From Actinostola sp. cb2023 (Eukaryota > Cnidaria > Anthozoa > Actiniaria > Actinostolidae): a DNA stretch of 64,000 nucleotides. Below the pieces are notes generated by a model. The model was not told where the DNA came from and did not search any database. It saw only the letters and a list, made by a program, of their open reading frames with translations. Positions within the stretch are counted from its first letter, which is position 1; every line of letters begins with the position of its first letter. Made by a program: the position numbers and the translations under genes. Shown here piece after piece: positions 1 to 64,000 of the stretch. Location of the stretch: assembly GCA_033675265.1 (NCBI GenBank), contig JAUJYZ010000266.1:62001-126000 (forward strand), written 5' to 3'.

Positions 1-1919
1 AATTCTCTTTCGATATTGGCATATCTCCTTTCACAGGAAGATAGGGTCTTTGAACTGAATGCAACTGGTTTTCCATCCTGGATGATCACAGCACCAAGTC
101 CAATGCCACTTGCATCTACATTTAGCACCGTCTCTTTTTCATTATCGAAGTATGCTAATACTGGTGCACTAGTGATGACAGATTTCAATTTATCAAAAGC
201 CTCTTGTTGTGGTGTGTCCCACACAAACACTGTATCTTTCTGGGTTAGTTGGGAGATGGGTCCTTGTAGCTCAGCTTTGTGCTCAATGAACTTGTCTAAG
301 TAATTGATAGTTCCTAAGAATCGCAGAATACCTTCTTTGTCTGTTGGGGTTGGCATCTCATCAATGGCTCTAATCTTCTCCGGATCTGGTTTCAACCCTT
401 CAGATGAGAATACATGTCCAACATAGCTGACTTCTGGAACTCGAAGTTTAACTTTCTTGGGGTTGAATATCAATCCTACCTCTCGGCTCTTTTCAAGTAC
501 CGCTGTCAACTTCTGATCTATTTCTTTTTGATCTTCACCGTGAATCATGAAATCATCTACTATTATTTCTACTGGGACTCCTGCAAATAGTCTGTCCATC
601 TCCCTTTGGTAGATTTCTGGAGCAGAACATATACCAAAGGGTAGTCTCGTAAATCTAAATCGTCCCCATGGAGTGTTGAAGGTTAGGAGTTTTGAGCTCT
701 CTTCGTCAACTTGTAGTTGCCAGTATCCACTACACGCATCCAGGGTTGTGAAACACTTTGCTCCTGACAACCGATTTGCTACCTGTTCTACAGTAATCAT
801 CGGATAGTGAGGTCGCTTGAGAGCCTTATTTAGATCTCTTGGATCAATGCAAATTCTTACATTGTTTTTCGATGGTGGAGTCTTCTTGTCTTTCCCTTTT
901 CGTTTGTCGATCACCAGCATTGATGACACCCAGGGTGTGTGTTCCTCCTCTTTCACAATAATCCCATCCTCTTCCATTTCTTTAAGCTTTTCATGTGCTG
1001 GTTCCAGGAGCGCAACTGGGATTTTTCTTGGAGGATGTATTACTGGAGGCACTGCATTGTCAATCTCTAGGTGTACTTTAGTAGGAAGTGTGCCAGGTTT
1101 GTCACTGAAACAATCTTGAAACTTTCGCAGCACAGGGTCTGTCGTGAAAATACTATCTTGGCTCTGGTCAGTGAATGTTGGTGTATCTATCAGTTCAAGA
1201 TTCATAAACTTTAGAACTTCCAGATCCAAACAGGCATCACAGCTGAGAAGTGGCGTAAAATCTCCATCAACAACAAGATACAACAAATCCATGCTGTGGT
1301 TCTTGTATTGAGTTGGAAGGCGCACACAACCCATTGGTTGTATGGGCTTGGCTGCGAGCCAACCTTTCAAGGGTTGCTGTATCTTTCGCAACGGTGTCTT
1401 TGTGATGCTTTTATACAGATGATATGGGATGACTGTAGCTTCTGCACCTGTGTCTGCTTTGATTCTGACTTCTTTTCCTGCAATCTTGAGAGTGATCAAG
1501 CTCTTGTTGGTCTTTCTGGGATGGACCACACTTCCCAGTTCAACAGATCCAAAATATGTATGTGCATCATAGCTGTTAGGATGATCTTCCCCTTTTGCAG
1601 TACTTTCCATGGCCACTGTATCAACCTTTGACTCCTTCTTTTCACGGCATACTTTAGCAAAGTGTCCTTCCTTCTTACATTTATTACACTTCTTGTTATA
1701 GGCAGTACAACGAGTAGGATTGGTAAATGGGTGCTGATAACCACAGAACTTACACGAGCGAACGGTTTCCCTGTCCTTTCCTTTGACAGACTGTATACTT
1801 ATGGGCTGGGCTGTGCCAGTATGTGGTGTACTAAACTTGTACTTTTGTAATTCCGCTGCCTCATATGTTCTGCAATGATCATGACAACTCTGCAGTGTGA
1901 GATGTGGCTTTTTTAACAA
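1..1919 (-). CDS. pol: gypsy pol: zinc knuckle, protease, RT, partial RNase H
   Basis: This is the open frame that follows the stop ending gag and reaches the window edge, about 640 codons. In order it shows a CCHC nucleocapsid knuckle (CNKCKKEGHFAKVC, around 1640-1690), a retropepsin active site (KADTGAEATVIP, around 1430-1460), and RT with the palm segment LDACSGYWQLQV (around 705-745) and catalytic box IIVDDF (around 550-565). The thumb and connection carry FLGTINYLDKF, and the start of the RNase H domain shows VDASGIGLGAV. It copies element RNA to cDNA in cytoplasmic particles. The frame matches gag exactly, so the product would be a Gag-Pol fusion if the stop were read through. I saw no frameshift, but I checked motifs rather than every codon. 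Confidence 0.88.
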   Translation of the reverse strand, partial: MLKKPHLTLQSCHDHCRTYEAAELQKYKFSTPHTGTAQPISIQSVKGKDRETVRSCKFCGYQHPFTNPTRCTAYNKKCNKCKKEGHFAKVCREKKESKVDTVAMESTAKGEDHPNSYDAHTYFGSVELGSVVHPRKTNKSLITLKIAGKEVRIKADTGAEATVIPYHLYKSITKTPLRKIQQPLKGWLAAKPIQPMGCVRLPTQYKNHSMDLLYLVVDGDFTPLLSCDACLDLEVLKFMNLELIDTPTFTDQSQDSIFTTDPVLRKFQDCFSDKPGTLPTKVHLEIDNAVPPVIHPPRKIPVALLEPAHEKLKEMEEDGIIVKEEEHTPWVSSMLVIDKRKGKDKKTPPSKNNVRICIDPRDLNKALKRPHYPMITVEQVANRLSGAKCFTTLDACSGYWQLQVDEESSKLLTFNTPWGRFRFTRLPFGICSAPEIYQREMDRLFAGVPVEIIVDDFMIHGEDQKEIDQKLTAVLEKSREVGLIFNPKKVKLRVPEVSYVGHVFSSEGLKPDPEKIRAIDEMPTPTDKEGILRFLGTINYLDKFIEHKAELQGPISQLTQKDTVFVWDTPQQEAFDKLKSVITSAPVLAYFDNEKETVLNVDASGIGLGAVIIQDGKPVAFSSKTLSSCERRYANIERE

Positions 1920-2381
1920 TTATCCCCTCAATTCATCTGATAGTACTGCTCCAACAATGCGATCCCTTATCAATGAATTCCTAAGTCCTCCAAATTCACA
2001 TGTTAGGGACAGTCTTTTCAGTTCACTCACAAAATTGTCAATCCTTTCTCCTTCCTTCTGATTTCGCTGATTGAACACTAAGCGCTCATAGATCACATTC
2101 CTAGCACCTTCACAGATTTCCTTGAATTTTGTACATACGTCAGCATAACACTCGTTGCTTTCTTCCTCGTTGAATACAAAATGACTATACTCTTCAATGG
2201 CATCCGGTCCTGCACAGTTAAGCAAGAGATTTACCTTGAATTTATCTCCTTTTTCATCTTTTCCTTTTGCCACAAGATAAATTTCAAATTGCATTAGAAA
2301 CTTCCTCCAATTTTCTGACGCTTGAGCATCCAGAACTAAGGGACCCGGAGTACGGTGTGTATTTATATCACTTTCGGCCAT
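1920..2381 (-). CDS. gag: gypsy gag (N-terminal, ends at in-frame TAA)
   Basis: This is a 153-residue reading frame starting at ATG 2381, just downstream of the primer site. It contains a retrotransposon gag core (ASENWRKFLMQFEIYLVAKG, later YERLVFNQRNQKEGERIDNF), the usual capsid-like fold region of gypsy elements. It stops at TAA (1922-1920), but the same frame resumes immediately with LLKKPHLTLQSCHDHC and continues to the zinc knuckle. The stop is therefore either one inactivating nonsense change or a readthrough site between Gag and Gag-Pol. The start was chosen because it is the first ATG after the primer site and gives a typical gypsy gag N-terminus. Confidence 0.85.
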   Translation of the reverse strand: MAESDINTHRTPGPLVLDAQASENWRKFLMQFEIYLVAKGKDEKGDKFKVNLLLNCAGPDAIEEYSHFVFNEEESNECYADVCTKFKEICEGARNVIYERLVFNQRNQKEGERIDNFVSELKRLSLTCEFGGLRNSLIRDRIVGAVLSDELRG

Positions 2382-2448
2382 GTTTTAACGACGCTTGTAT
2401 GGTTTCTGTTGATCCAATTGATCTCAAATAGCTCCACAATCTTTTAAC

Positions 2449-2464
2449 TTTACTTCTGACACCA
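2449..2464 (-). other. tRNA primer-binding site of gypsy element
   Basis: The minus strand reads TGGTGTCAGAAGTAAA directly next to the inner edge of the LTR. A TGG start abutting the LTR is the hallmark of a tRNA primer site; similar TGGTGTCAGAAG sites occur in mag-like gypsy elements. The exact tRNA is not determined. Confidence 0.75.
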
Positions 2465-2622
2465 TGTTGTAAGTCAGTCTTTTATTTAATAAGCTCTGTA
2501 AACCTAAACGTACTAAGTGTAAAACATGTGGTTTCTAGCTAACCGAAGAGAACAAGATGGCGGCCTCCCGTGAGGGGTGGCCCCGTACATAATCAAGGGG
2601 ACACAGGGATCCCAATCTAACA
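2465..2622 (-). repeat. 5' LTR of gypsy element (about 158 bp)
   Basis: The segment begins TGTTAGATTGG and ends CTTACAACA on the minus strand, so it has the TG...CA termini of an LTR, and it abuts the primer-binding site. It contains a TTATTT/AATAAA-type stretch on the element strand. Only one LTR lies in the window, so the boundaries rest on the TG/CA rule and the primer site. The adjoining AGAAT (2623-2627) is the likely target duplication. Confidence 0.7.
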
Positions 2623-2966
2623 AGAATATTATAACAAATACTACGGTCTAAAATGCAATCAAGCAATATGCACCAGAGGTTTCACCATGATAAAAGACGA
2701 TTTGGTCACAGCTAATGATCAGATTTTAAAATAGCCAAAACAAAATCAAAGTGCTTGCAAATGGAAATATTGATTAAACTTAAGCTTATATAGACTTTAA
2801 TTTAAATGAAAATTTGTAGCATTGGTTATATCTACAGTACTGACTGTTACTAACTGTTAGTAATAGTATTAAAACATGTCGATTATGCCTCTATCAAATA
2901 AACAATTCTCTGTAGTGAATAAAATTAACACAAACAACAGCAGAGAAATGTTACAAATTACTCGTA
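2623..2966. other. AT-rich spacer, nothing recognised
   Basis: No coding, RNA or repeat signal recognised in this AT-rich stretch between the LTR and the rearranged repeat. Confidence 0.5.
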
Positions 2967-3510
2967 CTCACCGGCTGATTTGCAAGCCAAACTGTGGAAA
3001 TATGCTCTCCGCGGATGTTCTAAAGTACTTTGAACAGTAATCTCTCTTCCTCATATTAAAATGGCATTGTTGTAAAAGATCCAAGCGTCTACAAAAGCCT
3101 TGAACAGTTCTCCAAATTACGCCTCTATCATTTACAATTCTCTGTAGTAAATACAATTGTATATGGAAAGCATTTTAATAAGCAAACATTCGTGCTATAC
3201 GCTGAACAAACAACAGCAGAGAAATTACAGTTTCCACAATAACGGTTTACAAATTATTCGATTCGATCAAGAGAAAATGAGGGACAGAGAGTGCATCTTG
3301 GGGGTCAAGCTGGGATATGTGAATCGTAGTTGGGCTATTTTTAGCATGCGGACGTAAAAGAAAACTTACTTCCGTTTCGGTTTGAGTGTCAACGTGGTCA
3401 TATGTTTTGACTGTTTTGTCGATGAAACCAATTCAAAAATGAAGCAAAATGGATTTTATTAAGCAGATACTTCGAAAAGGAAAGAGATATACTCAGATTA
3501 AAGTGACTCG
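2967..3510. repeat. Rearranged copy of the sequence at 8205-8580
   Basis: Positions 2967-3110 match 8449-8580 in the same orientation (both start CTCACCGGCTGATTTGCAA). Positions 3265-3505 match 8205-8440 in the opposite orientation (CAAGAGAAAATGAGGGAC and TTCGAAAAGGAAAGAG). One half is thus inverted relative to the other when the two copies are compared, as happens with 5' inversion during LINE insertion. The minus strand at 2967 carries a donor-like CCG|GTGAGTA. Confidence 0.7.
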
Positions 3511-3883
3511 CTGGGAGAAAATTCGAATTGAAAGACGACGGTTGTAATTTAATTCAGTAGGTATGTTTTCACTGGGACAATTTATTTGACAGATATCTGT
3601 CAGTTTATTTATGTAATCTCTCGTAGCACACAACAGACGTTCGTAAAGAACTATAGATTGCAGAGTTTTGAAGAAATTCCCATCGTTTTCGAAATAAATA
3701 CAGTTTATTTTTAACCCTCACCCTCCGCTGTTTGCCGCCTGAGCTTCTTTGAAATGGCTGTTGAAGTTCGGAGTGTTGTTGCTCGTTCGACATATGTTGT
3801 AAATCAGGTCAATCAGAGCCGTCGTCTTCGCTTTCAGTATCGGGCTCAAATTCATCGAAAGAATTCCAATTTTCTCCCAGCGA

Positions 3884-3890
<7 letters not shown>
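3505..3890. repeat. Small imperfect inverted repeat
   Basis: ACTCGCTGGGAGAAAATT at about 3508 is the reverse complement of AATTTTCTCCCAGCGAGT at about 3870. The match extends, with a deletion, to GACGACGG near 3543. The intervening sequence has no recognised gene. Confidence 0.55.
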
Positions 3891-3916
<26 letters not shown>

Positions 3917-4085
3917 TAACTTTATTTAAACACGGTGGACCCATCAGGATTTTACAAAGAAATATGATAAAATTGTAAATATCTATATATATAAACACTC
4001 TATCTATCTAATTATTATATATAAAAACTAATACTATAAATAAACAAAATAACCTGCTTTTCAGGAGTGCCGTGTATTTAGTGAA

Positions 4086-4476
4086 CTAGTTAAAAAATCG
4101 TTTACAGCCAGCACGAAAACTACTAAGGGTTTGTGCTTGCCGTAATTCGTTTGGGAGGCCATTCCAAAGAACAGCCTCATTATAGCTAAAGCTATTTTTT
4201 CGATAATTAGTGCGAGGAAATGGTATAGTAAGTTTGCACTCGGTGTCCCGCAATGAATAGCTTGTAACGCTGCTACGGTCTACAAATTTTGAGCGAAGGT
4301 AATCCGGAGCAAGACCATTAAGTGATTTATAGACCATAACAGCTTTTTGAATTTGGCGTTGGCAGTCCAGTTTTTTCCAACCGAGCAATTCAAATAGATC
4401 ATCGGCATTAGTGTCATAGCTGGAGAAAGTTAAAACCCGAGCCGCACGATTTTGTAGCTTTTGTAATTTAGAGGCC
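4086..4476 (-). pseudogene. LINE ORF2 C-terminus, resumed after insertion
   Basis: This continues the frame broken at 6035: SKLQKLQNRAARVLTFSSYD, then LLGWKKLDCQRQIQKAVMVY, and ends RAGCKRFFN before a stop at 4086. This C-terminal segment is standard in CR1/L2-like LINEs. It shows that 4477-6034 is a clean insertion into the LINE. Confidence 0.88.
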
Positions 4477-5006
4477 TGGGGCCGGTTGCATAAAACTTAC
4501 GAGTCTACTTAAGTGTACTCGTAATTTAAGACTGTTGCAAATAATGAGTTAATTGCTCACTTAAGAGTTTCACTTAAGTATTGGATCTTACGATTATCGT
4601 AAGTGACCACTTAAGTGCTGTTTATGCAACGAAATATACGGGTGTTGCACAAACGCTTTGCGCCCATTTCTTAAGTGCAGAAGTCGTCCGTGAATTTACG
4701 GGAGCCCTAGAGGTCCCGTAAAACTAAGTGCGTCATGGAAAATCTTACTTTCACTTTCAAATTTCCTTCAATATTTTTAATTTATAAACATATCATAGCC
4801 TGGTATTGTAAGTGTGTTTATTTGGACTAATTTGGAGATATATATTTTCAGGAAAAAGTATTATGCTTTTTAGCGCTATTTTGCAGCATGCATGTATGCA
4901 CATTTTAAGATTTGACAAGCAAATTTTGGCATTTATAGGTTTTATTTATCCTGCCGCTAGAATAGTTTAGATGGAGAACAGTCAGATGGCCATGAAGCCT
5001 TAGAAT

Positions 5007-5007
5007 C

Positions 5008-5050
<43 letters not shown>

Positions 5051-5414
5051 GTTACTCCCTTTGCCCAAGTGGTAGGGGTGATCGGCGCTCCTTTTAGGGT
5101 TCAAAATATTTCCTGTGTGTACCTTTTAGGGTTCCGACTCAAAAGTCAGTTACGTAACATGACTCCGTACCTTTTAGGGTCGATTGTTATTTAATTTCTT
5201 TAGAACCGCAGAAAAAAGATAATAATAATCATAATCATCATCATCATCATCATATATGGTCGTACCTTTTAGGGGTTGGAATTAACATGGCTCCAACATC
5301 TCTTTTAATTTATGCGTACCTTTTAGGGTCGTTTTCAAAATCAACCGCCGATCACCCCTACCACTTGGACAAAGGGAGTAACCCCCCCCCCCCCCCCCCC
5401 CTCCCCCCTCCGGG
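5007..5414. mobile_element. Poly(G)-ended hAT-like MITE with 8-bp duplication
   Basis: The insertion is flanked by the direct repeat CTTAGAAT (4999-5006 and 5415-5422). The left end is CCC followed by about 40 G; the right end is a C-run and CTCCGGG. Inside these runs lies an inverted repeat (GTTACTCCCTTTG / CAAAGGGAGTAAC, then GGTAGGGGTGATCGGCG and its complement). The centre has at least five scattered copies of TACCTTTTAGGGT. An 8-bp duplication is typical of hAT elements; the family is unknown to me. Confidence 0.75.
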
Positions 5415-5422
5415 CTTAGAAT

Positions 5423-5640
5423 CGACGAGTGAGCAGTTAAACTCAGAGCAAGATATTAGTTGGGAGGACAATGTGCCACAACAACCAAAGAAAGAAGAAA
5501 AGAAAAGTCCACAAGTGAGAGCAGGCGACACCACAATCATAAGTAATCTGTACGAACAACAAGTTTAGACAATCTTAAAAAAAAATAAAAAAGAGGAACA
5601 TGAGATTAAAATGCGAGTATTAAGAAAGAAATAACAATTG
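5423..5640 (+). pseudogene. Remnant of Harbinger Myb/SANT-like accessory protein
   Basis: The reading frame STSEQLNSEQDISWEDN, PQQPKKEEKKSPQ and DTTIISNLYEQQV ends at a stop at 5566-5568. After it, the sequence reads on as a Lys/Glu-rich helix (KKEEHEIKMRVLRKE). This acidic linker plus basic helix layout resembles the C-terminal part of MSANTD/Harbinger myb-like proteins, but the DNA-binding part is missing. This is an inference from composition, not from an alignment. Confidence 0.4.
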
Positions 5641-6034
5641 CTAGACCTACAAATTAAAATTGCAAAAGACGAACTCGCACAAATAACTGGATATATATAT
5701 AAATGTGCTCATTTTACTTTCCTTTATTTCATCAAGTAATCGTTTACATTTTTGTACAATCGATGTTATTCAGTTTTGAAAGTTTTTTGATTTATTGGCT
5801 TCTATAGGTTTTGTTAATTATACATTTTTGTAATCAAATTCTATGAGTTCTATGAATTAAAAATATTTATGCTTAGCCAAGCACTTAAGTGTCCCCGTAA
5901 ATTCACTCTTAAGTAATTCACTTACGAAAGTGTTCAGTAAGCTTCATGCAACACGCTTTAGGAAACCCGTAACACAATCTTAAGTGCCTCACTTAAGTGA
6001 ACACTTAAGTACAGATTTTATGCAACCGGCCCCA

Positions 6035-6655
6035 GGGTCTTACCACAATTTCCCCACACAACACTGCAGTAATCAAAATGTGGCTGGATCAGCGAAGTAA
6101 AGATAAGCTGCAGAGTTCTGTGAGGAACAAAAGGTCTAATACGTTTCAGGGCCCCGATACCAGAGGCAATTTTTTTAGATAATTTGTCGATATGTGCGTT
6201 CCAAGACAGACTTTCATCAATTAATACTCCAAGTGATTTCGTACTGGAGACTTGTTTGATAGAAGCTCCATTAATTGTTAATGACGGGACAGTCTCAACA
6301 GTCATTAACCTTTGCCTTGACCCTATTAACATGAATTCTGTCTTAGACGTATTTAAAGTAAGCTTGTTTGCGTTAAGCCACTCTTTGACATTGACCAAAT
6401 CTTGATTTAGAAAATGGTTAATGCTATCAACATTATCAGATGCGAAAGTTAGATGAGTATCATCTGCATACATACGAGGCTGACAATGGGAAATACAGTT
6501 TGGGAGATCGTTGATGTAAAGGATGAACAGCAAAGGTCCCAGGATGGTCCCCTGAGGAATGCCACATGATAGTGAACAGTTATCTGACAAATAGCCATTC
6601 ACTAAGCATTTTTGATTGCGTTCACTCAGATAGGAATTGAACCAGTCATTATAGA
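6035..6655 (-). pseudogene. LINE reverse transcriptase, palm 2 and thumb
   Basis: This contains [20 protein letters not shown] and [17 protein letters not shown] is the RT catalytic box that binds metal and dNTP. The thumb follows, with [17 protein letters not shown] and [12 protein letters not shown]. The frame is cut at 6035 by the TIR insertion exactly within CGNCGKTL, and the remainder of the protein resumes at 4476 in the same frame. Confidence 0.9.
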
Positions 6656-7755
6656 GATACCCCCAATGCCATACTCGTATAATTTCGACAAAAGAATGAC
6701 ATGGTCCACCGTATCGAAAGCTTTTTTGAGATCTAAGAAAACTACGGCGTTTATTTCACCCTTGTCAATGTTAACAGCCCAATTGTCAGTAGCCTCGAGT
6801 AATGCAGTGACAGTAGAGTGAAGGTGTCGAAACCCTGACTGGTGACTAGAAAGTAGGTTATTATCAGTTAAATACGTGAAGACCTGATCGTAAACTATTC
6901 TTTCAAACACTTTCGCCACTACCGGGATAATTGAGATTGGGCGGTAGTTATTCAGATCGTCACGTTTCCCCTGTTTGAATAGTGGAATAACTTTAGAACA
7001 CTTCCAGTCATCTGGGAAAATGCCTGTGACAATAGAGCGATTGAAAATGGAACAAAGAGAGTAAGCAATCAGGTCAGCACATTCACAAAGTAGCCTGGCA
7101 GAGATTGAATCCAGGCCAGTTGCTTTAGATTTGCTTAGTTTAGATACTAATGAATAAACTGTAGTTATATTGGTTTGTTTTAGCTCGAATAAATTTGCAT
7201 TGTTGGAAATAAAATCAAGATATTCTAAATGTGAGCGGCTTTCATCGGGTATTGCACTAGCTAACCTAGGCCCAACACTAGCGAAGTGTTCATTAAAGGC
7301 CTCAGCTAGCTTTTGTGCATCAACAATGGAGTTACCGTTATTGTTTATCTCTTTTATATTCGAGCTTTTCAATTTTCTTGCAGAGAGCTCATTAGCGATC
7401 CTCCAAGTCGCTCTTGAGTTCCCTGCATTGTCATGAAAAGCCTTCTTGTAATACGATTCTTTTGCATTTTTTATTTCGGTATTCACAGAATTGCGGCATT
7501 TCTTGTAATTTAGCCAATCCGCAGGAGTATTTGAACAAGAAGCTTTTAATTTCAAGACATCTCTTTCATGCATGTGTTGTTTTAGCTGAGATGTAATCCA
7601 GGGTGATTTGGCAACACGAACACGTTTTGTGCGTATGGGAGCATGCTTATCAACGACCTTATAAAAAATAGTTTTCCAAGCACACCACATACTGTTCGGA
7701 TCATCATGTAGATTTATACTGCCCCAATTCTGTGAACAAATGTCATCACGAAAGT
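6626..7755 (-). pseudogene. LINE reverse transcriptase, fingers and palm 1
   Basis: The segment shows the linker after the endonuclease (DKHAPIRTKRVRVAKSPWIT), then SKATGLDSISARLL, VIPLFKQGKRDDLNNYRPIS and [13 protein letters not shown]. The last carries the first catalytic Asp of RT. The frame breaks near 6655 in the YGIGGIS region; the next frame carries on with [13 protein letters not shown] and the second half of RT. The break is a single-base shift, so the copy is recent enough to align but not functional. Confidence 0.88.
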
Positions 7756-8172
7756 TTGTGAGTTAAAGTGTATAAACTTTCTATATGTCACCGTAGAATG
7801 ACCCTTGTTAGGTAGACCAATATAAATTTTTCGATAGACGTAAACAAGACTATGATCACTAATGCCGACGTGCGAGACACCGGAGCAAACCACCCGATCC
7901 GGACAATTAGTAAATATTAAATCAATCAAAGTTGACGAGGTTTCGGTAACTCGCGTTGGTTTGTTTATGAATTGATGTAAACTGTAGAGATCAGTTATGC
8001 TGGTCAGCCGACGTGAATTATTATCCAGCTGCGTTGCAGCTAAATTACAATTCAAGTCACCAGCTATGTAAAATTCAATACCTTCGGCATCAAGCCTGCC
8101 AACGAGGGTTTCAAATGAACTAAATTTGTCAATAGATGAATCCGGTGGCCTATACCATGTTGCAATGACAAA
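7714..8172 (-). pseudogene. LINE apurinic-like endonuclease, C-terminal half
   Basis: The frame contains VIATWYRPPDSS, FYIAGDLNCNL (the GDxN catalytic motif), LIDLIFTN and GISDHSLVYV (the SDH motif). These are the later motifs of an exonuclease/endonuclease/phosphatase domain that nicks target DNA to prime reverse transcription. The first half (the N and E motifs) is absent, replaced upstream by the sequence shared with 2967-3510. The frame ends at 7714. A one-base shift near 7755 would connect it to the RT frame, where the protein reads on through INLHDDPNSMWCAWKTIF. Confidence 0.85.
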
Positions 8173-8205
8173 AGGCTTCGATCGTGGCTTACTTAATCTG
8201 AGTAT

Positions 8206-8741
8206 ATCTCTTTCCTTTTCGAAGTATCTGCTTAATAAAAACCATTTTCCTTCATATTTTTTAATTGATTTCATCGACAAAACAGTCAAAACATATGACC
8301 ACGTTGACACTCAAACCGAAACCGAAGTAAGTTTTCTTTTACGCCCGCATGCTAAAAATAGCCCAACTACGATTCACATATCCCAAGGCCATGACTGGCA
8401 GATTCACTCTATGTCCCTCATTTTCTCTTGATTCGATAGACTCGGTACTCACCGGCTGATTTGCAAACCAACTGTATAAATATGCTCTCCACGGATGCTC
8501 TAAAGTACTTTGAATAGCATTCTCTCATAATGGAATTGTTTGTAAAGATCCAAGCGTCTACAAAAGCCTTAAAACTCCAAAAGATATCGATGCGAATCCT
8601 CCATGAAAGTCGTTGGGTTGAAAATGGCGGGCTGTACGTACATCGCTGAGCATGATGGGTAATGGGAGGTTTCAAGGAATTCTGGGATTTTATTTGTAAC
8701 CCAGGTCCCCTCTCTTTGGATATACAGAAATTAGCGCGCAA
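8206..8741 (-). repeat. Exon-like sequence upstream of LINE, second copy
   Basis: The minus-strand frame ends with EYRVYRIKRK. It includes a segment (YSKYFRASVESIF) shared with the copy at 2967-3156, immediately followed by a good 5' splice-site sequence, CCG|GTGAGTACC (near 8450). It could be a captured host exon or the 5' leader of the LINE family. Function unknown. Confidence 0.45.
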
Positions 8742-8813
8742 AACAGCTCATGCTGGTTTTCTTTCTATCTTTCTTTGGATTTTTATGAATGTTTGAATTC
8801 ATTAGGTTGTTTT

Positions 8814-8908
8814 AGGGGGGGGGGGGGGGGGGGATTAATTGTTTAAGAAATATTAGGTATGTGCAGCGGAATTACTCACTCAAAACCCTGGATTTACGAA
8901 TTCCCCCT

Positions 8909-8936
<28 letters not shown>
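8814..8936. repeat. Poly(G) and poly(C) runs 80 bp apart
   Basis: A G-run of about 20 (from 8814) and a C-run of about 20 followed by an A-run (about 8904-8936) are arranged as inverted ends. They recall the poly(G)-ended element at 5007-5414 but have no obvious matching inner arms or target duplication. Confidence 0.4.
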
Positions 8937-8940
<4 letters not shown>

Positions 8941-8984
8941 CTCCAACACCTTTACGTCGGTTCTATTTTGGATTTGAATTGGAC

Positions 8985-9480
8985 TGTTTGGTTGTATTGT
9001 TTTGATGGTCATTTTGGATATGGCAAAGACCATTTTGGGTTTTGTATATGGGGTCATTTTGGATATGGCAAAGACCATTTTGGGTTTGTATATGGGGTCA
9101 TTTTGGATATGGCAAAGACCATTCAGTTTGGGTTTTGTATGGGGTCATTTTGGATATAGCAAAGACCATTTTGGGTTTTGTATGGGGTCATTTTGGATAT
9201 GGCAAAGACCATTTTGGGTTTTCTATATGGGGTCATTTTGGATCAGTGGCAAAGACCATTTTGGGTTTTGTATATGGGGTCATTTTGGATATGGCAAAGA
9301 CCATTTTGGGTTTTGTATGGGGTCATTTTTGATATGGCAAAGACCATTTTGGTTTGACAGGGCCATTGTAGGTTTGTATGGGCCATTTTGGGTTTGCATG
9401 GGGCCGTTTTGGGTTTATATGGGGCCATTTTAGGTTTACATGGGGCCATTTTGACTCTTGTTTCCAAAACAGTCCCTGTA
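8985..9480. repeat. Minisatellite, about 45-bp then about 20-bp units
   Basis: Eight or so copies of a 41-49 bp unit built on GGATATGGCAAAGACCATTT and GGGTTTTGTATATGGGGTCA run from 9005 to about 9350. They grade into shorter units built on GGTTTGCATGGGGCCATTTT up to about 9460. Reading frames through the array are by-products of the repeat. Confidence 0.85.
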
Positions 9481-10525
9481 GGGGCCAAATCAGCCCCATA
9501 GGTAAAGGGGCTGTTTTGGATTTTGGGGCTGAAACAGACAGGTCTATCGAATTTACAGTGTATAAACTGATTCAGATGTTAGCATTGTAGGTTACAGTGC
9601 AATCCCTGTGACTGTATGTGTCAAGGCCGATCGGTAATTGAAATAAAATATTGCGGGAAAGCGTGATCGGATGTATGCACAGTCAAATAAACTTACCTTG
9701 TCCTTCGGAAGGCAAGTTAGATTTTACATGGTTGCCATATATTTTAACATTCATCAGGGATCCTAAATATCTGGAACTTAGAATACGTATACAGTAGTCC
9801 TAAATGATTCCACGTACTTTTGTTGGATAGGCATTTATATCTTTAATTGGAGAGAATTTCTGAAAAAACTCCCTTGCTATCGATAATCGCTACATTTTGG
9901 CGGGAAAGATGGCGACGATTCTTTATTATTATTAAGATCGCCGAACGAGTTAGCTACACGGAGCTGGAGCTCTTGGTCGTTAACACATGATCGAGGTTTT
10001 AGGGTTTCTGCCTAAGAATCCCAGCCAGGACATGCAATAGCTACACATAAACACTCGATGATCTATTTGCGCGCCATTTACATCATGCAAGCGAAATTGT
10101 CTTGATCAGTCGCAGAGGAAAACAGACAGCAAATTAAACGTACGTAGATCTTTGAATATTTAGTTGATTGCCCACAAATTCTTCTGTCCAGTTCCTACCA
10201 GCCTTTGTTCGAATCATACCCTGTTTAGTGACGGTCGCATCGATCTACACGGCTCAGTTACTTTATTTGAAACTTCAAAATCGCTCTCGCTTGTCAAAAC
10301 TCATTTGATGAGAGTACACAGAAATTTATTGCTACGGAAATAAGGCAAACAACTTAATTGGTCTTTGAAAGACACTGTTGACATATAGTAATTCGATCAT
10401 AGCAACCGTACTACCCCATCGTGACCATTAGAACTTGGCTCTGGCTCCCTATGTGTGGATGTGATTGCATTACGCGCGATTTGCTACTCTAAAAACTCAT
10501 ATTTTTTGTAGGTGTGTTATTAATA
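9481..10525. other. No gene or repeat recognised
   Basis: Apart from a short GGGGCC-rich tail of the minisatellite (9480-9530), I see no feature here. Unidentified upstream exons or the promoter of the gene at 13179 could lie here, but no exon could be supported. Confidence 0.4.
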
Positions 10526-10669
10526 GGAAATACCACTTAGTTCTCGAATAATTAATAAAAAATACCACTTGTATTTGATGAAAATGGCTGAATATTAAGC
10601 CACTTTTATTAAATACGCGTGCTATTTTTCATTAATTATTCGAGAACTGTGGTATTTCCTATACAAAGT
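10526..10669. mobile_element. 144-bp MITE with TA duplication
   Basis: The inverted ends GGAAATACCAC...AGTTCTCGAATAATTAAT and complement are flanked by TA on both sides (10524-10525 and 10670-10671). The whole element is nearly palindromic. A TA duplication fits the Tc1/mariner superfamily. Confidence 0.7.
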
Positions 10670-11056
10670 CAGTAAATTATGCTGATGACAACAGCCTGGT
10701 GCATAGCGTTACATGTACTGCTGACTTACGTGAAATACTGGGAATTGAAAAAAAAAATAGAAAGCAAAAAATAGTCATGAATCCATGATATGAGAGGGTC
10801 CTGTGCGGCGGCCCGGAGAGCCGGGTTCTGGGTACTTAGCCTGGGCTGAGCCGAGCAACTCCTATTCCCCCTCTACTGCACATGATGGTCGTCATGTTTT
10901 ACCACCATATGGGAGTAGATAATGACAGTAGACTCATGGACGTTGTCAGCTGATTGAAACTCAGCATTTCAATTATATTCAAAAGTTGCTGGATCGCATA
11001 CAGGCATTGTTGTGTTTCAAAATGGCCGCGATGAACGGACCTTTGTTTGAATTTAA

Positions 11057-12900
11057 GAGAGGATATCTGTAAAGATCGAGATTCGCCGGTCAACTAAAAA
11101 AAATCGAATTTAATTTTCTTTCGCCATATCATTCCTTTCGATGACCTATTTTAGGGAAAAATACTAAAAAGTTCCAGCGATTTTTATTTTAGGAGAAATT
11201 TCCAGTTCTTAAAAACTCGCCTGATGAGTGAAAAATTTCGGATAAATTATAAGGCAAAGTTGAACAGTCGGTGTGTGTTCATCTCTAGCACTACGACAAC
11301 GACATTCAGCATACTTAATAAACTTTTCGTGGTCTTTTCTACTGTAGTATTTATTTTTGTGTAACTTTTGTAGTTATGTTTCAAATTTGGTTTTAAAAAG
11401 GTGTACTGAGCGCCATGAACGGAACGCTGAAATATAGGCAATGTTTGAGGTACGAAAACGGAAACTGGTACCTAATGCTTTGAGGAAAACGCCATGCCCC
11501 AGGAAAGCTTCACCTTTGCTCTTTCAGTCTAGAAAGTTTCAACTTTGAGAATTCAATATAGCATGTTTGAGAAATAAAAATATTATGCTTGGGACTGCCA
11601 AAATTAGCATTAATTTCGGCCTTTCGAGGACATTTTTGTCGTTAAAAAACACAAAATTTAATGCCAAAACACGACTATCTAGCTTGCACTGTTAGTTGAT
11701 CGCTGCCAACATATAACAATCTTGGAGTTAATAGGAATGATTTTCAACAATATTTGAGCTATATAATAGTGAAAATTAGCATATTCAGTGGTCAAATAAA
11801 CACCGTAGTATTGGCCGTTTCCGAAAATTATGGTTTTTCACTTTGAAATGCTTAGAATTTGCTCCAAATAAGATTTACAAACAATTAAGCTGATTTATAC
11901 TTAAAACTGGCGCTTATTCATGAAGAATTTGGATATTTTGACTGGATGCTCCACTTTGTTGACAAGCCAATTATGTAACGCAATGTAACTGCTGGAAGTC
12001 ACGCTACTGCGCTTCGAATAATTTTTTTGCGGCATGAAATAATAATTTTAATCATAAAATATAAAACAAAACAGAATTCATACTTGCTTGAAAGGGTGGA
12101 ATTTCGTATAAATGTCGTTTAGACAAAATTCGTAAATTTTTCTGTGAGATGCTGTTATCTGATCGACAATCTATGCTAATTTTAACTTTTGCGAGTTATT
12201 TACGACTCATTCTTGAAAAGCATTCCTATTGACTCGAATATTGTTTTCCATCAGCAGAAATCAACTAAAAGTGAAAGATAGTCGTGTTTTGGCATTAAGT
12301 TTTGTGTTTTAACGACAAAAATGTCCTCGAAAGGCCGAAATTAATGCTAATTTTGGCAGTCCCAAGCATAATATTTTTATTTCTCAAACATGCTATATTG
12401 AATTCTCAAAGTTGACATTTTCTAAACTGAAAGAGCAAAGGTGAAGCGTTCCTGGGGCGTGGCGTTTTCCTCAAAGAATTAGGTACCAGATTCCGTTTTC
12501 GTACCTCAAACATTGCCTATATTTCAACGTTCCGTTCATGGCGCTCAGTACACCTTTTTATAACCAAATTTGAAATATAATTACACAAGTTACAGAACAA
12601 TAAATTACACAGTAGAAAAGACCAAGAAACGTTTATTAAGTATGCTGAATTTCGTTGTTGTAGTGCTAGAGATGAACACACACCGACTGTTCAAATATGC
12701 CTTATAATTTAGCGGAAAAAAATTTCAGTCATCAGGCGGGTTTTTGAAAACTGGAAATTTCTCCTAAAATAAAAATCTCTGGAACTTTTTAGTATTTTTC
12801 CCTAAAATAAGTCATCGAAAGTAATGATATGGCGAAAGAAAATTAAATTCGATTTTTTTTTAGTTGACCGGCGAATCTCGAACTTTACAGATATCCTCTC
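11057..12900. mobile_element. 1.84-kb TTAA-flanked long-hairpin element
   Basis: Arms of roughly 640-730 bp (about 11057-11790 and 12175-12900) are inverted copies with few mismatches. The ends are GAGAGGATATCTGTAAAG and complement. TTAA lies at both borders (11053-11056, 12901-12904). The loop (about 11790-12175) has no recognised gene. TTAA duplication is used by piggyBac and Kolobok transposons. No transposase is present, so it is a non-autonomous element. It lies upstream of, or in an upstream intron of, the SEA gene. Confidence 0.75.
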
Positions 12901-13002
12901 TTAAAGTGTTGTGCCGACTACTTGTTTTTACATCCAAAGTAATGTCCCATGTTTGCTATTTTGATACGATCGATAAGTAAAAAAAATATGCTTTACATAT
13001 AT

Positions 13003-13178
13003 ACTTCTCAGATCATCAAGCTACTGTACCCTGTGGTTATAAAACCTGTGGTATAACAACTGAACAATATTTATATATATTTTATATACTTCTCAGATCA
13101 CCAAGCTACTGTACCATGTGGTAAAACCTGTGGTATAACAACTGAACAGTGTTTATATATATTTTATATACTTCTCAG
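13003..13178 (+). repeat. Tandem copies of an exon's 3' splice site
   Basis: Three copies of an 82-85 bp unit each contain TATATACTTCTCAG followed by the first about 60 nt of exon 1 (ATCACCAAGCTACTGTACC and onward). The three AG sites are at 13010-13011, 13095-13096 and 13177-13178. Only the third leads into an uninterrupted coding exon. Use of the first two would shift frame and reach TAA within about 30 codons. Confidence 0.8.
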
Positions 13179-13418
13179 ATCACCAATCTACTGTACCATG
13201 TGGTAAAACCTGTGGTATAACAACTGAACAATGTTTATCAGTAACTCCTGATGGAAATCCTTTCCCAAGAGTGAGTTGTCGCCAACAGGAAATTGTCCAA
13301 GTCACACGTCAGGACAAGACATATAAAATGTGTGGCAAAAAGGAGAAAACAAAAAGTACCTGTGATGTTTCTAATGGTATTGGAAGTTGCAGCTTCAAAC
13401 TTGAAGTCCATCCAAAGA
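13179..13418 (+). CDS. Exon 1 of SEA gene: Cys-rich extracellular
   Basis: The acceptor is CTTCTCAG|AT and the donor AAAGA|GTAAGC; the exon is phase 1 at both ends. It encodes 79 residues with seven cysteines (VPCGKTCGITTEQC, VSCRQQE, KMCGKKEK, STCDVSN, GSCSF). I do not recognise the domain. Symmetric phase-1 borders are usual for shuffled extracellular modules. Confidence 0.8.
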
Positions 13419-16400
13419 GTAAGCTCTCCGTATTATATGTTTTACATTTCAGATCTGAACAGAATAAACTAGAACGAGAATGTTCACATCATATTAAGCA
13501 GAACAGTAGGGATGAAATGAGTCCGATGGACCTCTTCGTAGTTTCCCCCAATGCTTTATGATTATGTGCGCGCAAGCGAGGTCAGGGAAAAAAATATATT
13601 TGGAATTGATCGTGTATTGAGGAAAATATGACTACTGTATCTAATCAAGAACAGGAAAAAACTATTTTCTTTGCTTGTTTTGTTCGGTGGATGACGTCAT
13701 ATCCGTTGTACGCCAAATGTTAATGTTCCGTTCTTAAATAAATACACGTATTGCCAACAGACCGTCACATATATTTCCCGATCCACCTTGTCGACAGGCA
13801 GTAGAGTACTAATTAATATATGTGTTGCAGTCCATGAGAAGGATTGGTATGGTTCGATAAGAATAATCAATCGTAACTGGGATGAACTACTGAGAGATGA
13901 AAACTCTGAAAAATCCAAGACTTTGAAAGCTGAGATTGAAAAGATGGTGCGTACGAAATTTGTTCTAGTGGGCTAAATTGGAAACCAGTATTGTTGTATT
14001 GTAAACCCACTTATCATAAAGAAATATTATTAATATTATCATTATACCGCTGATGAAAAGATGGTGTGTACGTGTGATTGTTAACTTTTTCTACGGCTGA
14101 TGAAATCCTGCAAGCATCCCAAAGTGATAACTATATAGTGTTTGTTTTCTTACAGATGGACATCGCTTATGAATGCGAACTATATGTGACATCAAAGAAA
14201 GTACTGAGCTTCAAGTAAGTATTGTTGAACTATTGCTAGTTTTTCCGTTAATGATTAGCCTACATGTAGCTCCCCTTTCTCCCCTTTGAGTGGTTTGGAA
14301 TAGCCGCATTGTTTAGTATGAAGCGGATAGGAATTTGGAGACTACAAATGTAGCCTGATTTGCAGACGGTCAGCGGTCCTCCACTAAACTACACTAAACT
14401 CCACACCCCCTTTAGTTGATGAAGTACGTTTGTTGGTGATATGAGCCGCCCATAGCTATCAATTTATTTTAAAAGGTAACAGTGTTATCACTTCAGTACC
14501 TCTCTCTCTTGTTGCTCAGTGTTGTTTATGTATTTGGTGTCTCTTGTTTAGAAAAGGAAGCGTTGTTGTATATTACCAACTGGCAATCATCGGAGACGTC
14601 CTTGATCCATCTTTACCATTGAAAGAGGCACTGAACAGTAGTGGAGGAACACTGAACATATTCAAGATAGATCAGAGTAGCATACGAGGTTTGTAGTCTA
14701 ATTAGACTAACTTATAAATTATATATCAGAATAAGTGACGATAGATATTGGTAGCATACAAGCAGGTTTGTAGTACTAACTTATATATCAGAATAAGTGA
14801 CGATAGATGTTGGTAGCATACAAGCAGGTTTGTAGTACTAACCTATATATCAGAATAAGTGACGATATATGTTGGTTGCATACAAGCAGATTTGTAGTCA
14901 TACTAACTTATATATCAGAATAAGTGACGATAGATAATAATAATAATAATAATAATAATAATTCTTGAAAAAGTGCATTACATATAAATCTCAATGCTCT
15001 TTACTACAAGTAAATAAGAAAATATAAAAAATAAAGCAGGTTTGTAGTACTAACTTATATATCAGAATAAGTGACGATATATGTTGGTAGCATACAAGCA
15101 GGTTTGTAGTACTAACTTATATACAGCAATTTCAAAAAATGTTGAAAACTGAATATTGCATACTGAATAGTGCATTCCTAGTGCGGGCCTCGTTATTTTG
15201 AAATAAAAAGTAAATATACAGCGATTTGTTCGCCATATGGAGCTAGTATATTGTTTCTGATGGAATACACACACACAAAAAAAAATATATATTATTTATA
15301 TTACTTTAGACAATATAACACAAGTCCCATAATGCATTTCGGTCTTGGAATACACTATATTCAGTATCAACGTTTTTTGAAATTGCTGTATCAGAATAAG
15401 TGATGATATATGTTGGTAGCATACAAGCAGGTTTGTAGTCATACTAACTTATATATCAGAATAAGTGACGATATAGATGTTGGTAGCATACAAGCAGGTT
15501 TGTAGTACTAACTTATATCTCAGAATAAGTGACGATAGATGTTGGTAGCATACAAGCAGGTTTGTAGTACTAACTTATATCTCAGAATAAGTGACGATAG
15601 ATGTTGGTAGCATACAAGCAGGTTTGTAGTCATACTAACTTATATCTCAGAATAAGTGACGATAGATGTTGGTAGCATACAAGCAGGTTTGTAGTACTAA
15701 CTTATATATCAGAATAAGTGACGATAGATGTTGGTAGCATACAAGCAGGTTTGTAGTACTAACTTATATCTCAGAATAAGTGACGATAGATGTTGGTAGC
15801 ATACAAGCAGGTTTGTAGTACTAACTTATATATCAGAATAAGTGACGATAGATGTTGGTAGCATACAAACAGGTTTGTAGTATTAACTTATCTATCAGAA
15901 TAAGTGACGATAGATGTTGGTAGCATACAAGCAGGTTTGTAGTACTAACTTATATCTCAGAATAAGTGACGATAGATGTTGGTAGCATACAAGCAGGTTT
16001 GTAGTACTAACTTATCTATCAGAATAAGTGACGATAGATGTTGGTAGCATACAAGCAGGTTTGTAGTCATACTAACTTATATCTCAGAATAAGTGACGAT
16101 AGATGTTGGTAGCATACAAGCAGGTTTGTAGTACTAACTTATATATCAGAATAAGTGACGATAGATGTTGGTAGCATACAAACAGGTTTGTAGTACTAAC
16201 TTATTTATCAGAATAAGTGACGATATATGTTGGTAGCATACAAGCAGGTTTGTAGTACTAACTTATATCTCAGAATAAGTGACGATAGATGTTGGTAGCA
16301 TACAAGCAGGTTTGTAGTACTAACTTATATATCAGAATAAGTGACGATAGATATTGGTAGCATACAAGCAGGTTTGTAGTCATACTAACTTATATATCAG

Positions 16401-19400
16401 AATAAGTGACGATAGATGTTGGTAGCATACAAGCAGGTTTGTAGTCATACTAACTTATATCTCAGATTAAGTGACGATAGATGTTGGTAGCATACAAGCA
16501 GGTTTGTAGTACTAACTTATATATCAGAATAAGTGACGATAGATGTTAGTAGCATACAAGCAGGTTTGTAGTCATACTAACTTATATCACAGAATAAGTG
16601 ACGATAGATGTTGGTAGCATACAAGCAGGTTTGTAGTACTAACTTATATATCAGAATAAGTGACGATAGATGTTGGTAGCATACAAGCAGGTTTGTAGTC
16701 ATATACTTATATCTCAGAATAAGTGACGATAGATGTTGGTAGCATACAAGCAGTTTGTAGTACATAACTTATATATCAGAATAAGTGACGATAGATGTTG
16801 GTAGCATACAAGCAGGTTTGTAGTCATACTAACTTATATCTCAGAATAAGTGACGATAGATGTTGGTAGCATACAAGCAGGTTTGTAGTCATACTAACTT
16901 ATATATCAGAATAAGTGACGATAGATGTTGGTAGCATACAAGCAGGTTTGTAGTCATACTAACTTATATCTCAGATTAAGTGACGATAGATGTTGGTAGC
17001 ATACAAGCAGGTTTGTAGTACTAACTTATATACTAACTTATAGTAGCATACAACCAGGTTTGTAGTCATAATAAGTGACGATAGATTTTGGTAGCATACA
17101 AGCAGGTTTGTAGTACTAACTTATATATCAGAATAAGTGACGATAGATGTTGGTAGCATACAAGCAGGTTTGTAGTACTAACTTATATATCAGAATAAGT
17201 GACGATAGATGTTGGTAGCATACAAGCAGGTTTGTAGTCATATACTTATATCTCAGAATAAGTGACGATAGATTTTGGTAGCATACAAGCAGGTTTGTAG
17301 TACTAACTTATATATCAGAATAAGTGACGATAGATGTTGGTAGCATACAAGCAGGTTTGTAGTACTAACTTATATATCAGAATAAGTGACGATAGATGTT
17401 GGTAGCATACAAGCAGGTTTGTAGTACTAACTTATATATCAGAATAAGTGACGATAGATGTTGGTAGCATACAAGCAGGTTTGTAGTCATACTAACTTAT
17501 ATCTCAGAATAAGTGACGATAGATGTTGGTAGCATACAAGCAGGTTTGTAGTACTAACTTATATATCAGAATAAGTGACGATAGATATTGGTAGCATACA
17601 AGCAGGTTTGTAGTCATACTAACTTATATCTCAGAATAAGTGACGATAGATGTTGGTAGCATACAAGCAGGTTTGTAGTCATACTAAACTTATATATCAG
17701 AATAAGTGACGATAGATGTTGGTAGCATACAAGCAGGTTTGTAGTCATACTAACTTATATCTCAGATTAAGTGACGATAAATGTTGGTAGCATACAAGCA
17801 GGTTTGTAGTACTAACTTATATATCAGAATAAGTGACGATAGATGTTAGTAGCATACAACCAGGTTTGTAGTCATACTAACTTATATCACAGAATAAGTG
17901 ACGATAGATTTTGGTAGCATACAAGCAGGTTTTTGTAGTACTAACTTATATATCAGAATAAGTGACGATAGATGTTGGTAGCATACAAGCAGGTTTGTAG
18001 TACTAACTTATATATCAGAATAAGTGACGATAGATGTTGGTAGCATACAAGCAGGTTTGTAGTCATATACTTATATCTCAGAATAAGTGACGATAGATGT
18101 TGGTAGCATACAAGCAGGTTTGTAGTACTAACTTATCTATCAGAATAAGTGACGATAGATGTTGGTAGCATACAAGCAGGTTTGTAGTACTAACTTATAT
18201 ATCAGAATAAGTGACGATAGATGTTGGTAGCATACAAGCAGGTTTGTAGTCATACTAACTTATATCTCAGAATAAGTGACGATAGATGTTGGTAGCATAC
18301 AAGCAGGTTTGTAGTCATACTAACTTATATATCAGAATAAGTGACGATAGATGTTGGTAGCATACAAGCAGGTTTGTAGTACTAACTTATATATCAGAAT
18401 AAGTGACGATAGATGTTGGTAGCATACAAGCAGGTTTGTAGTCATACTAACTTATATCTCAGAATAATTGACGATAGATGTTGGTAGCATACAAGCAGGT
18501 TTGTAGTACTAACTTATATATCAGAATAAGTGACGATAGATGTTGGTAGCATACAAGCAGGTTTGTAGTACTAACTTATATATCAGAATAAGTGACGCTG
18601 GATCTCCCATTTTAATGGCCGATAACTTGAAAAATATATCGAATATAATATATTTATTCCTTCCCTGCTGACAGAGTCTCCTTTTCTCCCGAGGAAGAGA
18701 AGAGCAAGAAAAAAATACTTTCTTCCTCTTCTCTTCCTCGGGAGAAAAGGCATAAAAAAAAGGCAAGAACAAAATACTTTCTTCCTCTTCTCTTCCTCGG
18801 TAGAAAAGGAGACTTTGTCACTCGGCAGGGAAATTTATTCCATACATATGCTCCCTAGTATTCTTAATCTTCAAAATGTATAGTAAAACCTTTATTGGAT
18901 TTTATTTTGTTGGCTTTTTAACACAAACCTTGGTGTCGATAATTGACGCTACTGATCATGCCAAATCTCATCCAATAACAAGACGCTCAATGAGCGTACA
19001 CTCGCGCAATATGACAAGGACAATGTCAGTTGAATGACGAGGGACCTGACAATGACTGACAGTTGCGTGACGAGGGAAACTGTTAAATTTAAAGTACGTA
19101 CTGCAGACACAAATAGTCTCCCTCGTCACGCAACTGACATTGTCATAATGCCCGACTACGCTCATTGAGCGTCTTCTTCTGTAATAGATCCCTAAAATCT
19201 AAGGACGTTTTGATTTCGATATTGTATTTTTGCCGTTCACTGACCTGTTTTGAGCGTGGAAATTCTGCTTTAAATAGCGCTGCGCGGCGGTCCTAAAATT
19301 AGGTCGCGTAATAGATGTATGACTCACACAATGATCATGCAACTGTAATCGTTCTAAAAAGAACACGGAGAAACCTACATTTTATCATGTTTGTCCGCGT

Positions 19401-22400
19401 GAAAAACACTGGCCTATTTCTCCGATGATATATTCGTGTAGCTAGGTTCCTCTGTTGTACTGTATGTACAGACTTATTGACATATAAACCTATCCATTAT
19501 CTGCTGTGTCTAATGTACTGTCAAGTATGGTGTAACTTTAGCGTATTTATCGCGAAGAAAAAGAGATAATTTGAACTAGCGAGTAACTATAGTATGGGCT
19601 TTAATCTTTAATCACAGCGTGTGTGACATATGTGAGAGGAGCGTTTCTTTCCTTCAAGTTGGATATATAAAAGTGTTACGTTCGACTGAGTTAAACCCGA
19701 ATTTCGTACATTGAACTTGCTTCGGGTCCGTGGCGTTGATGACGGCCTATTTGCTTTGATGAAGTTTTTTACGATTCCTTAATTTCCTTCTGAATGTTTC
19801 AAACGTGGAATAAAATAAACTTCAATCATTATACTTCTCAGAAATGTGTTTCATTTTACTAGTCGGATACCATTTAAACGGGTTTTTGAAACCACGGAGT
19901 GACGGCTCTCAGAAACTGAATGTGTTTCATTTTATTGTCGGACTGAATTGGTCAAACGTGGAATAAAATAAACTTTAGTCGGAAAATATTTGACCCGTTT
20001 GAACATATAATTACTTCATTAGGCGTTTGGATATCATCGCCCCCGTTTTCAGCCAATCGAAACCCTAAAACAGACATTCCTGACCGATACGATCACATAC
20101 TTCGCATTCTGTGTACTACCAAAAAATATATATATATAGAAGAAAGTCAATTTTATAACTCGGGCTTCCTTCGGAAGGCCCGAGTAATTAGTCGGGCTTC
20201 CTGTGGAAGCTCCGACTCTAAAAATGAGATCCGTTCTTTGTCGTTGACCTCAAATCGCAAACTGGGTTCTACAGCGCATGCGCCCTGTGCCGGCCGCTAA
20301 GATAATCACCGAAGGCTCTAACAACATGATTTATCAATACGAGACATCGAGTCTGAATTCACAAACCTTGTTGCAGGAAGGTTATGTCGTCTTGTTTTCA
20401 AAATAACCACAATAATTCATATAGATATGGATGTATCAATCCAGTACTAGTACTGCAAAGGGTTTAGAGATCTTTAGAACTTAGAACGAATCGAAGTGAG
20501 TTGATACACGCAGTGAAGGGTTTCAGCCAACCGAGCCGTCGAGGTGAACCCATATTTACACTTCATCCAAACATTGTTTAATCACTCTGCGATGTCTAGT
20601 TTATGTATACGGTATTGGTATTTATATGGATATATTTATGGTAACAAATAAACTATATCATTGTCATTCATGATTCGCTGAGTTTGTGAAATCGCAGTAC
20701 TGAAATTGCCAGGAAAGCATGTTCTACCGAGCTCGAGTCACACAACGAGCAACCAAACACTGTGTTAATCACACTATAAGATATCTATATTTAGTTCAAA
20801 TAGGCTACATTTCAGTTAGAAGCCCGACTTCACGCTAGTAGAGCGTCTAGTTGAATAATATACGAGTGTTTTTATTTCAGGTTCGTATGGGCCACGAAAG
20901 ACGGATGGGGGCTCAAAACCATTGAACTATAAGGTCATCATCGCTATTAGTGTGTGTGTTCCTATTGTACTTATCATCATCATAGTCTTGGTTGTTTGCT
21001 GCTACAAGAAGAATAAAGAAAAACAAGGCGATAGTAGGAATTGTGAGTATCAGTAGAAGTCATTTATCAAACTCGAAAAAAGTGTTCTTAAAATTCCCCT
21101 GATTTCGAAACAAACCAAGAATTGGGTTAAAAAAAAGTGCAGTTTTAAATACCCGTAAGATGGAGCACTGATGGAGGAAGGGGGTAAAAGGGCGCACCGT
21201 CTGCCTCCTGGGAGAACAGTTTCGACTGAAGGGGTTAAGGACGTTAAATATGGCCTTACGTTTACTTAGGTACAGAAGCAAAGCCCTAAATCACAAAGTA
21301 TTCTTGGTTTACATGACGTCATCAAAACGCTAAAATCTAAAATATGCGTCGTACAAAACTGTTTGTTTGATATTTTGTTTATATCCACAACAAGTCTTCA
21401 CAAAAAAATATGTGTACTTTCGATGTTTGGTTTTTGATTTATTGAGAGTCAATTTCTGTCACGCAACACTGTCACGTGTATTCTAAAGCCAGAGAATTAG
21501 GGAAATTTGCTTCAAATGTTACGTGTTTTACCTCGTAAATGATATGTAAGTTTGATGTCATTTTAAAATATCTCTATTGAAAAACTGAGTTGTTTGCAAT
21601 TATTAAAGTGATTTTGATCCTCGGTGTTTTGGCCGCCATGTTGGTGTACTACGGTTGTACACCAAGATGGCGGCCCCATACATTCACACTAAATAATGCG
21701 CACATTTGTATCGCTCATATCTCGGCATTGAAAGCTTCTTATCAAAATTTGGTTGAGATACATGAGTTTGACTGCTCTCTGTTGTAAGACCTTTTGTTCA
21801 ATTATACTCGATATAAGACCCAGAAAATTTTACGATGACGTAAGTGCAAACCAACAATACCAAATCCTGTAACTGTTTCCTTTTCGTAGACTGGTAAATT
21901 TTCATGATAAGAATAAGGGCAAAGGGCACTGTAACTGGGATTCAAATCGCCAGCATGTCATCACAGTGCATGCTCTATTTTGTCATCGCTGAGTTTACCA
22001 TTTGACTCAGTCGTGCTATTATATTGTGCCATATTTGCAGTCTTTTAATAATATCTAATAACATTAATATATCTGATATTTAATGTATGTTCTGTGCGTT
22101 TATATCTTTTAGATGCGTTGGATTATGATAACGAAGGCTATGCCGACAGGTAAGTTACATTTAACATTTAGTACCCTGCACAAATGATGTGTTCAATATA
22201 ATCGACATTCAATCAAATCAGGTTTTAATGATTTTACTTGTTGGCACAGGAGTGCTCAGTTATCTGTCATTTCTGAAGGTCGTACCGTTGTTTTCTTTTG
22301 TAATGATTATTTTTTTTACATAAAGCAAGTTGACCTTACTTCTTAAAATATGGGACCGTGTTCAAAAGCGAGCAATAATTTACAATTACTGTAAAGGCTT

Positions 22401-22807
22401 TTTCTCAGTTCAGATTCTACCAATACAAAAGAGGATGAGTACGATTAATAGACAAATTAAAACAATATGCCAAGAAATATCGGCAACAAGAAACCAAAAC
22501 TGTCTTATTTTATGGACTCTGAAAACTGATCCAATTTCTGACATGTTTAGCTAAATAAACAGGAACATGATTTGAAATTAGTATCAATGTATAAGGTCTA
22601 TATATGGGCATAGCACTGTATCACTGTGACACAGCCGTTATTAGTTATGCATTATTTTTGTATCCCGGAACTAACTCCTTCTCTTCTCCTTCTCCTTTTG
22701 CACATCTTTCTGGCAGTCATAACAAGGGTTCCAATGACATTACGAAAGGAAGTGGAATATGGCTTGCACCGCTACAAAAACAGGCAATACAAACCAACAA
22801 GGACGAG
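13179..22807 (+). CDS. SEA-domain single-pass membrane protein gene (partial)
   Basis: Seven exons (13179-13418, 13831-13946, 14156-14214, 14552-14688, 20881-21042, 22113-22149, 22717-22807) join with compatible phases into 280 codons without a stop. The order is a Cys-rich stretch (residues 1-79), then a SEA domain (about 82-183) with WYGSIRIINRNWDELL, the self-cleavage motif GSVVV (140-144) and YYQLAI. Next come a short linker, a transmembrane helix (202-224, VIIAISVCVPIVLIIIIVLV), a basic stop-transfer (YKKNKEK) and a cytoplasmic tail with YALDYDNEGYADS. SEA domains fold outside the cell, cleave before the Ser and stay non-covalently joined, as in mucins and adhesion receptors. Signal peptide, N-terminal domains and C-terminus are not found here. 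The ligand is unknown. Confidence 0.82.
13831..13946 (+). CDS. Exon 2: start of SEA domain
   Basis: The acceptor is TGTGTTGCAG|TC and the donor AAGATG|GTGCGT; it enters in phase 1 and leaves in phase 0. It encodes HEKDWYGSIRIINRNWDELL and the helix with DENSEKSKTLKAEIEKM, matching the first strand and helix of SEA domains. Confidence 0.85.
14156..14214 (+). CDS. Exon 3: middle of SEA domain
   Basis: The acceptor is TTTTCTTACAG|ATG and the donor TTCAA|GTAAGT. It encodes MDIAYECELYVTSKKVLSF, the segment leading to the SEA cleavage hairpin, and leaves in phase 2. Confidence 0.85.
14552..14688 (+). CDS. Exon 4: SEA cleavage hairpin and end of domain
   Basis: The acceptor is CTTGTTTAG|AAAAGG. 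The joined codons give KKGSVVVYYQLAI, the canonical GSVVV self-cleavage strand, then a helix (DPSLPLKEALNSS) and IFKIDQSSIR. The donor is CGAG|GTTTGT, weak compared with the other exons. The last about 12 exon bases plus this donor recur throughout the adjoining array. Confidence 0.85.
14937..15035 (-). mobile_element. Short LINE/SINE 3' tail inside the array
   Basis: The minus strand reads TAGTAAAGAGCATTGAGATT, then ATATGTAATGCACTTTTTCA and (ATT)n. This resembles the 3' tails of short retroposons that end in ATT microsatellites. It interrupts one repeat unit. Confidence 0.5.
15124..15388. mobile_element. 265-bp mariner-like MITE inside the array
   Basis: The ends CAGCAATTTCAAAAAA and complement are flanked by TA (15122-15123, 15389-15390). 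Removing the element and one TA restores a normal repeat unit (ACTTATATCAGAATAAG type), which proves the insertion. The interior has no gene. Confidence 0.85.
18661..18832. mobile_element. 172-bp TIR element (MITE)
   Basis: The inverted ends TTCCCTGCTGA and GAGTCTCCTTTTCT pair with their complements at the right. An internal direct repeat CTTTCTTCCTCTTCTCTTCC occurs twice. Superfamily unknown. Confidence 0.6.
18980..19174. mobile_element. 195-bp TIR element (MITE)
   Basis: The ends AAGACGCTCAATGAGCGTA and complement are inverted, with a second inner inverted pair around GACAATGTCAGTTG and CAACTGACATTGTC. It lies in the large intron of the SEA gene. Confidence 0.65.
19175..20880. other. Rest of large SEA-gene intron
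   Basis: No exon recognised. A short internal direct repeat is present (ATGTGTTTCATTTTA near 19845 and 19920). A dispersed repeat at about 19975-20185 has an inverted copy at 34890-35100. A GGGCTTCCTTCGGAAGGCCC palindrome lies at 20162-20181. The 3' end is the pyrimidine-rich acceptor TTTTTATTTCAG before 20881. Confidence 0.6.
20881..21042 (+). CDS. Exon 5: linker, transmembrane helix, stop-transfer
   Basis: The acceptor is TTTATTTCAG|GT and the donor AATT|GTGAGT. It encodes GSYGPRKTDGGSKPLNYK, a 23-residue hydrophobic helix and YKKNKEKQGDSRN. The positive charges after the helix place the C-terminus in the cytoplasm. Confidence 0.85.
21298..21867. mobile_element. 570-bp palindromic repeat with GCCGCCAT core, copy 1
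   Basis: The ends resemble inverted TTCTTGGTTTACA / complement of TTGTTGGTTTGCA next to TACGTCATC-type motifs, with TA at both borders. Near the centre a palindrome joins GGCCGCCATGTTGGTG and CACCAAGATGGCGGCC. Further copies are at 30239-30795 (inverted), 43075-43612 and about 47340-47660. Confidence 0.65.
22113..22149 (+). CDS. Exon 6: 37-nt cytoplasmic microexon
   Basis: The acceptor is TATCTTTTAG|AT and the donor GACAG|GTAAGT; it enters in phase 1 and leaves in phase 2. It encodes the Tyr- and acid-rich ALDYDNEGYAD. The spacing of tyrosines suggests possible phosphorylation or sorting, which is inference. Confidence 0.75.
22717..22807 (+). CDS. Exon 7: cytoplasmic tail
   Basis: A long pyrimidine tract (CTTCTCTTCTCCTTCTCC) precedes TTTCTGGCAG|T; the donor is GACGAG|GTAAGG, phase 0. 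It encodes HNKGSNDITKGSGIWLAPLQ and KQAIQTNKDE. At least one further exon must follow; none could be supported downstream. Confidence 0.75.
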
Positions 22808-22984
22808 GTAAGGGTTCTTTCACATAATATTAGACGAGCACAGAAGTACATGACATAGTAGTTATGTACCATGACATAGTTATGCACTTCTGACGAGCAT
22901 CATTGAAATGCAACTTGATCACAAGAATAACTTACAAAAGATAATGACTAATACCAGATAATAACTCAGCAATTTATGACCAAT

Positions 22985-24739
22985 CCAAGGTTAATTCCGC
23001 CATCTTGTAGGCACAGGCAGCCCAACCAATGCTTTTGAGGCTACTAAATATTCGGCTCACGGAAAAGTGCACCACTAAAGTGCGCCGCACATCAGGCCAT
23101 CACGTGACTGTAGTTTCATACCTTGTTTCAATATACACATGTTCTGCGGGACGCACACAGGGAGCCCACATTATACGTTACTCAACACAGGGAACCCAAC
23201 ATAATACGTATGTATATATTATGCGCGCGCGCTCTACCACAGGAAACCCATAAAAAAGTCGGCAAATATCATTTTATTGAATTATTTAGTAGCCTCAAAA
23301 GCAATGGTTGGGCTGCCTGTGCTTGTAGGGGGTGCAAATACGGCTAAATTCAGTCAAAACATGATCACTTTGAGCTGTTATAACTCTGTTCGATCTTTTC
23401 GGTTTTGAGATTTTTTGACAATCAAATAAAATTGAATATTATCTATCATCTCCAAAAAACAGAATTTTAAAATATTTTTTTCCTAGAAAGTTATAATCAA
23501 AAAACGAATTTTGGATTTCATATGAATAGAAACGTTGTTGACAAGCAAGCTGTCAACAGCACTCTATGATAATTGAACGGACATACCAACCTCAACTACG
23601 TACTGACCAGCGTCAAAACGAACACATGTACCAATGAACAAAGAACAAATGTGTACTGGCAATGTATGTAATTTTCCGCAAACGTGAAATGATTAGGCAA
23701 CAAGCACAAGCACGTTGTGTGACTGGAAAACTGATACTCTGGTCACTATCTGGTCACAATCTGTCAGTTAGTAATTAGATCCCATTGTGATGGCATGGAC
23801 TAATCTACTTATGTAAACAGAGGCACATTGACCTTCTTTCGGCTTTTTCTCCAAAGACGAAATGCCAACAAATAGGCTCACATTTGAAGTTCCTGGACAA
23901 AGGAATTTTATCGGATTTATTTGAAACTTCGCAAATTCCATATCTAATAATTGATCTTCAAAACTGTATCTCCGATTTGTGGTATTTGATTTCTTTCAAA
24001 AGTTGTGCTTTGATATAAACAGAAGTTACTAGTTATGACAGTACTCAAACTTTGAAACCCGATAATTAAAGATGGAGCAATATATCAAAATTCGGAGACA
24101 CAGTTTTGACAAGTGATATCTACTAAGCACGTAGAGGTGTTTATCTTCGATGGCCGACGAATTTGGGCTGTCAAAGAATTTATTTTCTTTGCGTAGGTGA
24201 AATTTCGGTTTTGAAGGAATATTTCACTCACAGTTTTCTCTATCTTAAAAATCCATCTTTCATAAGATTCTATGTTTATATTTATTAAGCTATAATAAAA
24301 TGTATACTTTGTTAGGGTTAAAATTCTTAGTTTTGAAGCTAGAGCGTGTTGAACGGAAGTCGGTTGTTTGGGGTAGGATGATACCTTAAAAGGTATATAC
24401 TCTGTGATTGCTGCCTATTAATATGGTGGCAAAACGAAGGCCACAGCTGCAGTAAATCAGGTTTTTAAGTTCAATTAAAAACATACGTACGAGAATATGC
24501 TAATTAGTTTAAAATTATAATAACTACGGGCAGATTTGAAACAGCTGTAAATATAGTTTAAATGCTCTTTGTAGACTCATTTTCAGTCACAGCAATATTT
24601 TAGCCAATATTAATTTAAAACAACTTTCAAATCGAAAATCCAACAAAGTCGATTGGAGTTATTGGATCTCAAAGTGATCATGTTTTGACTGAAATTAGTC
24701 GTGTTTGCACCCCCTACAAAACAGCGGAATTAACCTTGG
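22985..24739. mobile_element. 1.75-kb TIR element, TTAA near ends
   Basis: The ends CCAAGGTTAATTCCGC and complement are followed by inner arms (GTAGGGGGTGCAAA, CAGTCAAAACATGATCACTT and complements at 24655-24720). TTAA sits at 22991-22994 and 24730-24733, but symmetry extends beyond it, so the true border is uncertain. The left arm is split by the hAT-like element at 23012-23321. No coding sequence recognised. Confidence 0.65.
23012..23321. mobile_element. 310-bp hAT-like MITE with 8-bp duplication
   Basis: The direct repeat CTTGTAGG flanks it (23004-23011, 23322-23329). The inverted ends begin CACAGGCAGCCCAACCA and extend for about 40 bp with one mismatch. The opposite arm of the host element carries the single-copy version (TTTTGTAGGGGG), which confirms the insertion. 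Confidence 0.88.
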
Positions 24740-24744
24740 TCGGT

Positions 24745-25077
24745 ATTCTTCATACATTTGTTATTAGCCAATCAACTTGCGACATGGCAAGACATTGTTT
24801 TATTAATTCACTTGTCTTTCTTTTTCTGATTCAGCTGCCTCATGTCTGATCAAAACGACACGAAAATATCGCAAATATAATATTAATAATCAACTTAATG
24901 ATCACGTGACCTATTCACTAATAAAGTAACAGTATACAGCGTTACTTAGCAACACCAACACAATGTATTCTGGATCCGGCTGATCCTCAAAAGAAGATCT
25001 ACATATGTCCAGCACTCAGCAAATTCCATTGGGTTACTATCTGTATAGTGTACGAGGTGTCATTCACTAGTAACATA
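24745..25077. other. No feature recognised
   Basis: Unique-looking sequence. A short frame ending at a TAG at 25068-25070 could in principle be a last exon of the upstream gene, but it lacks a convincing acceptor. Confidence 0.35.
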
Positions 25078-25079
25078 TA

Positions 25080-25358
25080 CACCTATTTCAAATAACGTTG
25101 TCGCGTTCAAAGCAACAAGCGTCAAGCCAAGACCGAAGTGAATGCTGGTTTTGTGTTGGCAATTATTTAAATCACAATTGTTTCTATAAGGACTAATTAC
25201 AAAATGTGAACATTTCCACGTGCTTCTTTACATATCACACTTCGTTCCATAGAAAATAGGTCTGATTTAAATAATATGCCAACACAAGACCAGCATGCAC
25301 TTCGGTCTTGGCTTGACGCTTGTTGCTTTGAACGCGACAACGTTATTTGAAATAGGTG
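25080..25358. mobile_element. 279-bp mariner-like MITE
   Basis: TA at both borders (25078-25079, 25359-25360). The inverted arms begin CACCTATTTCAAATAACGTT and extend for about 75 bp, through GACCGAAGTG. The terminal motif is shared with the elements at 15124, 57965 and 58124. Confidence 0.85.
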
Positions 25359-25384
25359 TATATAGATATTACCTCCAAGCCGAC

Positions 25385-26915
25385 CTCAATGCTACACTTT
25401 ATAGTAAACATATTTTAGATTCCAACACCTACACTTTATAGTAAACATATTTTAGATACCAACACCTACACTAGCCTCCTCCGCAGGCAAACCCATTGGG
25501 ATCCCTTTTGCTTTTTGGGATTTTTGGGATCCCTGTGCGAGGCCGGAGGCCGAGAGGGACTTGGTCCCCAGTAAGAAGAGAAGGGTTTGCCTGCCAAAAC
25601 TGAACACCTTTTTCGGGGCCCGCTCATGTTTCTCGCGCATACCAATATTTACGCTCCGGGGGTGGTTGGGGTTTTCGTACATACACAGCAAACAAACATT
25701 TGTTTTTTCGGGGAGAGACGACGCGGGATTATATTGTCGTGTAAAAAGACGCCATAGAGTTGGCGGCTCAAATCTCACAAATGAATCAAGATCCCATCTC
25801 TATCAATTTCAAAGTAATTGGCGGTGGCCTAGAAGTGATCTTCCGAGTAAATTCCTCTCTCGAAGTCGAAGCCTCGATGAAAACGGTTATCGTATTTTTG
25901 AAAGTTGGATTGTCGTTCGACACCGGACACCGTCAGTGAGAGCGAATAAATATCTTCAAGAGTACAAAGTACTTTAAATAAAGAATAGTAAAAGAGAAAT
26001 GTTTAGAGAAAAGGTTCTGGAGGCAGAGAATTTAGAAGTTAGCTTCTCCAATCGGCTTTTAGAACATGACCAACAGTATAAGTGACTTGACCTTTGATGT
26101 GACGGTTTGACTGTAAACAAAGCATAGAAAGGTTTAATCATTCATCGCACGTCAAACGTTTCAGGTCGATTTATATAATACCACATTAACCTTTCGTTTT
26201 TGTTCTTCCTGGTGTACCCCGTATTGTAGCTCTTACTTCTCCAGCAGCAGGATCAAGGACCTAATACTCACTAACGTGAGCATCAGTAATTTTATTCGTC
26301 CTCGCCGCCTTCTTCTAGCTCTTCGAAATCGCCTACAAGCTTCTTGAATACCGCCTTCTTCTCCTCGATTTCAATTTTCGTATTTTTAACATTTTTAAGC
26401 AGATCTTTATACGCTTTGCTTTCAAATAACTGGATCGTTTGTTTTCACATACCGTGTGCGCTGTGATCTTCACCCCACGCCATTACTTTTCACGTGAAAC
26501 ATTTCCCCAGGGTCTGGGAAATGGTTTTATTGGATAGCCAAATATTCCCCAGGGGACCCCGGGTCCCGTTACAAGTCCACAAGGGTGACATTACAAGTCC
26601 ATGGTGCTCCGGTTTTGGCAGGCAACTCGTCCTTTTCTTTTCCCCCTCCCCTCGTCTCCAGTCTCCCTCTGCCCAGCGCCACAGGAAACCCATCTGATAG
26701 AGTTTTAGTATTTTAGAGTTGCCTACGGAGGAGGCTACACCTACACTTCATAGTAAACATATTTTTGATACCAACACCTACACTTTATAGTAAACATATT
26801 TTAGATATCAACATCTACACTTTATAGTAAACATATTTTATATACGTCCAACACCTACACTTTATAATAAACATATTTTAGATACCAACACCTACACTTT
26901 ATAGTAAACATATCA
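25385..26915. repeat. 37-bp tandem repeat split by an insertion
   Basis: Units built on CCAACACCTACACTTTATAG and TAAACATATTTTAGATA occur about 2.5 times before 25471 and about five times after 26738. The intervening 1.27 kb is the TIR element at 25472-26737. Confidence 0.85.
25472..26737. mobile_element. 1.27-kb TAGCCTCC element, member 1
   Basis: The inverted ends are TAGCCTCCTCCGCAGGCAA and complement (one mismatch). Both sides carry CACCTACAC (25463-25471, 26738-26746), although the host is a tandem repeat, so the duplication length (8 or 9) is uncertain. The interior has two weak coding-like stretches: plus strand about 25770-25940, and a minus-strand acidic coiled-coil-like tail ending at 26292 (KKLVGDFEELEEGGEDE). 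No transposase recognised. Confidence 0.75.
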
Positions 26916-27143
26916 GTCAGATAGAGTTGACGATGCGGCCTGAAAAGAGCAAAAAGGCCTAGAATATTACAAATAGAAGGGGATGGGCTACATCACCGGA
27001 TCAAGTCAGTGTGCGCCCAGAGAGAGACAGGCTTCGTTAATTTGCCTCTAAGACAGGAGGACTCTTTTAATTGTTTTAGCCGCTTGTCCCAGTTCTCATG
27101 TGAGAGGTCACCATGACCGATGACAACTCCAAGGCAAGATAAA

Positions 27144-28353
27144 CTAGGAGTCCGATGACCATTGGAGAGCAATGGGAGGGTCCACACGGTGTCGCCAGGA
27201 CCCGCACCACAAACCTTTTGACTTTTCCAGGTTGAGTTTTGATCCGGATACATCTTCGAAGTTGTTATATATACAATTGAAAGACAGGGCGAATCTCCGC
27301 ATCAGTTGTGCAGAACAACGTCGTATCGTCAGCATATTGTGAGATTATCAGGAAGTTGTCTTGGATCGCGATCAGATCACAACTGGGGAGAGAGAGACAT
27401 TTTAAAAGGGGGTCTGCACGTATTGGGCATGCCAGCGATTCAGCAAGTGGGTGAAGAATCCATTAACCATCAGGACTGAGCTCTGAGGACCCGTGTAGAA
27501 AAGTTTGACCCAGGAACAGAAAGAGAGGCCAAAGCCTTGTCGACGCAATATACTTAGTAACAACGACCAGTCAACACGGTCAAATGCTTTTTCCTGGTCT
27601 AAAGAAATAAGGGCCAGTGGAAAATCATTTATTCCAGCGTAATCGATAGCGTCAGACATAAAACTGACGTTTTCGCCGATGCACCGACCCGGGATGCAGG
27701 AACTTTGGTCAGGCTATACCACAGAATAGAGTACTTGGCGCAGACGACACGCAATAGCTCGCGAGGCTACCTTGTAGTCTACGCACAGGAGGGAAATGGG
27801 ACACCAGTTACGGCAGAGGAAGCGCGGCCCTTTCTTGTATGAGAGAGATACAATGCCCCTTCGTTGAGATGGAGACATAAAACCGACGGAAAAAAGCATA
27901 GTTGAAAACTTGGGTCATATCATCACCCAGCACACCCCAGAACGTCACATATAATTCCTTGGTCAGGCCATCAAATCCTGGAGACTTATTTGATGACATT
28001 CATTTCAAGGCTATGAGACACTCTTCCGCGGTCAACGATCCCTCGCATACCGTAACCTACCCTTCAGACAGCAACGTGTTTTCAATTTTCTCTAAGAAGT
28101 CATCTTGCAGGTGTTCATTTGTGTCAGTGTCAGTAAAAAGGTCCTTGTAAAAGCCCTCCCACATTGACAGCAGACCGGAAGTATCGGAGACAAAATTCCC
28201 TAAGTCGTCTTTGAGGAGGTCAATCAACTTGTTCGCACCACGTTGCTTTTCTAATCTAAGGAAGAAGGAGGTCGAGGATTCACCCTCCTCGACCCAGCGA
28301 GCCCTAGCACGGACAGCACTGGCCAGGGTCTCATCTGAATCGAGGGAGGCCAA
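27144..28353 (-). pseudogene. Tx1-like LINE reverse transcriptase fragments
   Basis: Read on the minus strand, the order is: ARARWVEEGESSTSFFLRLE (linker), MSSNKSPGFDGLTKELYVTF, RNWCPISLLCVDYKVASRAI, LALISLDQEKAFDRVDWSLL (first catalytic Asp), then VSGSKLNLEKSKGLWCGSW after the position of the YADD box. The pieces alternate frames, so no functional RT is encoded. Confidence 0.85.
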
Positions 28354-28504
28354 TTCTTCCTGGGCAGTCTTGTAGGCTTGCAGAGTATAGGGATAGAATG
28401 GTCCCCATAGTCAATTACAGTCTTAAGATAGGAAAGGCGGTTTTGAATAATATATTTGTTTTGTCTTAACAGAGCTCGTTCAAATGAACATAAATAAATT
28501 GTGG

Positions 28505-29098
28505 CTACCTTGATATGACGCCTGCCGACATCCCACCAGTTAAGGAGGGAGGCATAGTTTGATTTATTATCCCCGATATGAAAGATACATAATATTCATC
28601 CTTTAAAATCGAGTTATTTAGTTTCCAGAAGCCCGGGCCTTGTTCGGGGACTTCTGGAAGAGAGAAGGTAGCTGTTACTAAAAAGTGATCGGAGTGCGGG
28701 CATGGGACAATAGTACAAGATGATACTCTCGGGACAAAACGAAGAGGTAGACAGACTACATCAATACGAGAGGGTGCACGACCATTGTGAGGGATAAATG
28801 TTGAAGCAAACGTTGCAGGATTACGATGTCTCCAGATGTCAAGTACACGGAGGTTATTAAAGTCATCAACCAGCGCTGCGGAGCAATCATAGCTACGGTG
28901 AAGAGATGAGCCCAGCCTATCAAGTGTTGGATCTACAACAGCATTTAGATCTCGATTTTTACCCGGCAAGCAATTTCCAATAACCACAATGTTTTTCGCT
29001 AGCCTGTGATCTGAACATAATCGGCTTCGTTGGAAGTTGAAGTGAGTTGTTTTCCTATTCAAGCTTTCGCGTTTCTGATCGGTAAAATTAAATGTCAT
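28505..29098 (-). pseudogene. Tx1-like LINE endonuclease fragment
   Basis: A 197-residue frame with DLNAVVDPTLDRLG, LDIWRHRNPATFA, SRIDVVCLPL and PHSDHFLVTATFSLP carries the later endonuclease motifs (SR-D, SDH) of the L1/Tx1 group. The expected GGDFN motif is degraded (VIGNCLPGKN). Part of it (28945-29098) is also present at 46540-46735. Confidence 0.8.
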
Positions 29099-31090
29099 GC
29101 CAAAGAGCAGTGGCCGGCCCTAATTTGAACATGTGTATGTTTCTTTAGGTATATCCGTGTCTCGTATACGCGTAAGCCCATCAGATACAATATCCTTGTG
29201 CTTTTCATGCGAATTGTGTAGTTGAGGATCCGGCGTATTTGAGTTTGCTGACCGTGTGTTTCATGTGTGAATTCGCATTGAAAACTCAATATTATAAGTA
29301 ATACATTAGTTATTCATAAACTATCCAGTTTTTCAAATAGACAAATAATTTTCAAAACAAAGAAAGGTAGACTCGCCCAATTGCATACTTGTCACTTACA
29401 TAAAACAAAACATAACACAACAACTACGGTATCTCCCTAGCTAGCACTCTCACCAGCAACTCTTATCTACAACTACTAATTAACAATGCATTCACCATCA
29501 GCATTCACTGCTGTACGTTAGGTAGCCTAGTTATGCATTTAGTGCGTAATGATTTGTTTTTGTTATCAACTAAATATATCGCAGTTTCAGTTGACGTCAT
29601 GACCAATTCGGCTAACGCAATGTCTACATTCTTTACCCCAATTCAAAACCTTGGGGAATAAGAGCTTTTTGTTCCAAACATTTCCATGTCAACGCTCTAT
29701 TGAAATCGCAATACAATGGACAAAGAACCGTATTTCCAAAATATCTGAATTGGGTACAACATTGCGGTTAGCCGATTTGGTCTATTTCTGGTCTCATGTG
29801 GAATGTTCAATTGCTTGGTTTCAATCAGCTGTTAAAACTCCTTGAATCTCATTATTTGCTTCAAATAACGGGCAAACACTGCCCTCCATGTACATACATA
29901 AACTTTATTAACGTGTCATGACTTCTAGCATACCAAAAGTGGTAAAAGGTGCAATTCAGCTCATGAAAATTCCTCACGAGACCGGAAGTCAATGAAATCA
30001 AGCAATAGCATTTGCTATTGGTTATTTGTGCAGATAGTGGATAGCAGATATTTGTGCAGATGGTCGTGGATGATTATAGGCCTAACAATAACACAGCTTG
30101 ATGAGTAGCGAATTCGTGACTAACTACCACTCTCGCTGTTTTTAATTAAGATATAATTATAAAGCATTATATTGTTTACACAAGGTTGGTGGTTTACGTG
30201 CTATTAGGGACTAGTTCGAATAAAGTGTTTTGTTCTCTATTCTCGGCTTTCACCTACGTCATTGAAAATTTTCCCATGACTTATATAGAACAAAACCTTC
30301 ATAAGCCGAAAGAGCAGCCAAAACCATATATCTCAGCCGAAGGCTTAGTTAAAAGAAGTTTTAGATACGAAGATATGAGCGATCGCTTATGCTCATAATT
30401 TAGTTAAAATGTATGGGTCCGCCATCTTGGTTAACCATCGAGGGACACCAACATGGCGGCCAAGTCACGAAGACTGCAAATCATGTTATATGTTGCAAAC
30501 ATTTCAATTTTTAAACAGCTACATTCACCAAAATAAAGTTACCCATCATCTACTAAGTTAAAATCGGATTATTTCAAACGAATTTTCCTATTTCTACGGC
30601 TTTGAAATGCGCGTGACAGTATTGCGTGACATAATTTGACTCGCAATAAATCGAAAACAAAACATCTAAATTACCAAATTATTTTGGTAAGACTTTTCTT
30701 ATAACGACATAAACAAGATATCCAACAAACAGTTTTGTGAGGTGAATAGATTGAATTTTAGCGTTTTGATGACGTCACGTGAAAACCGAGAATTGTTTTC
30801 ATATTTGGTTCTTTTTTCGTGTTTTTCACTAAATTTGTGCCCTCTTTGATGAATAACATCGTCTTTTTGTGGTCCGGTTGACTGAAAACAACTATCTGCA
30901 CAAATAACGAACTGACGTGCTCGTTCTGTTTACAACGTCAAACATAGGCATTTCACGTTGTAGCTTTGAACAGAACGCCTCAAGTTAAGTAAGACCAAAT
31001 CGAGCTCATTTCATACATTCCAACAAGAAGTTATTGAATTGTGTAATTAGCGCTATTGTTTATCTGCACTCCTCCTCACGCCCCCTTCCT
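28945..31090. repeat. Composite dispersed repeat, copy A
   Basis: It shares long stretches, in the same orientation, with 43625-44875 and 46540-47970, and partly with 40728-40860. An example is AACTATCCAGTTTTTCAAAT followed by AGACTCGCC...GCATACTTG. It begins inside the decayed LINE endonuclease, so the LINE piece travels with the composite unit. It contains the palindromic element 30239-30795. Confidence 0.75.
30239..30795. mobile_element. GCCGCCAT palindromic element, copy 2 (inverted)
   Basis: The ends are ATTCTCGGCTTTCAC and complement of AAAACCGAGAAT, with TACGTCAT/TGACGTCA motifs near both ends and a central CGCCATCTTGG...CCAACATGGCGGCC. Copy C of the composite repeat at 44540-44580 lacks it (GTTTTGT...TTTTCATATTTGG), providing an empty-site comparison. 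Confidence 0.75.
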
Positions 31091-31880
31091 CGATGCTTTT
31101 AAAAGAGGCTGTCCGCCTAGCTAAGGATCGACCACTCAATTTGAGCCAAAACTCGGATTTCCTTTACATTTTCCACAGAGAAAACAAGGTCGATATACAG
31201 ATCAGTTATATATAATTTGATGGTAACAGTTGAAAGAGGCGTACTGTGATAGGTGGTCTAGAAAGTAAGAAAAGCACGTAGCGAAAATTTATAATTTCTA
31301 AAAATTCTGATTTGATCTGAGAAATATTTGTAGGATTTTTCTGAAAAGCACTAAGATAGTTCTGTTAAGACATGAAAAAATATTTACTGGATCTCTAACA
31401 CTGGAGAAGTTATGGCCGATTACTGCTAATGCCTTTTGACATACAAACATTAGATTAGTGGAAGTCGCTTGCAAATTATATTTTACAATGTAATTCTAAT
31501 AAAGCGTTTTCCTAAACATAATACATTTTCGGTTAAAGATAAACATATAAAAGTGAAATTTGACCAGTTGGATTCAAAACAGTAATTTCTCAAATGTGTT
31601 AATTTTCGCCATTTCTTCAAACTTCACCGATTTTCGCCTGGTAAATCTATATGCAAGTAATCTCACCACTATTACACCAATGATTACCTAAGACAATATA
31701 TTAGATTTGTTAAAGGCTCTGTTAACAACATCAAGTGGCAGACAGATTTTTATAGTGTTTTGGAATATAATACCGCTGACCAGTTTTTGACTTTATCTCC
31801 GTTTATTTTTCATTATGCAATCCTTACTGTTGTAATGTTACGAAGCAAAATCAATGGCTAGTATACTATATTATTAAATG
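31014..31880. repeat. Left arm of a 1-kb inverted repeat
   Basis: Inverted copy of about 38235-39370 (for example ACCACTCAATTTGAGCC and GGCTCAAATTGAGTGGT; TGTTACGAAGCAAAATCAAT and complement). The right arm is about 250 bp longer owing to indels. The arms are separated by 6.4 kb containing other repeats. Confidence 0.8.
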
Positions 31881-32571
31881 ACTGAGTATCTCGAAGCCTG
31901 GTATCTAGCAAATCAAGCAATTTGATTGGTTAGATTCTTTCTCGGACCGGTCTAGATTCTCCCATAATAACCGGTCCGCACATGCATCTTAAAATATGTA
32001 AACATTGTTTCTATGATGATATGGCTTCGAGTGCAATTTGGAAGAAATGTGAACTCGTGGGTTTTCAAAGAGTTCAAATTTCACTCCTAATAATATATAT
32101 GAAAAACATTAAGCAAAACATTAGGAGTATTTCACTGAAAAACACCAAAATTCTGAAGAAAACAAACCCAGCGCACGCTCAATGGCGACGTGATGATAGC
32201 GACAGTAGTGCGCGCACTGCTTCAACTACAATTTTATTCAAAAACACAACAGAATCCTCAACTTTCTTGCCATTTTCTTCACCATTCTTGTTCTTTTTTA
32301 TCAAAATCCATAGTTCCTCGGTGTATCACAATGTTTTCAACAGCAAAGTCGAGGAAAATATTGATTTTAAGATCGTTTTAGTTACTTAACATCGAGCTAG
32401 AAACTGACCTCGCTTCACACACTTTCTTGTCAAACCGGTTTTCAAACAAGTTATGTAGTCAAAATACTAGCTAGGAAGCCATTCTAGTGTAAGGCTTGTA
32501 AGATGCAAATAAAATGAGTTAATTTTTAGCTTACTAAAATGGTCATAAAATAAAACTCTTATTAAAACCGA
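31881..32571. other. No gene recognised
   Basis: A plus-strand frame at 31982-32389 (135 codons) has no motif or splice context I can identify. A short inverted ACCGGTC/GACCGGT pair lies at 31948-31975. Confidence 0.4.
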
Positions 32572-32645
32572 GCTTGATCGGTCTGTACTTTCACGACCTC
32601 GGTCAAGGATTTTCCTGTACAGACCTCGATCCCGCTCGGTTAATA
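32572..32645. repeat. Imperfect hairpin
   Basis: ACCGAGCTTGATCGGTCTGT and its near-complement ACAGACCTCGATCCCGCTCGGT (shortened here: ends CCGCTCGGT) face each other 20 bp apart. Confidence 0.5.
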
Positions 32646-32728
32646 AGACCTAAATAGAGGACAGCTATACGAGTTAATTCCTAATTTCGTACCATCAATG
32701 CGCGTCACGCAGATGGTAATATTTAGAT

Positions 32729-32867
32729 CTTATTTGGGTTTTTTCCCGTAATACGGGCTGATATTTTACGAGTTGTGAATGTATTTTTCCGAGTCCCGAA
32801 GGGACGAGGAAAAATGCGAGTAACGAGTAAAATATCAGCCCGTATTACGGGAAAAACCCCAAATAAG
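32729..32867. mobile_element. 139-bp near-perfect palindrome (MITE-like)
   Basis: The arms start CTTATTTGGGGTTTTTCCCG and complement, continue through TAATACGGGCTGATATTTTA, and meet at a GTCCCGAAGGGAC centre. One arm has one fewer G in the GGG run. No target duplication evident. Confidence 0.75.
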
Positions 32868-33042
32868 TTATTTATTATACTACTTTGAACGAAAACATAA
32901 TTGTCCGTTTTTGAGTAAATTTATCTAATAATTATTTCAAAACCTTTCAAGGTCCGCGCGCTCTTTTACAATAACAGACACAGACAATGACGAATCGCTC
33001 GCGCACGGAGCCAGCGCACGCTTGAAACGGTTTTTCTTTCAA

Positions 33043-33300
33043 ACTTTATCCTTGCTTTTGGATGATTTTTTGACTTTGTTGTTTTAAAAAAGAAATCGCA
33101 AGCGGTTTCCCATTGTCTGTACTCTTATTGACAATGGATTTGACATCACAAAATATTCAAAACTGGTTCAATCCGGCACCAGGGCACGAGTGAACCCTGC
33201 CGACAGGGTCTAGTCTTTCAAACTTTATCCTTGCTTTTGGATGATTTTTTGACTTTGTTTGTTTTAAAAAAGAAATCGCAAGCGGTTTCCCATTGTCAGG
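33043..33300. repeat. Two direct copies of an 85-bp sequence
   Basis: TTTCAAACTTTATCCTTGCT through GCGGTTTCCCATTGTC occurs at 33043-33128 and 33214-33300 with one-base differences. Confidence 0.85.
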
Positions 33301-33619
33301 TACTCTTTGACATCACAAAATATTCAAAACTTTGTCAGTGAAACCGGTTTTAGAACTATGGTAATACGGCTTTCGAACTATGGTAATACGGCTCCATATT
33401 TTTCGAGTTCTCTTGACCTTATAAGGTAAAATTACGTAATAGTAGTATAATAAATACCAATATGTAAATATGTAAATTAAGACTTTTTTCGAAGCTACAA
33501 TCGGCGCCAATTTATTTGAAAAACTAATGCTTTGAAAATCATTGATAATGGTATTTTGTGGCGGACGCAAAAGGTCTTTTTACCACCCTCCCCCAACCCA
33601 ACGACAATGTTAATTAGGC

Positions 33620-34115
33620 CCTGTCCCACTCGTATCCAGATATCTTTCAATCCCCAACTTTTTCGATGCGGATTAGTCTCTCGTCCACACGTATCTGGTG
33701 AATACGGTCGATGAATCCGCATCTTTTTGAATACGCTGTGAATACGGCCTGGTGTGGACGGTCGAATCAGTATATTTTTGAATACGTTGACGTCACGGTA
33801 TCGGATCCAGTCTTTACCGCGCGGATTTACCGAACGTATTTCACCGGATACGTGTGGACGGGAGGCCAATCCGCATCGAAAAAGTTGCGGATTCATAAAT
33901 AACCGGGTACGTGTGGACGGGCCAATACGATTCGAATACGCTACGTGTGGACGCGAATTTGTTTTAATCCGCATCGAAAAAGTTGCGGATTCAAAAATAA
34001 CCGGGTACGTGTGGACGTGGGCTAATACGATTCGAATACGCTACGTGTGGACGCGAATTTGTTTTAATCCGCATCGAAAAAGTTGTGGATTCAAAAATAT
34101 CCGGATACGTGTGGT
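33620..34115. repeat. Tandem/clustered repeat, about 115-bp unit
   Basis: Units built on AATCCGCATCGAAAAAGTTG, CGGATTCAAAAATAACCGGG and TACGTGTGGACG occur at least three times (33865-34115), with degenerate and partly inverted pieces before. Overlapping frames on both strands are a consequence of the repeat. Confidence 0.75.
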
Positions 34116-34340
34116 TCGAATCGAACACGGCGATCATTGCTACCATCAACATTGATGGTGGGGGAGAGGATTTGTACCATGACATGCAAATTAGTGCCAT
34201 GCTTGGTAGAATCAGTCAGAATATGGAAGGTTGTTTCATTGATATTGTCGGGTATTGTCTATGATGTATATACCCTACATCGAGACAGTTGTTTGTGCGC
34301 TTATCATTGTGATATGTTCGCGAAATTCATTCTGTATAAC

Positions 34341-34403
<63 letters not shown>

Positions 34404-34405
34404 GT
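34341..34405. repeat. (AAT)n microsatellite
   Basis: Uninterrupted AAT/ATA triplet run of about 62 bp. Confidence 0.95.
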
Positions 34406-34889
34406 ATAAGTATACAAATAATATCTCGCAATTTGTTACTTTGAAAGATCATGTGTTATATATAAGAAAACTGAGGAGAGGTATTATAGTAGTAGCGGAT
34501 TTTTAGGACTTCACATTTTACGTCATTTATTACATAATGTACGTAGGGAGTGAGATCGGGGTGGGGGACTACAGTCATTTAAAAAGTTTGAAATTCAAAT
34601 CAAATACAATATTTTAATATTATGTATAAGTAGAGATATGCTTTCATATACATGACATATCGAACGATACCTAAGAGTGATATTTCTATGATTTAGGTTA
34701 TCTTTTTTATTTTCCCTTTCCGCTGTCGCTCATTTTAGACGTCTTGAGATATCACTATGTCTCCATAACTCTAGAGGTTGTGATTATTGTAATGGGCTTG
34801 TGTTCAACCACCACTCAATGAGTGATGTCCATAACAACATTTGACAACATGTACTCATTAAACTTCCGTGATGTTTTCGAAAATGTAAT

Positions 34890-35100
34890 TCGGCTTTAAT
34901 TACTGGGGCACTTCTGGAGGAAGCCCGAGTTATAAAATGAGCTTTCTTCTTCTTTTTATTTTTTCGTTGTACACAAAATGCCAGGAATGTCTGTTTCAGG
35001 GTTTCGATTGGCTGAAACGGGGACGATGATATCCGAACGCCTAATGAAGTAATTCTGAAAGTATGATTCGCTCAAACGGGTCAAATAGTTTTCAAGCGTA
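34890..35100. repeat. Dispersed repeat, inverted copy of 19975-20185
   Basis: GGAAGCCCGAGTTATAAAAT, GGTTTCGATTGGCTGAAA and CTAATGAAGTAATT match the reverse complement of the sequence in the SEA-gene intron. Confidence 0.75.
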
Positions 35101-35631
35101 TACCAAACTAAATCCGAAGTATTGTTCGCTCTAGATTCGAAGACTAGAAGTGCTGGGTCATCGTTAATAGAAGTGCTAACTCATCGTTCCACGACTACCG
35201 ACTAGAAGTGCTGCGTAGAAGCTCGTGCTGTATCGAGAGAGAAGCAGTTGTGCTGAATATGCAGAAGAGAAATGATGTTGTATCGAAGGCAAGCCATCGA
35301 TCACTTCCTATAGACACGCTCATTTCACACACAAACACATATGCCGATTCGTGTGAGCACACTCTGAAAGATCTCGTTTCATTAACAAAAACAAACGCGC
35401 CTTCATTACAACGAACAAAAGAAAGACGTTATCAGAACCATCTGACAATGAATGTGCAACCTAAATTGGCTGTCCCAACATGACGAACTTTATAGTGCTT
35501 TGAATCGCACAGCATGAGCACAGCATGAAAGGTGTCCGTATGTCAGCAGGATATATATTATACAGATAGTATTACGAGGATGTACTATTTATTTTTAGCT
35601 GTTCAGGGAATAAAATTAATCTGATGTTTTC

Positions 35632-36657
35632 TAGCCTCCTTTGCAGACGTTGTGTAGCGCTTCCGGTTCCCGTCATTCCTCCATTAACGTCTGCTAACAC
35701 TCGAACAACATTCCTTTCTACATTGTTTTCTATCAACCAATCAAATTGCTAGGTGATATGTAAATTTTTCATTTTCCCACGTTTGTACATGTGTCGCGTG
35801 AATACAGAAAATACGCCAAAGAAAGTCTTAAATTTTGACACTATATATGCAAGTAGGAGGAATCTAAGAAAAACCGTACAAGCCTAAAGGATATTTGGTA
35901 GAAAAGTCTGTTGGATATTCTCTATATTAGAAAGACTTGATGGATTAAATGAGACCTTGCCGACTACACGTTTCTAACTTAGAACTTTATTTCAGCTTTT
36001 AGTAGAGTGGTTCAAGTTTCAAGATGGCTGTAAAAATACTAATAAAAGATGAAATGAGTTCTAAACGTGTAGTTTCCCATGCCAAAATGCTAAGAATAGA
36101 CCTGTCAAACGTCGACAAATTGCATGTCAAAACCATAACATTCACGTCAACAATCGAAGCCGCCGCCAGCAAACCTATAAACGCTTGAAACTAGATTTGA
36201 TTCACTTTAATTGTTATATTAATACGAGATCAAACATTAAAGGTATAACCTGAAACGGGACCTGAAACTACTAGCGATGTTCCCGAACCAGTCAACCAGT
36301 GGGAAGATTTATAGAAACGTCTTTCTTTTCTAAAGTTATCAATGGCATCTATGGGCTTTTTCTGATGAATATTGACTGACTTATTCATACAAAGAACTTG
36401 GCTTACTTTTCTATAACATTCATCCATATGCTCACTGTCCACCATCGCTAGCCTGCGTAGCTTGGCGGTTTTTACCATCGCCATTGCCATCTTGTTCGCG
36501 GAAAAGACGGCCAAGGTCAAGGTCGTACCCACAAGCTTTTGTGGGGCTTTCTCTGATTGGTCAAATTCATAGAAAGGAATGTTGTTCGAGTCTTAGCAGA
36601 CGTAGTGGAGGAATGACGGGAACCGGAAGCGCTACACAACGTCTGCAAAGGAGGCTA
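35632..36657. mobile_element. 1.03-kb TAGCCTCC element, member 2
   Basis: An 8-bp direct repeat ATGTTTTC flanks it (35624-35631, 36658-36665). The inverted ends begin TAGCCTCCTTTGCAGACGTT and extend for about 95 bp. The first eight bases match the element at 25472. The minus-strand frame 36230-36532 has no recognised domain. An 8-bp duplication suggests a hAT-type transposase. Confidence 0.88.
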
Positions 36658-36843
36658 ATGTTTTCAAGCGGCAACACTATACTGAAATATTTTTAACTTA
36701 CGAGTATACTGTGTACGTACGGGTAACTGAATATGTAAAAATATTTACAACTTGATCTCACTATAATTGTGATTTTGTAAACTCGATCGTAATATACCGG
36801 CGAACCATAGCAGTAATATTTACAACTTGGTCTAACTTGTTAC

Positions 36844-37217
36844 TGTTAATTGCCGCCCAATGAAACACCAGGAGAAATATCTCACAGAGTTACAACCTTT
36901 CAGCCAAGCAACTCTGCTGTTTCAAGGCAGTCAATGTTGTTTATTCGAGTATCGAGAATATTGTTAATTGCCGCCCAATGAAACACCAGGAGAAATCTCT
37001 CACAGAGTCACAACCTTTCAGCCAAGCAACTCTGCTGTTTCAAGGCAGTCAATTTTGTTAAATGTTAGTGGACCGGCTAGTTTTATTTAAAGCTGGTATT
37101 CGAGTATCCGGATAATATTGTTAATTGCCGCCCAATGAAACACCAGGAGAAATCTCTCACAGAGTTACAACCTTTCAGCCAAGCAACTCTGCTGTTTCAA
37201 GGCAGTCAATGTTGTTA
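36844..37217. repeat. Three tandem copies of a 100-bp sequence
   Basis: TTGTTAATTGCCGCCCAATG through TTTCAAGGCAGTCAATGTTG occurs three times, separated by spacers that share TATTCGAGTATC. Confidence 0.9.
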
Positions 37218-38234
37218 AATGTTATAGGATTGAAATTGAAAATGTAGCCTCTCACAGGATTACAGCAAATATCACTGAATTTGCGTTACACGTACACGTC
37301 TTTAAGAAGAAGGCCAACTGAATTAAATGGCTTTGACTTAACGGTGTTCTACATATATCCCTGGAAGCGAAAGCAACGAGAACTAATCTATTCTGAGCCT
37401 ATTTCATTATGAGATATTCCGCGAATGATACCGCTATATGCTAAAACTACTAAACTGATACATGTTGTGGTCACGCCATTCAGTCGTATATAAATATTAC
37501 GCGGGAACATATAGAATCATGACTCGAATCAAGCTCATCATGTGTGCTCAGGAGCGGCACAAATATGAGAGATGAGTTTTAGATCCTAGTTTTATGTATT
37601 ATTACACGGTACACACATGTTTTTCTGAAATATGCATGATGAAACTGTGATATTTTGAATTTTGGCGCCACTTTGTAGCGTGGTCAAAACATTGTAATGT
37701 TTTAGCTCTCTGACGTCCAGAAGCTACAGTGAAAGCCTGTATTATCGATCTATAATTACACTACTTTGATAAAATCGATCAGAATGGCAGTAAAAGCACA
37801 TCTTAAAGCAATACTTATCTGGTAACGTTTGCTCAATTGCATCCTAGTTTGTATCATTAGGTCGCGAAACGCTCGTGTATAACACTGCAGAGGCATCTGC
37901 CGAAACATCTCGAACAGCCGTCGATGGTTTTCTGTATAACTATGTCGCTTATACCCCGTCTCAGTCTTTTGTTATTCGGTGATATCATTCATGACGATCG
38001 ACTGGTAACTCGGAGCTGCTGCAGAATATCTAATACACAGCCTACTAATCCTACTGATATTACTTTGTTGGTATCTGCAGTTTGACGTCGTTTGACATGG
38101 TTCACACTAGCTTAGCAAGACCACATGCTGATGTTGGTCGGTTCAACCGACGAACATCGGCAGGGTGCCACAAATTCAGAGCACTACAAAGTTCGTCATG
38201 TACGTACGAAACTAGGAATTCGTATAGCTGTCCA
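37218..38234. other. No feature recognised
   Basis: AT-rich sequence without coding or repeat signal that I can see. Confidence 0.45.
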
Positions 38235-39370
38235 CTATTGTATTATACTAGCCATTGATTTCGTTTCGTAACATTACAACAGTAAGGACTGCATAATGAA
38301 AAACAAACGGAGATAAAGTCAAAGACTGCAACATAAAGACTACTTGTCTTGTGGTCAGCGGTATTATATTCCAAAACACTATAAAAATCCGTCTGCCACT
38401 TGATGTTGTTAACAGAACCTTTAACAAATCTAATATATTGTCTTAGGTAATCATTGGTGTAATAGTGGTGAGATTACTTGCATATAGATTTACCAGGCGA
38501 AAATCGGTGAAGTTTGAAGAAATGGCGAAAATTAACAAATTTGAGAAATTACTGTTTTGAATCCAACTGGTCAAATTTCACTTTTATATGTTTATCTTTA
38601 ACCGAAAATGTATGTTTAGGCAAGCGCTTTATTAGAATTACCTTGTAAAATATAATTTGCAAGCGACTTCCACTAAACTAATGTTTGTATGTCAAAAGGC
38701 ATTTTGTCTCTTAACGAGCGAATTTATGCAAATTAGCAGTAATCGAGACGGCCATAACTTCTCCAGTGTTAGAGATCCAGTAAATATTTGTTCATGACTT
38801 AACAGAACTATCTTAGTGCTTTTCAAAAAATCCTACAAATTCTCAATCAAGTCAGAAATTTTAGAAATTATCAATTTTCGCTACGTGCTTTTCTACTTTC
38901 TAGACTACCTATCATAGTACGCCTCTTTCAACTGTTACCATCAAATTATTTTTTCATAAACTGATCTGATCTCGTTTTACCATTTATATCAAGACCTTTG
39001 AACAGTTTATTGCTGGTGTGAACTTGAGTTTCCTCAGATCAATATTTGCTATATGACAGTCTCCTAGAAATGGCCTAATTTTGATTTTTTTCAAAGACCG
39101 ATTTTCAGGGGTTTGGGTACAGAGGACTTCCAACCCTATATATCTCGATAAATTTTGAGAGCGGAGACAAATAATATATATTTTCTTAAGTTGTATATCG
39201 ACCTTGTTTTCTGTGGAAAATGTAAAGGAAATCCGAGCTTTGGCTCAAATTGAGTGGTCGATCATTAGAAGGACAGCCTCTTTTAAAAGCATCGAGGAAG
39301 GGGAAGCGAGGAGGACGGCAGAGAAACAATAGCGCTAATTACAAAATTCAATAACTTCTTGTTGGAATGT
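38235..39370. repeat. Right arm of the 1-kb inverted repeat
   Basis: Reverse complement of 31014-31880, ending in TCATTCAACAAG-type sequence (TTCAATAACTTCTTGTTGGAATGTATG region) shared also with 44775-44820 and 49575-49620. Confidence 0.8.
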
Positions 39371-40605
39371 ATGTTGGGCTGCCTCGAACCCAGTCGCTTC
39401 TTCGAAGGTGAAGGGGAAGGGGAAGGGGAGGGAGACGAGAAAGCGAAAAGAACTGGAGAGCAAAGCACCATGAAAAGGGATGAGGGGATTGCAAAGGAGC
39501 AAGGGAAGGGAGAACTGAGGAAGGGAAGCGCCTGGCAGATCGTGGTCGATATCTGTATCAATGTTATCGATTTCTGAAATATCGCGCTAAACGATAAATT
39601 TAAGGCGTAAAATGAGGTAAATATGGCCGAAGGTGGCTAAGAAAACGTCGATGACCTGAATTCCTCGCTTCGTGAAATTTCAGTATTAATAGAAACATGG
39701 CAGGTTGGAGGTTTTGGCAGTGTAAGTTAACCGTTGATTTTAAAGAAGAAATCATCGCTTGATGGATGCAATAATAGATGATTGACAACACCGTACCGAT
39801 ACTTTGACGTTATTAGTCTAGCCTTTTTGCTGTTATGCAACTGCTAGTTCTAGATAATTTATAGCGTATGTGTTTTAGAGTCAAACGCGTGTAATTTGAC
39901 GACGGTTAATCCTTTGGTAGGACGATTTTCTCTTAAATTTTGCATGGAATGAAGCGTTTGAAGACTGTGTAGTGTTCATGTTTCAGTGTATATAAACGCT
40001 CCCCATTCCATGCCTCTCTTTTACCGAGATGAAAACTGTGTTTTGTAGGGCCGAAGTGACGCACAGAGCCGTGTCTTGACACTCGCTTGGCAGGCTTTCC
40101 AGACGGCGTCAGTTTTTTTCAAATTTGAGCTGAAATAAAGTTTAGAGACTATATTTAAAGAATATGTGGGATTTCCCTTGTCATTCTAGTTGAGTTGTTA
40201 TTCTTAGGCTATTTATTTGAGCTCAAACAAAATTTGTTTTCATACTGTGATGTAGTCACGGTAGTTTGACCTTGCGGGGTCATGTTGCTCGTCTGTCGTT
40301 GCGAACGTTAGTTTACATGGAAGTTTTATAGCTTTTTCGAATACCAGCTTTCAAATAAAAGCTAATAAAACAAGAGTTCACCACAGTCAAGTTTGTGGAC
40401 CGCTTCATGAACTGATCTATCGCTTTTGAGTGAATTACAATTTTGAATATTTTTGCATAAATTTAAGTCGGCCATGTTGGATTCATTATCTGCCAGGCGC
40501 TTCCCCTCTTTCTCCCTTCCCATGCTCCTTTGCGCGTTTCGCTTTCTCGTCCCCCTTCCCCCTTCCCCTTCCCCACCGAAGAAGCGACTGGGTACGAGGC
40601 AACTC
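39371..40605. mobile_element. 1.2-kb TIR element with purine-rich arms
   Basis: The ends carry GCCTCGAACCCAGTCGCTTC (left) and the complement of GCCTCGTACCCAGTCGCTTC (right). The arms continue as GAAGGGGAAGGGG / CCCCTTCCCCTTC and reach CTGGCAG. The interior (about 39550-40480) has no recognised gene. Confidence 0.7.
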
Positions 40606-40727
40606 CATGGGCAAGAATCGAGGACAACATGGCCGCCGAGCATGCGCTGTATCACATTTCTGGTTGAATTAAAAATGGAAATCGTTCGGCAGAATTAGTC
40701 TAAACTTCAGTAAATTCGTAGAGTATA

Positions 40728-41740
40728 GGCTAACGCAATGTTTACCCCAATTCAAAACCTTTGGGAATAATTGAGCTTTTTGTTCCAAACATTTCCATGT
40801 CAATGCTCTATTGAAATCGAAATACAACAACAAAAAACCGTATTCCCAAAATATGATATATCCTCACATATACTACCACGGGACCTCTGTGTTACTACCA
40901 CGGGATCCCTGTGTTACTGCCACGGGATCCCTGTCTCGCGGGAGAAAAAACGCGGGAAGGAAGTCATTTCTTCTGCTAAACATGTCATTTCTTCAGCTTC
41001 AAATAAAATCATATCTGATGTTCCAATGTTTCCATCGGAATATAATTGTATGCGCCCGCGTATAAAACCGCTGAACAGTCCTCGATTCTTGCCCATGTTA
41101 AAATCCCTATTTACTGCATAAGCACAGCAGCCGTGTTGTATCGGCAGATATAACTATTCTGAATCGTGTAGGGAAAATCCGTGGTATTTATAGCGAGAAA
41201 TGATGTACTAAATTAAAAATAATACAAGTTAAATCGAGAAATAGATTGATTGATTGAAAAGCACCCGCACTTCGTCTTAACTTCTGATATAAACACGTAC
41301 GTACAGACGCCATGACACAGATCACAATATCACATGGAACTTTTCATCTTGTATTTTTACACGTTCGTGCTTTGAACGCGAGCATTTGCTCTTGGACGTA
41401 ACGTGGTTAAATAAACGATTGATTGATTGAACTTTATTGGGGCAGTTTCTACAACGAATTCGTTACTTTGTTCCTTTTAAAAGAATGAAGATCTGATTCA
41501 ATTCATCTACTTGTATTTACTAACAGTGCGACCAGGGTCAAGGACAGGATGAGAGGACAAAGCCAAGAAACCGCTGCTCAAGGACCGGAGAGAACAAAGA
41601 GAGGAAGGGAGGTGAGGCATGAAGGCACTAGACAAAACATCATTATTATATTGCCAAAGGGCCATTATTATATTATTATTATCTCAATCTATTAATTGGA
41701 TATTGTATATGTGTCGCACGGCTCCTTTTGATGTCAGAGG
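40728..41740. repeat. Composite dispersed repeat, partial copy B
   Basis: 40728-40860 matches the composite unit (GGCTAACGCAATGTTTA). 41097-41740 matches 44868-45480 and 49672-50280, with markers such as CAGCCGTGT, GGCAGATATAACTATTCTG and GATTGATTGATTGAAAAGC. Between them a CACGGGATCC-type 20-bp unit is repeated three times (40875-40940). Confidence 0.75.
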
Positions 41741-42817
<1,077 letters not shown>

Positions 42818-43078
42818 CAAAAATTCTGGCCGCCACGAAATATCAATATATCAATATATCGGGTGCATTATGGGTAATTAAATAATACTAATTTGAGTTT
42901 CCTAACTTATTAAATGAAGCAAAATTTGCAAACAACAAACGTAAGACTAAAATAAACATTATACTAAATACTTCTTCCAACTTTGCTGGCATTAATCTGC
43001 TTTAAGGGGAATTTTCGATTATTTAATTACCCATAATGCACCCGATATATTGATATATTGATATATTGATATTCACAT
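42818..43078. mobile_element. CAGTCATTTGC MITE, copy 1, left end lost
   Basis: Copy of the elements at 45565 and 50357: GCAAAAATTCTGGCCGC near the left, inverted arms ATATATCGGGTGCATTA and TAATGCACCCGATATAT. The first about nine bases are replaced by the microsatellite. The right end runs into the palindromic element at 43075. Confidence 0.75.
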
Positions 43079-43612
43079 GACGTCATCAAAAAGCTAAAAT
43101 CCAAACTATTCACCTCACAAAACTGTTTGTTGGATATGTTGTTTATATCGTTAAAAGAAAATTCTTAGCAAAATAATTTTGTAATTTAGATGTTTGGTTT
43201 TCGCTTTATTGTGAGTCAAATTATGTCACGCAATACAGTCACGCATTTTCAAAAGCCATAGAAATAGCAACATTTGTTTGAAATAATACGATTTTAACTT
43301 AGTAGATGATGGGTAACTTTATTTAGATGAAAATAGCTATTGAAAAATTGAAGTATTTGCAATTAAACATGATTTTCAGTCTTCGTGATTTGGCCGCCAT
43401 GTTGGTGACGCTCGATGCGACACCAAGATGGCGGAACCATACATTTTAACTAAATTATAAACAAGTGATCGCTCATATCTTCGTATCTAAAACTTCTTTT
43501 AACTAAAACTTCGGCTGAGATATATGGTTTTGGCTGCACTTTCGGCCTATGAAGGTTTTGTTCTATATAAGTCCTGTGAAAATTTTCGATGACGTAGGTG
43601 AAAACCAAGAAT
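43075..43612. mobile_element. GCCGCCAT palindromic element, copy 3
   Basis: Starts CACATGACGTCATCAAAA and ends CGATGACGTAGGTGAAAACC. The central palindrome is GGCCGCCATGTTGGTGACG and CGACACCAAGATGGCGG. Same orientation as the copy at 21298. Confidence 0.7.
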
Positions 43613-43624
43613 TGTTAACTTGGA

Positions 43625-46395
43625 GTTTTTTTGTTGTTTCTTGTTGTTTCTATTAAATTGAATGGTACGAAAACTGTGAATTGGTACACGAAGGTAGGTA
43701 CCGAATTGTGTAGTTGAGCCGTATTTGAGATTGCTGACCGTTTTTTCAAGTGTGCATGTCAGTTTCGCATTGAAATATATATATATAATGCAATAATAGA
43801 TCATTATGTTTTTTTGCGCAATATAATAAATATATAAACTATCCAGTTTTTCAAATAGACAAATACTATTCATGAAAAAGAAAGGTAGACTCGCCTAATT
43901 GCCATACTTGTCACTTACATAAAAAACACATTCCATAACAACTACGGTATCTTCCTAGCTAGCGCTCTCACCAGCAACTCTTATCCACAACTACTAATTA
44001 ACAATGCATTCACCGTCAGCATTCACTGCTGTACGTTAGGTAGCCTAGTTATGCATTTAGTGCGTAATAATTTGTTTTTGTTATAAACTAAATATATCGC
44101 AGTTTCAGTTGACGTCATGACCAATTCGGCTAACGCAATGTTTACTTTCTTTACCCCAATTCAAAACCTTTGGGAATAAGAGCTTTTTGTTCCAAACATT
44201 TCCATGTCAATGCTCTATTAAAATCTCAATACAAGTACAATGGACAAAGAACCGTATTTCCAAAATATCTGAATTAGGACGTACAACATTGCGTTGGCGA
44301 TTTGGTCTATTTCTGATCTGTTCTCATGTGGAATGTTCAATAGCATTTGCTCTGCTTGATCGTACACTGGTCGTGGATGATTATCAGCTGATTGAGGCCT
44401 AACAATAACACAGCTTGATGAGTTGCGAATTCGTGACTAACTACCACTCTCGCTGTTTTTAATTAAGATAATATTCTAAAGCATTATATTGTTTACACAT
44501 GGTTGGTGGTTTACGTGCTATTAGGGACTAGTTCGAATAAAGTGTTTTGTGTTGTCTATCAGGTTTTCATATTTGGTTTTTTTTTTTCGTGTTTTTCACT
44601 AAATTTGCGCCCTCTTTGATGAATAACATCGTCTTTTTGTGGTCCGGTTGACTGAAAACAACTATCTGCACAAATAACGAACTGGCGTTCTCGTTCTCTT
44701 TGCAACGTCAAACATAGGCATTTCACGTTGTAGTTTAGCACAGAACGCCTGAAGCTAAGTAAGACCAAATCGAGCTCATTTCATACATTCCAACAAGAAG
44801 TTATTGAATTTTGCAATTAGCGCTATTGTTTCTCTGCCTTCATCCTCACGCCACCTTCCTCGATGCTTAAAGTCCCTATTTACTGCATAAGCACGGCAGC
44901 CGTGTAGTATCGGCAGATATAACTATTCTGAATCGTGTAGGGAATTAAAATCCGTGGTATTTATAGCGAGAAATGATGTACTAATAAAATTAAAATAATC
45001 CAAGTTAAATCGAGAAATAGATTGATTGATTGAAAAGCACCCGCACTTCGTCTTGACTTCTTCTGATATAAACACGTACGAACATGCAGACGCCGTGACA
45101 CAGATCACAATATCACATGGAACTTTTCATCTTGTATTTTTGCACGTTCGTGCTTTGAACGTGAGCTTTTGCTCTTGGACGTTACGTGGTTAAATAAACG
45201 ATTGATTGATTGAACTTTATTGGGGCAGTTTCTACAACGAATTCGTTACTTTGTTCCTTTTAAAAGAATGAAGATCTGATTCAATTCATCACTTTTTAAT
45301 TACTAACAGTGCGACCGGATCAAGGACAAGATGAGAGGACAAAGCCAAGAAACCGCTGAGGAGATATCAAAGACAAGAAGGGAGGTGAGGCATGAAGGCA
45401 CTAGACAAAATGTTATTTTTTTTTTTGCGATCTATTAATTGTATATTGTATATGTGTCGCACGGCTCCTTTTGATATCAGAGGCTACTAGCCACTGACTG
45501 GAATACCCTGCTGTTTTATTTGTGTTTAAATAAAGGTGTATATCTATCTATCTATATTATTATAGAGTCATTTGCAAAAATTCTGGCCGCTACGAAAAAT
45601 AAATATATCGGGTGCATTACGGATAATAATAATCGAAAATTCCCCTTAATGAGCCAGCAAAGTTGGTAGAAATATTTAGTATAATGTTTATTTGTCATAC
45701 GTTTGTTGTTTGTAAATTTTGCTTCATTTAGTAAGTTAGAAAACTCAAAATAGTATTATTTAATTACCCATAATGCACCTGATATAATGATATATTGATA
45801 TTTCGTGACGGCCAGAATATTTGCAAATGACTGTATATATTATATATATTATCAAGTGTATTGTTTAAATCAAGATTGTGGAATATTATACTGTTAGTTT
45901 ATCTTTACAATAGTATATTTTATAAGAGCTTGTGTGCTTTTGTTAATATAAAATTCAAGATGATATTTGTAAATAGCCATTTTGCTCCTGATAATACAAA
46001 CGATTATAATTAGGAGGTGGTCTGATTGCGCCCATAAGCCTTTTGGCTTCTAGTCAGACCCCCTCGCCATATTTTTTTGTTTCTCCAGAACACATATTTA
46101 TATTGCTTTGTGCTGCACTTATATGGCAAATACATAAACTTGTGAAGGTGTTTCAATAAATGTCGGATCATTGATTTCGCGCAGTACCGGCATTAGTTCT
46201 GATAGCCCCTCATAGCATCCTAGTCACAAGTTCAAGAGATATGTCCAATGTTGGATCGGATGTGTTGAGGTGTACTCTGCGCATGAATGTTGTAGTATAG
46301 ATGTAATCGTAAACAAATTTTGTTGGTGTTTTGAATGACCGAATGTATATCATAACAGTTTTGATGGTTGGGTTTATCCACGAAAAAATTGATTT
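43625..46395. repeat. Composite dispersed repeat, copy C
   Basis: The longest copy of the composite unit. The first 1.2 kb matches 29200-31080 without the palindromic insertion, then the segment with GATTGATTGATTG, then a retroposon-like end GTGTTTAAATAAAGG with (TATC)n at 45525-45555. The MITE 45565-45833 and a further 560 bp follow. 44757-46395 is nearly identical to 49553-51178. Confidence 0.78.
45565..45833. mobile_element. CAGTCATTTGC MITE, copy 2
   Basis: 269 bp flanked by TA (45563-45564, 45834-45835). The inverted ends are GAGTCATTTGCAAA and complement of CAGTCATTTGCAAA, continuing through TTCTGGCCG. TA duplication fits mariner-type transposition. Confidence 0.8.
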
Positions 46396-46830
46396 TGGAA
46401 TCCAGAAGAATCCAGCCTTTGGAATCCGGAATCCAGCATCATTCCGGATTCCCTTACATGGGATTATTGCTGACGCAGCGAGCGAGCCTCAAGCTCGCGA
46501 GCAAGGAAGCATTTCGAATTAATTAATGTAGGACCTAAAATATCGATTTTTACCCGGCATGCAATTTCCAATAACCATGAAGCAATTCTCAATAACCACA
46601 ATGCTTTTCGCGCCAACTCATACATACGTTAGCCTGTGATCTGAGCACAATCGGCTTCGTTGGAAGTTGAAGTGAGTTGTTTTCCTATTCAAGCTTTCGC
46701 GTTTCTGATCGGTAAATGCTGTGCCAAAGAGCAGTGGCCGGCCCTAATTTGTACATGTGTATGTTTCTTTAGGTATATCCTGTCTCGTAAGCCCATCAGA
46801 TACAATATCCTTGTGCTTTTCATATTTTTG

Positions 46831-47028
<198 letters not shown>

Positions 47029-47339
47029 CGAATTGTGGGCTCCTCCGATGTGTAGGGGAAACTCATTGTATTCTTTGTTATCTTCGTTCTATTCTTCGTG
47101 TGCAAGTGACGTCACATACCACAAAAATTAATACTAAAATTTAGTTATGAATCCTATCAATTAACTTGATTCTTTGCAGTGTTTTAGAGAATTGTGATAT
47201 GAATTATTGTAGAAATTTTCAGATGAGCTCGATGTTTTGAGTTAGAGTTTTCGAAGTTTGAACTCTTACCAAACACTAGTCGGCTGCTAGCTGCGACGTC
47301 TTTGGAAAGTCGTGGAAAACAACAAATTTGTACGTAATT

Positions 47340-47660
47340 AAATATTTTTAGTTTTGTACATGTTTAGAAGTTATATTTATAGTGAAATTAAGTAATGTTT
47401 ATCAACTCTAAGCTTGAATTTAATTTTTGAAATCTTGGCCGCCATGTTGGAGGACATCAGCTTATCATCCAACATGGCGCCGCCATACATTTACACCAAA
47501 TATTTGGAAACTTCGTTCGTCCATAGCTCGGTAAAGAAATGCTCTATTGCTCCAAAATTTGCCCAGAGTTCTTATTTTGATAGCTCTACAAGCTCATAAG
47601 CATTTTATTTTATTTGGCAAAGGAAATAATATTTCGAAATTTGGTTGCACACGAATAATT
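47340..47660. repeat. GCCGCCAT palindromic element, degenerate copy 4
   Basis: The central pair CTTGGCCGCCATGTTGGA and CCAACATGGCGCCGCC is kept; the flanks resemble copy 3 weakly (CGCTCATATC becomes CGTCCATAGC-type). Confidence 0.55.
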
Positions 47661-47977
47661 GTTAACTTGGAGTCTTTTGTTGTTTCTTGTTGTTACTATT
47701 GAATTACGTAAACTGTGTCTGGTACACGAAGGAGGTGCCGAATTGTGTAGTTGAGGATCGTATTTGAGATTGCTGACCGTGTGTTTCAAGTGTGAGTTCG
47801 CATTGAAATCTCAATATTATACATAATACATTAGTTATTCATAAACTATCCAGTTTTTCAAATAGACAAATACTATTCATGAAAAAGAAAGGTAGACTCG
47901 CCTAATTGCATACTTGCCACTTACATTTAAAAAAACATTTCATAACAACTACGGTATCTCCCTAGCTAGCGCTCTCA

Positions 47978-49539
47978 CCACAGGAATCCCAGGCTGTATA
48001 TCTTTCTGGGTCTTTACGTAAATTATAGTAAAATACAGTAAATGAATGATAGCTTCTAAATAAAGTGTATTTCACATATACATACCGTCTTGTCTTCATT
48101 TTGCCTCGCTTCGGTCGATTTTGACGTGTTTTGGCTGCTCTAACTCTCCCCTCCATAAATAATGAGAAGCACGGAAACATCGACTTTCAAATCACTACAG
48201 GTCACGATCGATACTCCTCGATTTCTCTCCTGAAAATGTATTCCCCATCAATTCAAACGACCTCAGGTGAAAGAATGATAAATATGGATTCCTCGAAAGT
48301 GAGTCACGACAAGAAAAAGCATCAGATTCATTCTCGAATCCTTCGAAGAATCCATAACATACAGCCATTTTCATCCGGAGTTCCCGTTTGCTGTCCACGG
48401 AAGTAAACGTTACACCACAGGAAATTAAAAGCGGGCTTTGGCCCTTGGAACTGATTGGACAAAAACTAACAAAGGCAATTCAAATATTTCACTCGTGGGG
48501 ACTATGCTATTTGATATATTGTCGTGATCATTCTGGACAATGATATTATGTTTTTCTTCCAGTGCATGAGTTAAAATATCATCACGGAATGAAAAGCATC
48601 CTGCAGTTTGCTCATTATTACGGAAAATCCTGAAATAAAAGAAGTCATTTATCGAACAAACTGAAAACTAATGATGTAAAATATTATTGAATCGAATTCG
48701 AACGGTCGTAACTTCAAACTTACCAGGCTTTAATTCAAAGATACATAAAAAGGAACTAAAACTTTTTCGCCTTTACTCTTCTTCTTCGGAACATTTACAT
48801 GGCATTCTTCATATTTCCGCTTCAGCGTAGACAGAATTTTGTATTTGACAATATCGTATAATTATTATTATAAATGCGATAAAGTAACGTTTTGAATCTC
48901 GCTATAAATGCTGGAATTTTGCGGGGTTTTCCATGCAAGGGTCATCATGTTGTTGGCGATTTCGGATTTGTTGTTCATATTGTACCCACCGGTACCCCTA
49001 GATGTGTATAATTTGTCTATCCATTTCTTACTCTCGATAGTCCCCACGATTGAAATTTTTGTCCAATCAGGTCCGAGCGCCAAAGCCCGCTTTTAATTCC
49101 CTGTGGTGTAACGTTTACTTCCGTGGACAGCAAACGGGAACTCCGGATGAAAATGGCTGTATGTTATGGATTCTTCGAAGGATTCGAGAATGAATCTGAT
49201 GCTTTTTCTTGTCGTCACTTTCGAGGAATCCATATTTATCATTCTTTCACCTGAGGTCGTTTTAATTGATGGGGAATACATTTTCAGGAGAGAAATCGAG
49301 GAGTATCGATCGTGACCTGTAGTGATTTGAAAGTCGATGTTTCCGTGCTTCTCATTATTTATGGAGGGGAGAGTTAGAGCAGCCAAAACACGTCAAAATC
49401 GACCGAAGCGAGGCAAAATGAAGACAAGACGGTATGTATATGTGAAATACACTTTATTTAGAAGCTATCATTCATTTACTGTATTTTACTATAATTTACG
49501 TAAAGACCCAGAAAGATATACAGCCTGGGATTCCTGTGG
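47978..49539. mobile_element. 1.56-kb long-hairpin element
   Basis: The arms 47978-48505 and 49035-49539 are inverted copies with few differences. The ends are CCACAGGAATCCCAGGC and complement. Each arm can be read as a small frame MEGRVRAAKTRQNRPKRGKM followed by a donor-like ACG|GTATGT, so the arms may derive from a gene exon. No matching target duplication; about 770 bp of the composite repeat is missing at the insertion. Confidence 0.75.
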
Positions 49540-49552
49540 TTTAGCACATAAC

Positions 49553-51178
49553 CCTGAAGCTAAGTAAGACCAAATCGAGCTCATTTCATACATTCCAACA
49601 AGAAGTTATTGAATTTTGTCATTAGCGCTATTGTTTCTCTGCCGTCATCCTCACGCCCCCTTCCTCGATGCCTAAAGTCCCTATTTACTGCATAAGCACG
49701 GCAGCCGTGTAGTATCGGCAGATATAACTATTCTGAATCGTGTAGGGAATTAAAATCCGTGGTATTTATAGCGAGAAATGATGCACTAAAAATAATCCAA
49801 GTTAAATCGAGAAATAGATTGATTGATTGAAAAGCACCCGCACTTCGTCTTGACTTCTGATATAAACACGTACGTACAGACGCCGTGACACAGATCACAA
49901 TATCACATGGAACTTTTCATCTTGTATTTTTGCACGTTCGTGCTTTGAACGTGAGCTTTTGCTCTTGGACGTAACGTGGTTAAATAAACGATTGATTGAT
50001 TGAACTTTATTGGGGCAGTTTCTACAACGAATTCGTTACTTTGTTCCTTTTAAAAGAATGAAGATCTGATTCAATTCATCACTTTTTTATTACTAACAGT
50101 GCGACCGGGTCAAGGACAAGATGAGAGGACAAAGCCAAGAAACCGCTGAGGAGAGATCAAAGACAAGAAGGGAGGTGAGGCATGAAGGCACTAGACAAAA
50201 TATCATTTTTTTTTTTTTGCGATCTATTAATTGTATATTGTATATGTGTCGCACGGCTCCTTTTGATATCAGAGGCTACTAGCCACTGACTGGAATACCC
50301 TGCTGTTTTATTTGTGTTTAAATAAAGGTGTATATCTATCTATCTATATTATTATAGAGTCATTTGCAAAAATTCTGGCCGCTACGAAAAATAAATATAT
50401 CGGGTGCATTACGGATAATAATAATCGAAAATTTCCCTTAATGAGCCAGCAAAGTTGGTAGAAATATTTAGTATAATGTTTATTTGTCATACGTTTGTTG
50501 TTTGTAAATTTTGCTTCATTTAGTAAGTTAGAAAACTCAAAATAGTATTATTTAATTACCCATAATGCACCTGATATAATGATATATTGATATTTCGTGA
50601 CGGCCAGAATATTTGCAAATGACTGTATATATTATATATATTATCAAGTGTATTGTTTAAATCAAGATTGTGGAATATTATACTGTTAGTTTATCTTTAC
50701 AATAGTATTTTTTATAAGAGCTTGTGTGCTTTGTTAATATAAAATTCAAGATGATATTTGTAAATAGACATTTTGCTCCTGATAATACAAACGATTATAA
50801 TTAGGAGGTGGTCTGATTGCGCCCATAAGCCTTTTGGCTTCTAGTCAGACCCCCTCGCCATATTTTTTTGTTTCTCCAGAACACATATTTATATTGCTTT
50901 GTGCTGCACTTATATGGCAAATACATAAACTTGTGAAGGTGTTTCAATAAATGTCGGATCATTGATTTCGCGCAGTACCGGCATAAGTTCTGATAGCCCC
51001 TCATAGCATCCTAGTCACAAGTTCAAGAGATATGTCCAATGTTGGATCGGATGTGTTGAGGTGTACTCTGCGCATGAATGTTGTATTATAGATGTAATCG
51101 TAAACAAATTTTGTTGGTGTTTTGAATGACCGAATGTATATAATAACAGTTTTGATGGTTGGGTTTATCCACGAAAAA
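49553..51178. repeat. 1.63-kb near-identical copy of 44757-46395
   Basis: Same orientation, only scattered single-base and short indel differences, and shares the MITE at the same site. The match begins at AAGTAAGACCAAATCGAGC and stops at GGGTTTATCCACGAAAAA. Confidence 0.9.
50357..50625. mobile_element. CAGTCATTTGC MITE, copy 3
   Basis: The same 269-bp element in the same position of the duplicated segment, flanked by TA (50355-50356, 50626-50627). Confidence 0.8.
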
Positions 51179-51400
51179 AAATATTTTGGAGAACTAGCTA
51201 GTCAGCTAGATATCTTGACGTGATTGATTCTGACAGCTACAGCTAAACTTTCCCTTGACCTCCGGTGCCCCCTGGTTGGTTTGCGATTTGTAATCTCTCT
51301 TGTGGTCAGTATTCTTGTCTCCTTCTTCCATTTCGCGACTCCCACCAACAAAAATAAATAAATAAAATACGATATCCATTCTTAGACAGGCCTGCCACGA

Positions 51401-51575
51401 CTAATAATCCAAGTTAAATCGAGAAATGGATTGATTGATTGAAAAGCACCCGCACTTCATCTTAACTTAATTCTGATGTAAACACGTACGTACAGACGCC
51501 ATGACACATATCACAATATCACATGGAGAACAAAGAGAGGAAGAGAGGTGAGGCATGAAGACACTAGACAAAACA
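51401..51575. repeat. Fragment of the composite repeat
   Basis: AATCCAAGTTAAATCGAGAA and GATTGATTGATTGAAAAGCA match 41215-41330. A second piece (GAGGTGAGGCATGAAG) matches 41605-41640. Confidence 0.75.
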
Positions 51576-51581
51576 TCACAG

Positions 51582-51805
51582 CTAACGACGAAGGCGGGCC
51601 TTATCGTCAAATCAAACTGATATAAATTATTATTCTCTTGTTAGATCAGTCACTAACGACGAAGGCGGGCCTTAAATCGAGTCAAATCAAACTGATATAA
51701 ATTATTATTCTCTTGTTAGATCAGTCACTAACGACGAAGGCGGGCCTTAAATCGAGTCAAATCAAACTGATATAAATTATTATTCTCTTGTTAGATCAGT
51801 CTCGT
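51582..51805. repeat. Three tandem copies of a roughly 74-bp unit
   Basis: The unit CTAACGACGAAGGCGGGCCT, AAATCAAACTGATATAAATT, ATTATTCTCTTGTTAGATCA occurs three times, the first with a short deletion. Confidence 0.92.
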
Positions 51806-52393
51806 TTGACATTCAAGTATTGACGCCTCACAGGTAAGAAGCTGCTTGCTTTAAGCTTGGCCACTAAATATGTCATATTTGTTTAGCCGCGGTAAGCGTT
51901 GGATTTGTTTTCATTCGCTTTTCTGCCAAAATAAGAGTTGAAATGTTTGTCATGACATAAAAGAGGAAAGTTGTCAATATTTCTTTATAATCACTATCAA
52001 GTTAACTTGTTTAACTGTCATTTTAACTTTTTTCCTAATCTTTTTGTATAGAGCAAAAACTATTTTCAAAAACTTCAAATCAGTCGTAGCTACGTTAACG
52101 CGCAAGTCGGTGAGAATTTGAACCAAATCAGAATGCTTTCCTTGTTATTTTATTAGTTTTTCTTTCAAATTATTGTAGAATCTTGATACAAAACTAATTG
52201 CGATTTTGAATTTTTCAATTTGAAAAGTTTATATTTTCTGGGCATAGAATACGATGGGCGACTGCCGGCCAAGCGCGGTCTTCAAAATACTAAATGGCCG
52301 GCAGTCCAAAATATTTCATAATTTTCAAGGAATTAAATTTTGACTGCTGGCCTTTTCAAGACCTTGGCCGGCTGCCGGCCATTTAGACACAGC
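51806..52393. other. No gene recognised
   Basis: A GGCCGGCAGTC / GCCGGCCATTTAG-type cluster (52262-52385) forms short inverted pairs. Otherwise no signal. Confidence 0.4.
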
Positions 52394-53193
52394 CAGGAGC
52401 CCATTACTAGAAGCCTTCCTCTCCTATAATATGTTTGTACGACATCGTATGCACAAATTGAGCTAAAAATAAGAACACTCATTATAAATTCCGCGCGATT
52501 AACCAATCATGTCGCGTATTACACAATAGGAATTTGACGTCAGGTTCAACACTGCTTTGCTTTCGTGTAGTTCTAGTGAAGCATCAGAAACTAGTGAAAT
52601 TTCAGGTCAGTTTCGTCGTCTGACTTCAGTACTTCATCAAGCGAGGAAAAACAATGATTAAAAACAAAAAAAAAAAACTAACTCCAGGTATCATTACTTA
52701 TATCAAAACTTCATGTGCGAGAACTTCTAAAAACAAAGCTAGATGTAGTTCAAAGGCCAGTTCAAAACCCGGCCACAAAAAACGAACATCTTCTGCTCTT
52801 TCTGAGAAGGAATTCAACCATATGGTATCATGGATAATCTCTTACGAAGAACCTAATTAAACTTGTGCTAGACTAGCAGTGAGAACCAAGCTAATGCATA
52901 TTCCAAACCGCCGGTGTGTTTTGCTAATTAGCATTTGTTGTCTGAAACGCAGCAAAATGAATCGCGCACTTTGAAGTATAGGATTTTGGCGACCATTTTC
53001 GACAATTGACACAAAGTTCCTTCTAAAACAGCGAAGTGAGGTACAGGGGAGCTTCTTTTTCTGTGGCCTGGATGAAGATTTTATCGCATTTTTATTCAGC
53101 GGCTGATCTTGAAGTGCCGGCTTCCTTTCCTTCTTTGAACTGAAGACGCCTTTGGCGAAATAACTAGAGGAAGGCTCCTAGTAATGGGCTCCT
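52394..53193. mobile_element. 800-bp hAT-like element with 8-bp duplication
   Basis: Direct repeat GACACAGC (52386-52393, 53194-53201). The inverted ends are AGGAGCCCATTACTAGAAGC and complement of AGGAGCCCATTACTAGGAGC, about 28 bp. It contains a 68-codon Lys/Ser-rich frame (52654-52860). Confidence 0.82.
52654..52860 (+). CDS. Short basic reading frame in hAT-like element
   Basis: It starts MIKNKKKKLTPG and ends SEKEFNHMVSWIISYEEPN. The composition is Lys/Ser-rich, without a recognised domain. It could be a captured host gene fragment or chance; no splice context was established. Confidence 0.25.
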   Translation: MIKNKKKKLTPGIITYIKTSCARTSKNKARCSSKASSKPGHKKRTSSALSEKEFNHMVSWIISYEEPN

Positions 53194-53201
53194 GACACAG
53201 C

Positions 53202-53924
53202 ATAGTTCGCTCGCTTATATTGTATTGGTATTGTATCATTTCGATCAACTCCGCCGTTTAATTTATCATGTCAAAGTCAATGCTGGAAGCATTCATAGAT
53301 AGATAGATAGATAGATTACATTGCAGCATAAGCTGAATTACGTAATTTACACAATGAGATATTGAATAATAAGAATAAGAATAATTCATCAACTGAAGGC
53401 GATCATGAACGTTATAAATAGTGACACTTGAAATGGAAGACAATGTTATTTATGAGTTTTTCAGCGTTGTTGTGTACACAAACAAGTCGATTTCGGCAAT
53501 GAAATGCTTCTACAGTCGATCAGATCATGGTTAATAATAATATTAACTATGATTAGATATTGAAATAAGGAGATGAGATGTACTCGGATACCCTTGAAAG
53601 ACAAGTCATCCCAGATCAATACAGCCATGCTATCGCTAAACTATCTGCCTGATCGAGTTCGTTCATCATTGTGGCAGTGAGCTACTGCAATATACATCAA
53701 TGGCACCCATAGAGGCAAACAAACCAAATTAATACCGCTACCAATCACCTGCCGTGTCACAGGGATTTTGAGAAAATCTATATAGTTCGTTTCGCGTCCG
53801 CTAGTGTCACAGTGTCACAAGGATTTTGAGAAAATTTATATAGTTCGTTTCACTTCCGCTAGTGTCATAGCCTGATTTTTCAGACGGCTCATGTATCATA
53901 CGCTTCGCTCCCTCCACAATCCCC
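53202..53924. repeat. Spacer with ATAG run and a 55-bp duplicated unit
   Basis: A short (ATAG)n tract at 53298-53318. CACAGGGATTTTGAGAAAAT...TTCGTTTC...CCGCTAGTGTCA occurs twice (53758-53813 and 53814-53868). Otherwise no feature recognised. Confidence 0.7.
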
Positions 53925-54985
53925 GTCTGATTAGCATATGGGCATTTTGTCTGCGCATGCGTCAACAAAGTAGAATAACATTGAAGTCTGATGCATGTAT
54001 CAGGTGGTAGCTCATTTTAAGGATTTTTTGTCGGAGATCTACGCCTTTCTAAAGTTTAAGCGTTATGAAAATTTAAACATTGTTGAAGACTATGAACACT
54101 TCTTCCCCTGGGTATATATTTGGCCGCTGTTATTTCTTTTGATGTCGAGATATTTTACTTTGAAATGCGACTGTGGTGTTTGGAGTTAGATGTTCAGCGT
54201 TGATTATTTCCACAATCAAGTATTCTACAGCAGTGGATGAACGTTAGGTAAGTGTGATGAAAGTAAACTTTCAGAATTTTAATGAAATGGTATTTCAGGT
54301 AGACGCGATGTTGAGCCATGGCCCGGTGAATCTTTAGAAGTGTTCAATTTAGATCGAACTTTAACGAGATATTGCTTGAAATGTTTACCAAATTAAAATG
54401 TGTTTCCACTGTTTTGAATTGCAGCATTTTTGCTTACAAGTAGCTGGATTCGCGACGAGCAGTAATGTGGACTTCAAGCATTCAAGTCAAATGATCTTTC
54501 GATTTCTACCTTCCCCCAAGCTGCTTACTGTTACGAAGGCGAAGATTATTCAATAGTCATTCCATTTATCACAATAAATAACTTTTTTAAGATTGAATAG
54601 CTCCTGCTATGAATGTTTAAAGTGCATGTCTACGACGAAGATGGCAGCCATTGTCAGTTTAGCTTGTCATGTCTGGAACTCCGTCACCTTAATTGCAATA
54701 TACCGGGCAATTCACATTCATAATGCATCGTAAATACTTGTTATGACAACTGCAGCATGCCTTCAGCACTGATAAAATAGAATCCATATCATCATTTTTG
54801 AGTTGCATATATTCATATAGACAAATTAATTAATTCGAAGTATAACTTCGCCATCTTGTTTGTTATTCCTGGTATTTAAATTAGCGCGGGATGGCGCGGC
54901 CGGGATATATGAGCGTGTCAGATGGTCTTTGTGTTTATGTTGGCATTTCACGCATGCGCAGACAAAATGCCCATATGCTCGTCTG
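53925..54985. repeat. Inverted pair around a 1-kb interval
   Basis: AGCATATGGGCATTTTGTCT with GCGCATGCGT (53934-53965) is the complement of 54948-54980. The flanks (CAGACGG / GTCAGATGG) are weakly matched. The frame at 53995-54189 inside has no recognised domain. Confidence 0.55.
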
Positions 54986-55606
54986 ATTGCCCTTTCTCCA
55001 GAGAACACCATGTTTACATCACATGGTTTGAAATGGGCAATTTACATACGAAGCTAAAGAAGTCTATTCCATCAGATAGCTATGTAGTATACAGTGTAAA
55101 GTGTTGTGTAGAAAGGCTTTGGGTTCGATTCGAGGTTCATTCATTTATCAAAATAAGATTTTCTTCATAAAAAGCTTGTAGTAGAAAAATTATTAGCTTA
55201 AGGTGACTCCGTTATCATTCTCGGCGCACTCGTCTATGACAAACTTTGGGTCATAACTTCCTCTGCTTTAATGCAATTGCCATAAAAGATTGGCAACTAT
55301 TAGTGCTTTCATTCACCTATAACACAATTTAATTCGATTACACTGCATATTATTTTTTTAAATAATATTAGAACTTAAGTAAACTCAATATTTTGGATAA
55401 AATTGGATATTGCGAAAAATCTGTTCGTTTTTTTTGGATGAAAGTTTTGGAATCACTTTATATTGACATAATTCATAACCTAATGTTATAAATATAAAGG
55501 AAATTATGGCGACGTTTCGTTGTCGACTAGGCACCATTATCAAGCGAAATGAGTAGAAAGTCAGTGTCATCAATTAAGAATCTGATAACAGTAAATTAGC
55601 ATAGCA

Positions 55607-56300
55607 CTAAGTAAATAGTTTGGCCCTTAGGGAATCAGATTGTACATTAAGAGTAGGTCGTCTTTCTCTAATTAACAGCATTTCATAGAGTAAACAATCA
55701 AATTTACTCTTGCACTTTTTTAGGATCTTAAAATTATTATTAATGTCTCTTGGGACAATGCCATGATCCATCCTATAGTGTTTGCCGATGCTGGAAGACA
55801 TGCCTTTGTGTCAGTTCTTCGATGCGCTCGTGCAGGTGTCTGTAGGTGTACCCCACATAACTCGCATCACACGAGTCACATTTGAAATTATAAACCACTC
55901 GTTGTTGGTTGATGATAAGTGGTTTATTTTCTTGCACTTTAAGCGATTCGTTTAGCTTACGGCTCACAAAGACTGGTTGTACGGTGGTGTTTATCTTGTG
56001 GCTTAGGTCTTGTAGTTTCCTTCGAACGACATCAGCTGATCGTTGGTCTTTAAATGGTATGGTAATTCTGATGTTTTCATCTGGTTCATCGGCTCCTGGC
56101 ATATTTGGTTGTTGACTGAGTTTTGCGTCTACAAACCGTTTGATAGCGGTGTTGATTAAGTCATGGGGATACTTAAGACGCAAGAACATTACTTTTAGGC
56201 GGTCGCATTCCTCAATAAAGTAAGACCATGAAGATGATAGGCGATATGCCCGATCGAGCATTGTTGTTACTTGGCCGCGTTTATAACGTTCATCAACGTG
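55607..56300 (-). pseudogene. Penelope-like element C-terminus (GIY-YIG nuclease)
   Basis: Minus-strand frames read RFVDAKLSQQPN, ITIPFKDQRSADVVRRKL, VYNFKCDSCDASYVGYTYRH (the GIY-YIG signature as SYVGYT), then after a frameshift near 55800 SSSIGKHYRMDHG and LLYEMLLIRERRPTLNVQSD (the family's conserved Glu region). In Penelope-like elements this nuclease nicks the target for the preceding RT, which is absent here. Downstream, GGTGCCTAGTCGACAACGAA near 55520 is typical of the element's 3' end. Confidence 0.85.
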
Positions 56301-56317
56301 GCTTTCATGGCTTTCAT

Positions 56318-56452
56318 AACCTGACCAATTTCTAGCAAAATCGTTGGAGCGAAAGCAATCGTTGGAGCTAATTTATGTGCTTAATTTTGGTTGTTTTCAT
56401 GCGGCCGTGCTTTAGCTCCAACAATTTTGCTAAAACTTGCTCAGGTTATGAA
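56318..56452. repeat. Small palindrome inside the TTAA element
   Basis: CATAACCTGA and AGCAAAATCGTTGGAGC face GCTCCAACAATTTTGCT and TCAGGTTATG. Confidence 0.65.
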
Positions 56453-56894
56453 TTATGTCAATCTAAAGTGATTCCCAAACTTTCATCCAAAAAAAACTGA
56501 CAGATTTTTCGTAATATCCAATTTTATCCAAAACATTGACTTTACTCAAGTTCTAATATTATTTTTTTAATGTTCTGCAGTGCAATTGAATTATATTGTA
56601 TCATAGGTGAATGATAGCTCTAATTGTTTCCAATGTTTTGTGACAATTGCATAAAAGCAGAGGAAGTTATGACCCAAAGTTTGTCATAGACGAGTGCGCC
56701 GAGAATTATAACGGTTGACCTTAATACCCACTTATTGAATTTCATGAATAATTAATGAGGGAAATATAATAGAAATCATAAGCAGACATCTGTAAATCGG
56801 CAAGATATTCGTCCTCATTTGCATTCAACTTTAACTTGGATTTTCTCTGCCAAACTGTTTCCTATCATCCAAATTATAGTAAAACATCCACTTA

Positions 56895-57177
56895 TAGCTA
56901 ATTGCATAATCGTTGTCGGGTTGAAAATCATAAATCATAGAAGCTGAGACCGCAAGGATATGGATGGGAAATCAGTTCATAACCCACATTACATACAGCA
57001 ATATTCAATGTTCTCGTAGTTTTGAAGTTATATGAGCTATTTAACTAAGATCCTACAAATCTGGATAAAAAGGTCGATGATTTGACGGTGTCATTTGAGA
57101 GTTTTAATTTCCCAGAATTCCTTTTGGTCATAGCTTTCATGATTTTCAACCCGACAACGATTATGCAATTAGCTATA
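56895..57177. mobile_element. 283-bp MITE, TA-bordered
   Basis: The inverted ends TAGCTAATTGCATAATCGTT then GTCGGGTTGAAAATCAT and complement at 57132-57177. The TA at each end may be the duplication. Confidence 0.75.
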
Positions 57178-57216
57178 TACATCGTTGGATTCGATAAGTA
57201 ATATATAATATTCGCG

Positions 57217-57255
57217 TCCGATCTGTATGGGATTTAATTCCCATACAGATCGGCC
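57217..57255. repeat. Perfect 15-bp hairpin
   Basis: CCGATCTGTATGGGA, loop TTTAAT, TCCCATACAGATCGG. It could form a stable stem; no known function assigned. Confidence 0.8.
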
Positions 57256-57606
57256 GCGAATATTGTATATAGTACATATAGATGACCGAGGGAGAATAGA
57301 ACGAGGTTAATAACTAGATATAGCCCGGGTCAATATCTGTGTATTACCCTTGTATTCGTATGAGCAGGGTAATATAGGATATAAAGCCCTACAAAGAACA
57401 AAGAAAACCGTGTCAAACCGATAATAAGTAGACAATATTTTCCCGTGAAACTGAATGCATTTGAGCCAAATACCTTCTATTTTGAGGTGCTTATATCTCT
57501 GGTTTGTTTTGTTAACAGATACTTATTATTAACTGGATATTCCACTGGAAATGGTGAAGATTCTAATAAGTCTGTGTGTATTATGGCTGATGGTAAAGGG
57601 TGAGTG

Positions 57607-57855
<249 letters not shown>

Positions 57856-57964
57856 TATTTTATTCCACTTGTAAGATTACATTTCTATTAAAAACTTTTT
57901 ACGATATTTTACATTAATTGCAAAGATATAAATACTGTATTGACATTTAGCACTATTCCATATA

Positions 57965-58119
57965 CACCTAATTTCAAAAACGTTGTCCAAATAGCCAAAT
58001 ACGAATTCATTCAAAAAGACAAAAGAAACAGATCAGCTTGAGTGCACTTCTTTTGTCTTTTAATGAAATCCTATTTGGCTTTTTTGATTATTATTGGACA
58101 ACGTTTTTGAAATTAGGTG
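57965..58119. mobile_element. 155-bp mariner-like MITE
   Basis: TA at both borders (57963-57964, 58120-58121). The ends are CACCTAATTTCAAAAACGTT and complement; the arms extend over about 60 bp. Confidence 0.85.
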
Positions 58120-58123
58120 TATA

Positions 58124-58402
58124 CACTCAATTGCAGAAACGTTGTAGTATACATTTATACAAATATACAAATATCTAATGAGATGCAAAATGTTAGACAT
58201 GGTAAAATACAACTGTTTATGCACAAAATAGTGCTGGAAATTATTGTGTTGTCCTTGTTGGATGTGATACTAATCTAAAATTGATGTTTCAGATATATTA
58301 GTAGAAAAGAAGCGATATTTCACACTTTGTATCTCATTAGATATCTTGTATCTCATTAGATATTTGTATAAATGTATACTACAACCTTTCTGCAATTGAG
58401 TG
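58124..58402. mobile_element. 279-bp mariner-like MITE
   Basis: TA at both borders (58122-58123, 58403-58404), starting two bases after the previous element's duplication. The ends are CACTCAATTGCAGAAACGTT and complement; the inner arm is TATACATTTATACAAATATC. Confidence 0.85.
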
Positions 58403-58528
58403 TATCTTACAAGTATATTTTATAAATGATATATATTTTTCTAAAACTCATTAATAATTCATGAGCAATTGGTCCAATCAGGGTTGTCCAATCAGTCACA
58501 TGCATGGATCTTTATAGCCCGATAAAAC

Positions 58529-58591
58529 ACTGATGAATAAAACATCAGTGTCTATATCACTTATAAAGACACTGATGTTTTATTCATCAGT
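58529..58591. repeat. Perfect 24-bp hairpin
   Basis: ACTGATGAATAAAACATCAG with TGTC, and its exact complement, are separated by 15 bp. Confidence 0.85.
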
Positions 58592-58608
58592 TCTTTACCA
58601 GTGATAAA

Positions 58609-60883
58609 GACCACAGGCAAACCACAGTGATAAAGTGACATTTGCACTAAAAAAATACGAATAAAACGTGTTTTAATACATTTTAGCCCGAGTAAATGCA
58701 CCATTGTACGTTCCACACCCTCCCTCACTGAGTCGGAATAGGTCAACCGGAGGACGTATATTATTACAAGGTAGGCAACTTTCAGGATTCCTGTGGTGAA
58801 TCTCAAAACAAATCTGCTAAAATATATATCAAATCTTGTGAAACCTCATCCCTAAATCCGTCCAGTTACTAAAATACCTTCAATCTATCATGTCAGCTCA
58901 ATAAGCCAAGTCAGAGTTTAAGGGGCGCGCGCGGCCTGGTAACGAATTCGGGATAAAATGTGTCCGAAGTGACTTTTTCTCCCATGTCTCTTGTATTTCT
59001 GCCGAGTTTTCTAGGAGCATTTTGCACTACTTTTTCTGTACTAATAAAGTATTTTCCTTGTTTACTAGTCACATACAACTGCAAGGTAACTCTAACAGCG
59101 CTTATATGTTCATTTGAATACGATAATCCACTGAAAAACGTAGTTTAAAATCGCCCACAAGCTTACCAATCTCGAAGCGGATTGGGCTTCCTGTGTCAAC
59201 TGAACGATCATCAGTTTCACAACGTTTGGATTTCGCTTTTAAATCATGTCTTTGTGTCGATTCTTGGCAATTTTTTTCAGAAAATAATAAAGATGATGAG
59301 TTGTTTATCACTTTGTGCTATTAGTTGTCTCAAAAAAGTATCAAAAAGTTGTGTTTGGGGCCGTAGATTGGCCATAGTTCTCACGGCTTCACTACGTCCA
59401 GACTACGTGTATAACGAAGGGCATTTTTATCGTAAAATAGAATTTGATTAACAAATCACACATGAGGTTGAATTAAGAAGACCTTTATGCATACCTTGGA
59501 GTATTTTCTCGGCAAAAATCGTATTGTAAGAAATGAAAAATGCTCCTAGAAAACTCGGCAAAAATACAAGAGACATGGGAGAAAAAGTCACTTCGGACAC
59601 ATTTTATCCCGATTCGGTTCCAGGAATCACGGTAATCCTTAAACTCTGACTTGGCTTATTGTTTGGTTGTATTTTGAAGAAAATGCTGGTTTGGGGTCCA
59701 AGGACGCAAAAAAACAGCTTTCGTACTATGTGCCGACAGTTATGCTTCGACCAGCGAAGTCCTGGGGACGAATATGTGGAGCAAAAATCACCCGCGTACC
59801 CCTTCCCTTGTATTCCTTTACTCGCCTGATCAAATGGACAAACGCAACCCTACATAGGCAAACATTCCACTTCCGCTTTCGTAACATTTAAATATTCATC
59901 GCATGTGAATTCTTTGACGCATGCAAGTTTTGCAAGACGGAATAATACAATACACTGCACAATAATTACAAGCAAAAATTAAACTACAACATATAGATGA
60001 ATGACAGTAACATTTTTGAATGTTATTCTTAACTTTCACTTCTCAGTTGAATTTCGTCCCAGATTGTTATCTACAATGCACATGTTGCAGAGCTTGCTAG
60101 TTATATTACTGTTATTCTAATGTCAAATAAGTCCGCAAATAAGCGTTATTCATTTCGAATAATCAGTGGGAAGGCAAACGAAATATTTGCATTAAATTAT
60201 ACAAATTACAAAACACCTTGTACGTACTTTCTTCATAATTTCAGTAGACTATAAGACCTATAACGAACGAAACCCAAGCTTTCATGTAATTATTGTACAG
60301 TGTATTGTATTATTCCGTCTTACAAAACTTGCATGCGTCAAGAATTCACACGCGATGAATATTTAAATGTTACGAAAGCGGAAGTCGAATGTTTGACTAT
60401 GTAGGGTTGCGTTTGTCCATTTGATCAGGTGAGTAAAGGAATACAAGGGGAGAGGTACGCGGGTGATTTTTGCTCCACATTTTCGTCCCCAGGACTGCGC
60501 TGGTCGAAGTCTAACTGTCGGCACATAGTACGAAAGCTGTTTTTTTTGCGTCCTTGGACCCAAAACCAGCATTTTCTTCAAAATACAACCAAACAATTGA
60601 GCTGACATGATAGATTGAAGGTATTTTAGTAACTGGACGGATTTAGGGATGAGTTTTCACAAGATTTGATATATATTTTAGCATATTTGTTTTGAGATTC
60701 ACCACAGGAATCCTGAAAGTTGCCTACCTTGTAATAATATACGTCCTCCGGTTGACTGATTCCGATTCAGTGAGAGGGTGGGGCACAATGGTGCATTTAC
60801 TCGGGCTAAAATGTATTAAAACACGTTTTATTCGGTATTTTTTAGTGCAAATGTCACTTTATCACTGTGGTTTGCCTGTGTAA
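58609..60883. mobile_element. Long fold-back element with nested insertion
   Basis: Excluding 58903-59657, the left arm (58609-58902 plus 59658-59970) is an inverted copy of 60275-60883. The loop is 59970-60275. The arms share frames such as MRFTTGILKVAYLVIIYVLR and QLSYYVPTV, which reflect arm identity rather than a proven gene. The terminal duplication was not found. Confidence 0.8.
58903..59657. mobile_element. 755-bp TIR element duplicating AT
   Basis: The inverted ends AAGCCAAGTCAGAGTTTAAG and complement, then CGGGATAAAATGTGTCCGAA arms. It is flanked by AT. The opposite arm of the host fold-back reads CTCAATTGTTTGG without the insertion, so the AT duplication is directly demonstrated. 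No recognised gene in the interior. An AT duplication is reported for ISL2EU-type transposons. Confidence 0.88.
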
Positions 60884-60922
60884 AGACTGATTGCCTGTAA
60901 CAAAGATCATGCAAAGGTCTCA

Positions 60923-60951
<29 letters not shown>

Positions 60952-60954
<3 letters not shown>

Positions 60955-61545
60955 AAAATCTTTAATAAGATTTAAAAACAAATGGGCACTGACCCAGTTA
61001 CACAATTTTTCTACATTATACCCAAAACCCTAAACCTCATAATTCTACATATTTACAATTCATCTTATTCCTAAATTCCCAATTTACATTATACTCGAAA
61101 ACCCCATAACTCATAACTCATAACTTATCTACACTCTTTACAACTTGATATTCCTGCATAAATTAATTATTTCCGATAATCTCTAATATGTACAGTTTTT
61201 GTCTTTTTGTTTTTTCCTCCACCATTCATTACTACTTATTCTCCCATCAGCTAATTGCTGTATCTGCTCTAAGGCCATTAATAGTTCCACGTTTCTGAGC
61301 AAAATTGCTCATTAGTATGCATAATTGCTTATTCTAGTAATCACCTACTCAAAAAAATCCTCCTGTCTTACCCATATCTTTAGAAAATCCTTAACACTCA
61401 AACGATACGACTCAACACTCAAACGAAACACAATATCCTTCTTACATTTTCTTACAATATCAATATACGGACGAACACTGTTACGGAACGTCGCACTATT
61501 ACGAAAAAAACCAAATATTATTTAACATACATTCCACAACAAACA
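60952..61545 (-). other. 3' UTR of the Tx1-like LINE
   Basis: Non-coding, with tandem CATAACT copies near 61107-61130. The plus strand is rich in C/A/T and poor in G. Confidence 0.7.
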
Positions 61546-61869
61546 TCACCAAGCTAAGTCTTTACGTTCCCCCTTGAACAATCCCAAAAACACACACTTT
61601 GCATTGACACCAAACTCGCGTGACCACTTTCTGACTATTCTCACGACCCATCCCCACGCTTTTTTCACACGACTACACTCCAAAAAACAATGCTCAATAG
61701 TTTCATCCTTCCCACATACTGCACACCGCTTAGACACCACCTTATACCCCCATCTAACAAGACTATCCCGCACTTTTGTCACTCTCTGTACAATACGCCA
61801 CCTCACCTCACCCACAATATTTTCAGACAAACTGTTACAAACCCCCCCCCCCCCCAGACATCCTTCCAT
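61546..61869 (-). CDS. LINE ORF2 C-terminal zinc-binding region
   Basis: This frame picks up after the G run: SENIVGEVRWRIVQRVTKVR, then RCAVCGKDETIEHCFLECSR (a CxxC...HCxxxC zinc-binding pattern as in zf-RVT) and KKAWGWVVRIVRKWS. In related LINEs this region is contiguous with the RT. The frame difference comes only from the G-run length, which could be a real slip or a sequencing error. Confidence 0.85.
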   Translation of the reverse strand: MEGCLGGGGVCNSLSENIVGEVRWRIVQRVTKVRDSLVRWGYKVVSKRCAVCGKDETIEHCFLECSRVKKAWGWVVRIVRKWSREFGVNAKCVFLGLFKGERKDLAW

Positions 61870-64000
61870 TCAGTTACACTCACATCGCTCCAATAACCCA
61901 TACACCTCGGTTGTTTCAACTTACTATTCACTAGGAACTCATACATCTTGCTCACCACTGCACAACATTGCACTGAACACAAACGAAATTCCGCATACAC
62001 CGCTTTATAATATGTAGACAAAAACCCCGCCCCTGGCTTCAAGTTATCCCGTAAAAACATCCAATCATCACGTAACGATGACAACCGCACACCTAAATAA
62101 TATCTCAAATAACACCACATTTTACCCGACAACCTATTTAAACACCCTACGACATTTGCTATATGCAAAGCACGCACACGAACCCCAAAATCCACCATTC
62201 CCAACCCCCCTGACAAACGTGGTAACAAACACGTTTCCCTTTTGATCAACTCTACTTTCCCATTCCACACAAAACTCCACACTAACGAATTCACTTTAGT
62301 CACCACCCAACTCGGCACAGTTAACACCCTAGCCACATAATCTAACTTTGACAACCCCAACACTTTAACAATCAACACTTTACCTCTCAACGACAGACAC
62401 CTACCTTTCCACATATCTAATACTTTCTTTAACTTTTCACACTTCGTCACCCAGTTCTCATCCTCTACATTATCTCCAAACCACACCCCCAAAACTTTCA
62501 TTCGCACTACCCATTTTAACCCATATGGTTTATCCGTTCTATTATTCCACGATCCTATCCACATTGCCTCTGACTTCCCTCTATTCAACCTCGCCCCCGT
62601 CCCACGCCCAAAAAAAAACTCCACTATATCCAAATACTTACTAATTGACACCCCATCCCGCAGCACCGCAGTCGTGTCATCAGCATACTGAGAAATATTA
62701 GTATGCTGACCACCCGACCCCGGCACCAAAAATCCACATATACCCTTCTCCGCACGAACACTACACGCTAACACCTCTGCCATTAACACATACAACATAG
62801 GTGACAACGAACACCCCTGCCTAATCCCCTTCTCTAACACAATACTCTCCGTCAACTCCCCATTACAAATCACTTTCGCTGTCGCGCCCACATATAACAC
62901 ATTCATCCACTTTCTAAAATCCTCCCCAAAACCAAACCTCCCCAACACCCTATTCAAAAAACCCCTATCCACCCTATCAAACGCTTTTTCCTGATCCAAA
63001 GTCAAAATGACCCCTCCCTCCCCAGTATGATCAATATGATCTAGTACATCTCTCATCACATTCAAATTGTCAGTAATCGACCTCCCCATCACCCCACACG
63101 TCTGGTCTTCACACACAACCTCTGACATGACACTCCTCAAACGAACACTCAGAGCCTTTGAGACTATCTTATAATCCAAATTAAGAAGAGAGATCGGCCT
63201 CCAATTCTTGAGTTCTTTCCGATCTCCCTTCTTAAACGCCAACCTCACAACACTCCGCACACATTCCTCAGGCAAACTCTCTACTTCGAAACTCTCATTT
63301 GCCAGCTGACACACTACAGGTAGTAACAACTCACTAAAACATTTGTAAAATTCCAACGATAGCCCATCATCTCCCGGTGTTTTCCCCTTAGCCATTCCTT
63401 TCACTGCATACTCTAACTCCTCCACTCTTACTCTCCCTTCACAATTGTTACACGACTCATCTGACAACACTGCTGACAATTTACTTAACAATACATCTTG
63501 TACCTCTACATCTACATCTTCCAACTTAAACAAATTCCTGTAAAACATTTCAATCACCTTCCTTTTTTCACTCTCATCACTCCATTCTGTTCCATTTCCA
63601 TCCTTCAACACATCTATATAATTCCCCTGCCCATGTCCCCCACATAAGTTAAAAAGATATCTCGTCGGTCTTTCCCCCTCCTCAATCCATTGCGCACGAC
63701 TCCTTACCATCACACCTTCACTCTCTCTCATCACTACCGCTTTCAGTTCCCCATTCAGTTCACTAATCCTCCCAGCCACATCCTCCCCTAAAGCTAAACC
63801 CCTTTTCAACCTTATAATCTCATTTGTTATCTTATCCCGTTTCTTCTTCTCTCTCTCGCCTTTGCAACCGAATGTCGAATGACAAATTTCTTAACCCCTT
63901 TTTTAAACTTGACCCAAAAAGCCCCTACCCTCTCCCCCTTGTTTCGTTCTAAATATTGCCTTATCCACTTTCTCATACTCTTTACAAACTCACTATCCTC
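61803..64000 (-). CDS. Tx1-like LINE ORF2: linker and reverse transcriptase
   Basis: The frame is open from the window edge (EDSEFVKSMRKWIRQYLER) to 61803, over 730 codons. Landmarks: RSRAQWIEEGERPTRYLFNL (linker), GKTPGDDGLSLEFY, LKNWRPISLLNLDYKIVSKA, ILTLDQEKAFDRVDR (catalytic Asp), GIRQGCSLSPMLYVLMAEVL, ISQYADDTTAVLRDG (YADD box), KSEAMWIGSWNNR and LGVWFGDN. The thumb and Tx1 C-terminal region follow (NGKVELIKRETCLLPRLSGG). No stop in the RT core, so the enzyme part may be intact. It ends in a frameshift at a 14-base G run (61842-61855). The endonuclease lies beyond the window. Confidence 0.93.

Follow-up and report, generated by a model that had tools for sequence, protein, structure and literature searches.

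A minisatellite-like array of exon-end and donor copies at the exon 4 junction of a SEA-domain gene family, its splice signals probably passengers

The window analysed here, meaning the whole stretch of 64,000 nt (C288:62001-126000), encodes a single-pass membrane protein with a SEA domain according to the gene model and the Pfam match (SEA, E 1.6e-7). The assembly searched comprised 424 Mb in 1594 contigs, and relatives of the gene are named below by contig number. Protein searches found no homologues outside this genome, and the matches to two solved structures, with E 0.67 and 0.75, were not significant. The exons and repeats that the following text needs are these:

12998..13238, plus strand: second junction array, on the acceptor side, 82 nt x 2.9, made of the acceptor AG and the first ~60 nt of the next exon (Tandem Repeats Finder)
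13179..13418, plus strand: first exon of the model read here, with its acceptor triplicated (gene model)
14552..14688, plus strand: exon 4, protein end FKIDQSSIR(G), whose last 23 nt (14666-14688) are part of the first array unit (gene model, Pfam SEA, unit homology)
14666..14739, plus strand: junction unit, consisting of the exon end, the authentic donor GAG|GTTTGT and 51 nt of intron, with GACTAAC and not TACTAAC (unit homology, unit count)
14740..18597, plus strand: array with units of 62/65 nt, CAG|GTTTGTAG being present in nearly all and TACTAAC and TATATMTCAG in most (Tandem Repeats Finder, motif counts)
14936..15033, no strand assigned: retroposon-like insert that interrupts the array, made of (ATA)n and an A-rich piece (sequence read by eye)
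15124..15388, no strand assigned: second insert within the array, a short element of the inverted-repeat type flanked by TA at either end (read by eye; its ends match each other inverted)
20881..21042, plus strand: exon 5, with a linker and the transmembrane segment (gene model)

The repeat runs from the last 23 nt of exon 4 to 18597, and 56 unit starts, mostly 62 or 65 nt apart and including the junction unit, were counted, in agreement with an earlier note on this DNA that had put the copies of the exon 4 end and its donor at about 55-60. Tandem Repeats Finder reported three pieces (14715-14935, 15389-17032 and 17066-18597) with period 62 and 93-94% matches, and a period of 127 was also found for the two long ones. 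The exact string CAGGTTTGTAG occurs 53 times in the array and nowhere else on the plus strand of the window, CAG|GTTTGTAG likewise has 53 copies in the array, and TACTAAC occurs 50 times there vs 4 times elsewhere on the same strand. The branch motif is followed by TATATATCAG in 30 copies and by TATATCTCAG in 18; the AG lies ~12 nt after the branch A, which is short for animals. Minisatellites in general are frequent in the window and in the family loci read.

The same note had described every unit as a mini-cassette with a perfect TACTAAC. The cassette itself is real, since 44 complete examples of TACTAAC / AG / 36 nt / CAG|GT were found, 43 of them with identical spacing, but neither this number nor the 50 branch motifs reaches the 56 unit starts, and in the junction unit the motif is GACTAAC. 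Its observation that the 36-nt piece has stops in all three frames was confirmed on the consensus, and its expectation that inclusion would truncate the protein agrees with the predicted reading SSIRE-stop; the predicted extension of exon 4 reads SSIRGL-stop, and both would stop before the transmembrane exon.

The exon 4 end matches the unit at 18 of its last 23 nt, a score reached by 2 of 8515 sampled positions of the window and tied, never exceeded, by the best of 2000 shuffled units. The homology extends into the first intron bases with the register unchanged, so that the array units hold both the exon-end and the intron sequence of one boundary together with AG/GT splice signals (the 53 copies of CAGGTTTGTAG), and the authentic donor lies inside the array, in the junction unit. 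When the units were sorted into types, 55 pieces fell into 29 types and blocks of types recurred, which is a sign of block duplication. RNA structure of the array was considered as a separate signal and dropped, as the z score of -3.1 against plain shuffles was only -2.0 (12/300) against a tandem null.

A protein search of the assembly gave 45 family matches at E 0.001 or better, 20 of which are exon 4; all 20 junctions were read, and the counts are lower bounds. Among these at least 20 exon 4 loci, the window included, 13 carry a homologous array at the same junction, two carry a separately founded one and five carry none. The 62-nt array is found in eight loci, with approximate unit numbers of 57 in C288 (the window), 71 in C466, 25 in C343, 78 in C81, 110 in C672, 79 in C1484, 20 in C181 and 3 in C498, and exon 4 immediately precedes it in each. 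A 66-nt array, ACGATAGATCCCAGTAGTATACAAGCAG|GTTTGTAGTCTTAGACTAACTGTATATCAGAATGAGTT, is found in five loci (C86, C1389, two in C693, and C1054) whose exon 4 protein is 57-61% identical to that of the window; 53 columns of its unit are identical to the 62-nt unit. Both arrays sit at the same donor and in register with the exon end in all 13 loci. Among the matches listed, those to the 62-nt unit (of 517) fall in eight contigs, window included, and those to either unit are confined to this gene family. The separately founded unit, of 62-64 nt, lies at the same donor in C1391 (13.0 units), where it starts at intron base 1, and in C550 (2.0 units), where it starts one base before. No array was seen at the junction in the stretch read of C795, C173, C482, C177 and C1533; repeats do occur further into the intron in two of them, of 8 nt in C482 and of 11 nt in C1533. 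Two of the loci with the 62-nt array show damage in coding sequence, with frames that are broken in C498 and exon 5 interrupted by two stops in C466.

The loci that lack an array give the direction of the copying. In C795 the unit core occurs once, as ACAAGCAG|GTTTGTAGTACTAAC; its exon 4 junction reads GATAGATCAGAGTAGCATACAAGCAG|GTTTGTAGTACTAACTTATA once (exon end core ACAAGCAG|GTTTGTAGTACTAACTTATA) and then passes into unique sequence, in an intron of ~245 nt. The exon 4 end of C482, GATAGATCCCAGTAGCATACAAGCAG|GTTTGTAGTC, also occurs once. Since CAAGCAG|GT is thus present unrepeated in C795 and C482, the array unit copies an older junction and not the present exon end of the window, where the form is now CGAG|GT, as it is in six other 62-nt loci; C181 keeps the old form. 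Conversion of the C181 exon by its own array was considered and dropped, because the arrayless C795 has the same exon end. In the two 66-nt loci compared (C1389 and C86), exon end and unit match at 27 of 28 nt. At the protein level, 19 of the 20 loci have I[DE]x[SR]S[IV] at the exon end, 11 of them as IDxSSI; the distant C177, which lacks an array, is among the 19, and C1533 is the only exception. On these sequence comparisons the founding of the array at the exon 4 junction is supported, and the claim that it grew from the end of exon 4 stands as to place, given the single junctions in the stretch read of C795, C482 and C173 and the exon-end homology in 13 loci, but needs correction as to the form that was copied.

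A short direct repeat is present as TGACGATAGATC in the exon of C81, C466 and C343 and as TGACG[AC]T[AG]GATC just after the array in these three and C288; the founding break may lie in it, and a partial unit could look alike. In a tree of exons 2-4, C181, which has the array, and C795, which has none, are joined with a support of 92 (57 with exon 4 alone), and should this pairing be right, at least one loss or gain of the array must have taken place there. The right edges of the 62- and 66-nt arrays differ, and the two may have had one origin with losses or two origins at the same breakpoints.

Unit number ranges from about 3 to 110 among the relatives in this genome. In C81, C466 and C343 exon 4 is identical and the sequence is 98.1-98.7% alike over 11-16 kb aligned outside the arrays, and these near-identical copies, which may be recent duplicates or alleles that the assembly has not merged, differ in unit number (~78, 71 and 25). 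Therefore, the length of the array changes fast.

The donors of the array are strong by the measure of U1 pairing, at -9.1 kcal/mol vs -7.7 for the authentic donor in the window, and 53 sites in the 3.9 kb of the array reach -9.1 kcal/mol vs 14 in the other 60 kb on the plus strand. The authentic donors of C181 and of the five 66-nt loci, at -9.1 to -9.6 kcal/mol, roughly match those of the array in strength, and in C1391 the donor copies are weak (-3.7), whereas another U1 site in its unit is strong (-10.8). Counted by kinds of change in the window, donor positions show 3 in 9 sites vs 32 in 53 (p 0.47); counted by cells, which are not independent, they show 1/500 vs 59/2925 (p 0.0014). Over the eight loci, donor variation is 1.7% vs 2.9% overall, the 5th lowest of 62 nine-base stretches. 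Donor positions are thus of low variance and not uniquely constrained. In none of the five 66-nt arrays did the ~1 kb read contain TACTAAC; GACTAAC takes its place there. Neither the window nor its relatives show clear evidence that the splice signals are under selection. Signal constraint, present at the level of cells and not distinctive by site, was not used as support for function. The identical unit consensus in 7/7 loci with more than three units was likewise dropped, because, even in the absence of selection, a consensus taken over many units should remain unchanged.

Several known systems resemble this array in part. In the IFI6 (interferon-induced 6-16) minisatellite, the repeat units reportedly act as alternative donors, and the downstream donors are said to be really used (Turri, 1995), a point of difference from the present array. 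The IFI6 unit is 12 bp long.

Close to the present array are the mirages of lancelets, in which exon-intron boundaries occur as tandem copies and the arrays are unstable in length; the data on them are reported to suggest that regular splicing is not interfered with, and the authors note that the copies might act as cryptic sites (PMC3087553). The genes named there are Adh3, the globins Gb6 and Gb9, PGBD5 and troponin C (PMC3087553, PMC3902484), the PGBD5 mirage being added and troponin C named in the second of these (PMC3902484). As in the window, minisatellite-like copies run across the boundary, with AG/GT in many units and length variation; the lancelet arrays are described on the donor or the acceptor side and with lengths that differ between haplotypes (PMC3087553, PMC3902484). 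Unit number reaches up to ~110 here vs 3 and 6 given for Gb6 and 2 to 7 for PGBD5, and, as a further difference, the array lies at one donor in 13 of 20 family members and was separately founded in two more. The human ABCA7 intron 18 VNTR also starts at a donor and has a donor in each unit, and can add one unit to the transcript; for this disease locus RNA data are given, and use of the next unit's donor leads to an out-of-frame transcript (PMC5954066). It differs in that its 25-bp unit is described from GT, and the available text describes no exon part and no branch-point/acceptor cassette (PMC5954066). The C1391 array, which starts at intron base 1, is like that VNTR as it is described. Introns gained when AGGT or a boundary segment is tandemly duplicated (PMC4974935) and dual-specific sites (PMC10809524) are alike in that duplicated AG|GT units could form both intron ends; unlike in those cases, no sign was seen here that a unit became an exon or a new intron. 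A limited literature search found no earlier report of mirages shared across a gene family.

Our preferred explanation, to which we give a probability of roughly 0.85, is that the array is a boundary minisatellite founded by tandem duplication at the exon 4/intron 4 junction, with splice signals as passengers and with splicing tolerated. In an ancestor of the gene, a stretch straddling this boundary would have been tandemly duplicated while the boundary read CAAGCAG|GTTTGTAG, perhaps by means of a short direct repeat, and further unit and block duplication would have enlarged the array. The splice signals in the units would then be passengers of the founding segment. Exon definition is the principle behind the use of the donor adjoining an exon, and by it the spliceosome would keep using the donor next to exon 4, so that the array would be tolerated and splicing largely undisturbed, with at most a low-level extension by one unit as in ABCA7. 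The basis for this is the tandem structure, the exon homology, the single junctions in relatives, the differences in unit number and the repeated blocks of unit types. Against it, the exon end in 7 of the 8 62-nt loci differs from its own array by a 3-nt change and several substitutions, and for a minisatellite the array is long-lived, since relatives with no more than 57-61% protein identity in exon 4 have it too, and minisatellites are normally short-lived.

Three other explanations were weighed. In one, the intron already held an unrelated satellite, and exon 4 grew into the first of its units at a later time. This would account for the resemblance of exon end and unit, and minisatellites are frequent in the window and the loci read, but a like exon end is present in the arrayless C795, C482 and C173 and in the separately founded C1391 and C550, and the encoded I[DE]x[SR]S[IV] reaches even the arrayless C177; the single junctions contradict this order of events, which we consider highly improbable. 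Equally improbable, in our judgement, is that the array is a string of U1 sites, which according to a general idea can protect long introns from premature polyadenylation or tether RNA. The 53 strong U1 sites in 3.9 kb would suit such a string, but intron 4 of C795, at only ~245 nt, needs no such help, and the donor copies of C1391 are weak, though its unit has the other strong site. The third, in line with the decoy splice sites of the earlier note, is a maintained splicing device in which decoy donors or mini-exons retain intron 4 or make exon 4 part of a transcript that stops short of the membrane segment, with a secreted SEA ectodomain or NMD as the outcome. For it speak the 53 array donors that outdo the authentic one at U1 pairing with so few equals elsewhere, the 44 full cassettes, the predicted stops before the transmembrane exon in both products of misuse, the homologous array in 13 of 20 loci, and the intron retention that decoy exons bring about in human genes (PMC8706089). 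Against it, the donor positions are not uniquely conserved, the 66-nt arrays read have GACTAAC in place of TACTAAC, the AG follows the branch A at a distance that is short for animals, unit number varies from 3 to 110, the authentic donor roughly equals the array's in C181 and the five 66-nt loci, and published mirages reportedly leave splicing normal (PMC3087553, PMC3902484). We therefore regard such a device as unlikely, and the decoy idea has not gained ground. Also quite unlikely is a more specific version, in which the exon 4 donor keeps a permanent bank of spare donors, unit number sets the share of transcript that stops short of the membrane segment and so tunes membrane vs secreted SEA protein, and the family, as it evolved, has retained the array or, in one branch, exchanged it for a different one. 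These comparisons lend no support to a splicing role, though one may exist, and the array looks like an old, restless junction minisatellite, not a designed splicing switch.

As far as its sequence can tell, the array is an unusually large, family-wide, boundary-spanning minisatellite, the new part of which would be the presence across the family and the separate reseeding at one donor. Since one splice donor has a boundary array in 15 of 20 gene copies, in two of them with a separately founded unit, the arrays must either be maintained by something or arise anew from the boundary itself, the junction then being a hot spot for reseeding. The presence of the array at this donor across the family is worth following.

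The same gene has the second junction array, on the acceptor side. By a rough hand count of Tandem Repeats Finder arrays, two junction arrays in one gene were not a significant local excess. The second array presents three AGs, at 13011, 13096 and 13178.

A second boundary array was found in the SEA-domain gene, on the acceptor side, and stops are reached from both upstream AGs of this array in the window. When counted by the acceptor motif in the stretches read, its copies numbered five in each of the contigs C672 and C1484, four in C498, three in both C181 and the window, and one in both C466 and C81, and the motif count in the C343 stretch was zero.

Boundary array and arrays near exon 4 in relatives of the gene (L, stretch read around the exon 4 junction)
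Window 12998-13238: acceptor-side boundary array, 82 nt x 2.9, three AGs
C1391, L051 1655-2487: separately founded 62-64-nt array at the exon 4 donor, 13.0 copies
C550, L054, reverse strand: separately founded 62-64-nt array at the exon 4 donor, 2.0 copies
C482, L057 271-581: 8-nt array (AGGCAAGC) in the intron after exon 4, 38.8 copies
C1533, L064 254-814: 11-nt array (GAATTTCCAAT) in the intron after exon 4, 51 copies

The first base of the separately founded array in C1391 is intron base 1. Among the matches listed, the 66-nt array of C1389 holds an internal block in inverted orientation (G000:C1389:117645-118054).

The window also contains the following features.

Other features of the window
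11052-12905: fold-back element, about 700 nt per arm, 91% similarity between the arms
25392-25472 and 26737-26913: two arrays sharing one 37-nt unit, about 1.3 kb between them
41744-42686: (CTGC)n run, 943 nt, 99% matches
61803-63809, minus strand: LINE-type reverse transcriptase ORF

The reverse transcriptase ORF shows 77% identity to the nearest protein among the matches listed, and more than one frame is open in the (CTGC)n run.
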